Assembly (NCBI RefSeq): GCF_000019845.1
Contig: NC_010581.1
Span: forward strand, 1 to 64,000
DNA: 64,000 nucleotides
Reading direction: 5' to 3'
Origin: Beijerinckia indica subsp. indica ATCC 9039
GTDB lineage: Bacteria; Pseudomonadota; Alphaproteobacteria; Rhizobiales; Beijerinckiaceae
Positions 1 through 64,000 of this stretch are shown here, one piece after another (positions within the stretch are counted from its first letter, which is position 1; every line of letters starts with the position of its first letter). The translations under genes and the position numbers were made by a program. Under the pieces are notes generated by a model. The model saw only the letters and a list, made by a program, of their open reading frames with translations, was not told the DNA's origin and made no database searches.

Positions 1-7
1 TTAACAG

Positions 8-271
8 ATGGCGAATACTCCCTCGGCCAAAAAGGCTGTCCGTAAGATCGAACGCCGCACGGCGATCAATAAATCGCGTCGCAGCCAGATGCGGACTTAT
101 ATCCGCAAGGTCGAGGAGGCGATTGCTTCCGGTGATGCCGCCGCTGCCACTTCCGCTTTGCAGAGCGCCGCTCCCCTCGTGATGCGGGCCGCGCAAAAAG
201 GCATCGTTCATAAGAATACTGCTTCTCGCAAGGTTTCGCGGTTGAGCAAAAGGGTGAAAGCCCTCGCCTGA
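8..271 (+). CDS. rpsT: 30S ribosomal protein S20
   Basis: Primary binding protein of the 30S subunit that contacts 16S rRNA during early assembly. The 87-residue product has the usual S20 length. It opens [17 protein letters not shown], is rich in Lys/Arg/Ala and carries the family's central [18 protein letters not shown] helix. The ATG follows the window edge by only seven bases, so its ribosome binding site lies mostly outside. A strong intrinsic terminator follows at 299-322, so it is probably a single-gene unit. In Hyphomicrobiales rpsT commonly lies immediately upstream of dnaA, as here, which supports both assignments. Certain from sequence similarity alone. Confidence 0.98.
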
Positions 272-298
272 AAGTTGTTCTCAGGTAAAACATGATCC

Positions 299-322
299 AG
301 CCCGGCTCCGCCGGGCTTTTTT
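299..322 (+). terminator. Intrinsic terminator of rpsT
   Basis: Eight-base-pair GC-rich stem AGCCCGGC / GCCGGGCT with a three-base loop, followed directly by a run of six T. It starts 28 bases after the rpsT stop codon. Confidence 0.88.
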
Positions 323-1237
323 ATTGTCTTTCTTGCTCTTGTTCCTCTTGCTCTTGGCCTTCCGGCCCGACGCCTCGGCACTGCCCGATTCCCAAGGCTG
401 AAAAGGTGATGCATGACGCATCGGATCCCCTTCATCGACGCCATTTCTCGAGTCGCCAAAGAGGGGATGGAAGCCTTTCACAGCGCCGCATTGGCGGTCG
501 AAAAAGGGCCCGAAGCGCTGCAAAAGAGCCCGAATTTTTTTTCGTCGCACGGCTACGCCGCTCAGATAAAATTAAGTCTGATCAATGGGTTGAATGGAAA
601 GCACGGGGGTGCCTCATCAATGGGCTGGGTTGACTCGGGGTCTGGCGCGATTCGATTTGGACCAACCGTAACCTTCACCATTGGTCCCCAGCCCAACCCC
701 GCCGTTTTTGGGTCCATTAGAGAGGTGGGGAATCAAACGCTTAGATGAGTCAAGCAAAAAGCGGCCGATTTCGAGTTTATGAATCCTTATCAGCCATTGC
801 ATTTTCATGTTCGGCGCGGCTTGCGGCCCCCCTTTGCTATGATAATGTGACTGAACCCGGCGAGATGCTTTGCTTGAGAGGCCCGGACAGAGACGCCCGG
901 GCAAGGGGCGAAAGCATTTCCTAAGATTTTTCCTTCATAAAAGGCGAAAGATGCAATTCTTTGCTCGCAATCCTTTTGCCTCCAGTCTGCGTCAGAATGG
1001 AGAATATCTTTCTCGCCATGGGTTGTTTATTGTTATTCAGAAATGAATTGGGCATAAGATATATGCCAATTCTGTTTCTTTATTGAAAGATTTCCCTTCT
1101 TATTATTCGCGTATACGTTGTGTTGCGTTGTTTATGGCAAAATAAGGCTGTTTCTGTTTTGCAGGATCTTAACGTGATCTTGCAGAAGGTACGGGTTATT
1201 GGGTGTGTTCAACGCGAAAAAGGCGGAGGGAGGATAT
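323..1237. other. Long non-coding region upstream of dnaA
   Basis: About 900 bases without a convincing gene. The first half is GC-rich and has an inverted repeat GGACCAA (659-665) / TTGGTCC (681-687). The part from about 920 to 1190 is clearly AT-rich, unlike the surroundings, and resembles a promoter or unwinding region. I searched by eye for the DnaA-box consensus TTATCCACA on both strands and saw none, so I do not call an origin. The dnaA promoter is presumably in the AT-rich part. Confidence 0.5.
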
Positions 1238-1438
1238 ATGGCTAATATACAACGTGTGACGCCATGTCCCCTGGTCAACGGTTCTCGCTTCACGGATCGG
1301 TTACAAACCGGTCTTAGAGGGACACGTGACCCAATCGCCGATGGGAATAAAGGACTAAGAAACGTGCAATACCGAGAGGCGCGACGAGGCAAGAGCCGAA
1401 GAGATTCGGGAAGAAGCGATGGCGATGCGCCACGTTGA
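1238..1438 (+). CDS. Possible small leader ORF upstream of dnaA
   Basis: Candidate reading frame of 66 residues starting MANIQRVTPCPLVNG. It is unusual for its strong Shine-Dalgarno sequence GGAGGGAGG (1225-1233), 4 bases before the ATG, far better than the site in front of dnaA. The product is Arg-rich at its C-terminus (REARRGKSRRDSGR) and resembles no family I recognise. It ends 64 bases before dnaA, so it would sit in the dnaA leader transcript. It may be a regulatory leader peptide or a chance frame. Only conservation in relatives would decide. Confidence 0.25.
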   Translation: MANIQRVTPCPLVNGSRFTDRLQTGLRGTRDPIADGNKGLRNVQYREARRGKSRRDSGRSDGDAPR

Positions 1439-1502
1439 AATCTGCCTGCGGCTGAAAGCAAAGCTGTTTGGACGCCTCTGTTCCTAATTTTACGACAGAA
1501 GA

Positions 1503-3041
1503 ATGAAAATGCCGGATGCGCGTGGACTTATGGCTCTGCCACAACAGATCGAAGACGACAACGAGACGGGACGTAGGGTGAACCTTGGGGTGAACAAAGA
1601 CGAAGCCTGGGAGCGAATCTGCCGCAGGCTGCGCGCCGAACTCGGTGAAGATGTCTTTGCGTCCTGGTTCGGCCGTCTCGAGCTCGATCAGGTTGCCGAT
1701 GGCACGGCCTTTCTTTCCGTGCCGACGAAATTTCTGAAGAGCTGGATACAGTCGCATTATACCGACAAGATTCTGGCGATTCTTGCCGATGAATTTGGCA
1801 ATGCCAAACGCATTTCCATCGGCGTGCGCCCCACGAGCCGAGTCGGGCGCTCCTTTCCCGCCGATGCCGAACGCGACAATTCTCCTGAGAATGCTGAACC
1901 AGCCGCGCGGCCGGCGCGGTCGCCCGTTGGCGCGGAAGTGAAATTCTTCACGGGCCCGGACAAGAAAACAGTTCGCGAGATAAGTGATGCCGAAGCGCTC
2001 AATGGTTCGCCGCTTGACCGGCGCCTGAGCTTTGCCAATTTCCTCGTCGGACGCTCGAATCAATTGGCCTTTGCCGCGGCCAAGGGGATTGCCGCGGCTG
2101 ATCCCAATGATCCGCTCTTATCGAATCCGCTCTATCTTCACGCCTCGGTGGGGCTCGGCAAGACGCATCTTCTGCAAGCCATCGCCCATGATGCCATGAT
2201 CATGAAGCGGCGCGTCATTTATCTGACGGCCGAAAAGTTCATGTATGGCTTCGTGGCCGCGCTCAAGGCGCAGACGGCGATCGCCTTCAAGGAAAAATTG
2301 CGGACGATCGACATTCTCGTCATCGATGATGTCCAGTTCCTGCAAGGCAAATCGATCCAGCAGGAATTCTGCCATACACTCAATGCCTTGATCGATGCTG
2401 GCCGGCAGATCGTCATTGCCGCCGATCGCCCGCCGGCCGATCTCGAAAGCCTCGACGAACGGGTCCGTTCGCGTCTTGCTGGCGGTCTTTGCGTCGAAAT
2501 GGGCGCGCTCGACGAGGCTTTGCGGATCAAGATCCTCGAGACCCGGATCGGCGCGGCCAAGCTCGTCCATCCTTATTTCGATGTGCCGCAACCGGTCATT
2601 GCCTATGTCGCGAGTGTCATCCAGACCAATGGCCGCGATCTCGATGGCGCGGTCAATCGCCTGCTCGCCCATGCCTCGCTCACCAGCGTGCCGCTGACCA
2701 TTGAAATCGCCGAGACCGCGATCAGGGATCTGGTGCGCACCAAGGAGCCGAAACGGGTTAAGATCGAGGAGATCCAGAAACTCGTCGCGAGCCATTTCAA
2801 TGTGAGCCGCGCCGATATTCTCTCCTCGCGCCGCACGGCCAATGTCGTGCGGCCGCGTCAGATCGCCATGTATCTTTCAAAAATCATGACCCTGCGCTCG
2901 CTGCCGGAAATCGGCCGCCGGTTCGGTGGACGCGATCACACGACAGTGCTGCATGCAGTGCGCAAGATTGAAAACCTGGCCTCGACCGACAATCATTTGT
3001 CCGAGGAGCTCGAATTGCTCAAACGCATGCTGATGGAATAG
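1503..3041 (+). CDS. dnaA: Chromosomal replication initiator DnaA
   Basis: AAA+ ATPase that binds DnaA boxes at oriC, melts the origin and helps load the helicase. The 512-residue product has all domains. N-terminal domain I is at about 30-105. A low-complexity linker rich in Pro/Ala/Arg follows at about 110-150. The AAA+ core has Walker [12 protein letters not shown] near 214 and Walker [10 protein letters not shown] near 270. The C-terminal helix-turn-helix has the DnaA signature [16 protein letters not shown] near 475. The ATG at 1503 has a weak AGAAG site, and a second in-frame ATG lies at 1509. The next gene is ruvC rather than the dnaN common elsewhere. Confidence 0.98.
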
Positions 3042-3143
3042 AAAGATTCTTTCAGCTTGTGAGAGACTCATGCCCGCCAGAAAGTCCGCCGCGTCTTTCT
3101 CCTCCAGATCGTGCGGAAGACAATCTGGCGGGAGGAAATCCGC

Positions 3144-3671
3144 ATGATGCCGCCGCGCCTGCGCATCCTCGGCATTGACCCTGGCTTGCGCAATATGGGC
3201 TGGGGCATTGTCGAACTTCTGGGTTCGAATCTCACCTATGTGGCAAGCGGCGTCGTGCATTCGGATGGCAAGGGTGAACTCGCCCATCGCTTGAAGGATT
3301 TGCACGTGGGGCTCGCCGGTGTCATCGACGCCTATACACCGCATGAAGCCGCGATCGAGGAGACGTTCGTCAATCGCGATCCGCAATCGACCTTGAAGCT
3401 CGGGCAGGCACGCGGAATCGCTCTGGTGGTGCCGGCACTGGCCGATCTCGCGGTCGCCGAATATGCCGCCAATCTCATCAAGAAAACAGTGACGGGCAAT
3501 GGCCATGCGGAAAAGCAACAGGTCGCCATGATGGTCAAGATCCTGCTGCCCAAAAGCGATGCCGGCAGCGCTGATGCGGTCGATGCGCTCGCGGTCGCCA
3601 TTACCCATGCGCAATTGCGGCGCAATCCCGCTGCTCTCAAAAGCCAAGCTATGATTGGTCAGGGGCGATGA
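3144..3671 (+). CDS. ruvC: Crossover junction endodeoxyribonuclease RuvC
   Basis: Resolves Holliday junctions by symmetric nicking during recombinational repair. The product has 175 residues, the normal length. Acidic catalytic residues are visible: Asp in [14 protein letters not shown] near residue 12, Glu in AAIEETF near 71, and the C-terminal Asp pair in [15 protein letters not shown] near 143-146. I chose ATG 3144 because GGAGGA lies at 3131-3136. A GTG at 3111 would add an unconserved 11-residue extension. The stop overlaps the ruvA start (ATGA at 3668-3671), which implies translational coupling. ruvB, usually next in the operon, is absent here. Confidence 0.97.
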
Positions 3672-4285
3672 TCGGCAAGCTGACCGGCCTCGTGGATAGC
3701 CAAGGGGAGGATCATGTGATCCTCGACGTGCAGGGCGTCGGCTACATCGTCTTTTGTTCGAGCCGGACTTTGCGGCTCCTGCCGAAGCCCGGCGCGTCGA
3801 CCGCGCTCCTCATCGAGATGCAGGTGCGCGAGGATGCGATCAGACTTTTTGGCTTTCCCTCGGAAGTCGAGCGCGACTGGTTCCGCCTGTTGCAATCGGT
3901 GCAAGGCGTCGGTGCGAAGGTTGCGCTCGCTTTGCAGGGCCTGCTCAGTGCCACCGAGCTTGCGCAGGCGATTGCCCTTCAGGACAAAGCCTCTCTTGGC
4001 CGTGCACCTGGAGTCGGCCCGAAACTCGCCGCCCGCCTCATCACGGAATTGAAGGATAAAATGCCGGCGCTCGGGCCGGTCGATTCCCTGACAGCAAAGC
4101 TCACTATTGCCGAAGCAGAGGGTACGGCGCCTGTCGCCGCGCAAGACGCGATCACCGCTCTCGTTAATCTCGGCTATGGCCGGCCTCAAGCGGCGGCGGC
4201 TGTCGCGACATCGCTCGAAGCTTTGGGAGAAACGGCGCCGCTCGCCGATTTGATTCGCCGCGGCCTGAAGGAATTGGCGCGGTAG
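3668..4285 (+). CDS. ruvA: Holliday junction branch migration protein RuvA
   Basis: Tetrameric junction-binding protein that recruits the RuvB motor for branch migration. The 205-residue product has the N-terminal OB fold ([28 protein letters not shown]). It then has two helix-hairpin-helix motifs ([19 protein letters not shown] near 75-95 and [17 protein letters not shown] near 110-130). The C-terminal RuvB-binding three-helix domain ([20 protein letters not shown]) is also present. Its ATG overlaps the ruvC stop. The expected partner ruvB is not downstream: the next gene, tsaD, is convergent 33 bases away, so RuvB must be encoded elsewhere. Confidence 0.97.
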
Positions 4286-4318
4286 CTTATCTACAGGCAC
4301 TGGTGGCTGATGATGCGC

Positions 4319-5377
4319 TCACGCCTTGCCGTGATGCACGGCTTCGGCATTTGCATCGAGCGGCCAGCGTGGTCTCGCGGCAAAGGTCATGTCGTCGACG
4401 AGGCCGAGATTCAGGCGTTCGACCCCGGCCCAGGCGATCATCGCGCCATTATCGGTACACAGCGCTGGCGGCGGCAGGACCAGGCGCAGGCCGGTTTCTC
4501 CGCAAAAGCGCATCAGCGAGCGGCGAATCGCACCATTGGCCGCAACACCACCCGCCACGACCATCGCATTGGAAGCACCAACCTGTTCACGGAAGAGGCG
4601 CAGGCCCGCACGGCTGCGATCGATGATCGTATCGACGATGGCCGCCTGGAACGAAGCGCAAAGATCGGCAACATCGGCCTTGGTCAGGGGCGCGATGCGT
4701 TCGGCCTCTATGCGGATCGCCGTTTTCAGACCGGACAGTGAGAAATCAGGTTTGGCCCGCCCGAGCATGGGACGCGGCAGATCGAATCGGGTGGGATTGC
4801 CGTCCTCAGCCATTTTTTCGACCTGCGGTCCGCCGGGATAGGGGAGGCCCAGCATTTTGGCCACTTTGTCGAAGGCCTCGCCGATCGCGTCATCGACCGT
4901 CGAGCCGAGCCGCAAATAATCACCGACGCCTCGGACCGCGATCAATTGCGTATGGCCGCCGGAAACCAGAAGCAGGAGATAGGGAAAGGCGATATGATCG
5001 GTCAGCCGCGCGGTCAATGCATGGGCTTCGAGGTGATTGACCGCGATGAAAGGCTTGCGGGCGGCCAGCGCCAAGGCCTTGCCGAAGGTCAGACCGACCA
5101 TGACACCGCCGATCAGGCCGGGACCGGCGGCGGCGGCGATGCCGTCGAGATCGTTGAGCGAGACATGCGCGCGCTCGAGCGCGCGTTCAACAAGGCGGTC
5201 AAGCACGTCGAGATGGGCTCTGGCGGCGATTTCCGGCACCACGCCGCCATAGGCGGCATGTTCGGCGATCTGGCTCATGACTTCGTTGGACAGGATTTCT
5301 CCCGCCCCCTCGGGGGTCAGCCGCACGATGGCGGCGGCTGTCTCATCACAAGTGGTTTCAATACCGAGGACAAGCAT
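4319..5377 (-). CDS. tsaD: tRNA N6-adenosine threonylcarbamoyltransferase TsaD
   Basis: With TsaB and TsaE it transfers the threonylcarbamoyl group to A37 of ANN-decoding tRNAs. The 352-residue product opens [18 protein letters not shown], typical of the ASKHA fold. It has the iron-binding histidine motif [12 protein letters not shown] near residues 113-120 and the nucleotide-binding LVSGGHTQL. The C-terminal [14 protein letters not shown] segment is also typical. The start is supported by AGG eight bases upstream of the ATG. It is divergent from hemC with 155 bases between, an order usual in Hyphomicrobiales. Older name gcp/ygjD. Confidence 0.97.
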
Positions 5378-5390
5378 GCTATCGACCTAA

Positions 5391-5417
5391 AATCTCGCGA
5401 CCTGAATCTCGCGACCT
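5391..5417. repeat. Short tandem repeat in tsaD leader
   Basis: Two copies of AATCTCGCGACCT with a period of 14 bases (5391-5403, 5405-5417), flanked by a partial third copy next to the tsaD start. The copies lie in the tsaD 5' leader on the minus strand. No function can be inferred. Confidence 0.6.
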
Positions 5418-5532
5418 AAAATCTTGAATTTTCCGGCCTTGACCGTGAAGTTTGGGAAAGGCGGAAGCCGCCGCGCAACGCCCAATCATCACCAAGGCCA
5501 ATCCTCATCAAGAATGAATGTTGGCATGAGTT

Positions 5533-6546
5533 ATGTCGAGGAATAGCACGATCGCTAACCCGCCGATAGATCAACCCCTTCCCCGTCTGCGGCTCGGCAC
5601 GCGCGGCAGCCCGCTGGCGCTTGCCCAGGCGCATGAGCTGGCAGATCGTCTTGCCCGCGCGCATGGCTTTGCGAAAGAAGCAGTTGCCATCACGATCATC
5701 CGCACGAGCGGCGACATGATTCAGGACCGGCCCCTTTCCTTGGCGGGAGGCAAGGGCCTGTTCACCAAGGAACTCGATCAGGCCTTGATCGAAGGCATGG
5801 TCGATCTCGCCGTCCATTCCGCCAAGGACCTGCCGACCATCCTGCCGGAAGACCTCATCATCGCCGGCTATTTGCCGCGCGAGGACGTGCGCGATGTCTG
5901 GATCTCCCCAAAGGCCGGCCATCCGCGCGATTTGCCGCCGGGCTCTGTCGTCGGTACGGCCTCGCTGCGGCGCGGTGCACTTTTGAAACGGCTGCGCCCC
6001 GATCTCGAAGTCAGATTATTGCGCGGCAATGTCGAGACGCGGCTCGCCAAACTGGCCGCCGGGGAGGTCGATGCGACTTTACTGGCACTGGCTGGCCTCC
6101 GTCGCCTCGGCCTTGCCGACAAGGCGACACAAGTGCTGGCGATCGAGGATTTTCTGCCCGCCGCCGGGCAGGGCGCGATCGGCATTACGACACGGCGGGA
6201 TGATGCGGCCACCCTGGCGCTTCTCGCGCCGATTCTCGATCCGGCGACTCATGTGGCGCTCGCCGCCGAGCGCGGCTTCCTCACCGTGCTCGATGGGTCC
6301 TGCAAAACGCCGATCGGTGCTCATGCCACGGTCGAACACGATCAAGTCACTTTGCGCGGCATCGTCTTGCGGCCGGATGGATCGGAATGGTTCGAGGCCT
6401 GTGAAAGCGGTCCCCTTGAAAGCGGTTCCCTGGAGGCGGCGCGGGAATTAGGCGAAACCGCAGCGCGCGCTATTCTGGCGCGGTTGCCGGAAGGATTCTT
6501 CCAAGAGAGCGCCCAAGAAAATGCCCAAAAAAACGCTAAGGAGTAG
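5533..6546 (+). CDS. hemC: Hydroxymethylbilane synthase (porphobilinogen deaminase)
   Basis: Condenses four porphobilinogen molecules into hydroxymethylbilane, the third step from 5-aminolevulinate in heme, siroheme and cobalamin synthesis. The 337-residue product has LRLGTRGSPLALAQAHELAD at its start and the substrate-binding VHSAKDLPT segment. The cofactor-attachment cysteine is in LDGSCKTPIGAHA at about residue 257. It is 15-20 residues longer at the N-terminus than many homologues, and the C-terminus ends in an unusual Gln/Glu/Asn-rich tail. hemD follows after five bases, so the two form an operon. Divergent from tsaD. Confidence 0.97.
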   Translation: MSRNSTIANPPIDQPLPRLRLGTRGSPLALAQAHELADRLARAHGFAKEAVAITIIRTSGDMIQDRPLSLAGGKGLFTKELDQALIEGMVDLAVHSAKDLPTILPEDLIIAGYLPREDVRDVWISPKAGHPRDLPPGSVVGTASLRRGALLKRLRPDLEVRLLRGNVETRLAKLAAGEVDATLLALAGLRRLGLADKATQVLAIEDFLPAAGQGAIGITTRRDDAATLALLAPILDPATHVALAAERGFLTVLDGSCKTPIGAHATVEHDQVTLRGIVLRPDGSEWFEACESGPLESGSLEAARELGETAARAILARLPEGFFQESAQENAQKNAKE

Positions 6547-6551
6547 AGAGC

Positions 6552-7292
6552 GTGCTGGTTCTGATCACGAGGCCTTTCGAGGAAGCCCTGCGCAGCGCCG
6601 CCAAGCTCGAGGGAGCCGGCTATTCCGCGCTCTTGTCGCCGGTCCTCACCATGCGCGCCACGGGAGCCTCCTGGCCCGAGGGCGTCGTTGATGGCGTGAT
6701 CGCGACCAGCGCCCAAGCTTTCGATCTTTTGGTTCTGCGGCCTGAATGGCCCTTGCCGGAAGCGCTTCGTCTGATGCCGCTATGGCTCGTCGGAGATCGA
6801 ACGGGCGATGCGGCGCACCGCAAGGGATTTGACGGTCCGGTACGATTAGCTCCCCATGCGAAACTCCTAGCGCAGGAAATTACCGCCGCCCTTTCGCCGC
6901 CAGCGCGCCTCATCTATCTCGCAGGCCAGGATCGCAAGCCCGATCTCGAAAAGAAATTGAGCAAGGCGGGTCTGACCGTTGAAGCCCAGGAAATCTACGC
7001 CGCGGAGGCGGTTGACCAATTGAGCGATATCGCCCTTGAGTCCTTGAGGCGCAATGATGTTGGCGCGGCCATGCATTATTCACGGCGCAGCGCCGAGATT
7101 TTTCTTGGCCTGATGCGGAAGGCCGAACTCGATCCGGCGACATTCGTGCATATCTGCATGTCGGAGGATGTGGCTGTGCCGCTGAAAGATGCCGGTTGCG
7201 CGACGCAGGTAGCCGCAACCTCGAATGAAGAAGGCATGCTCGACGCGCTTAAGGCCATAGCCGCCGCGCGGGAGTCTTCTCGGGAGTCTTGA
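6552..7292 (+). CDS. hemD: Uroporphyrinogen-III synthase
   Basis: Cyclises hydroxymethylbilane with inversion of ring D to give uroporphyrinogen III. The 246-residue product begins (GTG start) VLITRPFEEALRSAAKLEGAGYSALLSPVL, a typical HemD N-terminus. It contains the ARLIYLAGQDRKPDLEKKLSKAG hinge region and the C-terminal ATSNEEGMLDAL motif. HemD is poorly conserved in general, so position directly behind hemC is the strongest evidence. The site GGAG upstream of the GTG supports the start. Its stop overlaps the next frame at 7289-7292. Confidence 0.93.
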   Translation: MLVLITRPFEEALRSAAKLEGAGYSALLSPVLTMRATGASWPEGVVDGVIATSAQAFDLLVLRPEWPLPEALRLMPLWLVGDRTGDAAHRKGFDGPVRLAPHAKLLAQEITAALSPPARLIYLAGQDRKPDLEKKLSKAGLTVEAQEIYAAEAVDQLSDIALESLRRNDVGAAMHYSRRSAEIFLGLMRKAELDPATFVHICMSEDVAVPLKDAGCATQVAATSNEEGMLDALKAIAAARESSRES

Positions 7293-8101
7293 TCCAATGC
7301 ACGGCCATGGTCTCGATGATCGATGTCGCGGCGTTGCAATCGTCATCGGTGCACATGCCGATGCATCGTGACTCCGCGCTCGCGGTCGAGGCGGTCAGCC
7401 ATGCTTATGGCAAAAGACGCGCGCTTGACGAGGTCTCCTTCACCGTCGCGCCCGGCCATTTTACTGTGCTGCTGGGGCTCAATGGCGCGGGCAAGAGCAC
7501 GCTTTTTTCCCTGATCACGAGGCTTTATGCCACCCAATCCGGGGCGATTTCTCTTTTCGGTTTCAATATTGCGCATGATCCTGGGGAAGCCTTGCGCCGA
7601 CTCGGCGTCGTGTTTCAGGCCCGTACCCTCGATCTCGATCTGAGCGTTGCGCAAAATCTCGCCTATCATGCCGCCTTGCATGGATTGTCCCCGCACGAGG
7701 CGAAACAACGCGCCGCTCAGGTTCTGAGGCAAGTTGCGATGGGCGACCGGGCCGATGATAAAGTGCGCGATCTGTCGGGCGGTCAAATGCGGCGCGTCGA
7801 AATTGCCCGCGCGCTTCTGCATCACCCACGTCTGTTGCTGCTCGACGAGCCCACCGTCGGGCTAGACGTCAAGGCGCGCGCCGAAATTCTCAGCCATGTC
7901 CGTGCCCTGGTCGCCAAGGACGGTGTTGCGGTTTTATGGGCGACGCATCTGCTTGATGAAGTGGACCCAGGCGATGATGTCGTGATCCTGCATCAAGGCC
8001 ATGTGCTTGATCAGGGCAAGGCCTGCGAGATCTCGATGCGTTCCGGCATCCAAAATATAGCGGAAGTCTTTACCCGGTTGACCGGGAGCGGCGGCCGATG
8101 A
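7289..8101 (+). CDS. ABC transporter ATP-binding protein, PQQ-alcohol dehydrogenase-associated type
   Basis: ATPase of an ABC-2 type exporter. Walker A GLNGAGKST is near residues 63-71, the signature LSGGQMRRVEIARAL follows, and Walker B is LLLLDEPTVGLD with an H-loop in WATHLLDEV. The wording around VVFQARTLDLDLSVAQNLAYHAALHGL matches what I know of the ATP-binding subunit found beside PQQ-dependent alcohol dehydrogenase systems (TIGR03864-like). Substrate unknown. The start is uncertain: TTG 7289 overlaps the hemD stop, while ATG 7307, 7316 or 7355 are alternatives that keep the whole domain. The stop overlaps the permease start (ATGA at 8098). Confidence 0.88.
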   Translation: MIQCTAMVSMIDVAALQSSSVHMPMHRDSALAVEAVSHAYGKRRALDEVSFTVAPGHFTVLLGLNGAGKSTLFSLITRLYATQSGAISLFGFNIAHDPGEALRRLGVVFQARTLDLDLSVAQNLAYHAALHGLSPHEAKQRAAQVLRQVAMGDRADDKVRDLSGGQMRRVEIARALLHHPRLLLLDEPTVGLDVKARAEILSHVRALVAKDGVAVLWATHLLDEVDPGDDVVILHQGHVLDQGKACEISMRSGIQNIAEVFTRLTGSGGR

Positions 8102-8931
8102 GCAACGGATCCACGGCCGCGCATGGCTTCAGCCTCAGACAATATTGGATCTGCCTCAAAGGGATTATCTGGCGCGAGACCTTGCGTTATCTGCATCAGC
8201 GCGAGCGTTTCATATCCGCATTGGTGCGCCCGCTTGTCTGGCTGTTCATTTTCGCGGCGGGGTTTCGCGCCGGGGCTGGCCTCCCGTCCATGCCCCCTTA
8301 TGCGGGGCCTGTCCCTTATGAGATCTATATTGCGCCGGGGCTGATGGCCGTCATTCAGCTCTTCAACGGCATGCAATCCTCGCTTTCAATGGTCTATGAT
8401 CGCGAGATGGGAAATATGCGGATCTTGCTGGTGAGCCCCTTTCCGCGCTGGTTCCTGCTCAGCGCGAAGCTCCTCGCCGGAACCATGGTCTCGCTGCTCC
8501 AGGTCTATGCGTTTCTGGCCATTGCCTTTTTCTGGGATATCGGACCGCCCGACGTCTGGGGCTATGTCGCCGTCCTGCCGGCCTTGATTCTTTCGGGACT
8601 GATGCTCGGCGCGCTCGGCATGCTTTTGTCATCACTCGTCAAGCAGCTTGAAAATTTTGCCGGCGTGATGAATTTCGTCATTTTCCCGATGTTTTTTGCC
8701 TCGACCGCGCTGTATCCGCTCGCGCGTGTTCAGGAAGGCAGCCCCAAACTGGCGTTTATCAGTGCGCTCAATCCGTTCACCCATGCGGTGGAATTGATCC
8801 GCTTCGCCTTTTACGAGCAGTTCGAGCCTCTGGCGCTGGCCGTCGTTCTGGGGGCGACGCTTATCTTTATGGGCGGGGCGATCCTCGCCTATGATCCGGC
8901 GCGCGGCATGCTCGCGCGCCGGGGAGAGTGA
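8098..8931 (+). CDS. ABC-2 type permease, PedC-like
   Basis: Inner-membrane partner of the preceding ATPase, 277 residues, with about six hydrophobic segments. It has an N-terminal RETLRYLHQRERFISALVRP stretch before the first membrane helix (LVWLFIFAAGF). The segment AVIQLFNGMQSSLSMVYDREMG and the following VSPFPRWFLLSAKL resemble the permease of alcohol-ABC systems (PedC, TIGR03861-like). ATGA overlap with the upstream gene shows coupling. In methylotrophs and pseudomonads such pairs accompany PQQ alcohol dehydrogenases. No dehydrogenase is in this window, but a cytochrome c gene is convergent 15 bases away. Confidence 0.87.
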   Translation: MSNGSTAAHGFSLRQYWICLKGIIWRETLRYLHQRERFISALVRPLVWLFIFAAGFRAGAGLPSMPPYAGPVPYEIYIAPGLMAVIQLFNGMQSSLSMVYDREMGNMRILLVSPFPRWFLLSAKLLAGTMVSLLQVYAFLAIAFFWDIGPPDVWGYVAVLPALILSGLMLGALGMLLSSLVKQLENFAGVMNFVIFPMFFASTALYPLARVQEGSPKLAFISALNPFTHAVELIRFAFYEQFEPLALAVVLGATLIFMGGAILAYDPARGMLARRGE

Positions 8932-8946
8932 GAAACAAGCTCGATC

Positions 8947-9345
8947 TTACTTTTTGGCGCCGGTGGCGTCGAAGGTCGCGAGATAAGCGGTGAGATTGTC
9001 CTGATCGCTTTCCTTCGGCAGGCCAGCGAAGATCATCTTGATGCCAGGGAGCTTGGCCTTGGGGTTCTTGATATAGTCCTTGAAGGTCGCTTCATCCCAG
9101 GTCAGACCGGAATTCTTCATCGCATCCGAATAAGTATAACCCTCGGACGTACCCGCCTTGCGGCCGATCAGCCCGTTCAGTTCCGGACCGACGAAATTCT
9201 TGGCGCCCGGTCCGATCTGATGGCAGACCTTGCATTTGGTGGTGAAGATCTTCTCACCGGCTTCGGGATCGCCGGCGGCCAGCACGGCGGTGGCGCCGGC
9301 CAGGCTCAAAAAGGCAGCCAGGGAGAAAGAAACAGTTTTGATCAT
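8947..9345 (-). CDS. Periplasmic class I cytochrome c (c2/c550-like)
   Basis: Small electron carrier of 132 residues. The signal peptide (KTVSFSLAAFLSLAGATAVLA) predicts periplasmic export. The single heme site is CKVCH near residue 40. The sixth ligand is probably the Met in LPGIKMIFAGL near residue 103. Layout, including YTYSDAMKNSGLTWDE and the C-terminal helix DNLTAYLATF, fits the cytochrome c2/mitochondrial-like group. It lies tail to tail with the PedC-like permease. A role as electron acceptor of a periplasmic dehydrogenase or of the bc1 complex is inferred, not shown. Confidence 0.92.
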   Translation of the reverse strand: MIKTVSFSLAAFLSLAGATAVLAAGDPEAGEKIFTTKCKVCHQIGPGAKNFVGPELNGLIGRKAGTSEGYTYSDAMKNSGLTWDEATFKDYIKNPKAKLPGIKMIFAGLPKESDQDNLTAYLATFDATGAKK

Positions 9346-9371
9346 CGGTATATTCCTATCGGCTCATGTCG

Positions 9372-9477
9372 CTAGAGCAATATGACTCGGGTAGAAATAC
9401 CCGAGTGCATGAAATTGTTCATTCATCCAACACTCTAGAGCATGATGTGTGAACGGATGGTCCGCGTCGTGCTCTAG
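9372..9477. repeat. CTAGAGCA-bounded intergenic repeat element, copy 1
   Basis: An element of about 106 bases framed by CTAGAGCA (9372-9379) and its complement TGCTCTAG (9470-9477). Inside is a perfect hairpin ACTCGGGTA-GAAA-TACCCGAGT (9385-9406). A related element of the same length lies at 10511-10616. Such imperfect palindromic intergenic repeats are frequent in Hyphomicrobiales genomes. I see no reading frame in it. The rest of 9346-9743 holds nothing recognisable. Confidence 0.6.
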
Positions 9478-9743
9478 CCGCCCCCAGAATCGGACGGAGG
9501 CCGGAGGAAGGGCCACGTTGGGGCCGGCAACCTCTAGCGCGAGACGAGGCGGCAAGACAATCCACGCGGCGGGTCTGGTCCGGTAACGGAAAGATCAACT
9601 TATCTCCCTGAACGGACGCTTAAGCTGAAATTTTGAGCTGGAAATGGGGTCTCAGCACATCGCAGAAGCGCTCTTGCGCTCTGCCCCATGGCGTCGTTTT
9701 GTCTCATAATTCTTTAGGCCGTTTCGTGCCGAAACCGGGGACT

Positions 9744-10217
9744 TCACGCGAGGGCGCGCGCAGCCTCCAAGACAGCCTCGGCATGGCCGGGTACTTTCAC
9801 CTTGCGCCAGATCTTGGCGATCTTGCCATCGGGGCCGATGAGGAAGGTCGTGCGTTCGACGCCCATATATTTGCGGCCATACATGCTTTTCTCGACCCAG
9901 ACGCCATAGGTTTCGAGCATGGCTTTCGTTTCGTCGGAACCGAGCGCGAGATCGAGCTTGTGCTTGGTCTTGAACTTGACGTGGCTGGCGACGGAATCAG
10001 GCGAGACGCCGAGGATGTTCGTCCCTGCCTTGTCGAAATCACCCTTGAGGCCATTGAGATCGATCGCCTCCTTGGTGCAGCCGGATGTATCGTCCTTGGG
10101 ATAGAAATAGAGAACGAGCTTTTTTCCCGCGAAATCGGCGAGGGACAAGGTCCCGCCACGATCATCTGGCAGGTGAAATTCTGGCGCCGTGTCACCGGCT
10201 TCCAGTTTTTTGCTCAT
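9744..10217 (-). CDS. bcp: Thioredoxin-dependent thiol peroxidase (Bcp/PrxQ family)
   Basis: Peroxiredoxin reducing hydrogen peroxide and organic hydroperoxides, 157 residues. It starts MSKKLEAGDTAPEFHLPDD and has the family segment LVLYFYPKDDTSGCTKEAIDL, with peroxidatic Cys near 47. Most Bcp proteins have a second, resolving Cys five residues later; here that position is Ile, so the enzyme appears to be of the one-Cys kind. ATG 10217 was chosen because AAAGGA lies seven bases upstream. In this bacterial group bcp commonly sits near the large AsmA-like gene that follows divergently. Confidence 0.95.
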   Translation of the reverse strand: MSKKLEAGDTAPEFHLPDDRGGTLSLADFAGKKLVLYFYPKDDTSGCTKEAIDLNGLKGDFDKAGTNILGVSPDSVASHVKFKTKHKLDLALGSDETKAMLETYGVWVEKSMYGRKYMGVERTTFLIGPDGKIAKIWRKVKVPGHAEAVLEAARALA

Positions 10218-10510
10218 GATAACATCCTTTCGTCTCATTGAACGTCTACTGCATCAAGCCTGAAGGAAGCTGTTCCGCCCTAGCTCAATGCGCAGTATTT
10301 ATAATGGTTTATGATATTGCTCAGGCGTCCGCTCAAGAAGCAATGTTCAAAGATCACTGCGCCAGGGCTTCGATGGAGGTTGCCGCTTCGTTTGAGCAGG
10401 GCTTCGCATTTTGGAGGCGGCTTGGCGCGCCATCTGTCGTTTCTGGCGGCGCATCAGGAAAAGGTTCATAAATTCGTCGCTTCGAAGCTTATTCTTGTTG
10501 AAGAATTGTC

Positions 10511-10616
10511 CTAGAGCATGGTTTGTCAAACTGAAATCGGGTGTCAGGCTCCAATTTCTGAAAACCCATCGATTTGATCGCGAAAGGCGTTTCCCCTTTC
10601 GGCCATGATGCTCTAG
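10511..10616. repeat. CTAGAGCA-bounded intergenic repeat element, copy 2
   Basis: Framed by CTAGAGCAT (10511-10519) and ATGCTCTAG (10608-10616). An inner hairpin CGAAAGG/CCTTTCG occupies about 10580-10601. Same overall length and ends as the copy at 9372-9477. The remaining sequence of 10218-10680 carries no supported gene. Confidence 0.6.
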
Positions 10617-10680
10617 CTTTTCTCAAAATGTTTCTGTTCGTTGCAGGGGTCACCACCTTTTGGTCGATCATTTCGAGGAC

Positions 10681-13600
10681 ATGCCAAAACGGCACGCGAG
10701 TCAGATCGCCCAAAGGTCCCAGGGGCTTCCTTTTCATGGGGCCTCTCCAGGGTCCGACCAGGAGGCCGCGCGGGAACCTTGCCATGATGCCGTTTCTCCG
10801 GCCGTTCCCTTGACCCATGCCGTTCCCCCGGCCCATGGCGCACGCAAACGACGCTTCGGGCGCAAAAGCTTATTCGGCCGCAGAGGTTTGGCGCGCCGGG
10901 CCGTGACCCTCTGCGGCGTTCTCACGGGTCTCGCCTTCATCACTATACTCGTTGGTGGTCTATTCTATCTGCGGATCGGACAAAGACCCGTTCTGATCGA
11001 AAGCCTGGGACCGCGGATCGCCAGCGCCCTCGACGATCGTTTTGGTCATGGCTACCGATTCTTCCTCGGTCCCACGACCTTGACCCGGCATGGTTTGCGG
11101 CCGACCTTGAGCCTGGACGGTTTCTCCCTGCGCGAGGCCACGGGCGATAAGGAGGACGGGCACGATGAGAGCCGGGAAACCTCCGGCAATCTTCTTCTGA
11201 GCGCGCCGCGCGCCGAGGTGTCGATCGATTCCTGGCCATTGCTGCTCGGCAAGGTCGTTCCCAAAAGACTCGAAATCTTCGACGTTGTCCTGCACCTTTC
11301 GGTGACACCCGAAGGGACGCTTGCTCTCGCCTCGGAGACGCATCCGGACGCCCCCGTCGTGATAACTCCGACGGCGCCCCCGTCCACCGCCGATGTAAAG
11401 AATGTTCCGCCGCAATCGGGAACCGCCGGCGCGGCGGCGCGTCCCGTCCTCGTCAAACAAATGGGATCGGCCATCAGGCTTCTGGTCGATACATTGACCA
11501 ATCCGGAAAGCCCGATCGCGGCGATCGACAAGGTTGGCATCACCAATGGAAGGCTGATCGTTGACGACCGGACGAGCAATCAGACGCTGACTTTCGAGAA
11601 TGTGACCCTTGCCTTCAACAAGAAGGGGGAAAAGACCACGTTCGAACTCTCGGTCGAGGGGCCGAATGGGCGCTGGAGCGCGGGAGGCGTGGCGAGCGGC
11701 ACGCCGAATGCGCCCCGCCGGCTCGAATTCCAACTCGATCATCTGTCTCTCGACGAGATCCTCCTTGCCACTGGCGTGCGGTTGATCGGCGCCGATTTCG
11801 ATACGCCAATTGCGGCGGGCTTTACGCTTGCCCTCGGCGCCGATGATAAATTGCTCGAAGCCTCAGGCCATGTCGATCTGAGCCCCGGTTTCGTGCGGCT
11901 CGATGATCCCGATGCCGAGCCCATGCTGGTCGACCGGCTCGATAGCCGTTTTCACTGGGACCAGACGACACGGCGCGTGCTCATTGACGAGGCGCGCCTT
12001 GATGCCGGCCCCTCGCATTTCTCGTTCGGTGGCGCCATGGCCTTGCCGCGCATCGAAAGCGAGCCCTGGACGCTTTTTCTCAAAAATCTCGCACCGGTCA
12101 TCTACGGGCCTGAACGTCCGAAGGAACAGCCGATCGTCCTCGACGACGCGCAATTCACCGGCCGGCTGATGCCGTCAGAAAAGAAATTCATTCTCGATCG
12201 TTTCGCCATCAACAGCGCCAACAATGGTGGCCTCGCCATGGCCGGCACCCTCGATTGGATCGATGGACCCCATCTGCGTCTCGGCGCTTCCATCAACCCG
12301 ACGCCGGTGCATACGGCCTTGCGGCTCTGGCCGTCCTTCATCACGGCGCCGATCCGTGCCTGGTCTCTCGCCCATATGACCGAAGGCACCGTGCAGTCGG
12401 GGACGATGCAACTCGATTATGACGCGGACACGCTGAAGGCCTTGCGGGCGGAACAGCCCATTCCCGACAGCGCGGCTTTGCTCGATTTCACGATCACCAA
12501 GGCCGCCATGGAATTTTTGCCGGGCGTTCCCGCCCTGCGCAATATCGAGGGAACCGGCCATATTACCGGGCGCACGGCGCTGATCACGCTCGGCGGTGGC
12601 TTCATCGAGACGGCCAACGGCCAGCGTCTTCTCGTCAGTGATGGCAGTTTCAAGGTCGAGGATTTCGCCATCAAGCCTGTCCCGGCGGTGGTCGCCGCCA
12701 AAATCTCGGGTCCGGCCGAGGTGGTCGGTGACCTCCTGTCGCGCGAGGCTCTCAAGGCCTATGCCACTTTGCCGCTCGATCCGACGACGATCAGAGGCCA
12801 GATCGACGGCAAGATGCAGCTCGACATGAAGATCGGACCGGAGACCGGGCCGGGCGATACCGTCCTCCACGTCAATGCGATGGTCAATAATTTCTCCGTC
12901 GACCGCCTGCTCGGCAAGGAAAAGCTCGAGAATGCCACGCTCGCCGTTATCGTTGAGCCGGAGGGGCTCAAGGCCACCGGCCAGGGCCATCTCTTTGGGG
13001 CTCAGGCGACTCTCGACATGACGAGGGCCCCCGGCAAGCCAGCCGAAATCAATGCCAGTCTCGCCCTTGACGAAGCCGCGCGTGCCAAGATGGGCATGAG
13101 CATGCAAGGCCTCACGGGCACTATCGGGGCGCATCTGGCCACGACGCTCGCCAATGGAGAAAAACTGAAGGGCCAAGTCGAACTCGATCTCACGAAAGCC
13201 GGCATCGATGGCCTCCTCCCCGGTGTCTCGAAACCGCTCGGCAAGCCTGCGAAGATCAATCTTCTCGCCATCATCAACGACGAAGGTCTCACCCTCGATC
13301 AGATCGTTGTCGATGCCGGTCCCTTGCAGGCGAAGGGGAGCATCGACCTCAATGCCGACATGGGCCTCATCGGCGGCAAGTTCGGGCTCCTGCGGGTCTC
13401 GCCGGGTGATGACATGAAGGCCGAATTGCTGCGGACCGGCGACACACTCAAGGTGATCATGCGCGCAACGACGCTCGACGCCCGGCCGTTTTTGAAAAAT
13501 ATCGTCTCCTCGCCCCCGGAATCCGGTCCTCTGGCCGCCCCTTCTTTGTCCCACGATGCCGCCAAGGACATGAGCGCATCAATCAAGACGGTCGATATCG

Positions 13601-14382
13601 ATCTGAAGGCGGATGTCTTGACCGGCTACAACAAGCAGGTGTTGAGCGGTGCTGATCTGCATCTCGTCAAACAGGGCGATGACCTGAAGCAATTTTCCTG
13701 CGCCGGGCGGTTTGGGCGCGATACGATCGCCGGCAATCTCACGCCCGGCAATGCCAACCCTGGTTCAGGCGCGCCGCAGCTTTCGCTCTCGACCCAGAAT
13801 GCCGGTGCGCTCCTGTCCTTCATCGATCTCTACAAACATATGGAGCGCGGCCGGTTGGGCGTGACCTTACGTTTCAATGGCGAGACGCTGGCCGGTGCCT
13901 TGATGATCGACAATTTCCTGCTGCGCGACGAGCCCGCCATGCGCCGCCTCGTGAGCGAGGCGGTTGATCAGGAAAAGGGCGCCAATCAACGCAATATCGA
14001 CGCGAATGCGGTCTCCTTCCACAAGCTCCAGGTGCGTTTCCAGCGCTCCGGCACGCGTCTCGATCTCCAGGAAGGGACGATGTATGGCGATGCGATCGGC
14101 CTGACCGTCGATGGCTGGCTGGATTATGTCCATGATCGCGTGGACATGCATGGCACATTCGTGCCGGCCTTCGCGGTGAATAATCTGTTCTCGCAGATTC
14201 CGGTGTTCGGCATTCTGCTCGGCGGCGGCGCGAATGAAGGCCTGTTCGGCATCAATTACCGTATCAGCGGCGCGGCCAGCGCCCCGACCTTGAGTGTCAA
14301 TCCGCTCTCCGCCATAGCGCCCGGCTTCCTGCGGCAGATGTTCGGTGTCGGCGATCAGATGCCGGCCATCGGTCAGCCATAA
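10681..14382 (+). CDS. Large AsmA-like / DUF3971 (YhdP-type) envelope protein
   Basis: Inner-membrane-anchored periplasmic protein of about 1233 residues. It has a basic N-terminal cytoplasmic part, one membrane helix near residues 78-100 (AVTLCGVLTGLAFITILVGG), and a very long beta-rich periplasmic region with many repeated T/S-G-D strands. The C-terminal AsmA_2-like domain contains AFAVNNLFSQIPVFGILLGG. Proteins of this family (YhdP, TamB-like bridges) are implicated in phospholipid transport to the outer membrane. ATG 10681 is preferred to an upstream TTG at 10660. Usually followed closely by tyrS in relatives; here 8 kb of other genes intervene. Confidence 0.88.
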   Translation: MPKRHASQIAQRSQGLPFHGASPGSDQEAAREPCHDAVSPAVPLTHAVPPAHGARKRRFGRKSLFGRRGLARRAVTLCGVLTGLAFITILVGGLFYLRIGQRPVLIESLGPRIASALDDRFGHGYRFFLGPTTLTRHGLRPTLSLDGFSLREATGDKEDGHDESRETSGNLLLSAPRAEVSIDSWPLLLGKVVPKRLEIFDVVLHLSVTPEGTLALASETHPDAPVVITPTAPPSTADVKNVPPQSGTAGAAARPVLVKQMGSAIRLLVDTLTNPESPIAAIDKVGITNGRLIVDDRTSNQTLTFENVTLAFNKKGEKTTFELSVEGPNGRWSAGGVASGTPNAPRRLEFQLDHLSLDEILLATGVRLIGADFDTPIAAGFTLALGADDKLLEASGHVDLSPGFVRLDDPDAEPMLVDRLDSRFHWDQTTRRVLIDEARLDAGPSHFSFGGAMALPRIESEPWTLFLKNLAPVIYGPERPKEQPIVLDDAQFTGRLMPSEKKFILDRFAINSANNGGLAMAGTLDWIDGPHLRLGASINPTPVHTALRLWPSFITAPIRAWSLAHMTEGTVQSGTMQLDYDADTLKALRAEQPIPDSAALLDFTITKAAMEFLPGVPALRNIEGTGHITGRTALITLGGGFIETANGQRLLVSDGSFKVEDFAIKPVPAVVAAKISGPAEVVGDLLSREALKAYATLPLDPTTIRGQIDGKMQLDMKIGPETGPGDTVLHVNAMVNNFSVDRLLGKEKLENATLAVIVEPEGLKATGQGHLFGAQATLDMTRAPGKPAEINASLALDEAARAKMGMSMQGLTGTIGAHLATTLANGEKLKGQVELDLTKAGIDGLLPGVSKPLGKPAKINLLAIINDEGLTLDQIVVDAGPLQAKGSIDLNADMGLIGGKFGLLRVSPGDDMKAELLRTGDTLKVIMRATTLDARPFLKNIVSSPPESGPLAAPSLSHDAAKDMSASIKTVDIDLKADVLTGYNKQVLSGADLHLVKQGDDLKQFSCAGRFGRDTIAGNLTPGNANPGSGAPQLSLSTQNAGALLSFIDLYKHMERGRLGVTLRFNGETLAGALMIDNFLLRDEPAMRRLVSEAVDQEKGANQRNIDANAVSFHKLQVRFQRSGTRLDLQEGTMYGDAIGLTVDGWLDYVHDRVDMHGTFVPAFAVNNLFSQIPVFGILLGGGANEGLFGINYRISGAASAPTLSVNPLSAIAPGFLRQMFGVGDQMPAIGQP

Positions 14383-14546
14383 GCTATATAGCCGTGATCA
14401 TTTTTAGTATTGAATGCAAAATTGTCCGAATTCCGATCAGATTATTTCAAATCCAAAGGTATTTGCTAAGCTAACCTACGCATTTCTGTAATAGTGCCTG
14501 ACTATGGTCCGCCCGTCCAAACTGAGTGACGGGGGACATGTCTTTC

Positions 14547-16481
14547 ATGACACGCATACTTGCAGCAAGCAAACGCATCACCGCCAGCACGACCGCCTTG
14601 GCGATTGCGTTGATGTCGGCCGGCTTTTCATCTCCGAGCTTGAGCGCCGAGGGGCCTACGCCTTCCGGCACGGTGACACCGATCAAGCACGTTATCATCA
14701 TCGTCGGCGAAAACCGGTCTTTTGACCATGTTTTCGGCGCCTACCAGCCGCCAAAAGGCGAGACGGTCTATAACCTGCTTTCGCAGGGCATTATCAAGGC
14801 CGATGGAACGCCAGGCCCCAATTTCGCTCTCGCCAAGCAATATCAGGGTAGCCTGCAGGCGCCCGCGAAATATTCCCTGGTTCCGACGTCCAAGACCCCT
14901 TATCAGGTCCTGCCGGCGCCCAATACGGGGGGAACGCATACGGCGCCCAGCGATGCCAACCCGCCGCCCTTCGCCTCCCTGGCGCTCGCAACCCAAGCCG
15001 AATCCGCTGCGCTGCTTCCGGAAGATCTCCAGCTTCTGACCACGGGCGCGAGCGGCTTGCCGAAAGGCGTCGTCGATACACGCATTGCCAATGCGACTAA
15101 TTTGCCGAGCGGGCCGTTCCAACTGACCCCGAGCCTGCCCTATGACGCTTACGCCGCGGGCGCGGTGCATCGTTTCTATCAGAATTGGCAGCAGCTCGAT
15201 TGCAGCATTGCCCATGCGACGAAAAAGAATCCGAGCGGCTGTCTCGGCGATCTCTTCGCCTGGGTGGAAGTCACGATTGGCGCCGGCAGCAATGGCAAAT
15301 CGCAGCCGACTGGTTTCAATGACGAGACGACCCATGAAGGCGCTAGCGCCTTGGGATTCTACAATACGAATAATGGCGATATGCCCTATTTCACCGCGCT
15401 CGCGCAGACCTATGCGCTCAGCGACAATTATCACCAGCCGGTCTCGGGTGGTACCGGTGCCAATAGCATCATGCTCGGCACCGCCGATGCCATCTATTAT
15501 ACGGATGGCCAAGGCCATGTCGCGACGCCGCCTGCCAATCAGATCGAAAATCCAGATCCCGCGCCAAGCACCAATAATTGGTACACGCAGGATGGCTACA
15601 GCGGCGGCTCCTACAGCAATTGTTCCGACCCGACTCAGCCAGGTGTCGGCGCCATCATCAGCTATCTCCGGTCGTTGCCCCATAAGCCAAGGGCGAATTG
15701 CGCGCCGGGCGCCTATTATCTGCTGAATAATTATGATCCCGGTTATAATGGTGACGGCTCTCTCCATACGAGCAATCCCTTCACCATTCCGCCGTCGCCG
15801 GTGCATACCATCGCCAACAGGCTTAACGAGAAAGATATCTCGTGGAAATATTATGGCGAGGGTTGGAATTCATTCGTCGCCAATAGCCCCTTGAGTGTTT
15901 ATTGCAACATCTGCAATCCGTTCCTTTATCAAACCGCGGTCATGACCAACCCGTCTGCTCGCGCAAAGAATCTGAAGGACACGACGGATCTTTATAGCGA
16001 TATTGCGAGCGGCGAACTGCCGGCCGTTTCCTATGTCAAACCCGGTGGGCTGCTCGATGGTCACCCCACTTCGTCCAAGTTCGATCTGTTCGAGGCCTTC
16101 ACCAAGAAGATCATTCTTGCGGTTCAAAACAATCCGAAGCTGTGGGCGGATACGGCCATCTTCGTCACGGTCGATGAAGGCGGCGGTTACTATGATTCAG
16201 GCTATGTCCAGCCGCTCGATTTCTTCGGCGATGGTCCCCGCATTCCCTTGATCGTGGTTTCGCCCTATTCCACCGGCGGTCATGTGGTGCATACCTATTA
16301 TGACCATGCCTCGCTGCTGAAATTCATCGAACGCAATTGGAGCCTTCAGCCGATCACCCATCGCAGCCGCGATAATCTGCCCAATCCGGTGGCTGAAGAC
16401 GAAAACCCCTATGTTCCGGTCAATAGCCCGGCGATCGGCGATCTGTTCGAAATGTTCGATTTCGGTAAAAAGGGTCACTAA
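14547..16481 (+). CDS. Secreted phosphoesterase (phospholipase C / acid phosphatase family)
   Basis: Exported hydrolase of about 644 residues. After a signal peptide (RITASTTALAIALMSAGF...LSA) it begins the phosphoesterase domain with the metal-binding HVIIIVGENRSFDHVFGAY. The late domain parts are TAIFVTVDEGGGYYDSGYV and GDGPRIPLIVVSPYS, near 540-585. These are hallmarks of the PF04185 family, which includes phosphatidylcholine-preferring phospholipases C and AcpA. Substrate cannot be told. Several starts are possible (GTG 14526, ATG 14538, ATG 14547); I use 14547, ten bases after GGGGGA. Its neighbour encodes a predicted lipase-like hydrolase. Confidence 0.9.
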   Translation: MTRILAASKRITASTTALAIALMSAGFSSPSLSAEGPTPSGTVTPIKHVIIIVGENRSFDHVFGAYQPPKGETVYNLLSQGIIKADGTPGPNFALAKQYQGSLQAPAKYSLVPTSKTPYQVLPAPNTGGTHTAPSDANPPPFASLALATQAESAALLPEDLQLLTTGASGLPKGVVDTRIANATNLPSGPFQLTPSLPYDAYAAGAVHRFYQNWQQLDCSIAHATKKNPSGCLGDLFAWVEVTIGAGSNGKSQPTGFNDETTHEGASALGFYNTNNGDMPYFTALAQTYALSDNYHQPVSGGTGANSIMLGTADAIYYTDGQGHVATPPANQIENPDPAPSTNNWYTQDGYSGGSYSNCSDPTQPGVGAIISYLRSLPHKPRANCAPGAYYLLNNYDPGYNGDGSLHTSNPFTIPPSPVHTIANRLNEKDISWKYYGEGWNSFVANSPLSVYCNICNPFLYQTAVMTNPSARAKNLKDTTDLYSDIASGELPAVSYVKPGGLLDGHPTSSKFDLFEAFTKKIILAVQNNPKLWADTAIFVTVDEGGGYYDSGYVQPLDFFGDGPRIPLIVVSPYSTGGHVVHTYYDHASLLKFIERNWSLQPITHRSRDNLPNPVAEDENPYVPVNSPAIGDLFEMFDFGKKGH

Positions 16482-16533
16482 CATGAAAAGCCATCACGCG
16501 TGATTGCGACGCGTGAGTTTGAGGCGTCAAACT

Positions 16534-16649
16534 GATACCAGCTCTTGATGAGCATGACTCATCAAGAGCTGCCCCCGCGACGGCGGGGCGGCGGCTTTCC
16601 GCCGAACCTTTCTGATCGCGATAGGTCGTGATCAGAAAGACTTGGTATC
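16534..16649. repeat. Structured two-hairpin intergenic element
   Basis: A closing stem GATACCA (16534-16540) / TGGTATC (16643-16649) encloses two hairpins. The first is perfect, 13 bp, AGCTCTTGATGAG (16540-16552) / CTCATCAAGAGCT (16558-16570), loop CATGA. The second, CTTTCTGATCGCG (16608-16620) / CGTGATCAGAAAG (16627-16639), has one mismatch. No T-run follows, so it is more likely a palindromic repeat element than a simple terminator. The interval 16482-16796 has nothing else. Confidence 0.6.
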
Positions 16650-16796
16650 GCCTCATCAAGACATTCGGCATCGGAGAGGAGGATCTTCCTGTCCGATGCC
16701 TTTTTCTTTGAAAATGCATTAATTTTTTCCAGAGGGATGCCTGGTTTCGATTTGATGGTGTAGAGCTTCCTCTTTTCCATCCGAAACGGAGGATGT

Positions 16797-18278
16797 GTGT
16801 ACGCCCCTTTCAAGAAACTGGCTCTCTGGAGCCTGATCCTCGTTGGCGTGAGCCTCGTCACCTTTCTCGGTGTGCGCATTTATGACACGCAGCGCGGGGA
16901 CCCTCTTGAGCCATGGCATGAATTCGTCCCGCATGAGATGACATCGGACGCTTTGGATCATGCCAGTTTCTCGGCTTATCTCGACGCGGAGAAAAAGATT
17001 TTTGGCGAAATCCGGCATCATGTCACCGAGGCGCTGCCGGAGAGGGACCGCGTGCCCTTCAACCGTTATTTCGAAAACAGCCCCGTCTTTCCCGAGCATT
17101 TCCAGACGGATTGGAACCGCTCCTATGTGCTTGAACCCGAAGGCACGCCCCTCGGCGCCGTGGTGCTCCTGCACGGCCTGACCGATTCACCCTATAGCCT
17201 GCGCCACATTGCGCGATTTTATCGAGACCATGGATTCGTCGCCGTGGCGATCCGTCTGCCCGCCCATGGCACTGTCCCCGCCGCTTTGACCGATGTCACC
17301 TGGACGGATTGGCTTGCCGCGACGCGGCTGGCCGTGCGCGAGGCCGACCTCCGCGTCGGGCCTTCAAAGCCGCTGCATCTTGTCGGTTTCTCGAATGGCG
17401 GCGCGCTGGCCTTGAAATATGCCCTCGATGCGATCGAGGACCCGAAACTCCGGCGGCCCGACCGGTTGGTTCTGCTGACGCCGATGATCGGCATCACACG
17501 TTTTGCCCGTTTCGCCGGCATGGCCGGCTGGCCGGCCCTGCTGCCGGCTTTTGCCAAGGCGGCCTGGCTCGGCATCGTGCCGGAATTCAATCCGTTCAAA
17601 TATAATTCCTTCCCGGTGAATGGAGCGCGCCAGTCCTTCCAGTTCACGCAAGCCATTCAGCGGCAGATCGATCGCATGGCAAGCGAGGGACGGCTCACGG
17701 ACCTCGCCCCCGTTCTGACCTTTCAGTCGATTGTCGATTCCACCGTCTCGACGCGAGCGATCATTTCGTCCTTTTACGCGCGGCTCCCTGCCAATGGCAG
17801 CGAACTCGTCCTGTTCGACATTAATCGCAACGCCAAATTCGGCCAGCTTTTGAGCACCGCTTCGGAAACCGCTTTGACGCGTTTGCTGCCGCCCGCCCCA
17901 AGACCCTTTCGCACAGTGGTCATCAGCAATGTCGATCCAGACAGTAGTGAAGCGGCTGCCGTGGTAACGGAAGCGGGCGCGACCGAGACGCAATCCATCC
18001 CGCTCGGCCTTTCGTTTCCGCAGGGCGTGTTCTCGCTGTCGCATGTCGCCTTGCCCTTTCCGGTGACCGATGCGCTTTACGGCCTGCAACCGGATAATAG
18101 CGAGGATTTTGGCGTGCATCTTGGCGCCATCCCGCCGCGTGGCGAAAGGGGCGCCTTGATCGTGAGCCTCGATAATCTCCTGCGTATGTCGTCCAACCCG
18201 TTCTATCCCTTCATGATCGATCGGATCGCGAAAGGCTTGCCGGCGGGATCGGAGACGAGGGCCAAGGCCGCGCCATAA
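16797..18278 (+). CDS. Membrane-anchored alpha/beta hydrolase (lysophospholipase-like)
   Basis: 493-residue hydrolase. An N-terminal hydrophobic segment (LALWSLILVGVSLVTFLGV) probably anchors it or serves as an uncleaved signal. The oxyanion region VVLLHGLTDSPYSLRHIARF is near 122-141 and the nucleophile elbow GFSNGG near 197-202 gives the catalytic Ser. A long C-terminal part contains HVALPFPVTDALYG with a likely catalytic His. GTG 16797 is preceded by CGGAGG at good spacing. Downstream of a secreted phosphoesterase in the same direction, so a joint role in lipid turnover is possible but inferred. Confidence 0.82.
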   Translation: MYAPFKKLALWSLILVGVSLVTFLGVRIYDTQRGDPLEPWHEFVPHEMTSDALDHASFSAYLDAEKKIFGEIRHHVTEALPERDRVPFNRYFENSPVFPEHFQTDWNRSYVLEPEGTPLGAVVLLHGLTDSPYSLRHIARFYRDHGFVAVAIRLPAHGTVPAALTDVTWTDWLAATRLAVREADLRVGPSKPLHLVGFSNGGALALKYALDAIEDPKLRRPDRLVLLTPMIGITRFARFAGMAGWPALLPAFAKAAWLGIVPEFNPFKYNSFPVNGARQSFQFTQAIQRQIDRMASEGRLTDLAPVLTFQSIVDSTVSTRAIISSFYARLPANGSELVLFDINRNAKFGQLLSTASETALTRLLPPAPRPFRTVVISNVDPDSSEAAAVVTEAGATETQSIPLGLSFPQGVFSLSHVALPFPVTDALYGLQPDNSEDFGVHLGAIPPRGERGALIVSLDNLLRMSSNPFYPFMIDRIAKGLPAGSETRAKAAP

Positions 18279-18359
18279 AGTGTGTTCTCGGAAGCGCGTT
18301 CTGATGCTCCGCTTTTGAGGAAAAGGTGAGGCGTCCCGATCAGGGGGACGCTGACCCTT

Positions 18360-19787
18360 TCACCCCAGCATCACTTTGAGGATCGTATCGGCAAGCTTTC
18401 CGAAAGGGGGCCGCAATAGGCTGGCGGCATTCCATCGTCCCTGTTCAAAAATGCCCTTGGCATGGCTTAGGGACCGGAAGCCTTCGATTCCGTGATAGGC
18501 GCCCATACCGCTCGGGCCGATGCCACCGAAGGGCAGATCATCCTGCGCATAATGCATCATCGTATTGTTGATCGTGACATTGCCGGATGTGGTGCGCATC
18601 AACATTTTGCGGCGATCCTCATCATTGCCGCCGAAATAATAGAGCGCCAGCGGACGCGGTCGTGCATTGATAGAGGCAATCACGTCGTCGATGTCATGAT
18701 AGGAAAGGATTGGCAGGATGGGGCCGAAGATTTCTTCCTGCATGATCCGCATGCTGTCGTTGACACCGAGCACGACTGTCGGCGCAAGCGTATGAGGCCG
18801 GTTGTGGGCCTCGTCCGGTTGCTTTCCGACTTCAATGACACGAGCCCCTTTTGCACGAGCATCCTCAAGCAATCCCTTGAGCCGGGCGGAATGATGCTCG
18901 TTGATGATGGATGTATAGTCCTTGCCGGCAGGCCCCTCCGGATAAAGCGCGGTGACGGCCTTGTCATAGGCCGTGACGAACGGCTCGATCGCGTCGGCTG
19001 GCATCATCGCATAATCGGGGGCAATACAGGTTTGCCCGGCATTGGCGAGCTTGCCATAAGCGATGCCGGATGCTGCTTGGTCGAGCGGATAGTCTTTCCC
19101 GACGACGACGGGAGATTTGCCGCCGAGTTCCAGAGTGACGGGCACGAGGTTGTCGCTGGCGGCCCGCATCACGGCGTGTCCGACCTTTGTGCTACCCGTG
19201 AACACAAGATGATCGAACGGAAGCGCCGAGAAGGCCGCTCCCACAATGGCATCGCCTGTCACGACGGCGACCTGTTCCTCGGGAAAGATGTCCGTCAGCA
19301 TCGCCGCGAGAAGGCTGCTCATCGCTGGTGTGAATTCGGACGGTTTGAGCATCGCCCGGTTGCCGGCGGCGATCGCCGTTGCGAGCGGCATCAGGGCCAG
19401 CGAGAGAGGATAGTTCCAGGGCGCCATAATGCCGATGACGCCCAGCGGCTGGTATTCGATGCGTGCGCTCGCGAACCGCATTTGCGGCGCCACATGCCGC
19501 CGCAATGGCCGCATGAAGCGGCGCAGGTTTCGAGACAGATAATCAATGCCCTGAATAAGCGTCATGATCTCCATGATCGCGGTTTCTTGGCGGGGGCGAT
19601 GGCCAAAGTCGCTTTCAATCGCGCGCTCGATCTCGCTCCGCCGCGCGAGAATGGCGGTTTTGAGCGTTTTCAGATCAGCCCGGCGCTGGTCGAGCGACGG
19701 GGGACCGTCACGCAGAAAGGCAGCGCGCTGGAGGGCAAGGATCTCGCTGGGCTGGCTTTTGGTCTTGGTGGCGGCGATGGTGTTCAT
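18360..19787 (-). CDS. Coniferyl-aldehyde-type NAD(P)+ aldehyde dehydrogenase
   Basis: Class 3-like aldehyde dehydrogenase of 475 residues oxidising aromatic or medium-chain aldehydes. Visible features are the cofactor segment GVIGIMAPWNYPLSLAL, catalytic Glu in VTLELGGKSPVVVG, catalytic Cys in ANAGQTCIAPDY and the C-terminal PFGGIGPSGMGAYHG. The C-terminal tail with a hydrophobic end (RPPFGKLADTILKVML) is typical of the coniferyl aldehyde dehydrogenase group. It is divergent from a TetR gene with a large palindrome between them, so it is probably controlled by that repressor. Substrate specificity is inferred. Confidence 0.88.
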   Translation of the reverse strand: MNTIAATKTKSQPSEILALQRAAFLRDGPPSLDQRRADLKTLKTAILARRSEIERAIESDFGHRPRQETAIMEIMTLIQGIDYLSRNLRRFMRPLRRHVAPQMRFASARIEYQPLGVIGIMAPWNYPLSLALMPLATAIAAGNRAMLKPSEFTPAMSSLLAAMLTDIFPEEQVAVVTGDAIVGAAFSALPFDHLVFTGSTKVGHAVMRAASDNLVPVTLELGGKSPVVVGKDYPLDQAASGIAYGKLANAGQTCIAPDYAMMPADAIEPFVTAYDKAVTALYPEGPAGKDYTSIINEHHSARLKGLLEDARAKGARVIEVGKQPDEAHNRPHTLAPTVVLGVNDSMRIMQEEIFGPILPILSYHDIDDVIASINARPRPLALYYFGGNDEDRRKMLMRTTSGNVTINNTMMHYAQDDLPFGGIGPSGMGAYHGIEGFRSLSHAKGIFEQGRWNAASLLRPPFGKLADTILKVMLG

Positions 19788-19800
19788 GGCTCACCTCGAA

Positions 19801-19857
19801 TGTTGACGGCAGCAACTTTAGAATTGGCTTAACCCTTTAAAGTTATCACTGTCAACA
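19801..19857. promoter_or_regulatory. Candidate TetR operator between aldehyde dehydrogenase and TetR genes
   Basis: Two 20-base arms are symmetric about 19829. The outer TGTTGAC (19801-19807) pairs with GTCAACA (19851-19857) and the inner AACTTTA (19814-19820) with TAAAGTT (19838-19844). Each arm also contains a GTT-N9-AAC half-palindrome. It overlaps the expected promoter positions of both divergent genes. Confidence 0.65.
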
Positions 19858-19887
19858 TATATGTTTGGTGGATGGTTCCGAGGCAGC

Positions 19888-20514
19888 ATGCAGGACAAAA
19901 CCGATCGTCCCTATCATCATGGCGACTTGAGGCGCGTGGTCATCGAAACAGCCATGGCCATGTTGCATGACGAAAAGAATTGGCAGTTCACGCTTCGGGA
20001 AGTCGCACGCCGCGCCGGTGTCAGCCATGCGGCTCCCTATAAGCATTTTGCCGACAAGGCTGCCCTCCTGGCGGAACTGGCTATGCTTGGCTTCGACCAG
20101 TTGCGCGAAGCCATGGCGGCGGCGAAGCCGCTTCCATGTCCTTCCATACAGGCCGAATTCTTCGCCGTGGCGCAGGCCTATCTCCGGTTTGGGGTGTCTC
20201 ACTCAGCGCTTTATCGGCTGATGTTCAGCGCGGATGCTGGCCACGCCGGAGATGTGCATCTCGGCGAAAGGGCGCTCGCAGCCTTCGGCCTATTGATTGA
20301 CCTCCTCGAGCGCGGGCAAAGAGAAGGCGTTTTTCGCAAAAGGCCGGTGCGCAGTCAGGCCGCCGCCTGCTGGGCACAGGTGCATGGGTTGACACTGCTG
20401 ACGATCGACGGGTTGCTTCTTCCCGAAAAGGTTGGCCCCGATGCACCCGAGGCCGCGCTGGTCACGCTGCTCGAAGGGATAGAGATCTCACGGGATGAAC
20501 CGACGGGGGTCTAA
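19888..20514 (+). CDS. TetR/AcrR family transcriptional regulator
   Basis: 208-residue repressor with an N-terminal helix-turn-helix: FTLREVARRAGVSHAAPYKHFADKAALLAEL near residues 26-57. The body contains a TetR_C ligand domain with LFSADAGH...AALVTLLEG. ATG 19888 has GAGG five bases upstream; the earlier ATG at 19861 lies against the operator and lacks a site. It is divergent from the coniferyl-aldehyde-type dehydrogenase, the likely target, with shared palindromic DNA between. The inducer is probably an aromatic aldehyde or acid, by inference. Confidence 0.92.
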   Translation: MQDKTDRPYHHGDLRRVVIETAMAMLHDEKNWQFTLREVARRAGVSHAAPYKHFADKAALLAELAMLGFDQLREAMAAAKPLPCPSIQAEFFAVAQAYLRFGVSHSALYRLMFSADAGHAGDVHLGERALAAFGLLIDLLERGQREGVFRKRPVRSQAAACWAQVHGLTLLTIDGLLLPEKVGPDAPEAALVTLLEGIEISRDEPTGV

Positions 20515-20651
20515 TGGGCCTTGGTGGCAGGACCAAACGGAGTTTGACACTATGAATACATCTGCAAAGTCTGGATAAAAGAACCAGAAAGATTCATCAT
20601 CAACCGCTCCATCAATTCATGGGACCATACATCTAGGAAACGTAGCCGGCC

Positions 20652-21485
20652 TTAGCCGATGATCTGCTTGAGGCTCTTGAGGTCAGCCAAAAACTCTTCC
20701 CGCATTTTGGTCGTGTAAATGCGGGCGATTTTCCCTTGGTTCTGGCGCTCAACGATCTTCTTCAGGTCCGACAGGCGCGATTTCCACGTCATACCGTCCG
20801 TGACAAAGAGTAGCCAGGTATCCCGCCGCATCGCGGCGATGATGGCATCGAGGTCACCGATGATGTCTGTCATCTTCGAGCCGGTCGCGCCATAGCCCTT
20901 CACCTCGATGACGATCCGGGGGCGATACCGGTCAGGCACAGCCACGTCGCATTTCGCAGATTTGTTGTCGGCGCCCGTGAAGGTGCAACGGGTCTCGTAA
21001 TGATCGCCGAAGACTTCCTTGACCATCGCCTCAGCGAAATCTTCCAGACCCCGGCCGCGCTTTTGACCAGAGATCGCAGACCCGCGTCCAGAGCGCAAGC
21101 GCTCGACGAGAATGTCACTCCAGACCGGCTTGTAGTTGATCGCGGTCGCCATGGCCTCCGGCAACCGCAACCGCTCCAGCGCTTCAAGAAAAGCGTCCGG
21201 CTCCGCCTTATAGCGTTTAACGCCGGTTCCACCTGTGCCCAGCTCACGCTTTAGCTCGGCCTCCATGGTGTCTTTCGACAGTGCGAGGAAGAGCCGGGCG
21301 CATAGGAGCCCTTCATCGAAATTCCCATCGAGCAGAGCGGCCATGTCATCGTGGCTGTAGCTTTCCTTCTTTGGAAGATCCGTAAGACGTGCGATTGCGT
21401 TGGCCGCCGTCTCGTCCATCCAATCGACGGTCAGCGGGCTCAGGCTTTCAACGACCTCATCGAGAGTCTGATCTTTCTGCTGCAT
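20652..21485 (-). CDS. Putative type II restriction endonuclease
   Basis: 277-residue protein without strong overall family resemblance. It carries a PD-(D/E)XK-like nuclease core: Asp in SAKCDVAVPDRYRP followed by IVIEVKGYG, near residues 175-200. It lies immediately behind, and overlaps by TAATG, a D12-class adenine methyltransferase on the same strand, the arrangement of a type II restriction-modification unit. The recognition sequence is unknown. The N-terminal helical half is probably for dimerisation or DNA recognition. Alternative: another DNA-processing nuclease, but the methylase partner makes restriction most likely. Confidence 0.75.
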   Translation of the reverse strand: MQQKDQTLDEVVESLSPLTVDWMDETAANAIARLTDLPKKESYSHDDMAALLDGNFDEGLLCARLFLALSKDTMEAELKRELGTGGTGVKRYKAEPDAFLEALERLRLPEAMATAINYKPVWSDILVERLRSGRGSAISGQKRGRGLEDFAEAMVKEVFGDHYETRCTFTGADNKSAKCDVAVPDRYRPRIVIEVKGYGATGSKMTDIIGDLDAIIAAMRRDTWLLFVTDGMTWKSRLSDLKKIVERQNQGKIARIYTTKMREEFLADLKSLKQIIG

Positions 21486-22582
21486 TAGGATCCAACAATC
21501 AGATATTCAGTTACAGATGCCCGTTCAACGCCGCCATGCGTACCGAAGTGATAGCGGTGCGGTTTCTCAAAGATGCGTACGGTGCTCTTGTATTTCCGCA
21601 TCAGGCTTTCAAGTTGGTCGAGATCGGGATAGCCATTCGAGCTGTAGGACAGCGCAATTTTGTTGGCCTTGAACTGGTTGAATATTTTGTCGAAGGCATC
21701 AACCGCCGTTCGGCGATAACTAAAGGGCGTGTATTTCTTGGCGATTTTCCGGACTTTGGTCGATGTGTCCACAGGCAAGCCCTGCCAGTAACAGGACAGC
21801 CCTTCAAGGAAATGATAGCGCTTGATGTAGCAGTTATCGTCCGAACGAGGAACATAGGGGGGATCGAGATAAACGAGATCGACCTTGCGGCGCGGCAGTT
21901 CAAATACGTCTGAACGCAGAGCCTGATTTTTTCTGCCATTGTCGAATACGGCAGCGTTATAAACTTCTATCTGCTCCAGGAAATGCTCTTCGATTGACAG
22001 GCGGAGGTCGCGGCGGCCATCATCATAGTGAGAAAGATCGCCCGAGATCGTGAAAACGCCGCGTGGTTGGCGCTTCAGGCACGACCGAAATAGTGCGGCA
22101 AAGGCGAGTGCTTGCTGGTGGGGGTTCTGGAGCTGACGGATATTGCCGGACACTCGATCAAGAAAGCGTAAATCCTCTGGTGTGTAGAAAACGCCGCCAA
22201 AGGTGCGCTCAATGAAGCGATGTGCGGCTGGAGAGCGATCAAGGAGGCGCTTGATCGCCCGGTCATCGAGGTGAACATGATTGTTCTCGACGGTGGCGCG
22301 CGCCACGGTACTGGTGAAGTTCAGAAAATCCGACGCGGCGACGCGGCGACCCATTGCTTTCATCAGGTAAGAGACACAGCCGGTACCCGAGAAGGGATCT
22401 AGCGCACTCTCGAAATCGACGAGATTCAGGGTCTCAAAAATCCACGGCAGCAGGCGGGTTTTTGACCCCATGTAACGCAGATCAGGATAGAGCTTAGCGC
22501 GCGTGGGAAGCTCCAATCCAACGGGTGGCCGACCCTGGAGGATATATACATTTTCAGCTTGAGTGAGCGCGATAGGCTTCAT
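21485..22582 (-). CDS. N6-adenine DNA methyltransferase, D12 class
   Basis: Methyltransferase of about 365 residues protecting host DNA from the adjacent nuclease. The motif order is Dam-like: motif X LRYMGSKTRLLPWIFE near residues 32-47, motif I ALDPFSGTGCVSYL, and catalytic motif IV LVYLDPPYVPRSDD. A late AFDKIFNQFKANKIALSYSSNG segment follows. I chose ATG 22582 (MKPIALTQ) because upstream codons give an Arg/His-rich unconserved extension; the ribosome site is weak. The gene ends in TAATG overlapping the nuclease start, so the two are coupled. Probably acquired together. Confidence 0.88.
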   Translation of the reverse strand: MKPIALTQAENVYILQGRPPVGLELPTRAKLYPDLRYMGSKTRLLPWIFETLNLVDFESALDPFSGTGCVSYLMKAMGRRVAASDFLNFTSTVARATVENNHVHLDDRAIKRLLDRSPAAHRFIERTFGGVFYTPEDLRFLDRVSGNIRQLQNPHQQALAFAALFRSCLKRQPRGVFTISGDLSHYDDGRRDLRLSIEEHFLEQIEVYNAAVFDNGRKNQALRSDVFELPRRKVDLVYLDPPYVPRSDDNCYIKRYHFLEGLSCYWQGLPVDTSTKVRKIAKKYTPFSYRRTAVDAFDKIFNQFKANKIALSYSSNGYPDLDQLESLMRKYKSTVRIFEKPHRYHFGTHGGVERASVTEYLIVGS

Positions 22583-22724
22583 AGCTTCATTGTGACGGAG
22601 ATGACGGCCAAACGGAACACCAAAATGGAAATAAGAACTGGCATGCAAAGGCCTACGTTGGGCAATCCTCGCCAGGCTCATCCGAAATCTCATTCGGATG
22701 AATTTGACGATCGAGAGAGAGCTT

Positions 22725-23990
22725 TCACCCATCGGCGAGGCGCAGCAACACATGCTTTTTGCGCCCGAGTGACAGTTTCGCGCCGGCCTCTATGGCTTCA
22801 ATGGTGATGACGGCCTTTTCATCGGTAATCGGCTGATCGTTCAGCCGCAGGCCACCGCCTTTGATCTGGCGGCGCGCTTCACTAGTCGAATTTACGAGTC
22901 CCGCCTTCGCGAAAGCCGCCAATATGCCGAGCCCTTCGGCCGGAATCTCGTTGGTCTGCAAGATGACGCTCGGCAGGCTCGCGGCGACCACGCCTTCCTC
23001 GAAGGTCTGGCGCGCTGTGTCGGCGGCGCGCTCGGCTGCCTCGCGTCCATGCACCATGGCCGTGGCCTCGGTCGCCAGGATTTTCTTCGCTTCGTTGATT
23101 TCGGCGTCTTGAAGGGCCTCGAGACGGGCAATCTCGTCGAGCGGCAATTCGGTGAAAAGCTTCAGAAAACGGCCGACGTCGCGATCCTCGCAATTGCGCC
23201 AGAACTGCCAATAATCGAAGACCGGCAGCATGGCTTCATCGAGCCAGACGGCGCCCTTGGCCGTCTTGCCCATTTTGGCGCCCGAGGCGGTGGTGAGGAG
23301 AGGCGAGGTCAGGGCATAGAGCTGGGCGGTGCCCATGCGACGGCCAAGATCGATGCCGGTGACGATATTGCCCCATTGATCCGAGCCGCCCATCTGCAAT
23401 TGGCAGCCGTAGCGTTTGTGCAGCTCGACGAAATCATAGGCCTGGCAGCACATATAGTTGAATTCGAGGAAGGATAGTTCCTGATCGCGTTCGAGCCGCA
23501 GTTTGACGGAATCCATCGACAGCATGCGGTTGACCGAAAAATGCCGGCCGACATCGCGCAGGAAGTCGATGTAATGCAGGGCCGTCAGCCATTCGGCATT
23601 ATCGGCCATGAGCGCATCGGTCTTCCCTTCGCCGAAATGCACGAATTTGGAAAAGACCTGCTTGATGCCCTGCTTATTGGCCTCGATTTCCTCCAAAGTC
23701 AGGATTTTGCGACTTTCGTCCTTGCCGGAGGGATCACCGACCCGCGTGGTGCCGCCGCCCATCAGCACGATCGGCTTGCCGCCGGTCTTTTGCAGCCAGC
23801 GCAGCATCATGATTTGCACCAGTGAGCCGACATGCAGCGAAGGCGCCGTGCAATCAAAGCCGATATAGGCAATGAGCCCACCGCTTTTCGCCTTTTCATC
23901 GAGTCCAGCGGGGTCCGAGCATTGGTGCAGGAAGCCGCGTTCCGTCAGAATGGCGAGAAAATCGGATGCGGGGGGGATATCCTTGGACAC
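22725..23990 (-). CDS. tyrS: Tyrosyl-tRNA synthetase
   Basis: Class I aminoacyl-tRNA synthetase charging tRNA-Tyr, 421 residues. The HIGH-like motif is in [16 protein letters not shown] near residues 48-55 and the tyrosine pocket in [19 protein letters not shown]. The KMSKS loop is the variant [13 protein letters not shown], and the C-terminal S4 domain is [21 protein letters not shown] chose GTG 23990 with AGGA six bases upstream. A TTG at 24014 would add eight residues. Divergent from anmK. In relatives tyrS is often close to the bcp/AsmA-like genes, from which it is now separated. Confidence 0.97.
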
Positions 23991-24078
23991 GGCTTTTCCT
24001 GGCTCGTAAAGCAAAGTTAAATGGTAGGGGCCTATATCCGGGCAGGATGGCCAATCGGCTGCAAGTTTGAGGCGAAAA

Positions 24079-25302
24079 ATGGACGCGGGCAGCCTTAGCG
24101 CCGAGCTACGAGAGGGTCAACGGGAAAGGCTCCGAGAAAAGCCGGGAGAAAAAGCCTGGGGCACACTGGTCAAGGCGATCGGGCTGATGAGCGGCACATC
24201 CATGGATGGGATCGACATCGCTTATGTCGAAACCGATGGCCAGGATGTGGTGAAATGTGGTCCGAGCGATTTTGCCCCTTATTCGGACGCTGAGCGCGCC
24301 CTCCTGCGCGCTGCCATGGCGGATGCGGCGGCGCTCATCGGACCTTCGTCCAAACGCGAGGAACGGCCGGGCTGTCTGGCTGAGGCCGAGGCGATGGTGA
24401 CCCAGCGGCATGCGGCGGTCGTCGCGGCCTTTCTCGAGCGGGATGATCTCGCGGATAAACCGATCGATCTCATTGGCTTTCACGGCCAGACCGTCCTGCA
24501 CCGGCCGGAACAGGGTCTGACCATGCAAATCGGCGACGGTGTGGCGCTCGCGGACACATTGGGCCTGCCTGTTGCCTATGATTTTCGGGCCGCCGATGTC
24601 GCGGCCGGCGGCGAGGGGGCACCCCTGGTGCCGATCTTTCACCAGGCTTTGGCGCGAGCCTCGGGTTTTGCGGGGCCTGTACTGATCGTCAATATTGGCG
24701 GCGTCGCCAATGTAACTTATGTCGCGCCGGGCGAGCCTTTGATGGCCTGTGATGTCGGTCCCGGCAATGCCCAGATCGATGATCTGATGCGCGCGAGATG
24801 TGGTCTCGCCATGGACCCGCAAGGCGCCTTTGCCGCGCGGGGCGTGGTCGATGAAAGGATCTTGGCGGATCTGCTCGCCCATCCCTTCTTCCGCGCGCGG
24901 CCCCCGAAATCCCTCGATCGCAACGCTTTTTCAAGTCAGGCGATCGAAAATCTTTCAACGGAAGATGCCGCGGCGACGCTGACCGCCTTTACCGCCGCTG
25001 GCATTGCGAGCATTCTGCCTTTTCTTCCCAAACCTCCTGCCCGCGCGATTGTCTGTGGCGGTGGCGCGCGCAATCTCGTGATGATGGAGGTTTTGCGCCA
25101 AAAACTTGGCTGCGCGGTCGAGAGTGCCGAGGCCTTCGGGTGGTCGGTCGAGGCCATGGAAGCTCAGGCCTTCGCTTATCTCGCGGTTCGCCGCAGAGCC
25201 GATCTGCCGATCAGTTTCCCCCTCACCACGGGTGTGGCGCGGCCCTTGCCCGGTGGTTTTCTGGCTTTGCCAGGGCATGATACCAACGGTCATGATCGAT
25301 GA
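24079..25302 (+). CDS. anmK: Anhydro-N-acetylmuramic acid kinase
   Basis: Cytosolic enzyme of peptidoglycan recycling that phosphorylates and opens 1,6-anhydroMurNAc to MurNAc-6-phosphate. The 407-residue product has the ATP motif [31 protein letters not shown], the [20 protein letters not shown] segment and IVCGGGARN near the C-terminus. ATG 24079 has GAGG seven bases upstream; the TTG at 24067 is less likely. About 30 residues precede the conserved start, longer than usual, so a later start is possible. Divergent from tyrS, a pairing I know from other Hyphomicrobiales. Confidence 0.96.
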
Positions 25303-25391
25303 CCGTTGGACCGCTCTTGAATTTTCGCTCTCGCTTTGAAAAAGCGAAAATTCAAGAAAGGAACCAAAGGCCATTCTTCACGGCCTTTGGT
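25283..25391. repeat. Three consecutive hairpins after anmK
   Basis: Three inverted repeats stand in a row. They are CCAACGGTCAT/ATGACCGTTGG (25283-25309, overlapping the anmK end), CTTGAATTTTCGCT/AGCGAAAATTCAAG (25316-25356) and ACCAAAGGCC/GGCCTTTGGT (25363-25391). None is followed by a good T-run. They lie between anmK and the small gene at 25411 and may act as terminator, attenuator or transcript stabiliser. Confidence 0.6.
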
Positions 25392-25410
25392 ACGACAGGA
25401 TGGAACCGCG

Positions 25411-25632
25411 ATGAAACTGGAACTTGAATTTGTCCCGCCGGAAGGGGAGATGCGTTCGACGGTGAGGATCGTTCTCAATCCGGTCGGCGAATCGCCGATG
25501 AGCGGATTGCCGCTCGTAACCATGAATTGCAAGAGCCTGGAAGAGATCGAAAATCAGGTTCAGGCGATCGAGAAGCAATTGGGCAAGATCCGCAAGGAAG
25601 CCGGCAAGTTCTTCGCGATCCCGACGAAATAG
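25411..25632 (+). CDS. Small conserved-type hypothetical protein
   Basis: 73-residue acidic/basic protein beginning MKLELEFVPPEGEMRSTVRIVL. A C-terminal helix (SLEEIENQVQAIEKQLGKIRKEAGKFF) could form a coiled coil. ATG 25411 is chosen; upstream codons run through a hairpin and are not protein-like. AGGA lies about ten bases upstream. No function is recognised. Its clean codon structure and independent hairpin leader make it likely real. Confidence 0.7.
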   Translation: MKLELEFVPPEGEMRSTVRIVLNPVGESPMSGLPLVTMNCKSLEEIENQVQAIEKQLGKIRKEAGKFFAIPTK

Positions 25633-25722
25633 ATCCACTGGCGCAGTCAAAGGCCCGGACGATGAATGTCCGGGCCTTCCGGATTGATCCTGTCCCAAAA
25701 GCGTCCAGCTTTTGGCTATGCT

Positions 25723-26049
25723 TTAATCGTTGGCGACCGTCCGGGTCTCATAGGAAGAGCCTTCGAGCGCCTTGAAGACCAAGAGGCTGTCGAGGCCGCC
25801 GCGAATGGCTTCGAGCGCGCCTTGCAAAAGCTCGAAGGTGTCCTCGCTCAGACCATCATCGAGGTGCTCTTCGACGGCCTCTCCGCATTCCGTCGTGAGT
25901 GTGGCGATCTGCTTGATGACCTCTTCCAGGGAGGCCGGCAAATCCCGCCGTCCTTCGGCGGCGCGAACGATCGTATCGCTCAATCTTTCCAGATTTCTCG
26001 TCTGGTCGGCCAGCGCTTGCTTGACCAGGGCCTCACGGTCTTCGCTCAT
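25723..26049 (-). CDS. Hypothetical helical protein
   Basis: 108-residue acidic, probably all-helical protein starting MSEDREALVKQALADQTRNLERLSDTIV. It has no membrane segment or signal. The start at 26049 is preceded by a purine-rich GAGGGTGAAGAGA stretch; upstream codons are Arg-rich and unlikely. It converges with the 73-residue gene. I do not recognise the family. Confidence 0.65.
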   Translation of the reverse strand: MSEDREALVKQALADQTRNLERLSDTIVRAAEGRRDLPASLEEVIKQIATLTTECGEAVEEHLDDGLSEDTFELLQGALEAIRGGLDSLLVFKALEGSSYETRTVAND

Positions 26050-26623
26050 TCTCTTCACCCTCTTCGTCACAACGGCGGTCCAGCGTCCGATCCTCGCATG
26101 CCGTCGCACGCATGCCCTGAAGGCCGGGGCCATTCTTTGCCGGTCTATAGAGCCAAGCCGCAAGCAATGCCAGTGAGGATTGAACCCTGGCTGGAAAATC
26201 GTTCAGTCTTGGCCTTCATGCCAAGCGTCTCGATCGTTAAGGATTCACTCTCAGAAAACCAGCAAATGGTGGGCCGTTTTCACTAAAGACGAAGAGTGGC
26301 GGGCCTTGATGGAAATTTTCCTTCCGACATTGGACACAGCAGCGGAAAAACCGACGCCTTTACTCCAAGCCTTCTCATGAGGTCCTTTTCAAAAGGAAAC
26401 AACTCAGGATCGCAGATTGTGCTCGGCCGCACTTTGGCTGGAATAATGCCGGAATCAAACAGCTTTTTTGCGTCTATTTAATTGGAAAACAGACCTGAAT
26501 CCTTTACCAATGATGGGTAAAGTGATGTAATTCTCTTTAACCAGCTGCATCAAATTTCCCGCCTTTCGCTGCCCCACGGCGCCTTTAGATCATTGCCTCC
26601 CGCCTCGCCTGGGCACTTCAACC
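26050..26623. other. Intergenic region without supported gene
   Basis: About 570 bases between a hypothetical gene and the UDP-xylose synthase gene. Short frames here lack ribosome sites and coding bias. From about 26380 the DNA becomes AT-richer and includes a small CCTTTT/AAAAGG palindrome near 26383-26396. A promoter for the downstream gene is expected here. Confidence 0.4.
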
Positions 26624-27619
26624 TTGGAGCGATCCTGCTTGTTCGCGGCACGTAAACGTATTCTCGTCACCGGCGGCGGAGGTTTCCTCGGCTCCCATCT
26701 GTGCAGACGCCTTCTGGGCCAGGGCCATGAGGTCCTCTGTGTGGATAATTTCTTCACCGGCCGGCGGCGCAACATCGCCGATCTGATGGGGCATGACCGT
26801 TTTGAGATGTTGCGCCACGATGTGACGTTTCCCCTCTTCGTCGAAGTGGATGCGATCTATAATCTCGCCTGTCCGGCTTCGCCCATCCATTATCAATTCG
26901 ACCCGGTCCAGACGACCAAGACCAGCGTCGTTGGCGCGATCAATATGCTGGGCCTCGCCAAACGGCTCAAAATTCCGATCCTTCAATCATCCACATCGGA
27001 AGTCTATGGCGACCCGACCGAGCATCCGCAAACCGAAACCTATTGGGGTCATGTCAACCCGGTCGGCAGCCGGTCCTGCTATGATGAAGGCAAACGCTGC
27101 GCCGAGACATTGTTCTTTGATTATCATCGCCAGCACAAGCTCTCCATCAAGGTTGCGCGTATCTTCAACACGTACGGTCCTTCAATGCGGCCGGACGATG
27201 GCCGCGTCGTCTCCAATTTCATCTGTCAGGCCCTGCTGGGGCAGGATATCACCGTCTATGGCAAAGGAACGCAGACACGATCTTTCTGCTATGTCAGCGA
27301 TCTGATCGACGGCCTCGACCGCTTGATGAACTCGCCACCTGAGGTCACCGGCCCCATCAATATCGGCAATCCGAACGAATTCACCATTCGTGAATTAGCC
27401 GAAAAGGTCATCGCCATGACCGGAGCGAAATCGCGCATCATCGAAAAGCCGCTCCCGTCCGATGATCCGCGCCAGAGACAACCCGATATCACGCTCGCCA
27501 AAAATGTCCTTGGCTGGCGTCCGACGGTCGAACTCGAGGAAGGGCTGACGCATACGATTGCTTATTTCGACTCCTTGCTCACTGAGGAAGGCAAAAGCAG
27601 CGTATCGAGCGAAGGCTGA
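26624..27619 (+). CDS. UDP-glucuronate decarboxylase (UDP-xylose synthase)
   Basis: Extended SDR enzyme, 331 residues, converting UDP-glucuronate to UDP-xylose for surface polysaccharide. The NAD-binding motif [19 protein letters not shown] opens the protein. Also visible are [25 protein letters not shown], the catalytic Tyr/Lys in [11 protein letters not shown], and the family-typical [22 protein letters not shown]. The start is uncertain: TTG 26624 or TTG 26639 both precede the fold by few residues. No glycan operon surrounds it, though a glycosyltransferase gene lies convergent downstream. Confidence 0.92.
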
Positions 27620-27768
27620 TGCTTTTGACGATGGCTTGATGGTGAGAGCCCTCGATTGTTCAAGCAATCATGACAACAGTCCGCTTATGCGGTCGAGAAG
27701 CAGCATTGTTTCGCACTCAAGTGTCACAAGCGATGCTGTCGAGCCTGCCGTGATGGGATGACCGAACT

Positions 27769-28857
27769 TCAGCAGAAACGCTGCCACCATTTGCGGAAAT
27801 CTTGATAGAGTTTCTGCGTGAAAATGATCCAAGATGTAGACAGGCTCTGAGGAGGCTCTGTCTCATTGGCTTCTTGAATAATGGTGAGCGTCGTCTTGAG
27901 GGTCTTCAGAAGCGAATGATATTGCTTTTCTGACCAAAAAAGGCCTCGATAATAGCTCTTCTGTTCTTGCGCTTGTTTGAGAAGCAGTTTCAGAGCATCG
28001 ATCGATCGTTCACCCTGACTGTTCAGTTCATAGGACCGGACATGGTTCAGGGGAATACGGGCGGCAAAACCGTTGTGGCCATGAATGCGATAGGCGGCAA
28101 GCGGCATATCAATGATCGCGCTGCCGCATATAGCATTGATGCCATAGCAGAAAAAAGCATCGATCGAGTACCGCAGATGAACGAAATCTGGTGTGTTTTC
28201 CCAGAAACGTAAAGCATCCCTCCGAAACATCATTGCCGAAGTCGCCGACCAAACCCAGCCGGTATCCCAAGGTTCGACCAGATAAATACGATCCAGCAGT
28301 TCACTGGGCACCGCTGGAGGCAGGGGGATGATTTCGCTGGTTGCAGATCGCTGTTGAAATTTGCGATCCGCATGGGTTGTTATAAAGTTGGTCAAGGGGA
28401 GGGAAGAGGTTCCCATCAAAATATTCCCTCCCACCTGCAACATGTCTGCGCAAGTGAAGCCTACGGGGATACGCATTGAGACATGAGCGTACACATGGCA
28501 GGCAACCGCATGGGGAAGCAAAACATCATCGGCATCGAGAAAAATAACATAGGATCCAGAGGCCTGTTTTAATCCGTCAAGCGCCGCAGCGCTTTGACCG
28601 CCATTTTCCGCGCGCCGTATGATGGTGATATTTTTATGCGCGGCTTGGATCCTGTTCAGCGTATTCGCGCTATCATCGGTCGATTTATCATCAACGATGA
28701 TACATTCAATCAGATCATAGGTCTGTGACAGAACGGAATCAACGCAGCGCTCAAGATAACTGGCGTAATTATAGTTTGAAATAATGATACTGACGAGCGG
28801 CTGATCAAATTGATCGGTGACCTTGTAAAAGGACAGATTGAATTTTTTAAGGTCCAT
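27769..28857 (-). CDS. Family 2 glycosyltransferase
   Basis: 362-residue GT-A fold transferase acting on cell-surface glycans. The N-terminal part has the typical PLVSIIISNYNYASYLERCVDSVLSQTY, then IIVDDKSTDDSAN, and the metal-binding YVIFLDADDVLLPHAV. No membrane helices are seen. Base composition is noticeably AT-richer than the surrounding genes (many AAT/ATT codons), a sign of transfer. Acceptor and donor sugars cannot be predicted. The neighbouring UDP-xylose synthase could supply a donor, but that is speculation. Confidence 0.88.
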   Translation of the reverse strand: MDLKKFNLSFYKVTDQFDQPLVSIIISNYNYASYLERCVDSVLSQTYDLIECIIVDDKSTDDSANTLNRIQAAHKNITIIRRAENGGQSAAALDGLKQASGSYVIFLDADDVLLPHAVACHVYAHVSMRIPVGFTCADMLQVGGNILMGTSSLPLTNFITTHADRKFQQRSATSEIIPLPPAVPSELLDRIYLVEPWDTGWVWSATSAMMFRRDALRFWENTPDFVHLRYSIDAFFCYGINAICGSAIIDMPLAAYRIHGHNGFAARIPLNHVRSYELNSQGERSIDALKLLLKQAQEQKSYYRGLFWSEKQYHSLLKTLKTTLTIIQEANETEPPQSLSTSWIIFTQKLYQDFRKWWQRFC

Positions 28858-29297
28858 TTCCCACCGTTGAAGCCAATTTTGTCCAGGCGATAAGACTGAT
28901 GATGCAGAATAGAGCTTTTAAAGAGCCATTGAGTGCAAATAAAGGTCGCTTTCTAAGCTGGCGGGTTAACGGTTCGAAGAGGTAATTCCATTGAGTTTCA
29001 AGTGGTTATGGATATATCCGCATTCGTGAAAAGATTGGTATTGCCGGTGCGGGGCCAAAGGCATGATAAGAATAGAGCCAGTTTGCTTTGTCTTGGGCGG
29101 GACCATTGCACACGTTATTTTGCAAATAAAGTATAAATTCCTGTTGAATCCGCTTTGCCATAGCGCGGCGCCCTTCATGACAGCGCTTCGCAGCACTGGT
29201 TCAGTTTCAAACGAGACTCTGAAAAGAGAGTCTGTTTTGTGACGTGATGGCGAAGCGAGGCGTTACAATCATGGTTTCGACAGAAGGGGATGTGTAG
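28858..29297. other. AT-rich intergenic region, no gene seen
   Basis: 440 bases of lower GC content behind the glycosyltransferase start. Frames present have no homology that I recognise and no ribosome binding site. It may contain the glycosyltransferase promoter and mark the left edge of the accessory island. Confidence 0.4.
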
Positions 29298-29627
29298 TTG
29301 GCGCGCGACGAAGGTCTGGAAGAGCTGTTGCGGGAGGACCTCCAGGCAGAGCCGGGATTAACGGAAAAGACCATGTTCGGCGGGCGAGCCTGGTTACTGA
29401 ATGGCAACCTTCTCTGCTGCGCCCGTGATGACGGAATGCTGGCCAGGCTCGGCAAGGAGAGAGACGGATGGGCACTGGAGATGCCGGATATCGTTCCGAT
29501 GAAATCCGGCGGCCGGCGCATGCAAGGTTGGGTGCAAGCCGGACCGTCGGCCTTCGGCGATGATGTGCTGCGTCGAAAGCTGATGGATGCCGCTCTCGCC
29601 TTCGTCCGATCCTTGCCGGCAAAATAG
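29298..29627 (+). CDS. TfoX/Sxy N-terminal domain protein
   Basis: 109-residue stand-alone TfoX_N domain. Typical parts are EKTMFGGRAWLLNGNLLCCARDDGMLARLGKE and MKSGGRRMQGWVQ. The family is named after a competence regulator, but short versions in alphaproteobacteria have no proven role. The start is TTG 29298 with AGAAGGGGA upstream; no in-frame ATG precedes the domain. Single gene with no operon partner. The following 266 bases (29628-29893) hold no gene. Confidence 0.8.
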   Translation: MARDEGLEELLREDLQAEPGLTEKTMFGGRAWLLNGNLLCCARDDGMLARLGKERDGWALEMPDIVPMKSGGRRMQGWVQAGPSAFGDDVLRRKLMDAALAFVRSLPAK

Positions 29628-29893
29628 GTGGGCCGTGCTCAATGACGATGAGGACCGCCCACCAGAACTGAGGGATTTCCCCTCAATCACTCTTTAACCG
29701 CTATCCGAAGCGGCTGTCGTCACAAATCGAGGCTGAACGCGCCGTGCGGCATTCGGCGTGCGCGGCTAACAGCGGCGATATCGGACATTTGGCGAGGTGC
29801 CTTCCTCTTTGCGCTTCATTTCGATCATTCCGGCAAGCACAAGGAACCCTGGGAATAAATGTTCTGCTTCTGGACCAATGGGGCTGCCGGGTT

Positions 29894-29943
29894 AACAATA
29901 TAGCACCGCTATAGACTCGCCTGTATAGCGGTGCTATATTGTT
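29894..29943. promoter_or_regulatory. Paired palindromic TetR operators
   Basis: A perfect inverted repeat with 20-base arms (29894-29913 and 29924-29943) separated by ten bases. Each arm contains its own palindrome: TATAGC-ACC-GCTATA (29899-29913) and TATAGC-GGT-GCTATA (29924-29938), centres 25 bp apart. The second ends eight bases before the start codon of the TetR gene, so binding would block transcription or initiation: autoregulation. Confidence 0.8.
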
Positions 29944-29946
29944 GAT

Positions 29947-30522
29947 ATGGACACGCGCGCTACCCTGCTCATTGCGGCTCTGAAGGTTCTTGAGGAAGAA
30001 GGCGAGGCACAATTTTCGACGCGCAGCGTCTGCGCTATCGCGAATGTGACCGCGCCTACACTTTACCATCATTATGGGAGCGCTGACGGGCTTTTGAGCG
30101 CCGCCATCGCGGAGGCGTTCACGCAGTTCCTCGAAAGCAAAAAGGTGGCGGTCCAGTCCACCGACCCGGTGATGGCCCTTTGCGAGGGCTGGGACGATTA
30201 CGTGCGCTTCGCGGCGGCGCGTCCCCGGCTCTACGCGGCGATGATGAGCCGCGTTCTCGAGGGCGCTCAAATACCTGCTGCCGAGCAGGCCTTTGCGCTT
30301 CTGATCGAGCGCATCGCGGCCATCGCCGCCAAGGGACGGCTCGCTCTCGCGGTCGAAGTGGCCGCCGATCTCATATGGGCGTCCGCGAATGCCGCATCTC
30401 TGCTGTACGTAACCGCTCAGCTCCGCAAGACGGCGCCGCCCGCTTCTGCGGTCGTCGAAAACATCCGCGAGAGCGCCATGCAAGCCATCCTGAACATTGA
30501 ATCAAAAGGTCAATCGCAATGA
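29947..30522 (+). CDS. TetR family transcriptional regulator
   Basis: 191-residue repressor. The helix-turn-helix is FSTRSVCAIANVTAPTLYHHYGSADGLLSAAI near residues 23-54. The ligand domain contains LCEGWDDYVRFAAARPRLYAAMMSRVLEG. ATG 29947 lies directly behind two tandem palindromes, so it very probably represses its own two-gene operon. Its stop overlaps the next gene (ATGA at 30519-30522). The presumed ligand is a substrate of the downstream reductase. Confidence 0.93.
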   Translation: MDTRATLLIAALKVLEEEGEAQFSTRSVCAIANVTAPTLYHHYGSADGLLSAAIAEAFTQFLESKKVAVQSTDPVMALCEGWDDYVRFAAARPRLYAAMMSRVLEGAQIPAAEQAFALLIERIAAIAAKGRLALAVEVAADLIWASANAASLLYVTAQLRKTAPPASAVVENIRESAMQAILNIESKGQSQ

Positions 30523-31511
30523 AAATTCTCGTCACAGGAGGCACTGGCCTTCTCGGCGGCCGCTTGATCCCGAGACTCGTGAAGGACGGTTACCAAATAT
30601 TCGCCCTCACACGTTCCGCATCGTCTCACGACAAACTAAAGGCATTGGGTGCATCTCCAGTCGACGCTGATCTGGAAAGCAGCGCGCCTCTGGCATTGCC
30701 AGCGATCGATGCCGTTGTGCACGCAGCCGCCCTGTTTCGCTTTGCGGGGCCACGCGAGCCCTTTTTTCGCACCAATGTCGACGGCACCGTCGCGCTTCTG
30801 AAGGCCACCGAGAAAGCCGGGGCGCAGACCTTCGTCTATATCAGTGCGGCGGGAATCATCATGGATGATGCCGGCACGCCTATCCGCGGTGCCGATGAAA
30901 GCGCCCCCATATTCCCGAACCACTTCTCTGCCTATCTGGCGAGCAAGGCACGGGCCGAGCCGTTGGTGCTGGCGGCCAACAAGCCTGGCTTTCGCACGAT
31001 CGCGCTTCGCCCACCGGCAATATGGGGGCCTGGTGATTCCTTCAGCCGTGAGCTTCCCCGTGTAATAAAGTCCGGGCAGTTCGCCTTCATCGATCGCGGC
31101 GACTACGCCTTTGCAACCTGCCATGTGGACAATGTGGTTGAAGCCGTACAATGCGCCCTTGAGTGCGGAGAGGGCGGTCGTGCCTTCTTCATCAACGATC
31201 AGGAAAGGCTGACCTTCCGGCAGTTCATCGCGTCGCTCGCGAGCTTGCAAGGTTTATCGATCGATAAGCTGCGGTCGATGCCTTACTGGCTCGCATCTGC
31301 TGTTGGCCGAATGCTGGACGCTATCTGGGCCATGACGCGGAGAGAAGGCAATCCACCGATCTCGCGCTCGATGATACGCATGATCGGGCGGGAGTTCAGC
31401 ATCAACGATGCTGCTGCACGCCGTGAGTTGGGCTATGTCGGAAGGACTTCGCGCGCTGATGGCTTGCGAAGCTATGGGACTCCCCTTCGATCGGCGGATC
31501 GATTTCCGTGA
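30519..31511 (+). CDS. NAD(P)-dependent extended-SDR epimerase/reductase
   Basis: 330-residue extended short-chain dehydrogenase. It begins MKILVTGGTGLLGGRLIPRLV with the GxxGxxG cofactor site. Further features are DAVVHAAALFRFAG, FVYISAAGIIMD, and the catalytic Tyr/Lys in FSAYLASKARAEPLVL. It resembles dihydroflavonol-4-reductase-like or 3-beta-HSD-like enzymes rather than sugar epimerases. Coupled to the upstream TetR by a 4-base overlap. Substrate unknown. Confidence 0.87.
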   Translation: MKILVTGGTGLLGGRLIPRLVKDGYQIFALTRSASSHDKLKALGASPVDADLESSAPLALPAIDAVVHAAALFRFAGPREPFFRTNVDGTVALLKATEKAGAQTFVYISAAGIIMDDAGTPIRGADESAPIFPNHFSAYLASKARAEPLVLAANKPGFRTIALRPPAIWGPGDSFSRELPRVIKSGQFAFIDRGDYAFATCHVDNVVEAVQCALECGEGGRAFFINDQERLTFRQFIASLASLQGLSIDKLRSMPYWLASAVGRMLDAIWAMTRREGNPPISRSMIRMIGREFSINDAAARRELGYVGRTSRADGLRSYGTPLRSADRFP

Positions 31512-31754
31512 GCCGTACCCTGAACTGCGCCCTCGAGAGCCGCATGATCGCGGGCTTCATGCCGAAAGATAACCGACGGATGAATCAATCCCGCCTCTCG
31601 TCATAGCGGCGCTGATGCTCCTGGATCTCCACCATGTTCTCGACGGTCCAGTGGATCCCGCTCGCAGCCTGCTGTGGCTGCTTCGTCGGCACGAAGCATC
31701 AGGAACGACCACGCCGGCGCCAATACGGAGAAGGTGCATTTCGTCACCCGATAT
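31512..31754. other. Spacer with a possible minus-strand gene remnant
   Basis: No intact gene. On the minus strand, about 31577-31705, a frame ends ...HWTVENMVEIQEHQRRYDE RRD-stop, which looks like a genuine protein C-terminus but is cut by a stop just upstream. It may be a leftover of a gene replaced by the cassettes. Identity unknown. Confidence 0.3.
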
Positions 31755-31800
31755 GGCGTGATGAGCAAGTTTTGTGGCATAAAACGCCAATGAGGTGGCG
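31755..31800 (+). promoter_or_regulatory. Cassette upstream element, copy A
   Basis: 46-base block closely matching 41078-41123 in front of the paralogous cassette. The core TGGC-N7-GCCA is an inverted repeat (TGGCATAAAACGCCAATG), preceded by a T-run and followed by TGGCG. It ends 93 bases before the SDR start. It is a likely promoter/operator for the cassette's AraC-type regulator. Confidence 0.65.
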
Positions 31801-31893
31801 CATCGTTCCCGCTAGGGTTCGTTCATGAGTGCGGCTCATCCCACTGCTGCCGCGCCGAACGGATCACCCGCTTCAAGAAACGGAACAGCGCAC

Positions 31894-32730
31894 ATGTCCA
31901 ACAAAGTCGCTCTCGTCACAGGCGCCTCCTCCGGCATCGGAGAGGCCACCGCGCTCAAGCTGAAGGACTTCGGCTATACTGTTTACGGGGCCGCCCGCCG
32001 GGTCGACCGCATGCAACACCTCACCAAGAGCGGCATCCAGATTCTGGCGATGGACGTTACCAACGATGCTTCCATGCAGGCTGGCATCGACGTGATCGTT
32101 GCCGAGGAGGGCCGGATCGACGTGCTCGTCAACAATGCCGGATACGGCTCCTACGGTGCTGTCGAAGACGTGCCGATAGAGGAGGCGCGCGCCCAGTTCG
32201 AGGTCAACGTCTTCGGCGCCGTCCGGCTAATCCAGCTCGCCCTGCCGCACATGCGCGCGCAGCGCTCGGGCACGATCGTCAACATTACCTCGATGGGCGG
32301 CAAGATCCACACCCCGCTCGGCGCCTGGTATCACGGCACCAAATTCGCGCTGGAGGCAATCAGCGATTGCCTGCGCATGGAAGTCCAGCCCTTCGGGATC
32401 GACGTGGTCGTGATCGAGCCGGGCGGCATCAAGACCGAATGGGCCGGCATCGCCGCCGACAAGCTGCGCCAGACTTCGGGCCATGGCCCCTATGCCGCGC
32501 AGGCCAATGCCATGGCGCAATCCATGGTCGGCGAGGCGAGCGTAAAGCTTCAGTCGCCGCCGCAGCTCATTGCCGACACGATCGCCAAGGCGGTGACTGC
32601 GTCCAAGCCAAAGACCCGCTATGCGATCGGTTTCGGGGCAAAGCCGATGATCTTCATGCGCGGCATCCTGTCCGACCGCGCCTTCGACGGCATGATGCGG
32701 ACGGCGACCGGTATCTCGAAGGTGATTTAA
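31894..32730 (+). CDS. Short-chain dehydrogenase/reductase, cassette A
   Basis: Classical SDR oxidoreductase, 278 residues. Cofactor motif TGASSGIGE near residues 9-17, structural NNAGYGSYG, catalytic Ser in NITSMGGK and Tyr/Lys in WYHGTKFALEA near 152. I start at ATG 31894; an upstream frame from 31825 adds unconserved residues. By eye about 17 substitutions separate it from the copy at 41211, and none falls between about residues 70 and 200. An AraC gene follows after 12 bases. Likely converts an alcohol or carbonyl compound; substrate unknown. Confidence 0.93.
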   Translation: MSNKVALVTGASSGIGEATALKLKDFGYTVYGAARRVDRMQHLTKSGIQILAMDVTNDASMQAGIDVIVAEEGRIDVLVNNAGYGSYGAVEDVPIEEARAQFEVNVFGAVRLIQLALPHMRAQRSGTIVNITSMGGKIHTPLGAWYHGTKFALEAISDCLRMEVQPFGIDVVVIEPGGIKTEWAGIAADKLRQTSGHGPYAAQANAMAQSMVGEASVKLQSPPQLIADTIAKAVTASKPKTRYAIGFGAKPMIFMRGILSDRAFDGMMRTATGISKVI

Positions 32731-32742
32731 GAAGGAATGAGC

Positions 32743-33768
32743 ATGGCTCAGGTCGACAGATGCAAGGTGCCGCAGGCTTTCTGGCGCGCCGTCGAGCATA
32801 TCGGCGTACCGCCCGTGGCACTGCTAAGACAGGCGCGGTTGCCCGCGACGCTGCATCTCGGCGGGCAAGCCTTCGTGACGACGGCGCAGTATTTCGCGCT
32901 GATGCGGGGATTGGAGGAACTGTCGGGTGATCCGGCCCTCGGCCTCCGCATGGTGCGCGAGGTCGATACGGCGGTCCATCCGCCGTCGAGCCTGGCAGCC
33001 TTTTATGCCCGCGACTATCGCGACGGGCTGGCCCGGCTCGCCCGCTTCAAGCGGCTCTGCATGCCAGAGCAATTGCAGATCGTCGAGGCGGGCGGCAACT
33101 GCACGATCTCGGTGGACTGGCCCTTCGCTACCGAGGCGGAGCCCGCCATTTCGGTCGACATCACCTTCGCCTCGCTCGTCGAACTGGGGCGGCGGGCGAC
33201 AGGCAAGGCCATCATGCCGCGCCGGGTGGAGTTCGCGCGACCGGGACCTGCGAGTACGGCACATGCGGACTATTTCGGCTGTCTGATACGCACCGGTACG
33301 CATGACCTTCTGGTGCTCGATGCGGCCGATCTCGACCGGCCGTTCCCCGGACACAATCCGGAAATGCTGGAGATGCTGACCCCGGCACTCAGCGCAGCGC
33401 TTGGCGAGTTGGAGGCGCAAAGCTCGGTCGCCGAACAGGTAAAGATCGTGCTCAAACGCTGCCTGGCGAGCGGCCAGCCCGGCCTGTCCGATATCGCAAG
33501 GCAGCTCGGCATGAGTGATCGCACCCTGCAGCGTCGCATCACGGAGGAAGGCTCGACCTTCCGGGGCCTCCTCGCCGAGGCACGCCGCGATCTCGGTCGC
33601 CGCCTGCTCACCGATCCAGCGACCGACATCGACGAGGTGGCCTGCCTGCTAGGCTATCATGACACGACCTCCTTCTATCGCGCCTTCCGGGAATGGGAGG
33701 GCATGCCGCCGAACCGCTGGCGGGAGATGCATCTGCCCAAAGGTGCGGCCGTCATCGGCCTTTACTAA
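32743..33768 (+). CDS. AraC family transcriptional regulator, cassette A
   Basis: 341-residue activator with an N-terminal Arabinose_bd-type ligand domain (FWRAVEHIGVPPVALLRQA, then GDPALGLRMVREV). The C-terminal AraC double helix-turn-helix is LSDIARQLGMSDRTLQRRI and IDEVACLLGYHDTTSFYRAF, near 250-320. ATG 32743 matches the start of the paralogue (MAQVDxCKxPQAFW) and has AAGGA upstream. It probably controls the cassette through the TGGC-N7-GCCA element upstream of the SDR gene; this is inferred from its position and duplication. Confidence 0.93.
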   Translation: MAQVDRCKVPQAFWRAVEHIGVPPVALLRQARLPATLHLGGQAFVTTAQYFALMRGLEELSGDPALGLRMVREVDTAVHPPSSLAAFYARDYRDGLARLARFKRLCMPEQLQIVEAGGNCTISVDWPFATEAEPAISVDITFASLVELGRRATGKAIMPRRVEFARPGPASTAHADYFGCLIRTGTHDLLVLDAADLDRPFPGHNPEMLEMLTPALSAALGELEAQSSVAEQVKIVLKRCLASGQPGLSDIARQLGMSDRTLQRRITEEGSTFRGLLAEARRDLGRRLLTDPATDIDEVACLLGYHDTTSFYRAFREWEGMPPNRWREMHLPKGAAVIGLY

Positions 33769-33828
33769 CCCATTATGTCCAGGCGCGCGGATCGGCGTGT
33801 CGCGTCCTTCCAGCGGAGTTTTCTGTCC

Positions 33829-34503
33829 ATGATGCAACGCATCCTTCTCGCCGGCAGCACCGGTCTGGTTGGCGCTCTCGTCGGTGCCCGGCTCGCGACA
33901 CGTTCCGACATCGATCTCGTCGCTCTCGTCCGGCGGGGATCGTCCGCCCCCGGCAGCGGGATTGATTTCGAGCGGCTGTGCGACGCGCCCGAGGCCATGC
34001 TGAAACCCATCGTGTCCGACGGTATCGATGTCGCTATCTCCTGCCTCGGCACAACCATCCGCACGGCTGGATCGCAGTCGGCCATGTTCCGTGTCGACCA
34101 TGATTATGTGCTCGCCGCCGCCAGGGGCGCCCGCGCATTGGGGGCGCGCCAGTTCATCCTCGTCACCGCCGCAGGGGCCGGTGGCCCCGGCTTTTATTTG
34201 CAGACCAAGGGCGCGATTGAGCGCGCCGTCATTGATCTGGGCTTTGATCGGGTGGACCTGATACGGCCCGGATTCCTGCTGGGCAGCCGCAGCGAACGGA
34301 GGGTGTGGGAGGCGATCGGCCAGCGGCTCTTCGCGGCGCTCACCCCCGTCTTACTCGGCCCGCTCTCACGCTACGGCGCCATTCCCGCGGAGACGGTGGC
34401 GGAAGCGATCGTCGGGCTCGTCGGACGCGAAGAAACTGGACGTTACATTCACCACAATGCCGATCTGCGTCGCATCGGCCGTCGCGAACATGCCGTGCCA
34501 TAG
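33829..34503 (+). CDS. NAD(P)H-binding atypical SDR protein, cassette A
   Basis: 224-residue Rossmann-fold protein beginning MMQRILLAGSTGLVGALVGARLA. Further features are DVAISCLGTTIRTAGSQ, ARQFILVTAAGAGGPGFYLQTKGAIE and VDLIRPGFLLGSR. It is similar to HTATIP2/YbjT-like NAD(P)-binding oxidoreductases. Start at ATG 33829 with GGAG 11 bases upstream. It is the last gene of cassette A and intact, unlike its paralogue at 44583-45247. Catalytic role unknown. Confidence 0.87.
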   Translation: MMQRILLAGSTGLVGALVGARLATRSDIDLVALVRRGSSAPGSGIDFERLCDAPEAMLKPIVSDGIDVAISCLGTTIRTAGSQSAMFRVDHDYVLAAARGARALGARQFILVTAAGAGGPGFYLQTKGAIERAVIDLGFDRVDLIRPGFLLGSRSERRVWEAIGQRLFAALTPVLLGPLSRYGAIPAETVAEAIVGLVGREETGRYIHHNADLRRIGRREHAVP

Positions 34504-34592
34504 AGGGAGAACGGCGGCAATCGGTGGGTTTCGGCGGCTAAAATGGAGAAAGAGGCGTCCATATCGGACAATTGGCGGTGTTTGACGCCGCT

Positions 34593-35495
34593 TCACCTGA
34601 CCGGAAACGTCACTCCGGTGAGCTCTTCGGAGACGGTCCACAGGCGCCGTTGGACGGCCTGGTCGTAGGAGTCGGCGCTGGAGGTGACCAGCTTCGGATA
34701 TCCGCGGACTTCACCCCACCCGCCGGGGCCGTAATATTGCCCGCCGAGAACCGCCGGATCGGTGGCGGCGCGCAGCGTCGGCAAGGCGCCCATTTCGGGC
34801 TTCTGGGTGAGCAGTGGTGCAAGCCAGCGGATGGGGCCGCGAAACGCGGCCGGCAGGTTTCGGATGAGTTCCGTGTTGGACACGCCGGGATGGGCCGCCA
34901 CCGCGATTGTGGCGCCGTGGGGTGCGAGCCGGCGCTGCAGTTCGTAGGTGAACATCAGGTTGGCCAGTTTGGACTGGCCGTAGGCGCCGGCGCGGCTGTA
35001 CGAGCGCTCCCACTGCAGATCGTCGAAATGGATGGCGGCCTGAATACGATGGCCGGTGCTGCTGACCGTCACGACGCGGGAGCCGGGAACGGGCAGGAGA
35101 CGGTCGATCAGGAGACCGGTCAGCGCGAAGTGGCCGAGGTGGTTGGTGCCGAACTGCAGTTCGAAACCGTCCGAGGTGGTCTGCCTCGGGGTGTACATCA
35201 CTCCGGCGTTGTTGATCAGCAGATCGATGCGCGGATAGGCGGCCCGCAGGTCGGCCGCCGCCGACCGGATCGAGTCCAGCGAGGTCAGATCGAGCGCTTG
35301 GACGGCGACGTCACCCGCGATGCGCGCGGCTGCCTGCCCGCCCTTCTCGACATCGCGGACCGCGAGGACCACTTTCGCTCCATGCGCGGCAAGCATCCGT
35401 GCCGTTTCGAAGCCCAGCCCAGTGTTGCCGCCGGTGACGATCGCGATCCGACCGTGCTGGTCGGAGATGTTCTGCTCGGTCCAATTGCCACTCAT
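34593..35495 (-). CDS. Short-chain dehydrogenase (retinol/protochlorophyllide-reductase-like)
   Basis: 300-residue SDR with RIAIVTGGNTGLGFETARML, DLLINNAGVMYTPRQTT and FGTNHLGHFALTGLL. Catalytic Ser is in VVTVSSTGH and Tyr/Lys in GAYGQSKLANLMFT. This pattern is typical of the broad WWOX/retinol dehydrogenase-like group. It is divergent from a TetR gene with three repeats of AGACC-N3-GGTCT between them, so it is very likely the repressor's target. Substrate not predictable. Confidence 0.92.
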   Translation of the reverse strand: MSGNWTEQNISDQHGRIAIVTGGNTGLGFETARMLAAHGAKVVLAVRDVEKGGQAAARIAGDVAVQALDLTSLDSIRSAAADLRAAYPRIDLLINNAGVMYTPRQTTSDGFELQFGTNHLGHFALTGLLIDRLLPVPGSRVVTVSSTGHRIQAAIHFDDLQWERSYSRAGAYGQSKLANLMFTYELQRRLAPHGATIAVAAHPGVSNTELIRNLPAAFRGPIRWLAPLLTQKPEMGALPTLRAATDPAVLGGQYYGPGGWGEVRGYPKLVTSSADSYDQAVQRRLWTVSEELTGVTFPVR

Positions 35496-35511
35496 GGTGC
35501 GTTCCTATAGA

Positions 35512-35574
35512 ACCATCGGTCTGTAATAAGGGAATTTAAAGACCGATGGTCTGATGTCAAGAGACCGTCGGTCT
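35512..35574. promoter_or_regulatory. Triple palindromic operator AGACC-N3-GGTCT
   Basis: Two perfect sites, AGACCGATGGTCT (35540-35552) and AGACCGTCGGTCT (35562-35574), have centres 22 bp apart. A third, less perfect site ACCATCGGTCT (35512-35522) sits next to the divergent SDR start. They fill the gap between SDR and TetR genes. Confidence 0.78.
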
Positions 35575-35592
35575 TTAATCAAAGGCGAAGGT

Positions 35593-36258
35593 GTGACTTT
35601 CCAGCGGGCACGAAACGAGGAGCAACGGGAGGCCCGTCGCCGGCTGATCCTGGACACAGCGGTAGCAATGCTCGACGAGATGCCTTTGGCCGAGGTGAGC
35701 CTCAACGAACTCAGCCGGCGGGTGGGCTTGGCCAAGTCGAACGTCCTGCGCTATTTCGAATCGCGCGAGGCGGTGCTGCTCGAACTGCTGGATGACTTCC
35801 TTGGACGCTGGCTCGTCGATCTGGCGGCCGAACTGGCCGGAGGTATCGACGCGCAGGCGGCGCCGGAACTACGGGCAGCTCAGCTGGCCGAGATCCTCAG
35901 TTCCTCGCTGGCGGACCGACCGGCGCTGTGCGACCTCTTCGGCGCGCAGGGCGGCGTCCTGGAGCACAATGTCTCGGTCGAAGTGATCAAAAGGCACAAG
36001 CGGTCCTCGCTCGGCAGGCTCGCGACCATGACCGAACTCGTGCGACACCATGTGCCGGAGCTTGGCGATGGCGCGCAAATGTTCTGCCTGATGAGCCTTC
36101 TCTCGGCAGGCGCGCTGTCAGCCTATGTCCCGCCACCACCCAGTCTCCTTGCCGCTTACGCGGACGAGCCCGCCCTTGGCGCGCTTCATATGGAATTGCG
36201 TGATGCTCTGCGGGCTTCCTTCACCTCGACGCTGTTGGGCGTGCTGCCGCGAGCCTAA
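35593..36258 (+). CDS. TetR family transcriptional regulator
   Basis: 221-residue regulator. The helix-turn-helix is VSLNELSRRVGLAKSNVLRYFESREAVLLELL near residues 36-67, followed by a helical ligand domain. I choose GTG 35593 with AAGG seven bases upstream. An ATG at 35554 would place translation start inside an operator copy and add an unconserved segment. Divergent from the SDR gene and separated by three copies of a palindromic operator, so self- and SDR-repression is expected. Confidence 0.9.
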   Translation: MTFQRARNEEQREARRRLILDTAVAMLDEMPLAEVSLNELSRRVGLAKSNVLRYFESREAVLLELLDDFLGRWLVDLAAELAGGIDAQAAPELRAAQLAEILSSSLADRPALCDLFGAQGGVLEHNVSVEVIKRHKRSSLGRLATMTELVRHHVPELGDGAQMFCLMSLLSAGALSAYVPPPPSLLAAYADEPALGALHMELRDALRASFTSTLLGVLPRA

Positions 36259-36399
36259 CCGAGCATCAACCAGCCAACGGCTCATCTGCGATGATCAGCA
36301 CCAGTCGCCACAGGCTGTCAAAACGGCTACCGAGCGCTGTCCCTGACGACTTTCCAGATGTTCGACGGGACGATATCGGCTGGATTCAAATATGATTTG

Positions 36400-36649
36400 A
36401 TGGTGCCGTATCGGGCTATAGCGTGGAATCGGTGGTTCCTATCCCGCGTGGTGGTATGCGATGGTCGGTGGTAATATCGGGCCATAGAGGGAAATCGGCG
36501 GGGCTGGCGGGCAGCGCCCGACGAAGATGAACCCTACGAAATCACCATAAGCCTATGACGAATATACCTATCTCTCAAATCATGCGGCAAGCGGCGGGTT
36601 TCGGCGGCCATGGCGGGCTATAGGTGGTTATGGCGCGCCATAGAGGGCT
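36400..36649. repeat. Degenerate spacer repeat R1
   Basis: Gap between TetR and a hydrolase operon (36259-36649) with no intact gene. It contains a stretch from 36505 closely resembling 38873-38925, and recurring CCATAGAGG and ATCGGCGG words (36482, 36493, 36640). On the plus strand both repeats can be read as the same C-terminal peptide WRAAPDEDExYEI followed by a stop, with mostly third-position differences. They look like decayed copies of one gene end. The parent gene is not recognised. Confidence 0.5.
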
Positions 36650-37558
36650 TCATGCTCCTGGATGATGCGATCCCTTCTTCGCCACGTCGCAGATCGCGTT
36701 GATCACCGTCTGGTCGAGTTCGGGTGGCAGGTCGTGTCCCATGCCTTCGATCGGCCTATGGATCGCGTTGGGGATTGAAAGCGCCGTATCGTGGCCGCAG
36801 GCTAGCGGGATCAGCGGATCGACGGTCCCATGAATGACGAGCGCAGGCGCGGTGATCGTCGCCAGACGCGCGCGCCGGTCTCCCGCCACCGCCATGGCCG
36901 CGATCTGCCGCGCGATCCCGGCCGGATCATAGCAGCGTCCCGCTTCTTCCAGCAGAAGGGCACGATGGACGTCCTCGTCGAACGGATAGGCCGTTCCGGC
37001 AATCCTGCGCGCGAAGGCGAGACGCACCGCCAGAAAGCCGTCCGGATCGACAGCGGGATCGGGCGCGGGACGCATCATCATCGCCATCATATCGGGGGCC
37101 GCCTGAGGCAGGGCCGGATTGCCCGTGCTCGACATGATCGAGGTTAGCGAAAGGACACGGTCGGCATGTTCGCTCGCCAGGACCTGCGCGATCATGCCGC
37201 CCATCGACCGGCCAACGGCATGGACCCGCGCGATGCCGAGCGCGTCGAGGAGACCGGTGGCATCGGCCGCCATGTCGTGAAGCGTATAGGGAACATCGGG
37301 CCGTCGCCCCGCCATCAGCGCGACGGCCAGCGCCCCGAAATCCGGCGGGGCCGAAGCACTGAAATGCGTGGAGCAGCCGGCATCCCGGTTGTCGAAGCGG
37401 ATGACGCGATACCCCATTGCGGCGAGCGCTTCGCAAAAGGGCACCGTCCACCGGAGCATCTGTGCTCCAAGCCCGGAGATCAGAAGGATGGTTTCATCTG
37501 TGGAATTGCCGAAACTGTCCCAAGCCAGTTCAATGTCGTTGGCTTTCGTCCGGGTCAT
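36650..37558 (-). CDS. Alpha/beta hydrolase
   Basis: 302-residue hydrolase of the aclacinomycin-methylesterase/epoxide-hydrolase-like group. It begins MTRTKANDIELAWDSFG. Features are LLISGLGAQMLRW, VIRFDNRDAGCSTHF, nucleophile elbow AVGRSMGGMIAQ with the catalytic Ser, APALVIHGTVDPLIPL with the likely Asp, and GMGHDLP with the likely His. The ATG overlaps the stop of the DUF1330 gene by four bases. Last gene of a three-gene coupled operon. Confidence 0.9.
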   Translation of the reverse strand: MTRTKANDIELAWDSFGNSTDETILLISGLGAQMLRWTVPFCEALAAMGYRVIRFDNRDAGCSTHFSASAPPDFGALAVALMAGRRPDVPYTLHDMAADATGLLDALGIARVHAVGRSMGGMIAQVLASEHADRVLSLTSIMSSTGNPALPQAAPDMMAMMMRPAPDPAVDPDGFLAVRLAFARRIAGTAYPFDEDVHRALLLEEAGRCYDPAGIARQIAAMAVAGDRRARLATITAPALVIHGTVDPLIPLACGHDTALSIPNAIHRPIEGMGHDLPPELDQTVINAICDVAKKGSHHPGA

Positions 37559-38016
37559 GAACTTGTTCCATTCGGACTGAGAGGGAGCCGCAATTCGGAG
37601 AGGGGCAGAAGACGCGAATCCTCGATGGCTGCCGCGCGATGACCAAGACCGACGAGATATCCCTCGTTGCCAGCAAAGGAGAGGAAGGACGCGACGCTCG
37701 CCTGCCGGACCAGCATCGCCATGTCCCACCGCTCGTCGGCGGGACCGATCAGGAACCCTCCGCCCGCCCCGAGAAACAGAACATCGCCCCCAGTTTCGCG
37801 CAAATAGGGCAGCGTATGCCGGACATAGCGGTTGAAGGCCTCGGCGCCGCTGATCGGCATGGCGGGCGCCAGTTCGGGATGGGCGGAATAGTCGGCGGCA
37901 TCCCTGAACTTAAGCAGATTGAGCATCGCAATGGGACCGGTAAGGCCGCGCTGCATGAACAGCCGGCCGGCTTCCTGTGTCGGCTCGATATACGAAAGGG
38001 GTTCGGACCTGCTCAT
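37555..38016 (-). CDS. DUF1330-like protein
   Basis: 153-residue protein starting MSRSEPLSYIEPTQEAGRLF. GPIAMLNLLKFRDAADYSAHPEL and the end of the dimeric ferredoxin-like fold (ASVASFLSFAGNEGYLVGLGHRAAAIEDSRLLP) are characteristic of DUF1330 and related NIPSNAP-like proteins. ATG 38016 overlaps the upstream stop and its own stop overlaps the next start. Biochemical function not known. Confidence 0.82.
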   Translation of the reverse strand: MSRSEPLSYIEPTQEAGRLFMQRGLTGPIAMLNLLKFRDAADYSAHPELAPAMPISGAEAFNRYVRHTLPYLRETGGDVLFLGAGGGFLIGPADERWDMAMLVRQASVASFLSFAGNEGYLVGLGHRAAAIEDSRLLPLSELRLPLSPNGTSS

Positions 38017-38675
38017 TGGCGTTTTTCCCCTGTCGTTCGGTCTTGATCCGGGTGAGTGGAAGAGCCGAAGGCGAGGCGCATGGCATAGGCCCGGATGTCC
38101 TCCGGCCAAGCCGCGATCCGCTCCTCCAACGCGGAGCGGTTGTCCGCGAAAAGGGCGCGCGTCGCCTCCTCGTAGCCGTGCAGGTCACCGGCGATCGCCT
38201 GCATGAATCGATACGCGGCCTCCTGCGCCGCCCGCCTTTGCTGGCGCGGATGCAGCGCCTTGCGGGCATCGTCCACGAGACGCCGCAGTGTCGCCGACGC
38301 GCCGCCCGGCTGGGTCGCTAGCCACTCCCATTGCCGCGGCAGCAAGGTTACTTCGCGGGCGACAACGCCCAGTTTCGGCCGCCCGCGGCCCCTCTGCCCG
38401 TCCTCTGGTTCCCCATTGCCGGAGGTCGCATCGGCTTTGGGACGATAGCGACCCGCATGCGGTTTTGGAGGCTCGGAGAGCCGCTCGAGAATCTCCGCAT
38501 CGCTGCCGCGTAGATCGAGATCGACGACACAGCCTGTCGCATCGTCGAACACGAGGACCGCATCCGCCGTCCCGGCGGACCGCGCGACCGCAATGGCCAC
38601 ATCCGCCAGCGGACCGGAAAACAGCAATTGCCGGCCAGTGAAAGCCGTGCAGGGTTTGGTCAGGGAATCGGACAT
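38013..38675 (-). CDS. DUF2239 family protein
   Basis: 220-residue protein. It has an N-terminal beta-rich part (CTAFTGRQLLFSGPLADVAIAV, then AVLVFDDATGCVVDLDLRG). A Pro/Gly/Arg linker leads to REVTLLPRQWEWLATQPGGASATLRRLVDDARK, which looks like a DNA-associated helical region. This layout is DUF2239. First gene of the coupled operon. ATG 38675 chosen; ATG 38696 would add seven residues. Role unknown. Confidence 0.82.
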   Translation of the reverse strand: MSDSLTKPCTAFTGRQLLFSGPLADVAIAVARSAGTADAVLVFDDATGCVVDLDLRGSDAEILERLSEPPKPHAGRYRPKADATSGNGEPEDGQRGRGRPKLGVVAREVTLLPRQWEWLATQPGGASATLRRLVDDARKALHPRQQRRAAQEAAYRFMQAIAGDLHGYEEATRALFADNRSALEERIAAWPEDIRAYAMRLAFGSSTHPDQDRTTGEKRQ

Positions 38676-38706
38676 ATCGCGCTCGCCAGAATGCATGCGC
38701 TATTAA

Positions 38707-38744
38707 TACCCGGGTGAAATATCACCGTCAATTATGTCCGGGTA
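38707..38744. promoter_or_regulatory. Candidate operator upstream of the DUF2239 operon
   Basis: Inverted repeat TACCCGG (38707-38713) / CCGGGTA (38738-38744) enclosing a second small palindrome GGTGAAATATCACC. It lies about 30 bases upstream of the DUF2239 start. The regulator is not identified. Confidence 0.5.
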
Positions 38745-38859
38745 ATATACGACTACTTTATCGGACGGCTGGTTCACCGCACGAAGTTCCGCCCTTGATC
38801 GAAAGGGATATGGAAGGAAACCGGGGGCGTTCGGCGGTAAGCCGTTCTTAAAATGGGCC

Positions 38860-39005
38860 ATTTCGGCCAAGATGGCGGGCAGCGCCCGATGAAGACGAGA
38901 ACTATGAGATCGTTATAACCATCTGATATTTATGTGGATACTCATGGTAATGCGGAAATTGGCGGTTTTCAGCGGCATTTAGGTAGCTGATGGCGGCCAT
39001 AGTGG
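38860..39005. repeat. Degenerate spacer repeat R2
   Basis: Part of the 38676-39216 gap. Block 38873-38925 matches R1 and encodes the same short tail WRAAPDEDExYEI with stop. Further similarity continues through GCGGCATTTAG...GGCCATAGTGG. No gene in the remaining spacer. Confidence 0.5.
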
Positions 39006-39216
39006 ACGTTCGACGGGACATTTCCGCTAAGCCTTCTCATTGCTGCCAATCAGTCAATCTCCGGCCCTGGGCACCCGGAGCCACTATTGGCATGAGCCTG
39101 GCTGGGCCAAAACCACGATTGGCGTCGCAAGCAAAAGCGGTGGCGCCCTGCGCCAATGCTTCCGCATATTTCGCCTGCCATTCTTGTTCGCCTTCGTAGC
39201 AACAAGGATCAACAGT

Positions 39217-40068
39217 ATGTCGGAAAAAATCTGGTTCATCACAGGTGCATCGAGGGGCTTTGGCCGCATCTGGGCCGAAGCTGCGCTTGAACGTGGCGAC
39301 AAAGTTGCCGCCACAGCCCGCAATACGGAAAGCCTTTCGGAGCTAGCCAGCCGTTTCGGCGATAAGGTGTTGCCTCTTCAGCTTGACGTCACCGATGCAG
39401 ATGGCGTCAGGCGAGCAGTCGCAGACGCGCACCGGCACTTCGGGCGGCTGGACGTTGTCCTGAACAACGCAGGATATGCATTGGTCGGCGCGATCGAGGA
39501 AGTCGATGAGAAGGATCTTCGCGCCGAGCTGGACACCAATGTGTTCGGAATGCTCCGCGTCATCCAGGCTTCTCTTCCCTATCTGCGGGCGCAGGGGAGT
39601 GGTCACATCGTCAGCGTTTCTAGCGTGGCAGGCATCGTCGCCAATCCGATCGCAGGCGCCTACAACATGTCGAAATGGGCAGTCGAAGCGATGCACGAGG
39701 CGCTTGCCCAGGAAGTCGAAGGCTTTGGCATCAAGGTGACGCTGATCGAGCCCGGCGCTTATGCCACAGATTTTGCCAGCGCCACCTCCCTCAAGATTTC
39801 AGAAGGCCTTGAGGCTTATGCCCCACTGCGGGAGCAAGCGTTCACAGCCGGAGCGAAGATGGAATTCGGCGATCCGCGTGCGACAGCTGCGGCCATCCTG
39901 AAGCTGGTGGATGTGGAAACGCCGCCGTTGCGTTTTTTCCTCGGCACGGAAGGTCTGCCAGTGGCACGCGCGGCCTATTCAGCGCGGCTTTCCGCCTGGG
40001 AGGCATGGGAGGCCGAATCCAACGCCGCTCAGGGCAACGGCAAACAGCACACCATAGCGACGCTGTAA
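39217..40068 (+). CDS. Short-chain dehydrogenase/reductase
   Basis: 283-residue SDR. It starts MSEKIWFITGASRGFGRIWAEAAL, with NNAGYALVGAIEEV, catalytic Ser in VSVSSVAGI and Tyr/Lys in GAYNMSKWAVEA. The C-terminus is typical: FFLGTEGLPVARAAYSARLSAWEAWE. ATG 39217 has AAGGA nearby; a longer upstream frame from 39040 is unconserved. A DUF2147 gene follows. A diverged copy of its C-terminal end is found at about 40650-40735. Substrate unknown. Confidence 0.92.
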   Translation: MSEKIWFITGASRGFGRIWAEAALERGDKVAATARNTESLSELASRFGDKVLPLQLDVTDADGVRRAVADAHRHFGRLDVVLNNAGYALVGAIEEVDEKDLRAELDTNVFGMLRVIQASLPYLRAQGSGHIVSVSSVAGIVANPIAGAYNMSKWAVEAMHEALAQEVEGFGIKVTLIEPGAYATDFASATSLKISEGLEAYAPLREQAFTAGAKMEFGDPRATAAAILKLVDVETPPLRFFLGTEGLPVARAAYSARLSAWEAWEAESNAAQGNGKQHTIATL

Positions 40069-40124
40069 GAGCCGCTCGATCACAGACAGCCGGGCCATGC
40101 GGCCAAACAACGAGGATCGACTTC

Positions 40125-40589
40125 ATGCACACATTGACGGCATCCCGCCGATCGCTGCTTTTCGGGGCGTTGGCCATGACAACCTTGGCCATAGCTGGCC
40201 CCGCGTTCGCTCAACAGACATCGCAAGACGCCATACTTGGCAAATGGGCAGCAGATGACGGCAGCGTAAAGCTTGAGATGTTCAAATCGGGAGCGGAGTT
40301 TTGGGCTCATCTTCTCTTCGGCAATCAGATCATGGAAGCCGACAATACGACGTTCAAGAAAGACACCAAGAACCCCGATCCTACGCTACGAAGCCACTCC
40401 CTCGAGAACATCGTATTCATCCACGGACTGCATTGGGATAACGGCGAATGGACCGGGGGCTCGCTTTATGACGCCTCGTCCGGCAGCACCTATAAGTGCA
40501 AAGTCGAAATGAAGGGCAACAAGATGTTGCTCAGAGGCTATCTCGGCATTTCTCTTCTGGGGCAGACCCGGGAATTTCACCGCTTTTGA
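40125..40589 (+). CDS. Exported DUF2147 protein
   Basis: 154-residue periplasmic protein. The signal peptide is RRSLLFGALAMTTLAIAGPAFAQ. The mature part begins TSQDAILGKWAADDGSVKLEMFKSG and contains the DUF2147 pattern ending GNKMLLRGYLGISLLGQTREFHRF. ATG 40125 has GAGGA about eight bases upstream. Same direction as the preceding SDR, gap 56 bases, so they may be co-transcribed. Function unknown. Confidence 0.87.
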   Translation: MHTLTASRRSLLFGALAMTTLAIAGPAFAQQTSQDAILGKWAADDGSVKLEMFKSGAEFWAHLLFGNQIMEADNTTFKKDTKNPDPTLRSHSLENIVFIHGLHWDNGEWTGGSLYDASSGSTYKCKVEMKGNKMLLRGYLGISLLGQTREFHRF

Positions 40590-40639
40590 AGCCACGCCGC
40601 CCCCGCGTCGCCACGGCGAACTTGGGGGCGGCAGGCCAT

Positions 40640-40740
40640 TTACCTGGAAGCCGAAACTGCACGACGGCATGCCGGCCGCACGGACCGCTTATGCCGCTCG
40701 TCTGGTTAAGTGGAAAGCTTGGGCGCAATCGTCCGTGGCA
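40640..40740 (+). pseudogene. Remnant of an SDR C-terminus
   Basis: In frame, the region reads KLHDGMPAARTAYAARLVKWKAWAQSS. This resembles the end of the SDR at 39217 (LPVARAAYSARLSAWEAWEAES), with about half the residues matching and many third-base differences. No start or Rossmann part is present. Probably a leftover from an older SDR copy. The rest of 40590-41077 has no supported gene. Confidence 0.45.
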
Positions 40741-41077
40741 ATCCTTGCGGGATCGTTCTGGCATCTGCGGACCGGAGGCTCTTTCTATCAGTTCACCTAC
40801 GGCCCGCGCTGCCCTGTTCCACGACCCATCCCCGATCGGCTCGGCCTCAAGGCGAGCTTCGTCGGCAAGACAATGCAGAACGTCCCGCCTGCCGCCGTCT
40901 ATCGCATTGTCCACCGTCCTCCTTTTAGTGCTCCGGCCCCATTGGCGGCGTCAGATGACGGCAAGACCGGCTAGGCCATCGTCCTTCTTGCGCTCGGTAA
41001 CAGCTTCATGGGGGGCATCACTTGCTGCGAAGTACGTTGTCGAGGGACTCGGAGCGGGCACATTGCGTCAACGCGTT

Positions 41078-41123
41078 GGCGTAATGTGCAAATTTTATGG
41101 CATAAAGAGCCAATGTGATGGCG
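41078..41123 (+). promoter_or_regulatory. Cassette upstream element, copy B
   Basis: Matches 31755-31800 base for base over most of 46 positions, including TGGCATAAA and GCCAATG. Core inverted repeat TGGC-N7-GCCA. It ends 87 bases before the SDR start, nearly the same spacing as copy A. Confidence 0.65.
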
Positions 41124-41210
41124 TGTTGGCTTAGCTACTTATCGTCCAGAAGACATTGCCGCCGTGCCAGGGCAGCAAAAGCAATCGGTTCGAACAAAAG
41201 GAACTACGCC

Positions 41211-42062
41211 ATGACCACAAAAGTCGCACTCGTTACCGGCGCCTCATCGGGCATCGGCGAGTCCACCGCCCTCAAACTTAAGGAGCTTGGCTGCACGGTC
41301 TATGGCGCGGCCCGCCGCGTTGACCGGATGCAACACCTGACCAAGTCCGATATCCGGATTTTGGCGATGGACGTCACCGATGACGCCTCGATGCAGGCTG
41401 GCATCGACAAGATCATCGCCGAGGAGGGCCGGATCGATGTGCTCGTCAACAATGCCGGATACGGCTCCTACGGCGCAGTCGAGGACGTGCCGATAGAGGA
41501 GGCGCGCGCCCAGTTCGAGGTCAACGTCTTCGGCGCCGTCCGGCTAATCCAGCTTGCCCTGCCGCATATGCGGGCGCAGCGTTCGGGCACGATCGTCAAC
41601 ATCACCTCGATGGGCGGCAAGATCCACACCCCGCTCGGCGCCTGGTATCACGGCACCAAATTCGCGCTGGAGGCGATCAGCGATTGCCTGCGCATGGAAG
41701 TGCAGCCCTTCGGGATCGACGTCGTCGTAATCGAACCGGGTGGCATCAAGACGGAGTGGGCCGGTATAGCCGCTGACAAGTTGCGCCAGACTTCGGGTCA
41801 CGGCCTCTATGCCGCGCAGGCCAATGCCATGGCGCAATCCATGATCGGCGACGCCAGCGTCAAGCGCCAGTCACCGCCGCAGATCATTGCGGACACGATC
41901 GCCAAGGCCGTGACTGCGTCCAAGCCAAAGACCCGTTATGCGATCGGTTTCGGGGCAAAGCCGATGATCTTCATGCGCGGCATCCTGTCCGACCGCGCCT
42001 TCGACGGCATGATGCGGACGGCGACCGGCATCTCCAAAGCCTTGAAGGGCCAGAAGGTTTAG
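41211..42062 (+). CDS. Short-chain dehydrogenase/reductase, cassette B
   Basis: 283-residue paralogue of the SDR at 31894 with the same motifs (TGASSGIGE, NNAGYGSYG, NITSMGGK, WYHGTKFA). It differs mainly in the first 70 residues and after residue 200, and ends five residues later (KALKGQKV). Two DNA stretches of 71 and 92 bases are identical to copy A. ATG 41211 is preceded by AAGGAAC. An aldehyde dehydrogenase follows after 14 bases, so the pair may oxidise an alcohol to an acid. Confidence 0.93.
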   Translation: MTTKVALVTGASSGIGESTALKLKELGCTVYGAARRVDRMQHLTKSDIRILAMDVTDDASMQAGIDKIIAEEGRIDVLVNNAGYGSYGAVEDVPIEEARAQFEVNVFGAVRLIQLALPHMRAQRSGTIVNITSMGGKIHTPLGAWYHGTKFALEAISDCLRMEVQPFGIDVVVIEPGGIKTEWAGIAADKLRQTSGHGLYAAQANAMAQSMIGDASVKRQSPPQIIADTIAKAVTASKPKTRYAIGFGAKPMIFMRGILSDRAFDGMMRTATGISKALKGQKV

Positions 42063-42076
42063 TCGGAGTCTCTGCG

Positions 42077-43486
42077 ATGCGCGATATCCTGAAGAACTAC
42101 ATTGATGGCGCCTGGGTCGCTTCAGCTGGAGTTGATACGCGGGACATCATCAATCCCGCCACTGGCCAAGTGTCGGGCCGAATGGCGCTCAGTACGGCCG
42201 AGGACGTCAAGCGTGCAGTGGCTGTCGCGCGGCAGGCGTTCGCGGGCTATTCCCGGACAAGCGTGGAGGAACGCGCGACCCTGCTGAACCGCATCGCCGA
42301 GGTTCATGAGGCGCGCGCGGAGGACATGGCGCAGGCGGTGACGCTGGACATCGGCATGCCGATCGCCTTCGCCCGCATGACCGTCGGTGCGGGCACTGGA
42401 CAGTTCCGCTTTCTTGCCAAGGCGATCGGCGATTATCCTTTTGCCCTCGTTCAGGGAGGAACCCGGATCGTAAAAGAGCCGATCGGCGTCGCCGGATTGA
42501 TCCCGCCATGGAACTATCCCTCGCTCCAATCGGCGGAAAAGATCGCACCCGCGCTCGCCGCCGGTTGCACGATGATCCTGAAGCCGGGCACGCCCTACAC
42601 CAATCAGGTCCTGGCCGAGATTCTCGACGAGGCCGGCGTGCCGAAAGGCGTGTTCAACCTCGTCAACGGGCGGGGTTCGGTGATCGGCATGGCGTTCAGC
42701 CGCCACCCGGATGTCGATATGATCGCCTTCACCGGTTCGACCGGCGTGGGAATCCAGGTGCAGAAGGATGCCGCCGAGACGGTCAAGCGCGTCAGCCTGG
42801 AGCTTGGCGGCAAGTCACCGCACATCATTTTGCCGGACGCCGATTTCGAAGCAGCCGCGAAGGGCGCCGTCGCCAAGGTCATGAGCAACTCCGGCCAGAC
42901 CTGCGCCGCGCCCACGCGCACCTTGGTTCCGCGTGCCCACAAGGCCGAACTCGAGGCGATGATCCGCACGGCGGCCGAGGCAATCCGGGTCGGCGATCCG
43001 CTGACCGACGTCGATATGGGTCCGGTCGCTAACGAAGCCCAGTGGCACACGGTGCAGCGTTACATCCAGTCGGGCATCGACGAGGGCGCGACGCTGCTTG
43101 CCGGCGGCCCCGGTCATCCCGAGGTGGCGGACGAAGGCTGGTTCGCGCGCCCGACCGTCTTTGCCGATGTCCGCAACGATATGACGGTTGCTCGCGAGGA
43201 AATCTTCGGGCCGGTCATGTCGCTGATCGCCTATGACACGGTGGACGAGGCGGTCGAGATCGCCAATGACACGCCCTATGGCCTTGCCGCCTATGTCGAC
43301 GGTAGCGACGACAAGACCGTCCAGGACGTGGCATCCCGCCTGCGGGCGGGACAGGTGATTCTCAATGGCGCGCAGCCCGACCTCCAGGCGCCGTTCGGTG
43401 GCTACAAACAGTCAGGCAACGGCCGCATCTGGGGGCTGGCGGGTCTTGAAGAATATCTTGAGACCAAGGCGATCGTGGGAGTCTGA
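42077..43486 (+). CDS. NAD(P)-dependent aldehyde dehydrogenase, cassette B
   Basis: 469-residue aldehyde dehydrogenase. The N-terminus KNYIDGAWVASAG is typical. Cofactor segment GVAGLIPPWNYPSLQ, IAFTGSTGVGIQVQ, catalytic Glu in VSLELGGKSPHII, catalytic Cys in SNSGQTCAAPTRTL, and C-terminal APFGGYKQSGNGR are all present. GGAG lies eight bases upstream. Its stop overlaps the AraC start region (TGATG). It is absent from cassette A, so it was gained in B or lost from A. Likely oxidises the aldehyde made by the SDR; inference. Confidence 0.94.
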   Translation: MRDILKNYIDGAWVASAGVDTRDIINPATGQVSGRMALSTAEDVKRAVAVARQAFAGYSRTSVEERATLLNRIAEVHEARAEDMAQAVTLDIGMPIAFARMTVGAGTGQFRFLAKAIGDYPFALVQGGTRIVKEPIGVAGLIPPWNYPSLQSAEKIAPALAAGCTMILKPGTPYTNQVLAEILDEAGVPKGVFNLVNGRGSVIGMAFSRHPDVDMIAFTGSTGVGIQVQKDAAETVKRVSLELGGKSPHIILPDADFEAAAKGAVAKVMSNSGQTCAAPTRTLVPRAHKAELEAMIRTAAEAIRVGDPLTDVDMGPVANEAQWHTVQRYIQSGIDEGATLLAGGPGHPEVADEGWFARPTVFADVRNDMTVAREEIFGPVMSLIAYDTVDEAVEIANDTPYGLAAYVDGSDDKTVQDVASRLRAGQVILNGAQPDLQAPFGGYKQSGNGRIWGLAGLEEYLETKAIVGV

Positions 43487-43488
43487 TG

Positions 43489-44523
43489 ATGGCACAGGTC
43501 GACAAGTGCAAGATCCCGCAGGCGTTCTGGCGGGCAGCTGAGCAGTTCGACATCCCGTCGGCCGCGCTGTTGCGGCAGGCGCGGCTGCCGGCAACGCTTC
43601 ATCTGGGCACACAAGTCTTCGTCACCACGGCGCAGTATTTCTCGCTGATGCAGGCGATGGCGGACCTGTCCGGCGACTCCGCGCTTGGCATCCGAATGGT
43701 GCAATCCGTCGATACGGCGGTCCATCCGCCGTCGAGCCTCGCCGCCTTCTATGCCCGCGACTATCGCGACGGGCTGACCCGGCTCGCACGGTTCAAGCGC
43801 CTGTGCACCCCAGAGCAGTTGCAGGTCGTCGAGGCGGGTGGCGACTGCACCATCTCCACCGAATGGCCCTTCGCCGCGGCAGCCGAACCCAGCATATCCG
43901 TCGATATTACTTTCGCCACGTTGGTAGAACTGGGACGGCGCGCTACCGGGCGTACCATCGTGCCACGTCGGTTGGAGCTGACCCGGCCGGGACCGATAGA
44001 CGCAATTCATGCGGAATATTTCGGCTGCCCGATCCGTACCAAGGCCCCGCGGAACCTTTTGGTGCTCGACGCCGCCGATCTCGATCGTCCGTTCCCGGGA
44101 CACAATCCCGAGATGCTGGAGATGCTGACGCCGGCCCTCGGGGCGGCGCTCGGTGAGTTGGAGGCGCAGAGTTCGATCGCCGAACAGGTGAAGATCGTGG
44201 TGAAACGCAGTTTGGCGAGCGGCCAGCCCGGCCTCTCCGACGTGGCAAAGCAACTCGGCATGAGCGATCGAACCCTCCAGCGGCGTATCACCGAGGAAGG
44301 ATCGACCTTTCGTGATCTGCTGTCGGAAGCTCGCCGGGATCTTGGTCGCCATCTCCTGACCGACCCCGCCACGGACATCGATGAAGTGGCCTGCCTGCTC
44401 GGCTATCAGGACACCACGTCCTTCTACCGCGCTTTCCGGGAATGGGAAGGCATGCCGCCGAACCGCTGGCGCGAGACGAATATGAACAGGCCCCGCGCAC
44501 TTGAAACCGCCGGTCTCCATTGA
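43489..44523 (+). CDS. AraC family transcriptional regulator, cassette B
   Basis: 344-residue paralogue of the regulator at 32743. It has the same ligand domain (FWRAAEQFDIPSAALLRQA) and the same C-terminal helix-turn-helix pair (LSDVAKQLGMSDRTLQRRI, IDEVACLLGYQDTTSFYRAF). It is more diverged from copy A than the SDR genes are, especially in the middle, so ligand specificity may differ. ATG 43489 is preferred over 43486 for spacing to GGGAG. Probably acts at the element 41078-41123. Confidence 0.93.
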   Translation: MAQVDKCKIPQAFWRAAEQFDIPSAALLRQARLPATLHLGTQVFVTTAQYFSLMQAMADLSGDSALGIRMVQSVDTAVHPPSSLAAFYARDYRDGLTRLARFKRLCTPEQLQVVEAGGDCTISTEWPFAAAAEPSISVDITFATLVELGRRATGRTIVPRRLELTRPGPIDAIHAEYFGCPIRTKAPRNLLVLDAADLDRPFPGHNPEMLEMLTPALGAALGELEAQSSIAEQVKIVVKRSLASGQPGLSDVAKQLGMSDRTLQRRITEEGSTFRDLLSEARRDLGRHLLTDPATDIDEVACLLGYQDTTSFYRAFREWEGMPPNRWRETNMNRPRALETAGLH

Positions 44524-44582
44524 AGCGGCCAAGCAGTGCAAGAAGGTCAGGATTACGATCCGCCTCGAAAAGGTGCAGCCAG

Positions 44583-45247
44583 ATGACCCGTCGCATTCTT
44601 CTTGCCGGCAGCACCGGATTGGTGGGTGGCCTCGTCGGCACCCGACTGGCTGGCACACCCGAGGTTGATCTTATCCGCCTCGTTCGAAACGGGGCGTCGG
44701 GGTACGGCCATGCCATCAATTTCGAGCGGCTTTGCCAGGAACCTGCAGGCCATTGGAGTCGATCGCACCCGACGGCGTCGATATCGCTATCTCCTGCCTG
44801 GGGACGACCTATCGCCACGGCCGGCTCGCAGGCGGCGATGTTCCGCGTTGATCATGACTATGTCCTCGCCGTCGCTCAAGGTGCGAGAGCGCTAGGCGCG
44901 CGCCAGTTCATCCTCGTGACCGCGGCAGGGGCCGGTGGACCGGGATTCTACCTTCAGACCAAGGGCAAGATCGAACAGGCAGTCACGGCTCTCGGCTTCA
45001 AGCGCGTCGATATTATCCGCCCGGGCTTCCTGCTCGGCACGCGCGGCGAGCGGCGGTGTGGGAAGTAATCGGCCAAAGGATTTTCGCAGTGCTCACGCCA
45101 ATACTGGTTGGCCCATTGTCGCGTTACGGCGCTGTCCCCGCAGATACGGTGGCCGATGCGATCGTCACGCTCATCGGACAGGCAGCACCCGGCTGCAACG
45201 TTCATGAGAACAATAACCTGCGCCGCCTCGCGGCCCCCGCGCGCTAA
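44583..45247 (+). pseudogene. Frameshifted NAD(P)H-binding SDR, cassette B
   Basis: Corresponds to the intact gene 33829-34503. It starts MTRRILLAGSTGLVGGLVG. Compared with copy A, one base is lost between about 44735 and 44765, one is gained near 44808-44815 (restoring frame), and one G is lost near 45056. The last deletion gives an early stop, GERRCGK. The missing C-terminal part, WEVIGQRIFAVLTPILVG..., continues in another frame to 45247. Three indels make a sequencing error alone unlikely, although raw reads would settle it. Confidence 0.85.
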
Positions 45248-45446
45248 AAAATTGTTCGGTCCGCTGTCGATGGAACGGCCGCCATCTCTCAGATCAGCTC
45301 CTGCCATCAAACGAGGATGACGTCTGCTGACCACAGTCGGCCCTAAATACCCATAGTGGAAGTCTATTCAATCAAGGAGCATAATCGGCGGAAAAATCGG
45401 GCTTTTGGCGGCAATCGGTTCGCATCACCGGTCGCTATTAGCAAGG

Positions 45447-45536
45447 TGGCGGAGAGGGGGGGATTCGAACCCCCGATAGGCTTGCACCTATGCCGCATTT
45501 CGAGTGCGGTGCTTTCAACCACTCAGCCACCTCTCC
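45447..45536 (-). tRNA. tRNA-Ser (anticodon CGA)
   Basis: 90 bases on the minus strand including an encoded CCA. Acceptor stem GGAGAGG pairs with CCTCTCC, discriminator G. The anticodon loop reads CTCGAAA, giving CGA (codon UCG). A long variable arm, typical of serine tRNAs, and TTCGAAT in the T loop are present. The accessory island lies on its 3' side; no repeated 3'-end fragment was found. Confidence 0.96.
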
Positions 45537-45889
45537 ATAGGATGCCTTGGTCCTTGCGTGGCCGTGCAGCGCAATAGCATGATGTTTTGGCGTAAACAAG
45601 CGATCCCTTGAGGATCTCGCTTGTGGATCGGCGGGGCTTCGACTGTGCGGCCTTGTGAGAGGGTGATCCACGCGGCTTCGGTTGCCGGCTCCCCGAGGTC
45701 GATATCCCGGTTCGCTTGCTTTGTAAGGCGAGAGGTCGCCGGGCTTCATGCATTGCGCCTGGGAAGATTCTCCGCAAGGCAGTTTCAATATCCGAGGAGC
45801 CGGATGTCTCCGACTCCTGCTTCACGCATTAAGAATAGACTCTCTTCAACGACATGATCCGCTCGAGGGCTTTCGTCGAAGGAGATGCT
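45537..45889. other. Intergenic region without gene
   Basis: About 350 bases between the tRNA-Ser 5' end and the small gene at 45890. It should contain the tRNA promoter on the minus strand. No protein-like frame or repeat was recognised. Confidence 0.4.
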
Positions 45890-46147
45890 TCAGTGTTTGT
45901 CTTCCGCCGTCGCGGTCGCCCGGATCATCGGGATCATCTGGTCACCCCAATTGCCGCTGCCGTCGTGAAAGCGGGAGGTGCGCACCAGTTCCACCGAAAC
46001 GCCGGCGCTGACCGCGCGGATAATCGCTTCATTGACGCGGTGGACAGCATCGGCGACGCGGCGCAGCGCCTTTTCCTGATCCGTTTCCGACTGATCATGG
46101 TGCAGGGGAAGAAATTCACCCGTATTGGCAATTTGAGTCATGACCAT
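45890..46147 (-). CDS. Small hypothetical protein, paralogue of the gene at 46376
   Basis: 85-residue protein starting MVMTQIANTGEFLPLHHDQ. Its N-terminal half, GEFLPLHHDQSETDQEKALRRVADAV, is shared with the even smaller product encoded just upstream. Its C-terminal half (SAGVSVELVRTSRFHDGSG) is unique. GGAAAGG precedes the start at 46147. It lies downstream of aceA on the same strand. No known family is recognised. Confidence 0.65.
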   Translation of the reverse strand: MVMTQIANTGEFLPLHHDQSETDQEKALRRVADAVHRVNEAIIRAVSAGVSVELVRTSRFHDGSGNWGDQMIPMIRATATAEDKH

Positions 46148-46375
46148 GCCCTTTCCTGAGCCGTTCCGGAACATCCGTTGCGGCAGATTCCTCTTCGAGG
46201 AGATTCCTTTTTATTTAAAGGAATAAAAAGAATGTGGTGAAACGGCCGGGCCGTTTCACCATTGTGTTTATTGAGCGTTCCTTGTGGCCTCTTCGGCGAT
46301 AGATCGCCAGTGGGCCAAAAGTCATGCTCCAGAAATCACGCTCAAGGAGCAAAGGCCCAGAGCGCGAAGGCTCTC

Positions 46376-46528
46376 TTATTCGGCGGCCTTGAACTGCGCG
46401 GTTTCCGTCGATTCGGCGAGCGTCGAGGTCGAGCCGGTGACGGCGACGGTCACGGCGTCGGCGACGCGGCGAATCGCCTTTTGCTGTTCTGTCTCCGTCG
46501 TTTCCTGCACCGGCCGGAACTCACCCAT
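46376..46528 (-). CDS. Tiny hypothetical protein (50 residues) downstream of aceA
   Basis: Reads MGEFRPVQETTETEQQKAIR and continues RVADAVTVAVTGSTSTLAESTETAQFKAAE. GAGG lies eight bases before ATG 46528 (an alternative ATG is at 46534). The segment GEFxPxxxxxETxQxKAxRRVADAV matches the N-terminal half of the neighbour at 45890, showing a tandem duplication and supporting that both are real. It sits about 195 bases behind aceA on the same strand. Confidence 0.65.
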   Translation of the reverse strand: MGEFRPVQETTETEQQKAIRRVADAVTVAVTGSTSTLAESTETAQFKAAE

Positions 46529-46723
46529 GCTCATGGCCTCATCTTCCACATTCAAGAGAAACAGACGGCAAAACCGGCCTTTGACCGGCCCGCCGCCACC
46601 TTTAAGGCACAGAACAAAAGCCTAAAACAGTTCCAAATGTCAGAAAACCTGAAACAGTCTTTAGACAGAACGCTGACCCCGGCGAGGCAGAGCCAAGCCC
46701 AGCCCCGCCGTCCAAAAAAGTTC

Positions 46724-48316
46724 TCAGCCGAACTGGTTCATCGTGTTGTCGGCGCCGCCCGCCTTCAACGCGGCTTCGCCAGCGAAATATTCCTTGTGAT
46801 CGTCGCCAATGTCGGAACCCGCCATGTTCTGGTGCTTCGCGCAGGCGATTTTCTGGCGGATTTCTTGCCGCTGGACATTCAGCACGTAGCCGAGCATCCC
46901 CTGTTCGCCGAAATATTCCTTGGCAAGGTTATCGGTCGACAGCGCCGCCGTGTGATAGGTCGGCAGGGTGATGAGGTGGTGGAAAATGCCTGCCCGCTTC
47001 GAGGCGTCGGCCTGGAAGGTGCGGATTTTTTCGTCAGCCTCGGCGGCAAGATCGCTGCCGTCATATTTCACATCCATCAGGCCAGCGCGGTCATAGGCGG
47101 AAACATCCTTGCCGGCTTCCTTCCAGGCATCATAGACTTGCTGACGGAAGTTGATCGTCCAGTTGAACGAGGGCGAATTATTGTAGACGAGCTTGGCGTT
47201 CGGGATGACGGCGCGGATGCGGTCCATCATGCCGGCGATCTGCTCGACATGCGGCTTTTCGGTCTCGATCCACAGAAGGTCGGCGCCATTCTGCAGCGAG
47301 GTGATCGAATCGAGCACGCAGCGGTCCTCACCCGTGCCCTTGCGGAACTGGAAGAGGTTGCTCGGGAGCCGCTTCGGCCGGAACAGCTTGCCATCGCGGT
47401 TGATGATGACGTCGCCATTGGCGCCGCCGCCAGCCGGAACTTCCTCCACGTCGAGGAAGGAATTGTACTGGTCACCGAGATCGCCCGGCTTGTGGCTGAC
47501 CGCGATCTGCTTGGTGAGACCGGCGCCAAGAGAGTCGGTGCGGGTGACAACGATGCCATCATCAACGCCGAGTTCGAGGAAGGCATAGCGGCAGGCGCGC
47601 ACCTTGGCCAAGAAATCCTCGTGCGGCACGGTGACCTTGCCGTCTTGGTGGCCGCATTGCTTTTCATCCGAGACCTGGTTTTCGATTTGCAGGGCGCCGG
47701 CGCCCGCCTCGATCATCTTCTTGGCGAGAAGATAGGTCGCTTCGGCGTTGCCGAAGCCCGCGTCAATATCGGCGATGATCGGAATGACATGGGTCTGGTG
47801 ATTTTCGGCCTGGGTCAGAAGCTCTTTCGCCTTGGCGCTGTCTCCCGCCTTGCGGGCGGCGTCGATGGCGCGGAAAATATCGTTGAGCTCACGTGCATCG
47901 GCCTGGCGGAGGAAGGTGTAAAGCTCCTCGATAAGCGCCGGGACGGAGGTCTTTTCATGCATCGACTGGTCGGGCAGCGGGCCGAACTCGGAACGCAGCG
48001 CGGCGACCATCCAGCCGGAGAGGTAAAGGTAGCGGCGTTCGGTCGTGCCGAAATGCTTTTTGATCGAAATCACCTTCTGCTGGCCGATGAAACCGTGCCA
48101 GCAGCCGAGCGACTGAGTATATTTGGTGGTGTCTGCGTCATAGGCCGCCATGTCCCGGCGCATGATGGCTGCCGTATATTTGGCAATATCGAGACCGGTT
48201 TTGAAGCGGTTCTGCAAGCGCATCCGGACGACGGCCTCGGCATTGATGCCGTCCCATGTGCCGTTCTTGCTCTTGATGAGCTGGCTCACCTCGGTAATTT
48301 GGTCTTGATAAGACAT
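46724..48316 (-). CDS. aceA: Isocitrate lyase
   Basis: Cleaves isocitrate to glyoxylate and succinate, the first glyoxylate-shunt step in growth on acetate and fatty acids. The 530-residue product belongs to the longer subfamily. Its active-site loop is EKQCGHQDGKVTVP instead of KKCGH, as in the Pseudomonas-type enzyme of similar length. Other features are WQTE-like LLWIETEKPHVEQI and LVYNNSPSFNWT. ATG 48316 has GAGG nine bases upstream. Divergent from an ScfR-type regulator gene, which likely controls it. Malate synthase is not in the window. Confidence 0.96.
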   Translation of the reverse strand: MSYQDQITEVSQLIKSKNGTWDGINAEAVVRMRLQNRFKTGLDIAKYTAAIMRRDMAAYDADTTKYTQSLGCWHGFIGQQKVISIKKHFGTTERRYLYLSGWMVAALRSEFGPLPDQSMHEKTSVPALIEELYTFLRQADARELNDIFRAIDAARKAGDSAKAKELLTQAENHQTHVIPIIADIDAGFGNAEATYLLAKKMIEAGAGALQIENQVSDEKQCGHQDGKVTVPHEDFLAKVRACRYAFLELGVDDGIVVTRTDSLGAGLTKQIAVSHKPGDLGDQYNSFLDVEEVPAGGGANGDVIINRDGKLFRPKRLPSNLFQFRKGTGEDRCVLDSITSLQNGADLLWIETEKPHVEQIAGMMDRIRAVIPNAKLVYNNSPSFNWTINFRQQVYDAWKEAGKDVSAYDRAGLMDVKYDGSDLAAEADEKIRTFQADASKRAGIFHHLITLPTYHTAALSTDNLAKEYFGEQGMLGYVLNVQRQEIRQKIACAKHQNMAGSDIGDDHKEYFAGEAALKAGGADNTMNQFG

Positions 48317-48356
48317 CAGCATAGTCCTCGATCAATCGGAGATTTTTTTGCGGCGC

Positions 48357-48378
48357 CCGGGCGTTCGGGAACGCCCGG
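48357..48378. promoter_or_regulatory. Perfect hairpin in the aceA leader
   Basis: CCGGGCGTTC-GG-GAACGCCCGG, a 10-bp perfect stem about 40 bases upstream of the aceA start. No T-run follows on the minus strand. It may stabilise the aceA mRNA or serve as a binding site. Confidence 0.5.
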
Positions 48379-48405
48379 TTATTGACAGACAGAATTCACA
48401 TGAAT

Positions 48406-48528
48406 TGACAAATTGTTTGGTTCAGGTCATTCGTGATGACCAATAGATGCCCTTGCTGGCCGCAATAGACAAGTGGCTTGTAAAGGAATGAGGTTGTGGT
48501 GTAATTTTCGTACATTGTTAATTTGTCA
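48406..48528. promoter_or_regulatory. Inverted TGACAAATT sites between aceA and scfR
   Basis: TGACAAATT (48406-48414) and its complement AATTTGTCA (48520-48528) flank the AT-rich divergent promoter region. A half-like ATTGACAGA occurs at 48381. They could be binding sites for the ScfR-type regulator or looped operators. Confidence 0.4.
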
Positions 48529-48562
48529 GTGTGTAAAGAAAGTTACTAACTAGCAGGTCCTT

Positions 48563-50029
48563 ATGAGCCAGACTCTTGCCCATTCAGCCGGTCAAGCCGA
48601 TGCGTCACGCAAGATTTTCGCGGGCCCTCGCCTGAAACGGCTGCGCCGTGAGCGCCAGATCACCCAGGCCCGCATGGCCGAGGAGCTCAATGTTTCGCCG
48701 AGCTACCTGAACCTTATGGAGCGCAATCAGCGCCCGATCACCGTCCAGGTCCTGATCCGTCTCACCGATGTCTATGGTGTTGACCCGCGCGATTTTCTCT
48801 CTGTCGAGGCTGAACAATCCTTGGGGGAGATGGATCAGATTCTTGCCGATCCACTCTTTCGCGAGGTTCCGATCCCGCGCGCCGAAATGCAGGACGCCGC
48901 CGAACATGCGCCCGCCATGCTGTCAGCCCTGGTGCGTCTGTATCGCGCCTATTCGGCGGCGCGCGAGGCCGGCGAGGCGGGGGCCTTTACGGGCCTCGAT
49001 CCCGACCGCGCCGAGCCCGTGCTGACGGATAATCCGATCGACCGCGTGCGGGCGATCCTGAACGAGGCGCGCAATCATTTTCCCGAAATCGAGGCAGCCG
49101 CCGAAACCTTTGCCGCCGATCTCGCCTTGACCGGTCATGAATTGTTTTACGGTCTGTCGGAATATTTGCGCGCCCATCACAATATTAGGGTCAGGCCGCT
49201 GCCGCTCGAAGTCATGGGCGATCGGTTGCGCTGGTATGATCATCATCGCCGTCAATTGATGATTTCCGAGGTGATGGATCAGCCGGGCCGCACCTTTCAG
49301 GCGGCCTATCAACTCGGCCTTGTCAAATTCGGCGGCCTGCTCGACGAGATCGCCGGACGGCTCGAAACCAGCGACGAGACGAGCCGGCGTCTGCTCCGTG
49401 TCACGCTCGCCAATTATTTCGCGGGCGCCTTGATGATGCCCTATGGCCGTTTTCATGACGCGGCTGAACTGCTTGGCTATGATATCGACGTTCTGGCGGC
49501 GCGTTTCGGCGCCAGCATCGAGCAGGTCGCTCACCGCCTGACCACTTTGTCGCGGCCGACCCTGCGCGGCATTCCCTTTTTCATGGTGCGCGTCGATATG
49601 GCTGGCAATGTCTCGAAGCGCTTTTCCTCGGGCCGTTTTCCCTTCGCCCATTCCGGTGGGACTTGCCCCTTGTGGAATGTGCACGCGGCCTTCAGCGATC
49701 CAGGCCGCATCCTGACGCAGATCATCGAACTGACCGACGGCTCGCAATGGTTTTCGATTGCCCGGACCGTGCGCCGCTCCGTGACGCCCTGGGGCGCGAT
49801 CGAGCCGCGTTTCGCCATCGGGCTCGGCTGTGAGATCAAATATGCGCGCCGTCTAATCTATGCCAAGGGTCATGATCTTGAAACGGTCGATGCGACTCCG
49901 GTTGGCGTCAATTGCCGCCTGTGCGACCGTCAAGCGTGTCCGCAACGGTCGGCACCGCCAGCCTTGCGGCATCTGCGTGTCGATGAGAATATGCGCAATG
50001 TCTCACCGATCACCTTCAACGAATTGTAA
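48563..50029 (+). CDS. Short-chain fatty acyl (ScfR/RamB-type) transcriptional regulator
   Basis: 488-residue XRE-family regulator. The N-terminal helix-turn-helix is RLKRLRRERQITQARMAEELNVSPSYLNLMERNQRPIT near residues 24-60. It continues with an IrrE/DUF2083-like sensing domain and a C-terminal Cys-rich segment, VNCRLCDRQACPQRSAPP, that may bind metal. Homologues (RamB, PrpC-region regulators) control the glyoxylate shunt, acetate and propionate metabolism. It is divergent from aceA, which supports this role. GCAGG lies before the ATG. Confidence 0.92.
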   Translation: MSQTLAHSAGQADASRKIFAGPRLKRLRRERQITQARMAEELNVSPSYLNLMERNQRPITVQVLIRLTDVYGVDPRDFLSVEAEQSLGEMDQILADPLFREVPIPRAEMQDAAEHAPAMLSALVRLYRAYSAAREAGEAGAFTGLDPDRAEPVLTDNPIDRVRAILNEARNHFPEIEAAAETFAADLALTGHELFYGLSEYLRAHHNIRVRPLPLEVMGDRLRWYDHHRRQLMISEVMDQPGRTFQAAYQLGLVKFGGLLDEIAGRLETSDETSRRLLRVTLANYFAGALMMPYGRFHDAAELLGYDIDVLAARFGASIEQVAHRLTTLSRPTLRGIPFFMVRVDMAGNVSKRFSSGRFPFAHSGGTCPLWNVHAAFSDPGRILTQIIELTDGSQWFSIARTVRRSVTPWGAIEPRFAIGLGCEIKYARRLIYAKGHDLETVDATPVGVNCRLCDRQACPQRSAPPALRHLRVDENMRNVSPITFNEL

Positions 50030-50241
50030 GGCCCGCTCGGACGTTTCGTGCCGTCCGGCGTTTTTCCAAAAAACCGGCTTTTCCTCGCGGGCTTTGAAGG
50101 ATAGGCGTTGAAGGCGACGGTGGAAGCGTGACAGTGTCGAGGAACAGCGCCTTCATGAAGATGATCGAACGACGTGTTGGCGAGGTGGCAAGGGGCGCAT
50201 GGCCATCCTTGCTTGGCGGGCGTGCGCCTGGGAGGCGTGCG

Positions 50242-50538
50242 ATGGTGCTCGCCGGCCTTTGCCTCCTCGGCCTTGGTGTCGCGGGCTGCGGCCGGCGCGG
50301 GCCGCCCGAGCCGCCGCCGGGGGCGCTGAGCGCGCCGAGCGAACAGGCAGTGCAGGAAGCCAATCCCTATTCCGGCTCCCGCTATGGCGGTGTCGAACAA
50401 TCCGATGGCGGCTCGGCCACGATCGGTGGCGTCGGCGGTCCCGCCATTGGCCAGGCTTTGGATCAGCCGAATCAACCCGTCCAGAGCAAGTCGCAAGGGA
50501 AGCCGAAAAAATCTTTCTTCCTCGATCCCTTGCTTTGA
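50242..50538 (+). CDS. lptM: LPS-assembly-type lipoprotein LptM
   Basis: 98-residue lipoprotein. I choose ATG 50242 because GGAGG lies six bases upstream and the product begins with a compact signal MVLAGLCLLGLGVAGCGRRG with lipobox GVAGC. Earlier frames add an unlikely basic leader. A Pro-rich segment (PPEPPPGALSAP) follows, as in LptM/YifL, which stabilises LptD maturation. In many proteobacteria lptM is directly before lysA, as here. The C-terminus KSFFLDPLL is typical of the alphaproteobacterial version. Confidence 0.85.
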   Translation: MVLAGLCLLGLGVAGCGRRGPPEPPPGALSAPSEQAVQEANPYSGSRYGGVEQSDGGSATIGGVGGPAIGQALDQPNQPVQSKSQGKPKKSFFLDPLL

Positions 50539-50604
50539 TCGATTGGACGCTCGACCTGCATTGGGTCCGATAGGTCCATTGAAGATCATCGGATCGATTC
50601 CCTA

Positions 50605-50703
50605 GTATCCACCCTCATTGAAGCGCGCCTCGTCGCGGTTCAATGAGGGCAAGTGGATACGGTTTAAAAAGTGACGTATCGAGAATCCGTGATTCTCGAT
50701 ACG
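50605..50703. repeat. Two stem-loops between lptM and lysA
   Basis: The first is a large inverted repeat, GTATCCACCCTCATTGAA (50605-50622) against TTCAATGAGG...GTGGATAC (50639-50660), with a small bulge. The second is a perfect 13-bp hairpin CGTATCGAGAATC-CGT-GATTCTCGATACG (50675-50703) ending 50 bases before lysA. No terminator-type T-run. Confidence 0.65.
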
Positions 50704-50753
50704 AGGGTCTCTATCCCCTTTGGGGCCCGATGCGTTAATTCCGGAATTCTAGA

Positions 50754-52025
50754 ATGCATCATTTCGCACTGCGGAACGGCGTCATGCACGCCGAGGACGT
50801 CGATCTCGAACGCCTCGCCGAAACGATTGGCACGCCTTTTTATTGCTATTCCACGGCGACGATCACGCGCCATTACGAGGTGTTCAAGGCGGCCTTCGCG
50901 GGCCAGGATAGCCTCGTCTGCTATGCGATGAAGGCCAATTCCAACCAGGCGGTGCTGCAGACCCTGGCCCGTCTGGGGGCCGGCATGGATGTCGTCTCGG
51001 AAGGGGAATTGCGCCGTGCCCGCGCGGCAGGCGTGCCGGCCGATCGCGTCACGTTTTCCGGCGTCGGCAAGACGGAGCGGGAGATCGCTCTCGCGCTCGA
51101 TGAAGGCATTTTCTGCTTCAATGTCGAATCGGAGCCGGAACTTGCGGCCATTTCGGCGCTTGCCGTCGCAAGAAACAAAACGGCGCATATCGCCTTGCGG
51201 GTCAATCCGGATGTCGATGCCAAAACCCATGCGAAAATAGCGACCGGCAAATCGGAGAATAAATTCGGCATTCCGATTTCGCGGGCGCGCGAAGTCTATC
51301 GCATGGCGAAAAACCTGCCCGGCATCGCGATCACCGGCGTCGATCTGCATATCGGCTCGCAGATCACCGATCTCACGCCTTTCGATCATGCTTTTGCGCG
51401 GGCGGCCGAATTCGTGGCCCTGTTGCGTGCCGATGGCCATGCCATCGATCATGTCGATCTTGGCGGTGGCCTTGGCATTCCCTACCATTCAGGTGATGAT
51501 CCGGAAACCTATCACCCTGATCTCTATGCCGGGATCATCAAAAAGCGGCTTGGTGGCCTGGGGCTGAAACTCGTCCTGGAGCCCGGCCGGCTCATCGTCG
51601 GCAATGCCGGGGTTCTCGTCACCCGTGTCCTTTATGTCAAACAGGGCGAGAACAAGACATTCGTCATCGTCGATGCGGCGATGAATGATCTGGTGCGGCC
51701 GACGCTTTATGAAGCGCATCACGAGATCGCACCGTTGCGGCCGCCGCTGCAGGACGCGCCGGGTGTGGTCGCCGATATTGTCGGACCCGTCTGCGAGACG
51801 GGCGATTATCTAGCCCTCGCGCGCCGCATGCCGGAGCCACGCCCGGGCGATTATCTCGCCATTCTTTCCGCCGGTGCCTATGGTGCGGTGCAGGCTTGTA
51901 CCTATAATACGCGGCTCCTGGTCCCGGAAGTGCTCGTCAAGGGAGCGGCCTATGCGGTTGTGCGGCCGCGCGGAACTTACGAGGAATTGATCGGGCTCGA
52001 CAAAATTCCGGCGTGGTTGGAGTAA
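50754..52025 (+). CDS. lysA: Diaminopimelate decarboxylase
   Basis: Final step of lysine synthesis, decarboxylating meso-diaminopimelate with pyridoxal phosphate. The 423-residue product has the PLP lysine in CYAMKANSNQAVL near residue 60. Phosphate-binding VDLGGGLGIPYHSGD, LKLVLEPGRLIVGNAG and the active-site Cys in GPVCETGDYLA near 347 are also present. Start MHHFALRNGVMHAEDV is normal for the alphaproteobacterial enzyme. The TIGR02302 gene follows 34 bases later, a usual order in Hyphomicrobiales. Confidence 0.97.
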   Translation: MHHFALRNGVMHAEDVDLERLAETIGTPFYCYSTATITRHYEVFKAAFAGQDSLVCYAMKANSNQAVLQTLARLGAGMDVVSEGELRRARAAGVPADRVTFSGVGKTEREIALALDEGIFCFNVESEPELAAISALAVARNKTAHIALRVNPDVDAKTHAKIATGKSENKFGIPISRAREVYRMAKNLPGIAITGVDLHIGSQITDLTPFDHAFARAAEFVALLRADGHAIDHVDLGGGLGIPYHSGDDPETYHPDLYAGIIKKRLGGLGLKLVLEPGRLIVGNAGVLVTRVLYVKQGENKTFVIVDAAMNDLVRPTLYEAHHEIAPLRPPLQDAPGVVADIVGPVCETGDYLALARRMPEPRPGDYLAILSAGAYGAVQACTYNTRLLVPEVLVKGAAYAVVRPRGTYEELIGLDKIPAWLE

Positions 52026-52059
52026 ATTCTTCCTTTTCGTCCTTCTTTCGGGGACCGGC

Positions 52060-54639
52060 ATGGCAATAACACAAGCGCCTGGGACAGATCCTCGACCCGC
52101 CGAAACGGCGGCGGCGACAACCCGCCTTGATGAGCTTGTCCGGCGGGCCCGCGCCAATCTGGTTTGGGAATTGGTGTGGCGGGGCTTCATGCCTCCGCTT
52201 CTGGTCCTGGGCGCCTTTGTCCTCGTTTCCTTCGCGGGAGTCTGGCTTGTTCTCCCGCCGCGCGGCCGTCTCCTCGGGTGCATTGCCTTCGCGCTGATCT
52301 TTCTCTCCGCCTGCCTGCCCATGCTGAAATGGCGCTGGCCGACGCGGCGGCAGGCGCTGGAGCGCATCGAACAAGTCTCTGGGCTCGACCATCATCCAGC
52401 CCTCGTTCTTGAGGACCGGCTTGCCAATCCGGGCCAGGATCCGGCGACAGAAGTCCTCTGGGCCTTGCACCGGCGCCGCGCCGCGACGGCCATCGCGGCC
52501 ATGCGAACCGGTTGGCCCGCGCCCCGGCTCGTCGAGCGCGATCCCTATGCCTTGCGCGCTTTAGTTCTGGTCGGTCTCGTGGCGACCGGCTTCATCGCAG
52601 GGCCGCAAAAATATGCCCGTGTCGCGGCGGCTTTCGATTGGGGCCTCGCCGCGCCGAGCGCTATTCCCTCCCGGCTCGATGCCTGGATCGACCCTCCGCC
52701 CTATACCGGCCGGGCGCCGATCCTGTTGACGGCGGGCGATCCGCGCCCAGGCCCAAAACTCGAAGTGCCGGTCGGCTCCACGCTCATCATCCGTTCTGCC
52801 GGTTGGGGGGCGGCCTTCGAACTCAAGGGGGCTGCCGTCGAGGTGAGCGAACCCGATAAGGCCAATCTCGGTGAGACAGAAAGACTTGCGCCGCATGAGG
52901 CCTCAGCCGGCGACGAGCGCGAGAAACGTTTTACCCTGAACGGGGATGCGACGCTCTCGCTCCAGCATGGCGGTCTGTCGCGCGGCACGTTTCAGCTGAT
53001 TGCCCTTCCGGACAAGCCACCGCGCATCACTTTGGCCGAAGTCCCGCGCGTCAATGCACGGGGTTCTCTGACGCTTGGCTACAGGATCTCGGATGATTAT
53101 GGCGTTGCCAGCGCCGAAGCCGAATTTACCGAGCCACGCCTTGATGGCGAACATGGCCCGATCCGTTCCCTGGTCGATCCGCCGAAAATGCCTCTGCTCC
53201 TGCCGACGGCCCCTGGCGGCCTGGGCGATGCGGAGACGACAGGTGATCTCTCCGATCATCCCTGGGCCGGTGCGCGCGTCAAAATGGTTTTGAAAGCCCA
53301 TGATGAAGGCGGTAACGAGGGCCAGAGCCCGCCGCTCGAACTCATCCTGCCGCAAAAACCTTTTCTCAATCCTCTGGCTGCTGCTCTTGTCGAGCAGCGT
53401 CGGGACCTTGTGCTCATGCCGTCCGAGCGCGCCAAGGTCATGACGGCGCTCGAATCCCTGATGATCGCTCCGGACGCCTTCGGCATGCCTCCCGCGCCCT
53501 ATCTCGGGCTGCGGGTGGCCATCGATTGGCTGCAAGGGGCGCGGACCGATGCCGATCTTCTCGAGGTCGCCGATTATCTCTGGGAAATGGCTTTGCGCAT
53601 CGAGAATGGCGATCTCAACGATGCGGAACGTGATCTGCGTGCCGCTGAACAGCAATTGCGCGAGGCGCTCGAGCGCCATGCCCCGCCTGAGGAGATCGAG
53701 AAACGCACGGAGGCTCTGCGGCGGGCGATGGAGACCTTTCTTGGTGAACTCGCGCGTCTCCAACAAAGCGAGGAGGGGGGCCAGCAAGCCAAGGTCGATC
53801 CACGGGCGCAAAAGATCGCGCCGAAGGATTTGCAGGCCATGCTCGATCATATGCGCGAGGCGGCACGTTCCGGCGATCAGGCCGAGGCGCAAAAGATGCT
53901 CGATCGCTTACGCAATATTCTCGACAATTTACGCATGGGACGCCGAGCCAAGCCTGATCCCCATGCGGCCGAGGCCAACCGGTCGATCGATGCCCTCAAT
54001 AAGATGAGCCGCGAGCAGCAGGATCTGCGCGATGACACTTATCGCGGCAACGATGAGATGTCCTTGCAAGATTTTGAAAATTTCGATGAAAAAAATAAAA
54101 AGGGGCGCAATGCCGGGGAAGAGGAACTGCAACGACGCCAGCAGCAATTGCGCCAGCGTCTGGATGAGGTTCAGAAGCGGTTGAAACAGACCGGCCAGGG
54201 CGAAAAGAGCCTCGACGATGCCGAACAGGCCATGAAGGAGGCGGAAGACGCCCTGGGGCAAGGACCGGACGGGCGCGAGGATGCGGCCGATGCGCAGGGG
54301 CGCGCGCTCCAATCCATGCGGCAGGGCGCCGAAAAACTCGCCGAAAGCCTGCAGCGGCGACAAGGCGAACAAGGCTCGGGAGAGGGTGAAGCGGAAGGCC
54401 AGGCCGAGGGCGAAGAAGAGGGGCCCAGCAATCAGGGCCGAAGGGGCTCATCCGATCCGCTTGGACGGCCCACGGCGGGTAATCCTGTTTTCAATCCGGG
54501 CGCGAAATTCGATCCGCTCGGCGTTCCGGCGGCGCAACGGGCGCAGCAAGTTCTGGAGGAATTACGCCGCCGCCTGAGTGATCCACATCGTCCGCGTGAG
54601 GAAACCGATTATCTCGAACGTTTGCTGCGTCCGTTTTAA
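52060..54639 (+). CDS. TIGR02302 / DUF4175 membrane protein
   Basis: 859-residue protein with two membrane helices near residues 45-95 (MPPLLVLGAFVLVSFAGVWL, LGCIAFALIFLSACLPML) and a third near 165-180. A long periplasmic beta-rich part follows. The C-terminal 350 residues are highly charged and Gln/Glu-rich helix (ELQRRQQQLRQRLDEVQKR), ending in a Gly/Glu-rich linker and a short conserved helix AQQVLEELRRRLSDP. It matches the alphaproteobacterial family following lysA. Function is unknown; the coiled-coil part suggests a structural or scaffolding role. Confidence 0.88.
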   Translation: MAITQAPGTDPRPAETAAATTRLDELVRRARANLVWELVWRGFMPPLLVLGAFVLVSFAGVWLVLPPRGRLLGCIAFALIFLSACLPMLKWRWPTRRQALERIEQVSGLDHHPALVLEDRLANPGQDPATEVLWALHRRRAATAIAAMRTGWPAPRLVERDPYALRALVLVGLVATGFIAGPQKYARVAAAFDWGLAAPSAIPSRLDAWIDPPPYTGRAPILLTAGDPRPGPKLEVPVGSTLIIRSAGWGAAFELKGAAVEVSEPDKANLGETERLAPHEASAGDEREKRFTLNGDATLSLQHGGLSRGTFQLIALPDKPPRITLAEVPRVNARGSLTLGYRISDDYGVASAEAEFTEPRLDGEHGPIRSLVDPPKMPLLLPTAPGGLGDAETTGDLSDHPWAGARVKMVLKAHDEGGNEGQSPPLELILPQKPFLNPLAAALVEQRRDLVLMPSERAKVMTALESLMIAPDAFGMPPAPYLGLRVAIDWLQGARTDADLLEVADYLWEMALRIENGDLNDAERDLRAAEQQLREALERHAPPEEIEKRTEALRRAMETFLGELARLQQSEEGGQQAKVDPRAQKIAPKDLQAMLDHMREAARSGDQAEAQKMLDRLRNILDNLRMGRRAKPDPHAAEANRSIDALNKMSREQQDLRDDTYRGNDEMSLQDFENFDEKNKKGRNAGEEELQRRQQQLRQRLDEVQKRLKQTGQGEKSLDDAEQAMKEAEDALGQGPDGREDAADAQGRALQSMRQGAEKLAESLQRRQGEQGSGEGEAEGQAEGEEEGPSNQGRRGSSDPLGRPTAGNPVFNPGAKFDPLGVPAAQRAQQVLEELRRRLSDPHRPREETDYLERLLRPF

Positions 54640-54660
54640 ACGGTCTTGAGATCGAGGCGG

Positions 54661-54691
54661 TTACAGCATCACTTTTGGTTTGATGCTGTAA
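54661..54691. repeat. Inverted repeat between convergent genes
   Basis: TTACAGCATCA (54661-54671) / TGATGCTGTAA (54681-54691), a perfect 11-bp stem between the ends of the TIGR02302 and L,D-transpeptidase genes. Similar words (GCATCAAACCAAAA) recur at 62107. May be a repeat family member or bidirectional terminator. Confidence 0.5.
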
Positions 54692-54724
54692 AAAAGGCGG
54701 GGAAGGATCGTGCTCGAAAAGGGG

Positions 54725-55258
54725 TCAGGGAACCGCGACGACCCGCGTGCCGACATCCACGCGTTCGAACAGGTCGAGCACATCTTCATTATACATGCGG
54801 ATACAGCCATAGGAGGCTGCGGTGCCGACCGACTTGCGCATCGTATCCGTTGTGCCGTGAATGGCGACCTCGGACAGGTTCAACGTAATGGCGGCCGCCC
54901 CCATCGGATTGTTCGGTGCGCCACCGGGGATCACATCCGGGAAATTCGGATGATCGTGCCGCACGACTTCTGGCGGGGACCATGCGGGCTGCACGAATTT
55001 GCCCGCCACGAAGGCCTCTCCCTTCCAAGCCTTGCCGGTCTTGCCGATCGCGATTGGATAGCGGATTGCGGTGCCGTCTCCCGTGATCAAATAGAGTTTG
55101 CGTTCACTCTGTTTGATGACGATCATGCCTGCTGGATAATCAGGCGAAAATTTGACGATTTCCCGTGCGCTTGGAGATGCGGACCCGGTCGGGACGAGAC
55201 CACACAGTGACAAAGCGATCGAAAATAGTCGCAGACAATGTTTTTGTTTTTGATTCAT
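54725..55258 (-). CDS. L,D-transpeptidase (YkuD family)
   Basis: Periplasmic enzyme of 177 residues cross-linking peptidoglycan or attaching proteins to it. A signal peptide (CLRLFSIALSLCGLVPTGSA) is followed by MIVIKQSERKLYLITGDG. The catalytic motif is AIHGTTDTM...GTAASYGCIRMYNEDVLDL with the nucleophile Cys near 155. ATG 55258 has GAGGG four bases upstream; a longer frame to 55363 adds a non-signal leader. One of the many ErfK/YbiS-like copies usual in Hyphomicrobiales. Confidence 0.94.
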   Translation of the reverse strand: MNQKQKHCLRLFSIALSLCGLVPTGSASPSAREIVKFSPDYPAGMIVIKQSERKLYLITGDGTAIRYPIAIGKTGKAWKGEAFVAGKFVQPAWSPPEVVRHDHPNFPDVIPGGAPNNPMGAAAITLNLSEVAIHGTTDTMRKSVGTAASYGCIRMYNEDVLDLFERVDVGTRVVAVP

Positions 55259-55507
55259 GACGCCCTCGAAACCTGGACGAATGTGCAACTGCGCGATTCG
55301 CGGCTGCGCCAGACTAACAGGGGCCGCAGGCCGCAAGCATAGAAAGCTGCGGCCTTGCTGCAATTGTTGTTAAACTGTGGCAAGCATGCCTCAGTTCCGT
55401 CAGAAATAAATTTTTTCTTAATGGGTTCGCGATGTCCACAGCATCAGCCCGAAAGGGGGCTTTCCTTCAAGGTGTGATGCCGTGGGTTTTGACTTCGTAG
55501 GGCCCGA

Positions 55508-57445
<1,938 letters not shown>

Positions 57446-57510
57446 CAAGCGTCCTCCCCCAATGTGTTGTCAGCCTCACCGCTTGTTAACAATTTCAGCG
57501 GAAATCTTTT

Positions 57511-57534
57511 CCAATGCACGCATTGGAATGCGTG
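57511..57534. promoter_or_regulatory. Overlapping palindromes upstream of acsA
   Basis: CCAATGC-AC-GCATTGG (57511-57526) overlaps CACGCATT-GG-AATGCGTG (57517-57534), both perfect. They are about 65-90 bases upstream of the acsA start and so suited to be an operator. The binding protein is unknown. Confidence 0.5.
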
Positions 57535-58349
57535 AAGAGTAGAATTGTAAAGCCTTTTCACCGTATCGTTGTCATTTCCTCGATACGTCTCAAGGCCCCT
57601 CTGCAGATCGAGCCGAAGCGTTTTTTCAAGTCCTGGGAACCCTTTCTTGGCCACCATGGAAACGCTCTGATGACCTTAATATGCGTGACGATATCCCTAT
57701 GGGGAAGATCAGGCCATAATATTTTTGAGGTGAGCCTATCAAGAAAAAAATGTGGTTATCAAGAGGACTTACGGGATAATTGCTTGGCCGGGAAGCCTAA
57801 GAACAAGCTTGATGCTCTAGAACGGAGCAATCTTGTGTATTTCTACACAAAACTGGCAAGCGTTTACTAAACTATACAGGCTTCCGTCCAAGGTGATGCC
57901 CCAATTCGGGAGATTTAAGAAGAATCAGACCTGAATGCGGATATCACTTTCAAGATCAATCGCATGCAATTTTAAAACAACGAAGACAACCCGTTCAGCC
58001 GACCAGAAGCATGGGCGATGATCATTGGAACGGCGAGATGATGGCTCCGAGATGGATGCCTCACTATGCCACAGGTGGCGGTCCAGGGGTGCGACCAAAA
58101 GCCCGATGTGACCGATCGTGCGGACACAGCGTGTCAGTCCGCCAAAAAGATCGAATGCAGCGGATCTTTTTCGTCAATCATTCGCGGGGAGTGACGCGGC
58201 GCATCCGCATGAACAGGCCGTACAGGCCATAATCGACACAGGCTGGAGTCTTGCCCGAGGAAAAGCCTGTTCCCTCTGGCGAAAGGCCGCGTGACGTCCT
58301 CACCTGATCGGCGCCCGTGAGTGCAAAGAGGATGGGGTTTCGAGCGGTA
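57535..58349. other. Long intergenic region, no convincing gene
   Basis: About 815 bases between the acsA promoter and the LysR gene end. It is AT-rich from 57680 to 57990. A frame of 118 residues (57514-57870) has no ribosome site, no bias and no recognisable homology, so I do not call it. A TGCTCTAG word at 57813 resembles the ends of the CTAGAGCA repeat elements. Confidence 0.4.
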
Positions 58350-59234
58350 TCAGAAATTCCAGCGTTGCGCGCTCGAGACCAGAAAATCGCGGAACACCTG
58401 GATACGGGCCACGCTTTTCAGTTCCTCGGGATAGACGAGGTAACATTCGAGTTCCGGTGTCACGGCATCGGTCATGATCTGCACGACCTGGCTGGTTTTC
58501 AGATAATCCGGCAGGACGCCGATGCCGACCCCCTGCTCGACGGCTTTCTGCAAGGCAATGATATTGGTGACGGAGAGAGCGGACAGGCGGGGATGTTTGG
58601 CGTTGCGCCCGATGTGCAAGGGCGCGTTGAGATCATCGAGATAGCTGGCCGCCGCGGCGTCATAGGAAATCAGCCGATGATCATCGAGATCCTCGATTCT
58701 TTGCGGCTGCCCATGATATTTCACATAATCGACCGATGCATAGAGATGATAATGCACCGTGAAGAGACGGCGGCGAATGAGATCGGGCTGGACCGGCTCG
58801 CGCAATCGCAGCGCGACATCGGCGGCGCGCATGCCAAGATCGAGTTCCTCATCGGTCAGGATGAGATGCAGCCTGATATCGGGATAGAGATCGAGGAATT
58901 CGCCGAGGCGCGGCGTCAGCCAGCCCGTGCCGATGGCGACATTGGTGGTGATGCGTAAATCCCCATTCGGCCGCTCGCGGCTTTCGTTGAGACGGGTGCG
59001 GGCCTGGTCGAGTTTGGCCATCACATCCTGCACGGTCCTGTAGAGGACCTCGCCTTGTTCCGTCAGGATCAGGCCGCGGGCGTGCCGATGAAACAGCGGC
59101 ACTTGCAGGTCCCCTTCAAGCGCGCCCACTTGGCGGCTCACCGCCGACTGGCTGAGTCCGAGCATGGAACCCGCATGGGTGAAGGAACCGACCTTGGCCG
59201 CCGCATGAAAAATGCGCAGCTTATCCCAATCCAC
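58350..59234 (-). CDS. LysR family regulator, VtlR/LsrB-like
   Basis: 294-residue LysR regulator. The N-terminal winged helix is LRIFHAAAKVGSFTHAGSMLGLSQSAVSRQVGALE near residues 6-40. The effector domain contains GDLRITTNVAIGTGWLTPRLGEF and VEQGVGIGVLPDYL. Position next to trxB and the N-terminal MDWDKLRIFH match the alphaproteobacterial VtlR/LsrB group, which controls small RNAs, envelope and oxidative-stress genes. It contains only one cysteine (LECYLVY near 267). Same strand as trxB, 138 bases downstream of it. Confidence 0.9.
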   Translation of the reverse strand: MDWDKLRIFHAAAKVGSFTHAGSMLGLSQSAVSRQVGALEGDLQVPLFHRHARGLILTEQGEVLYRTVQDVMAKLDQARTRLNESRERPNGDLRITTNVAIGTGWLTPRLGEFLDLYPDIRLHLILTDEELDLGMRAADVALRLREPVQPDLIRRRLFTVHYHLYASVDYVKYHGQPQRIEDLDDHRLISYDAAAASYLDDLNAPLHIGRNAKHPRLSALSVTNIIALQKAVEQGVGIGVLPDYLKTSQVVQIMTDAVTPELECYLVYPEELKSVARIQVFRDFLVSSAQRWNF

Positions 59235-59372
59235 AGCCTCTCCCCCTCGCGCTCCGCCCGGGATCGTGTTTGGCCCGGGTTCGGCTTTTAGCCTAACCTA
59301 TGCTGATGTAACATAGCAGGCATGCGGTAGAGAAGGGAATAGGGACGTCACTCTTCCAGTGCTCTTCCTGAT

Positions 59373-60353
59373 TTATTCTGCGGCTGCGTGGCGCAATTCG
59401 CCTTCGGCGAGCAGCCAACGCTCGGCTTCGAGCGCCGCCATGCAGCCCATGCCCGCGGCTGTCACCGCTTGCCGATAAATGTCATCGGTCACATCGCCCG
59501 CTGCGAAAACGCCGGGAATATTGGTGGCGGTCGAATCGGGCGCTGTCCAGAGATAGCCATTGGCTTTCATGGTGAGCTGGCCCGCAAACAGTTCCGAGGC
59601 CGGCTGATGCCCGATTGCGACGAAAACCCCGTGCGTCTCGCGTGTTTCGATCGCCCCAGTCTTGGTGTTTTTGAGGCGGACATGCGTAACGTTCAAAGGC
59701 TGGTCGGTGCCGCAGATTTCCTCGATCGCCTGATTGAACAGGACCTCGACATTGTCCTGTTTGAATAGGCGTTCCTGCAGGATGCGTTCGGCGCGGAACC
59801 GCTCGCCGCGATGGATAATCGTGACCTTGCTCGCCAGATTGCTGAGATAGAGAGCTTCCTCCACGGCGGTATTGCCGCCGCCGACGACAAAGACATCCTT
59901 GCCGCGATAGAAAAACCCGTCACAGGTCGCGCAGGCGGAAACGCCATAACCCTTGAACGTATTTTCTGAGGGCAGGCCTAGCCATTTCGCCTTGGCGCCG
60001 GTGGCGATGACGAGGCTGTCGGCGGTATAGATCTGTCCGCTGTCGCCGATGAGCCGGAACGGACGTTGGCCGAGTTCCACCTTGATGACATGATCGGCGA
60101 TGAGCTTTGTCCCGACATGTTCCGCCTGCGTCCGCATCTGTTCCATCAGCCAGGGACCCTGGATCGGCTCGGCGAAACCCGGATAATTCTCGACATCAGT
60201 CGTGATCATCAATTGGCCGCCGGTTTCAATCCCGGAAATCAGCACCGGCTCCAGCATGGCGCGCGCCGCATAGATCGCCGTCGTATAACCGGCTGGGCCC
60301 GAGCCGATGATGATCAGCCGTGCATGGAGGGGGCTCAAGGAAGCGGCAGACAT
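59373..60353 (-). CDS. trxB: Thioredoxin reductase
   Basis: FAD/NADPH disulfide reductase of 326 residues that reduces thioredoxin. The FAD site is [20 protein letters not shown] near residues 14-33. The redox-active CATC is in [16 protein letters not shown] near 143-146. The NADPH site is [17 protein letters not shown] and the C-terminal FAD motif [25 protein letters not shown] precedes the ATG. Its LysR neighbour lies downstream on the same strand, an order conserved in Hyphomicrobiales. It probably supplies electrons for the Bcp peroxidase through thioredoxin. Confidence 0.97.
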
Positions 60354-60499
60354 GGGGACCTCGGGCTTAGGCAGAGCCTTGACTTCGATCTGGGCACATC
60401 CCGCGAAGGCGGTCGCGCCCGATTGCGGCAGCGCTCCTATTTAAGGAGCAGGGCGTAAACCCGCAACTCTCGTGCCGGCTGTCGCCGGGCGGTCCATGC

Positions 60500-60540
60500 A
60501 AAAAGGCCGATGATCATTCTGAATGACCATCGGCCCCTTT
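60500..60540 (-). terminator. Terminator of the DUF992 gene
   Basis: Stem GGCCGATG...CATCGGCC (60505-60512 / 60528-60535), extended by TCATT/AATGA with one bulge. On the minus strand it is followed by TTTTT, and on the plus strand by CCTTTT, so it could serve both directions. It lies 23 bases beyond the DUF992 stop. Confidence 0.8.
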
Positions 60541-60562
60541 TGAACGTTTCGTGTGCCGGTCT

Positions 60563-61072
60563 TTACTTGACGGACGGCACGGGTTCGAGCGTCAAGGTGC
60601 CAACACCCGCCGCGAGGTTGAGACCGCTCTGAGCGGTCAGAGAAACTGGCTGCAGAGTGAACGAACGGGCATTGCCGCCGATCAACGCATTGGCGCCGAT
60701 GCCGCCACCAATGGCGAAGCTGCTGACAGCACCGGTGAAGACGCCGGCCAAGGGGTAACGCTGCTTGATCGGACCACCGGTGGAAACGACGGTCCAGATG
60801 AGCTTGCCCGGGCCGGTCGCGCCAATGTCCAGGCCGAAATGCTGGATCGTACCGGTATAATTTTCAACGGGGAGGTGTCGGCGATGCGGCCGGAAGGAGC
60901 AGGACAGGGCCCGGTTGGACGTGATGACGAAGCCGACGCCGGGTGAAATATTGCACTCGAGGACGCCGACTTCGAGGAGGCCGGCCTGAGGCTGCTGCGC
61001 CAGCGCCGGGGCAATCGTGCCAAGGCCCATGGCCATGATCAAAGATGCTTTCGAAAAGATTTTGCGATTCAC
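60563..61072 (-). CDS. Exported DUF992 protein
   Basis: 169-residue periplasmic protein. The signal peptide is KASLIMAMGLGTIAPALAQQ. The mature part begins AGLLEVGVLECNISPGVGFVI with a second Cys in NRALSCSF, typical of DUF992. Gly-rich ending ANALIGGNARSFTLQPVSL. GTG 61072 has AAGGAG nine bases upstream; the longer frame to 61294 is Arg-rich and unlikely. Role unknown. Confidence 0.87.
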   Translation of the reverse strand: MNRKIFSKASLIMAMGLGTIAPALAQQPQAGLLEVGVLECNISPGVGFVITSNRALSCSFRPHRRHLPVENYTGTIQHFGLDIGATGPGKLIWTVVSTGGPIKQRYPLAGVFTGAVSSFAIGGGIGANALIGGNARSFTLQPVSLTAQSGLNLAAGVGTLTLEPVPSVK

Positions 61073-61409
61073 TGCTTTGCACTCCTTGCCGTCCACTGCC
61101 GGGATCGAGCGTGACCTTGTGAGCAAGGGTCGCCTAGGCGTCCCCTGTTTCCTGCCTCGAATATTCGCCATTTCAGGAAAAACTTCATTCGAGAGACCAA
61201 GACGCGTAATGCTGATTCTTGGTGTTAACGGCGGGCGAAGGCCACGCTTGTTTTGCCATAATCGAGAACGATGACAAGGTCCGCCCTTCGCCATGAGCGA
61301 TTTTTTAATCGATCATGGCTTTTGAACCGTCAGATTGAATGCGATAGGGCGTAGCGGGGACCCGCGGCCGTGCCGAAAAGGGCCCGGACTGCATGGATCA
61401 GGAATGGGT

Positions 61410-61811
61410 ATGGTGATTTCGTTGCGACAGTTCTCGACGTTCGCGGGCGTGGGGCTTTGCGCGGCTGTGGTTCATTATGGCCTGTTGATCGTTCTGGTCG
61501 AGGCCATGGGCGTGGACGTCATCATCGCGACGCTGGTCGGCTATTGTGGCGGCGGCATTTGTTCCTATTGGCTAAACCGGCGCCATACGTTCCAATCGGA
61601 GCGTCGTCACAGGGAAGCCATCTGGCGTTTCATCCTGGTTGCCGCTGTCGGATTTGGTCTGACCTGGCTCTGCATGCTCGGTCTGGTCAGGGGGCTGAAG
61701 ATCCCCTATTTGCTGGCGCAGGCGCTAACGACCGGCATTGTCATGGTTTGGAGTTACGGGGCGCATAAGGTTTGGACCTTCGGCCTGCCGAAGCCGCAAG
61801 AGGGGGCTTGA
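61410..61811 (+). CDS. GtrA-like membrane protein
   Basis: 133-residue inner-membrane protein with four hydrophobic helices (FAGVGLCAAVVHYGLLIVLV, VDVIIATLVGYCGGGICSYW, FILVAAVGFGLTWLCMLG, ALTTGIVMVWSYGAHKVW). The NRRHTF motif between helices 2 and 3 and final KVWTF are GtrA-family marks. GtrA proteins are thought to help flip or move lipid-linked sugars. ATG 61410 has AGGA six bases upstream. Upstream, 61291-61318 forms a hairpin CCATGAGCGATT/AATCGATCATGG with one mismatch. Single gene. Confidence 0.88.
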   Translation: MVISLRQFSTFAGVGLCAAVVHYGLLIVLVEAMGVDVIIATLVGYCGGGICSYWLNRRHTFQSERRHREAIWRFILVAAVGFGLTWLCMLGLVRGLKIPYLLAQALTTGIVMVWSYGAHKVWTFGLPKPQEGA

Positions 61812-61822
61812 GCCCCCTCGCT

Positions 61823-62071
61823 TTATTGCCTTCGGCGCCGGCCAGAACTGATGGGCAAGGGTTCGTCATCCTCGATTTCTTCGTCATCGAGATCTTCATC
61901 ATCGTCGAGGACAATCAGTTCCAGGCAGATCGGGGGAATCACCGCGGACTTCACCTCGCCGCTGATTTCGGCGAACCAGAGGCAATGAATGCCTTCTGCG
62001 CTACTGCCGGAAACCGTCATGGCCGGGCCGCCCGATTTCAATTGCACGATATCACCAGCTTCGAAGCTCAT
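61823..62071 (-). CDS. YodC-like DUF2158 protein
   Basis: 82-residue protein with the DUF2158 signature MSFEAGDIVQLKSGGPAMTV followed by CLWFAEISGEV. The C-terminus is an acidic stretch (DDDEDLDDEEIEDDE) and a basic end (RRRRQ). Convergent with the GtrA gene, 11 bases apart. Function unknown. Confidence 0.85.
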   Translation of the reverse strand: MSFEAGDIVQLKSGGPAMTVSGSSAEGIHCLWFAEISGEVKSAVIPPICLELIVLDDDEDLDDEEIEDDEPLPISSGRRRRQ

Positions 62072-62472
62072 GGCATTAATCCCCTGATTAGCCCTTTACC
62101 GCATCTACCGCATCAAACCAAAAAGTGCGGCCACTTTTTGAAAAAAATCTGGTGTTTTCATAAAGGTAAAGCATCTCTCCAAATTCGGATTGAAAGAGAT
62201 GAACTGCAAGGACGCTTTCCTTCACGAAGGGCATTCTTTTGCTTGATAGAATGCCCATGGCCAGAGCCCGTTCCTGGCACGGCTTTCTGCTTAGTCCATG
62301 TCCGGCCAGCGGGTCCAGACCCAAGTCTTAGGATTGGACCGGTGAGCAGAATCGGGGCGGGTGCCTTAAATCATTGGAAATGATTATATATGTCCCGCGA
62401 TCCATGCCCGCCTCGGGGATGGGAGGTGAAAAATTCTTCGTGTTCTTGGGGATCATCCTCTGTCCGCGGCCC
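62072..62472. other. Intergenic region between DUF2158 and hemF genes
   Basis: About 400 bases. A minus-strand frame of 78 residues (62088-62324) lacks a ribosome site and recognisable homology; I leave it uncalled. Near 62107 the words GCATCAAACCAAAAAGT resemble the repeat at 54661-54691. Confidence 0.4.
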
Positions 62473-63378
62473 TTACCGCCATTTGACGACAGGGGGTAGC
62501 GAAGAAAGAATCGCCTCGACATTGCCACCGGTTTTCAGGCCGAAAATCGTCCCGCGATCATAGAGCAGATTGAATTCGACATAACGGCCGCGCCGGACCA
62601 ATTGTTCGTCGCGATCGGCCTCGGTCCAGGGCTGTGCCCAATTGCGCCGCACGATTTCAGGATAGATGGCGAGAAAGGCACGACCGATCTCCTGGGCGAA
62701 GGCGAAATTGGCGTCGAAAATCGTCTCGTCCGGGCAGTCGAAATAATCGAAGAAGACACCGCCGATCCCGCGCGGCTCATTGCGATGTTTCAGATAGAAA
62801 TATTCGTCGCACCAGTCCTTGAGGCGTGGATAATCGGCGACATCCTTGTGCTTGTCGCACGCTTCGCGCATGGCGGCGTGGAAGTCGATGGCATCCTTGT
62901 CGTTCTGCATGCGGCGGCGATCGAGCATGGGCGTGAGATCGGCTCCGCCGCCGAACCAACCCTTGCTGGTCACGACGAAGCGCGTATTCATATGCACGGT
63001 CGGCACATTGGGATTGACCGGATGGGCGATGAGCGAAAGACCTGACGCCCAAAACCGGGGATCGGCCTCCGCACCCGGAATCTGGCTCGCGAATTCCGGC
63101 GCAAAACGCCCGAAGACGGTCGAGGCGTGGATGCCCGCCTTTTCAAAGACGCGACCCTTGAGCAACCCCATGAAACCGCCGCCGCCATCCTCGCCATCGG
63201 GATTTTTGCGCGTCCAGGGTTGTTTGGTGAAACGCCCAGCGGCCGGCGTCTGATCATCAAGGAAGGGGCCTGGGGCTTCCGCTTCGATTTTTTCGAAGGC
63301 GGCAATGATCGCATCCTGCAAGGATTCGAACCAGGGCTTTGCCTTGGCCTTGCAGGCCTCAAGGATGGATGGCGTCAT
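62473..63378 (-). CDS. hemF: Oxygen-dependent coproporphyrinogen III oxidase
   Basis: Oxidative decarboxylation of coproporphyrinogen III to protoporphyrinogen IX, a late heme step needing oxygen. The 301-residue product has [12 protein letters not shown], the signature [12 protein letters not shown] near residues 140-150, [20 protein letters not shown] and [20 protein letters not shown] at the end. I use ATG 63378 ([10 protein letters not shown]); the longer frame to 63429 is unconserved. It stands alone, far from hemC-hemD at 5.5-7.3 kb. Presence indicates an aerobic organism. Confidence 0.97.
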
Positions 63379-63729
63379 CTTGCGAATTCTCTCCAGAAAG
63401 GGCGCGAGGTGGCGCTGGCCGGCAAACAAAAAGGGACGAGGCCGACCGTTTCGCCTTCGGAACTATCATGTCGGTTGCGGACTGAAAACCCGGGGAAGGG
63501 GGCTTTCACCGGGACCGATTGGCGCGGTGGGCGGGACGGATTGGGGGTGGGATAAAGCACCCCTCCTTCGGGGAGTGTCTCAGTTTGAATTTTGGCTAGG
63601 GGTGGAAAGATGACTTCCCCTTTATGCCGGAATTATCAGAAAGCGGAGTCTCGTAGGGTTTCGAAAACCTGAGCCTCATCTGGTGCACATCGGCCATGGA
63701 AGATTGCGGGCCATGGAAGATTGCGCCGC
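63379..63729. other. Intergenic region upstream of hemF
   Basis: About 350 bases. Contains a small stem with a CTTCGG loop near 63559-63577 (CCCCTCCTTCGGGGAG). No protein-like frame. Should include the hemF promoter on the minus strand. Confidence 0.4.
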
Positions 63730-64000
63730 TTACGCGGGCAGGAGAGCGACTGCACGATAGCTGTCGATCAAGCTGTCGTAGAGCGCGATATCCGAGCGGC
63801 TCCGCGCAATGAGTTGCGCGCCAGCGACGGCGGCGAAGATGGCGCGTGCTCTCTGTTCACTTTCCCCGTCACTGACTAGGGCCGCAGCGGATAGGAGCCT
63901 GCTCAGCCACGCCACGTTGACATCAGCAAAGGCCTGGACCTCCTGCTTCACCGCTTCGGGCAGGTCATCATATTCGGCAGCCATGAAGCTGCACAGGCAC
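63730..64000 (-). CDS. TetR family regulator, C-terminal part (runs off the window)
   Basis: Partial gene cut by the right window edge. The visible 90 residues end ...RARAIFAAVAGAQLIARSRSDIALYDSLIDSYRAVALLPA. They begin CLCSFMAAEYDDLPEAVKQEV, typical of the ligand-binding C-terminal domain of TetR/AcrR regulators. The frame is open to position 64000, so the ATG at 63984 is internal rather than a start. Target genes would lie outside the window. Confidence 0.72.
   Translation of the reverse strand, partial: CLCSFMAAEYDDLPEAVKQEVQAFADVNVAWLSRLLSAAALVSDGESEQRARAIFAAVAGAQLIARSRSDIALYDSLIDSYRAVALLPA

Follow-up and report, generated by a model that had tools for sequence, protein, structure and literature searches.

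A predicted operator links two SDR/AraC cassettes of Beijerinckia indica in a probable AraC regulon for carbonyl or alcohol processing

Class II promoters of the araBAD/rhaBAD type, which are served by AraC/XylS regulators, have direct half-sites 21 bp apart, each made of two boxes about one turn apart, with the downstream half-site at the -35 place and at a fixed distance from the -10 box; this layout was used for comparison here. Class II AraC activators are often catabolic. In Mycobacterium, the AraC-type regulator VirS adjoins SDR genes and controls the mymA operon, which contains an SDR and an alcohol dehydrogenase as well as monooxygenase and acyl-CoA ligase genes. The context of QhpR (NCBIfam NF049968) is amine dehydrogenase, and YqhD of Escherichia coli belongs to another dehydrogenase family. 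The E. coli regulator YqhC, termed an AraC-N type regulator, activates the carbonyl-reducing YqhD/DkgA, used against aldehydes (PMC8262776). In Pseudomonas savastanoi, the AraC regulator WhpR and the SDR gene dhoB share one cluster, and WhpR is described as a repressor of most operons in a region for indole oxidation that includes oxygenases (PMC12538310).

The window analyzed is a stretch of 64,000 nucleotides from Beijerinckia indica subsp. indica ATCC 9039. ORFs and Pfam domains confirmed the twofold gene order described in a sequence-only reading of this DNA: the first cassette (31825-34503) runs SDR-AraC-NAD(P)-binding, and the second (41115-45068) has an ALDH gene between SDR and AraC. 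The upstream element said to precede both cassettes was also found (80% DNA identity over 65 bp, E 6e-7). Pairwise alignment gave DNA identities of 90% over 851 bp for the paralogous SDR pair, 80% over 993 bp for the AraC pair and 73.5% over 597 bp for the two NAD(P)-binding genes (NADb1 and NADb2), all of them, like that of the upstream element, far above chance. Between the two copies lies a third operator followed by SDR3 and a DUF2147 gene, overlooked in the earlier reading. The features, all on the plus strand except the tRNA, are:

31753-31792, plus: predicted operator 1, before SDR1; 1 mismatch; 47.3 bits in-sample, 41.3 leave-one-out
31813-31818, plus: predicted -10 of operator 1, TAGGGT, from the -10 alignment
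31894-32730, plus: SDR1, classical SDR of NCBIfam subfamily PRK06182 (NF004826), 465.3 bits, cut-off 305; start probable
32737-33768, plus: AraC1, Arabinose_bd (PF12625) plus HTH_18 regulator
33775-34503, plus: NADb1, TIP30/PA4017-like NAD(P)-binding protein, homology from about 33829
39119-39158, plus: predicted operator 3, before SDR3; 2 mismatches; 36.7 bits in-sample, 29.1 leave-one-out
39217-40068, plus: SDR3, PRK08263 subfamily, 423 bits, cut-off 290
40125-40589, plus: DUF2147 protein (PF09917), 56 bp downstream of SDR3
41076-41115, plus: predicted operator 2, before SDR2; 0 mismatches; 48.5 bits in-sample, 41.2 leave-one-out
41136-41141, plus: predicted -10 of operator 2, TACTTA, from the -10 alignment
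41211-42062, plus: SDR2, PRK06182 subfamily (NF004826), 462.7 bits, cut-off 305; start probable
42077-43486, plus: aldehyde dehydrogenase (ALDH, PF00171), 82% identical to the same-place ALDH of Sphingobium L038
43486-44523, plus: AraC2, Arabinose_bd (PF12625) plus HTH_18 regulator
44520-45229, plus: NADb2, NAD(P)-binding gene, frameshifted; open frame ends at 45068
45447-45536, minus: tRNA-Ser(cga), right edge of the stretch not found at the corresponding position of a same-genus genome (G001)

The SDR1 start was moved inward from 31825 because that ORF start sits at the predicted transcription start, and the SDR2 start from 41115 because it falls inside the operator. NADb1 matched PF13460 at 25.0 bits, just below the cut-off of 27.2, and the structures 2a35 (5.5e-24) and TIP30 2bka (2.7e-19). 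A Pfam scan of NADb2 gave no match; its homology runs on in another frame to about 45229.

Both regulators scored above cut-off for the N-terminal PF12625 domain (99.2 and 102.8 bits for AraC1 and AraC2, cut-off 27.6) and for the C-terminal HTH_18 (74.9 and 71.2 bits, cut-off 33.6). The locus resembles YqhC-YqhD/DkgA in joining an AraC-type regulator to carbonyl-active enzymes, but Pfam found only PF12625, HTH_18 and HTH_AraC here, and no AraC_N; the predicted targets are SDRs and an ALDH. QhpR was the best NCBIfam regulator match, yet at 157.3 and 169.1 bits both proteins fall below its cut-off of 250, and no amine dehydrogenase context was seen among the window genes scanned. The clustering of an AraC regulator with an SDR recalls WhpR/dhoB, but the cassettes of the window contain no oxygenase. 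VirS-mymA is alike in having an SDR beside the regulator, and VirS (8rcx) was the only PDB match to span both domains of AraC2 (E 2.6e-18, residues 28-329). This match and the SDR and alcohol dehydrogenase of the VirS operon would fit a role of the regulator and SDRs in modifying envelope lipids or fatty acyl chains. We consider such a role improbable: the similarity to VirS is remote, and neither a monooxygenase nor an acyl-CoA ligase gene comes first after any assigned operator. Neither was found in the window cassettes or among the Pfam-scanned genes of the other loci, which covered part of their flanking genes. This gene set or operator was not described among the top literature matches listed, from a search covering few subscription journals, a weak hint of novelty.

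The upstream element of the cassettes is a predicted operator, in which TTGGCG-N5-TGCNANT occurs twice with a spacing of 21 bp. At up to 3 mismatches the 4.42-Mb genome contains three such sites, all in one 9.4-kb span of this block, and none of the reversed control pattern. The scoring seed consisted of 17 sites picked because they resembled the consensus with no more than 6 mismatches, one of which reached only 13.5 bits in leave-one-out; overlapping reverse-strand and 21-bp-shifted shadow sites were left out of all counts. The self-correlation of a 41-site matrix was 0.75 at offset 21 and did not exceed 0.19 anywhere else between offsets 8 and 29, as for a direct repeat. The element also shows inverted symmetry.

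In 15 of 24 non-seed sites TANNNT was found at offset 60, whereas none of 25 other offsets had it in more than one of these sites; the -10 columns had played no part in site finding. The -10 box of operator 3 is poor (CATTCT). The half-sites are direct with 21-bp spacing, each of two boxes about one turn apart, and the downstream one lies at the -35 place at a fixed distance from the -10 box, as in araBAD/rhaBAD-type promoters. The predicted operator and promoter are thus of the geometry expected for a class II AraC activator, and the regulator presumably activates. The locus differs from those promoters in the PF12625 ligand domain, the half-site sequence and the non-sugar enzymes.

A repeated, conserved, intergenic element with both kinds of symmetry could also be a structured RNA, an attenuator or a mobile repeat. 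We consider this very improbable: an Rfam search up to E 1 gave no match in the vicinity of 31.7 or 41.1 kb (its matches from 31 to 46 kb were the tRNA, two below threshold that overlap it, and another below threshold at 35.0 kb), the element lies upstream of the predicted transcription start, and it recurs only three times in the genome and elsewhere accompanies an AraC of this kind.

The association with the regulator was followed in other genomes. The operator was found at all 21 other scanned loci with an AraC 46-86% identical, in Alphaproteobacteria, Paraburkholderia and Paenibacillus (two phyla), where the 46% limit for carrying the regulator was chosen after the fact and the scan left out the remaining remote AraC loci and G111 (34%). 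With a weight matrix built from the 17 seed sites, at least one site was present in 11 of 11 AraC-bearing non-seed loci (L060-L064, L068-L073), the best per locus scoring 18.7-34.2 bits, against 13.0 bits for the best site in a shuffled control (5 x 64 kb of window, 200-bp blocks, both strands). The AraC of L069 is itself broken. Five loci whose AraC is a remnant or remote (L041, L042, L065, L066 and L067) had no site of at least 18 bits; L040 also lacked a site, but its contig begins inside the AraC gene, making it an unfair control. RTLQRR is invariant in the operator-bearing AraCs and SFYRAF nearly so (SFHRAF in L064, SFFRAF in L072), and in L066 and L067 both motifs are different. In 19 of the 21 loci a site precedes AraC on the same strand. 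The regulated part of the "regulated catabolic or detoxification module" proposed earlier is supported.

The matrix alone is not perfectly specific. A family-wide scan found a site in 7 of 397 genomes, two of which carry the AraC (the window's genome and G262). The other five have one site each at 3 mismatches, which scores above 25 bits in two cases; TA is lacking at the -10 place in all of them, and a search at E 1e-40 gave no relative of AraC. These sites were set aside but are not fully explained as chance, because the reversed-pattern control gave none.

The gene order is likewise conserved beyond the window, and the first half of the refuting condition set out earlier, an order found nowhere else, does not apply: an SDR lies directly before the AraC gene in five named genomes with an AraC 77-81% identical, and a relative of SDR1/2 (at least 50% identity) does so in 12 of the 21 scanned loci. 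In L039, the sixth named genome with a near-full-length AraC (53%), the SDR is not directly before it. The ALDH of the second cassette is present as described, but is no one-off insertion, Sphingobium sp. Sx8-8 having the same SDR-ALDH-AraC order.

Common gene order and 90% SDR identity might suggest that one cassette was recently duplicated in place, followed by ALDH insertion and decay, as the sequence-only reading implied. The AraC tree, the AU test and the SDR tree reject this history, which we regard as highly improbable. Of 200 bootstrap trees, none united the two AraCs (AU p 2e-114 when forced), SDR1 and SDR2 likewise formed a clade in 0 of 200, and AraC third-position identity is 58% within the pair, compared with 59-60% to Sphingobium and 55-60% to Rhizobium wenxiniae. 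Judged by these trees, the two cassettes are of different origin. The identity between the SDRs falls mainly in tracts of 92, 71 and 71 bp, although the longest run of some comparator pairs likewise reaches p 0.015-0.025; since the identical tracts are clustered, gene conversion between SDR1 and SDR2 is suggested, and it would have to be partial because the SDR tree does not unite the two.

The block lies within a stretch that was not found at the corresponding position of the single same-genus genome used for comparison (G001) and ends at the tRNA-Ser; acquisition as a block is suggested. A repeat of the tRNA end as an attachment site was rejected: over the window, the 160-bp tRNA region matches no other place across more than 14 bp, and no integrase-like ORF was seen by eye among the ORF starts looked through, so that a tRNA-targeted element was not supported. 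Nor was a defence system: the only PADLOC match among six of the proteins was partial, to the HTH of AraC1 (19.9 bits).

The first gene after the 42 listed sites is a PRK06182-like SDR in 14 cases, SDR3 in 5, another SDR in 5, DUF2147 in 5 (homologues elsewhere with their own operator), the AraC gene in 4, an aldo/keto reductase in 2, an alpha/beta-hydrolase in 2, and a GST, a SnoaL and a methyltransferase in 1 each, with 2 unassigned. The list includes a minus-strand site at 8791 of L074 (27.2 bits) that is absent from the 41-site matrix and the 24-site -10 test. In a catabolic module, the SDRs and ALDH would run alcohol to ketone or aldehyde to acid for growth under a classical catabolic activator. 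The SDR and ALDH order in the window and in Sphingobium, the catabolic role of many class II AraC activators, and the P. rhizovicinus neighbourhood, with a carboxymuconolactone decarboxylase-family gene and several oxidoreductases, speak for it. Nevertheless, no oxygenase, CoA ligase, ring-cleavage or transporter gene comes first after the 40 assigned sites, whereas GST and aldo/keto reductases do elsewhere; in P. rhizovicinus an MDR-type MFS transporter follows the AraC and NAD(P)H-binding genes, which fits efflux rather than uptake; and beside SDR and AraC, the five named genomes with the closest AraC yielded no block genes of the window but ALDH (L038), NADb (L035) and SDR3 (L037), plus two weak SDR matches (L034 and L038). 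We consider a catabolic module rather unlikely, though the strongest of the alternatives.

We favour, as the probable reading, an acquired, autoregulated and inducible AraC regulon for carbonyl or alcohol processing. The PF12625 domain of AraC1, AraC2 or both would bind a small molecule, which is probably an aldehyde, ketone or alcohol of reactive character. The regulator would occupy both half-sites, of which the downstream one lies in the -35 region, and recruit RNA polymerase to the promoter with the TANNNT -10 box. Three transcripts would be switched on, SDR1-AraC1-NADb1, SDR3-DUF2147 and SDR2-ALDH-AraC2-NADb2 (NADb2 being broken), on the presumed operon structure. Positive feedback would follow because each regulator sits in an operon under its own control. 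The enzymes would then act on the carbonyl compound by reduction or oxidation, and their likeliest role is detoxification, to which the enzyme classes point; SDR plus ALDH fits catabolism equally. Both AraCs probably read all three operators, as their DNA-binding domains are 92.7% identical and their ligand domains 76.8%.

More tentatively, and with rather less confidence, the AraC subfamily and its operator may form a portable control unit placed before various carbonyl-active enzymes in bacteria that range from Alphaproteobacteria to Paenibacillus. In the present genome, two separately descended units would be stacked in one island, with two regulators of different ligand domain reading the same three promoters, so that two related signals merge into one response, and with the lead enzymes kept alike by gene conversion.

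An unlabelled SDR/AraC pair becomes a predicted regulon whose operator and promoter can be spelled out and are seen in two phyla, and one operator is common to two cassettes of separate descent. The inducer and substrate can now be sought directly with a reporter, and the promoter may provide a new inducible one. The regulon also gives a testable context for the PRK06182 and PRK08263 SDRs, DUF2147 and the TIP30-like proteins.

The ORFs and domains that the sequence-only reading had assigned to both cassettes were borne out by ORF calling and domain search. Copy 1 contains SDR1, AraC1 and one NAD(P)-binding gene (NADb1), and copy 2 contains SDR2, an aldehyde dehydrogenase gene (ALDH), AraC2 and NADb2, which is related to NADb1. 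The YxxxK motif of SDRs is visible in the SDR translations, both regulators are PF12625 AraC proteins, and NADb1 matches PA4017 (2a35) and TIP30. The reading frame of NADb2 is broken: in tblastn the NADb1 protein matched one frame and then another, and indels are visible in the DNA alignment. Pairwise alignment of the copies, proposed earlier to be paralogous, gave DNA identities of 90% (SDR), 80% (AraC), 73.5% (NAD(P)-binding) and 80% (upstream element).

Directly to the left of copy 1 (29947-31511) a TetR regulator gene overlaps the beginning of a 3Beta_HSD/OleD-like oxidoreductase gene, forming another regulator-oxidoreductase unit. Between the cassettes (34593-36258) lie a divergent SDR and TetR-like regulator (TetR by eye). 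No AraC operator of at least 10 bits accompanies them, and they appear to form a second oxidoreductase/regulator pair of their own. In Rhizobium sp. Root1334 (L041, 8080-8937), a Nitrospira MAG (L042, 8001-8799) and genome G015 (L005, 785-1749), a C-terminal remnant of AraC is followed by a TIP30-like NAD(P)-binding gene whose match spans most of its length, suggesting that the last gene outlives its regulator.

Alignment of both window copies with eight related loci revealed a single conserved block before SDR, composed of TTGGCG, GCAA, TGGC and GCCAATG at fixed distances and weaker in Paraburkholderia hospita. This upstream element is a predicted operator. With up to three mismatches the pattern occurred at three sites genome-wide, all inside the region under study, and the reversed pattern at none:

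31753, predicted operator before SDR1
39119, predicted operator before SDR3 (ATG 39217) and the DUF2147 gene behind it
41076, predicted operator before SDR2

The site at 39119 is made more credible by Rhizobium mesoamericanum, R. jaguaris, Rhizobium sp. CB3171 and P. hospita, where SDR3 and/or DUF2147 homologues near the cassette also have a site (3 to 5 mismatches).

The recurrence of the operator was tested independently with a matrix built from 17 seed sites and run on 11 AraC-bearing loci outside the seed: L060-L064, whose AraC is 47-68% identical to AraC2, and six plasmid loci (L068-L073) from Rhizobium sp. SSA_523, R. etli 8C-3, Thioclava, Sinorhizobium fredii and two Paenibacillus, with AraC at 46-56% (that of L069 is broken, its C-terminal piece at 66%). 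All 11 contained at least one site of at least 18.7 bits, against a shuffled window maximum of 13.0. No such site was found in three loci that keep an AraC remnant (L041, L042, L065) or in two whose AraC is remote (L066, 37% identity; L067, the third PF12625 AraC of the window's own genome), the best score, 12.5, falling within a stretch of N. L040 was uninformative because a contig end cuts the locus. Nine of the 14 plasmid records found were taken in (H29, H30 and H32-H34 were left out), and further remote AraC loci were also outside the operator scan. With ten further loci, namely L034-L039 and L043-L045 out of the seed set and a second place of R. jaguaris (L074), a site was present in 21 of 21. 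In L066 (genome G658) an SDR-like gene lies directly upstream of the operator-less AraC (~5850); pairing of SDR with AraC may thus reach beyond the operator.

Self-correlation of a 41-site matrix reached 0.75 at offset 21 and at most 0.19 at every other offset from 8 to 29, pointing to two direct half-sites, TTGGCG-N5-TGCNANT. Outside the columns used for searching, 18 of the 24 non-seed sites and 14 of the 17 seed sites have TA at columns 60-61. TANNNT stands at offset 60 in 15/24 and 8/17, and each of 25 other offsets has no more than one in either group; the non-seed list holds four L074 sites, one from L044 and one from L045, all only partly independent of the seed. This fixed spacing would put the downstream half-site at -35, an arrangement known from AraC class II activators. 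The promoter geometry predicts transcription starts at ~31825 and ~41148, so that SDR1 and SDR2 probably start at 31894 and 41211.

AraC1 and AraC2 are 76.8% identical in their ligand domains and 92.7% in their HTH regions. They share the RTLQRR and SFYRAF segments, which vary little or not at all among operator-bearing relatives and are altered in two remote operator-less AraCs. Both regulators would therefore be likely to read the same operators.

The AraC proteins do not group together. In a 63-row tree AraC2 joined P0001 (100/85), with P0002 (Agrobacterium sp. T29) near, and AraC1 joined P0034 (97/82), both database relatives; none of 200 bootstrap trees united the pair, and constraining it to be a clade cost 88 log units. 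Their third codon positions are 58% identical, like pairs from different genera. SDR1 and SDR2 were also apart (0/200) in a 65-row tree, which alone does not show tract exchange. Their third-position identity, as ratios of printed counts, was 57% (32/56) over the first 60 codons of the alignment and 82% (182/222) afterwards, where either SDR compared with Sphingobium, R. wenxiniae and Labrys gave 64-70% (six comparisons). Identical runs of 92, 71 and 71 bp exceeded codon shuffles (longest run, p 0.0035; sum of three, 0/2000); in eight comparator SDR pairs the longest run was at most 49, three of them having p 0.015-0.025. These comparisons suggest that the two cassettes descended separately and that the SDR genes partly exchanged tracts by gene conversion.

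The AraC subfamily is rare and scattered. Including the window's genome, searches at E 1e-40 found it in 6 of 397 family genomes (one at 34% identity), and searches at 1e-60 in 3 of 398 genomes from the whole phylum (one at 37%). Of 7999 AraC candidates scored in the protein database at least 896 reached 1e-40, and of 8000 SDRs at least 7810 reached 1e-60, indicating that the SDR type is far commoner. Among the clusters listed, 20 longest-contig sizes above 3 kb were equal between 119 AraC and 120 SDR clusters, a sign of linkage, although single equalities may be coincidence.

AraC was absent at E 1e-40 from G001, the sole same-genus genome in the set. G001 is collinear with the window from 45384 to at least 48348, the end of the compared stretch, and on another contig matches it up to ~28.8 kb; 28.9-41.5 kb gave short matches only, and for 41.5-45.4 kb the comparison covered 60 kb of contig C5. 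This pattern fits an acquired block ending at tRNA-Ser, for which neither integrase nor att repeat was found. Within this otherwise genome-specific block, 36409-36609 and 38811-39016 match G001 contigs C13, C5, C25 and C24 at 74-86% identity and may represent a further intergenic repeat. The mostly intergenic 25272-25397 has 83-90% matches at three G001 places (contigs C2, C7, C9), a dispersed repeat family. A protein at 1503-3041, near the start of the 4.17-Mb contig, is presumably DnaA-like (by eye), which would put the cassettes ~30 kb from the likely origin.

Among known relatives, AraC1 and AraC2 fall below the cut-off for QhpR and resemble VirS only remotely. YqhC is described as having an AraC-N domain, which is absent from both; the YqhC-YqhD system works on a similar principle, and membership is not claimed.

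Target genes were taken as the first gene after each site, assigned by similarity to window proteins, record annotation, ORF start sequence (L039, L063) or Pfam. For 42 listed sites these were 24 SDRs (14 of the SDR1/2 type, 5 SDR3, 5 other), 5 DUF2147, 4 AraC genes, 2 aldo/keto reductases, 2 alpha/beta-hydrolases, one each of GST, SnoaL and methyltransferase, and 2 without assignment. An unexpected target was seen on two Rhizobium plasmids, where an operator copy precedes a methyltransferase-like gene or short ORF (L074 3271, 26.6 bits; L045 2980, 28.5 bits). In 19 of 21 loci (exceptions L071 and L073) a site on AraC's own strand lies upstream of the gene, from which we infer autoregulation. 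In P. rhizovicinus an MDR-type transporter gene follows AraC, which fits detoxification; a nearby gene of the carboxymuconolactone decarboxylase family gives it no particular support. Since most of the targets are enzymes that conjugate or that act on carbonyls/alcohols, detoxification rather than growth-supporting catabolism is favoured as the putative role of these cassettes.
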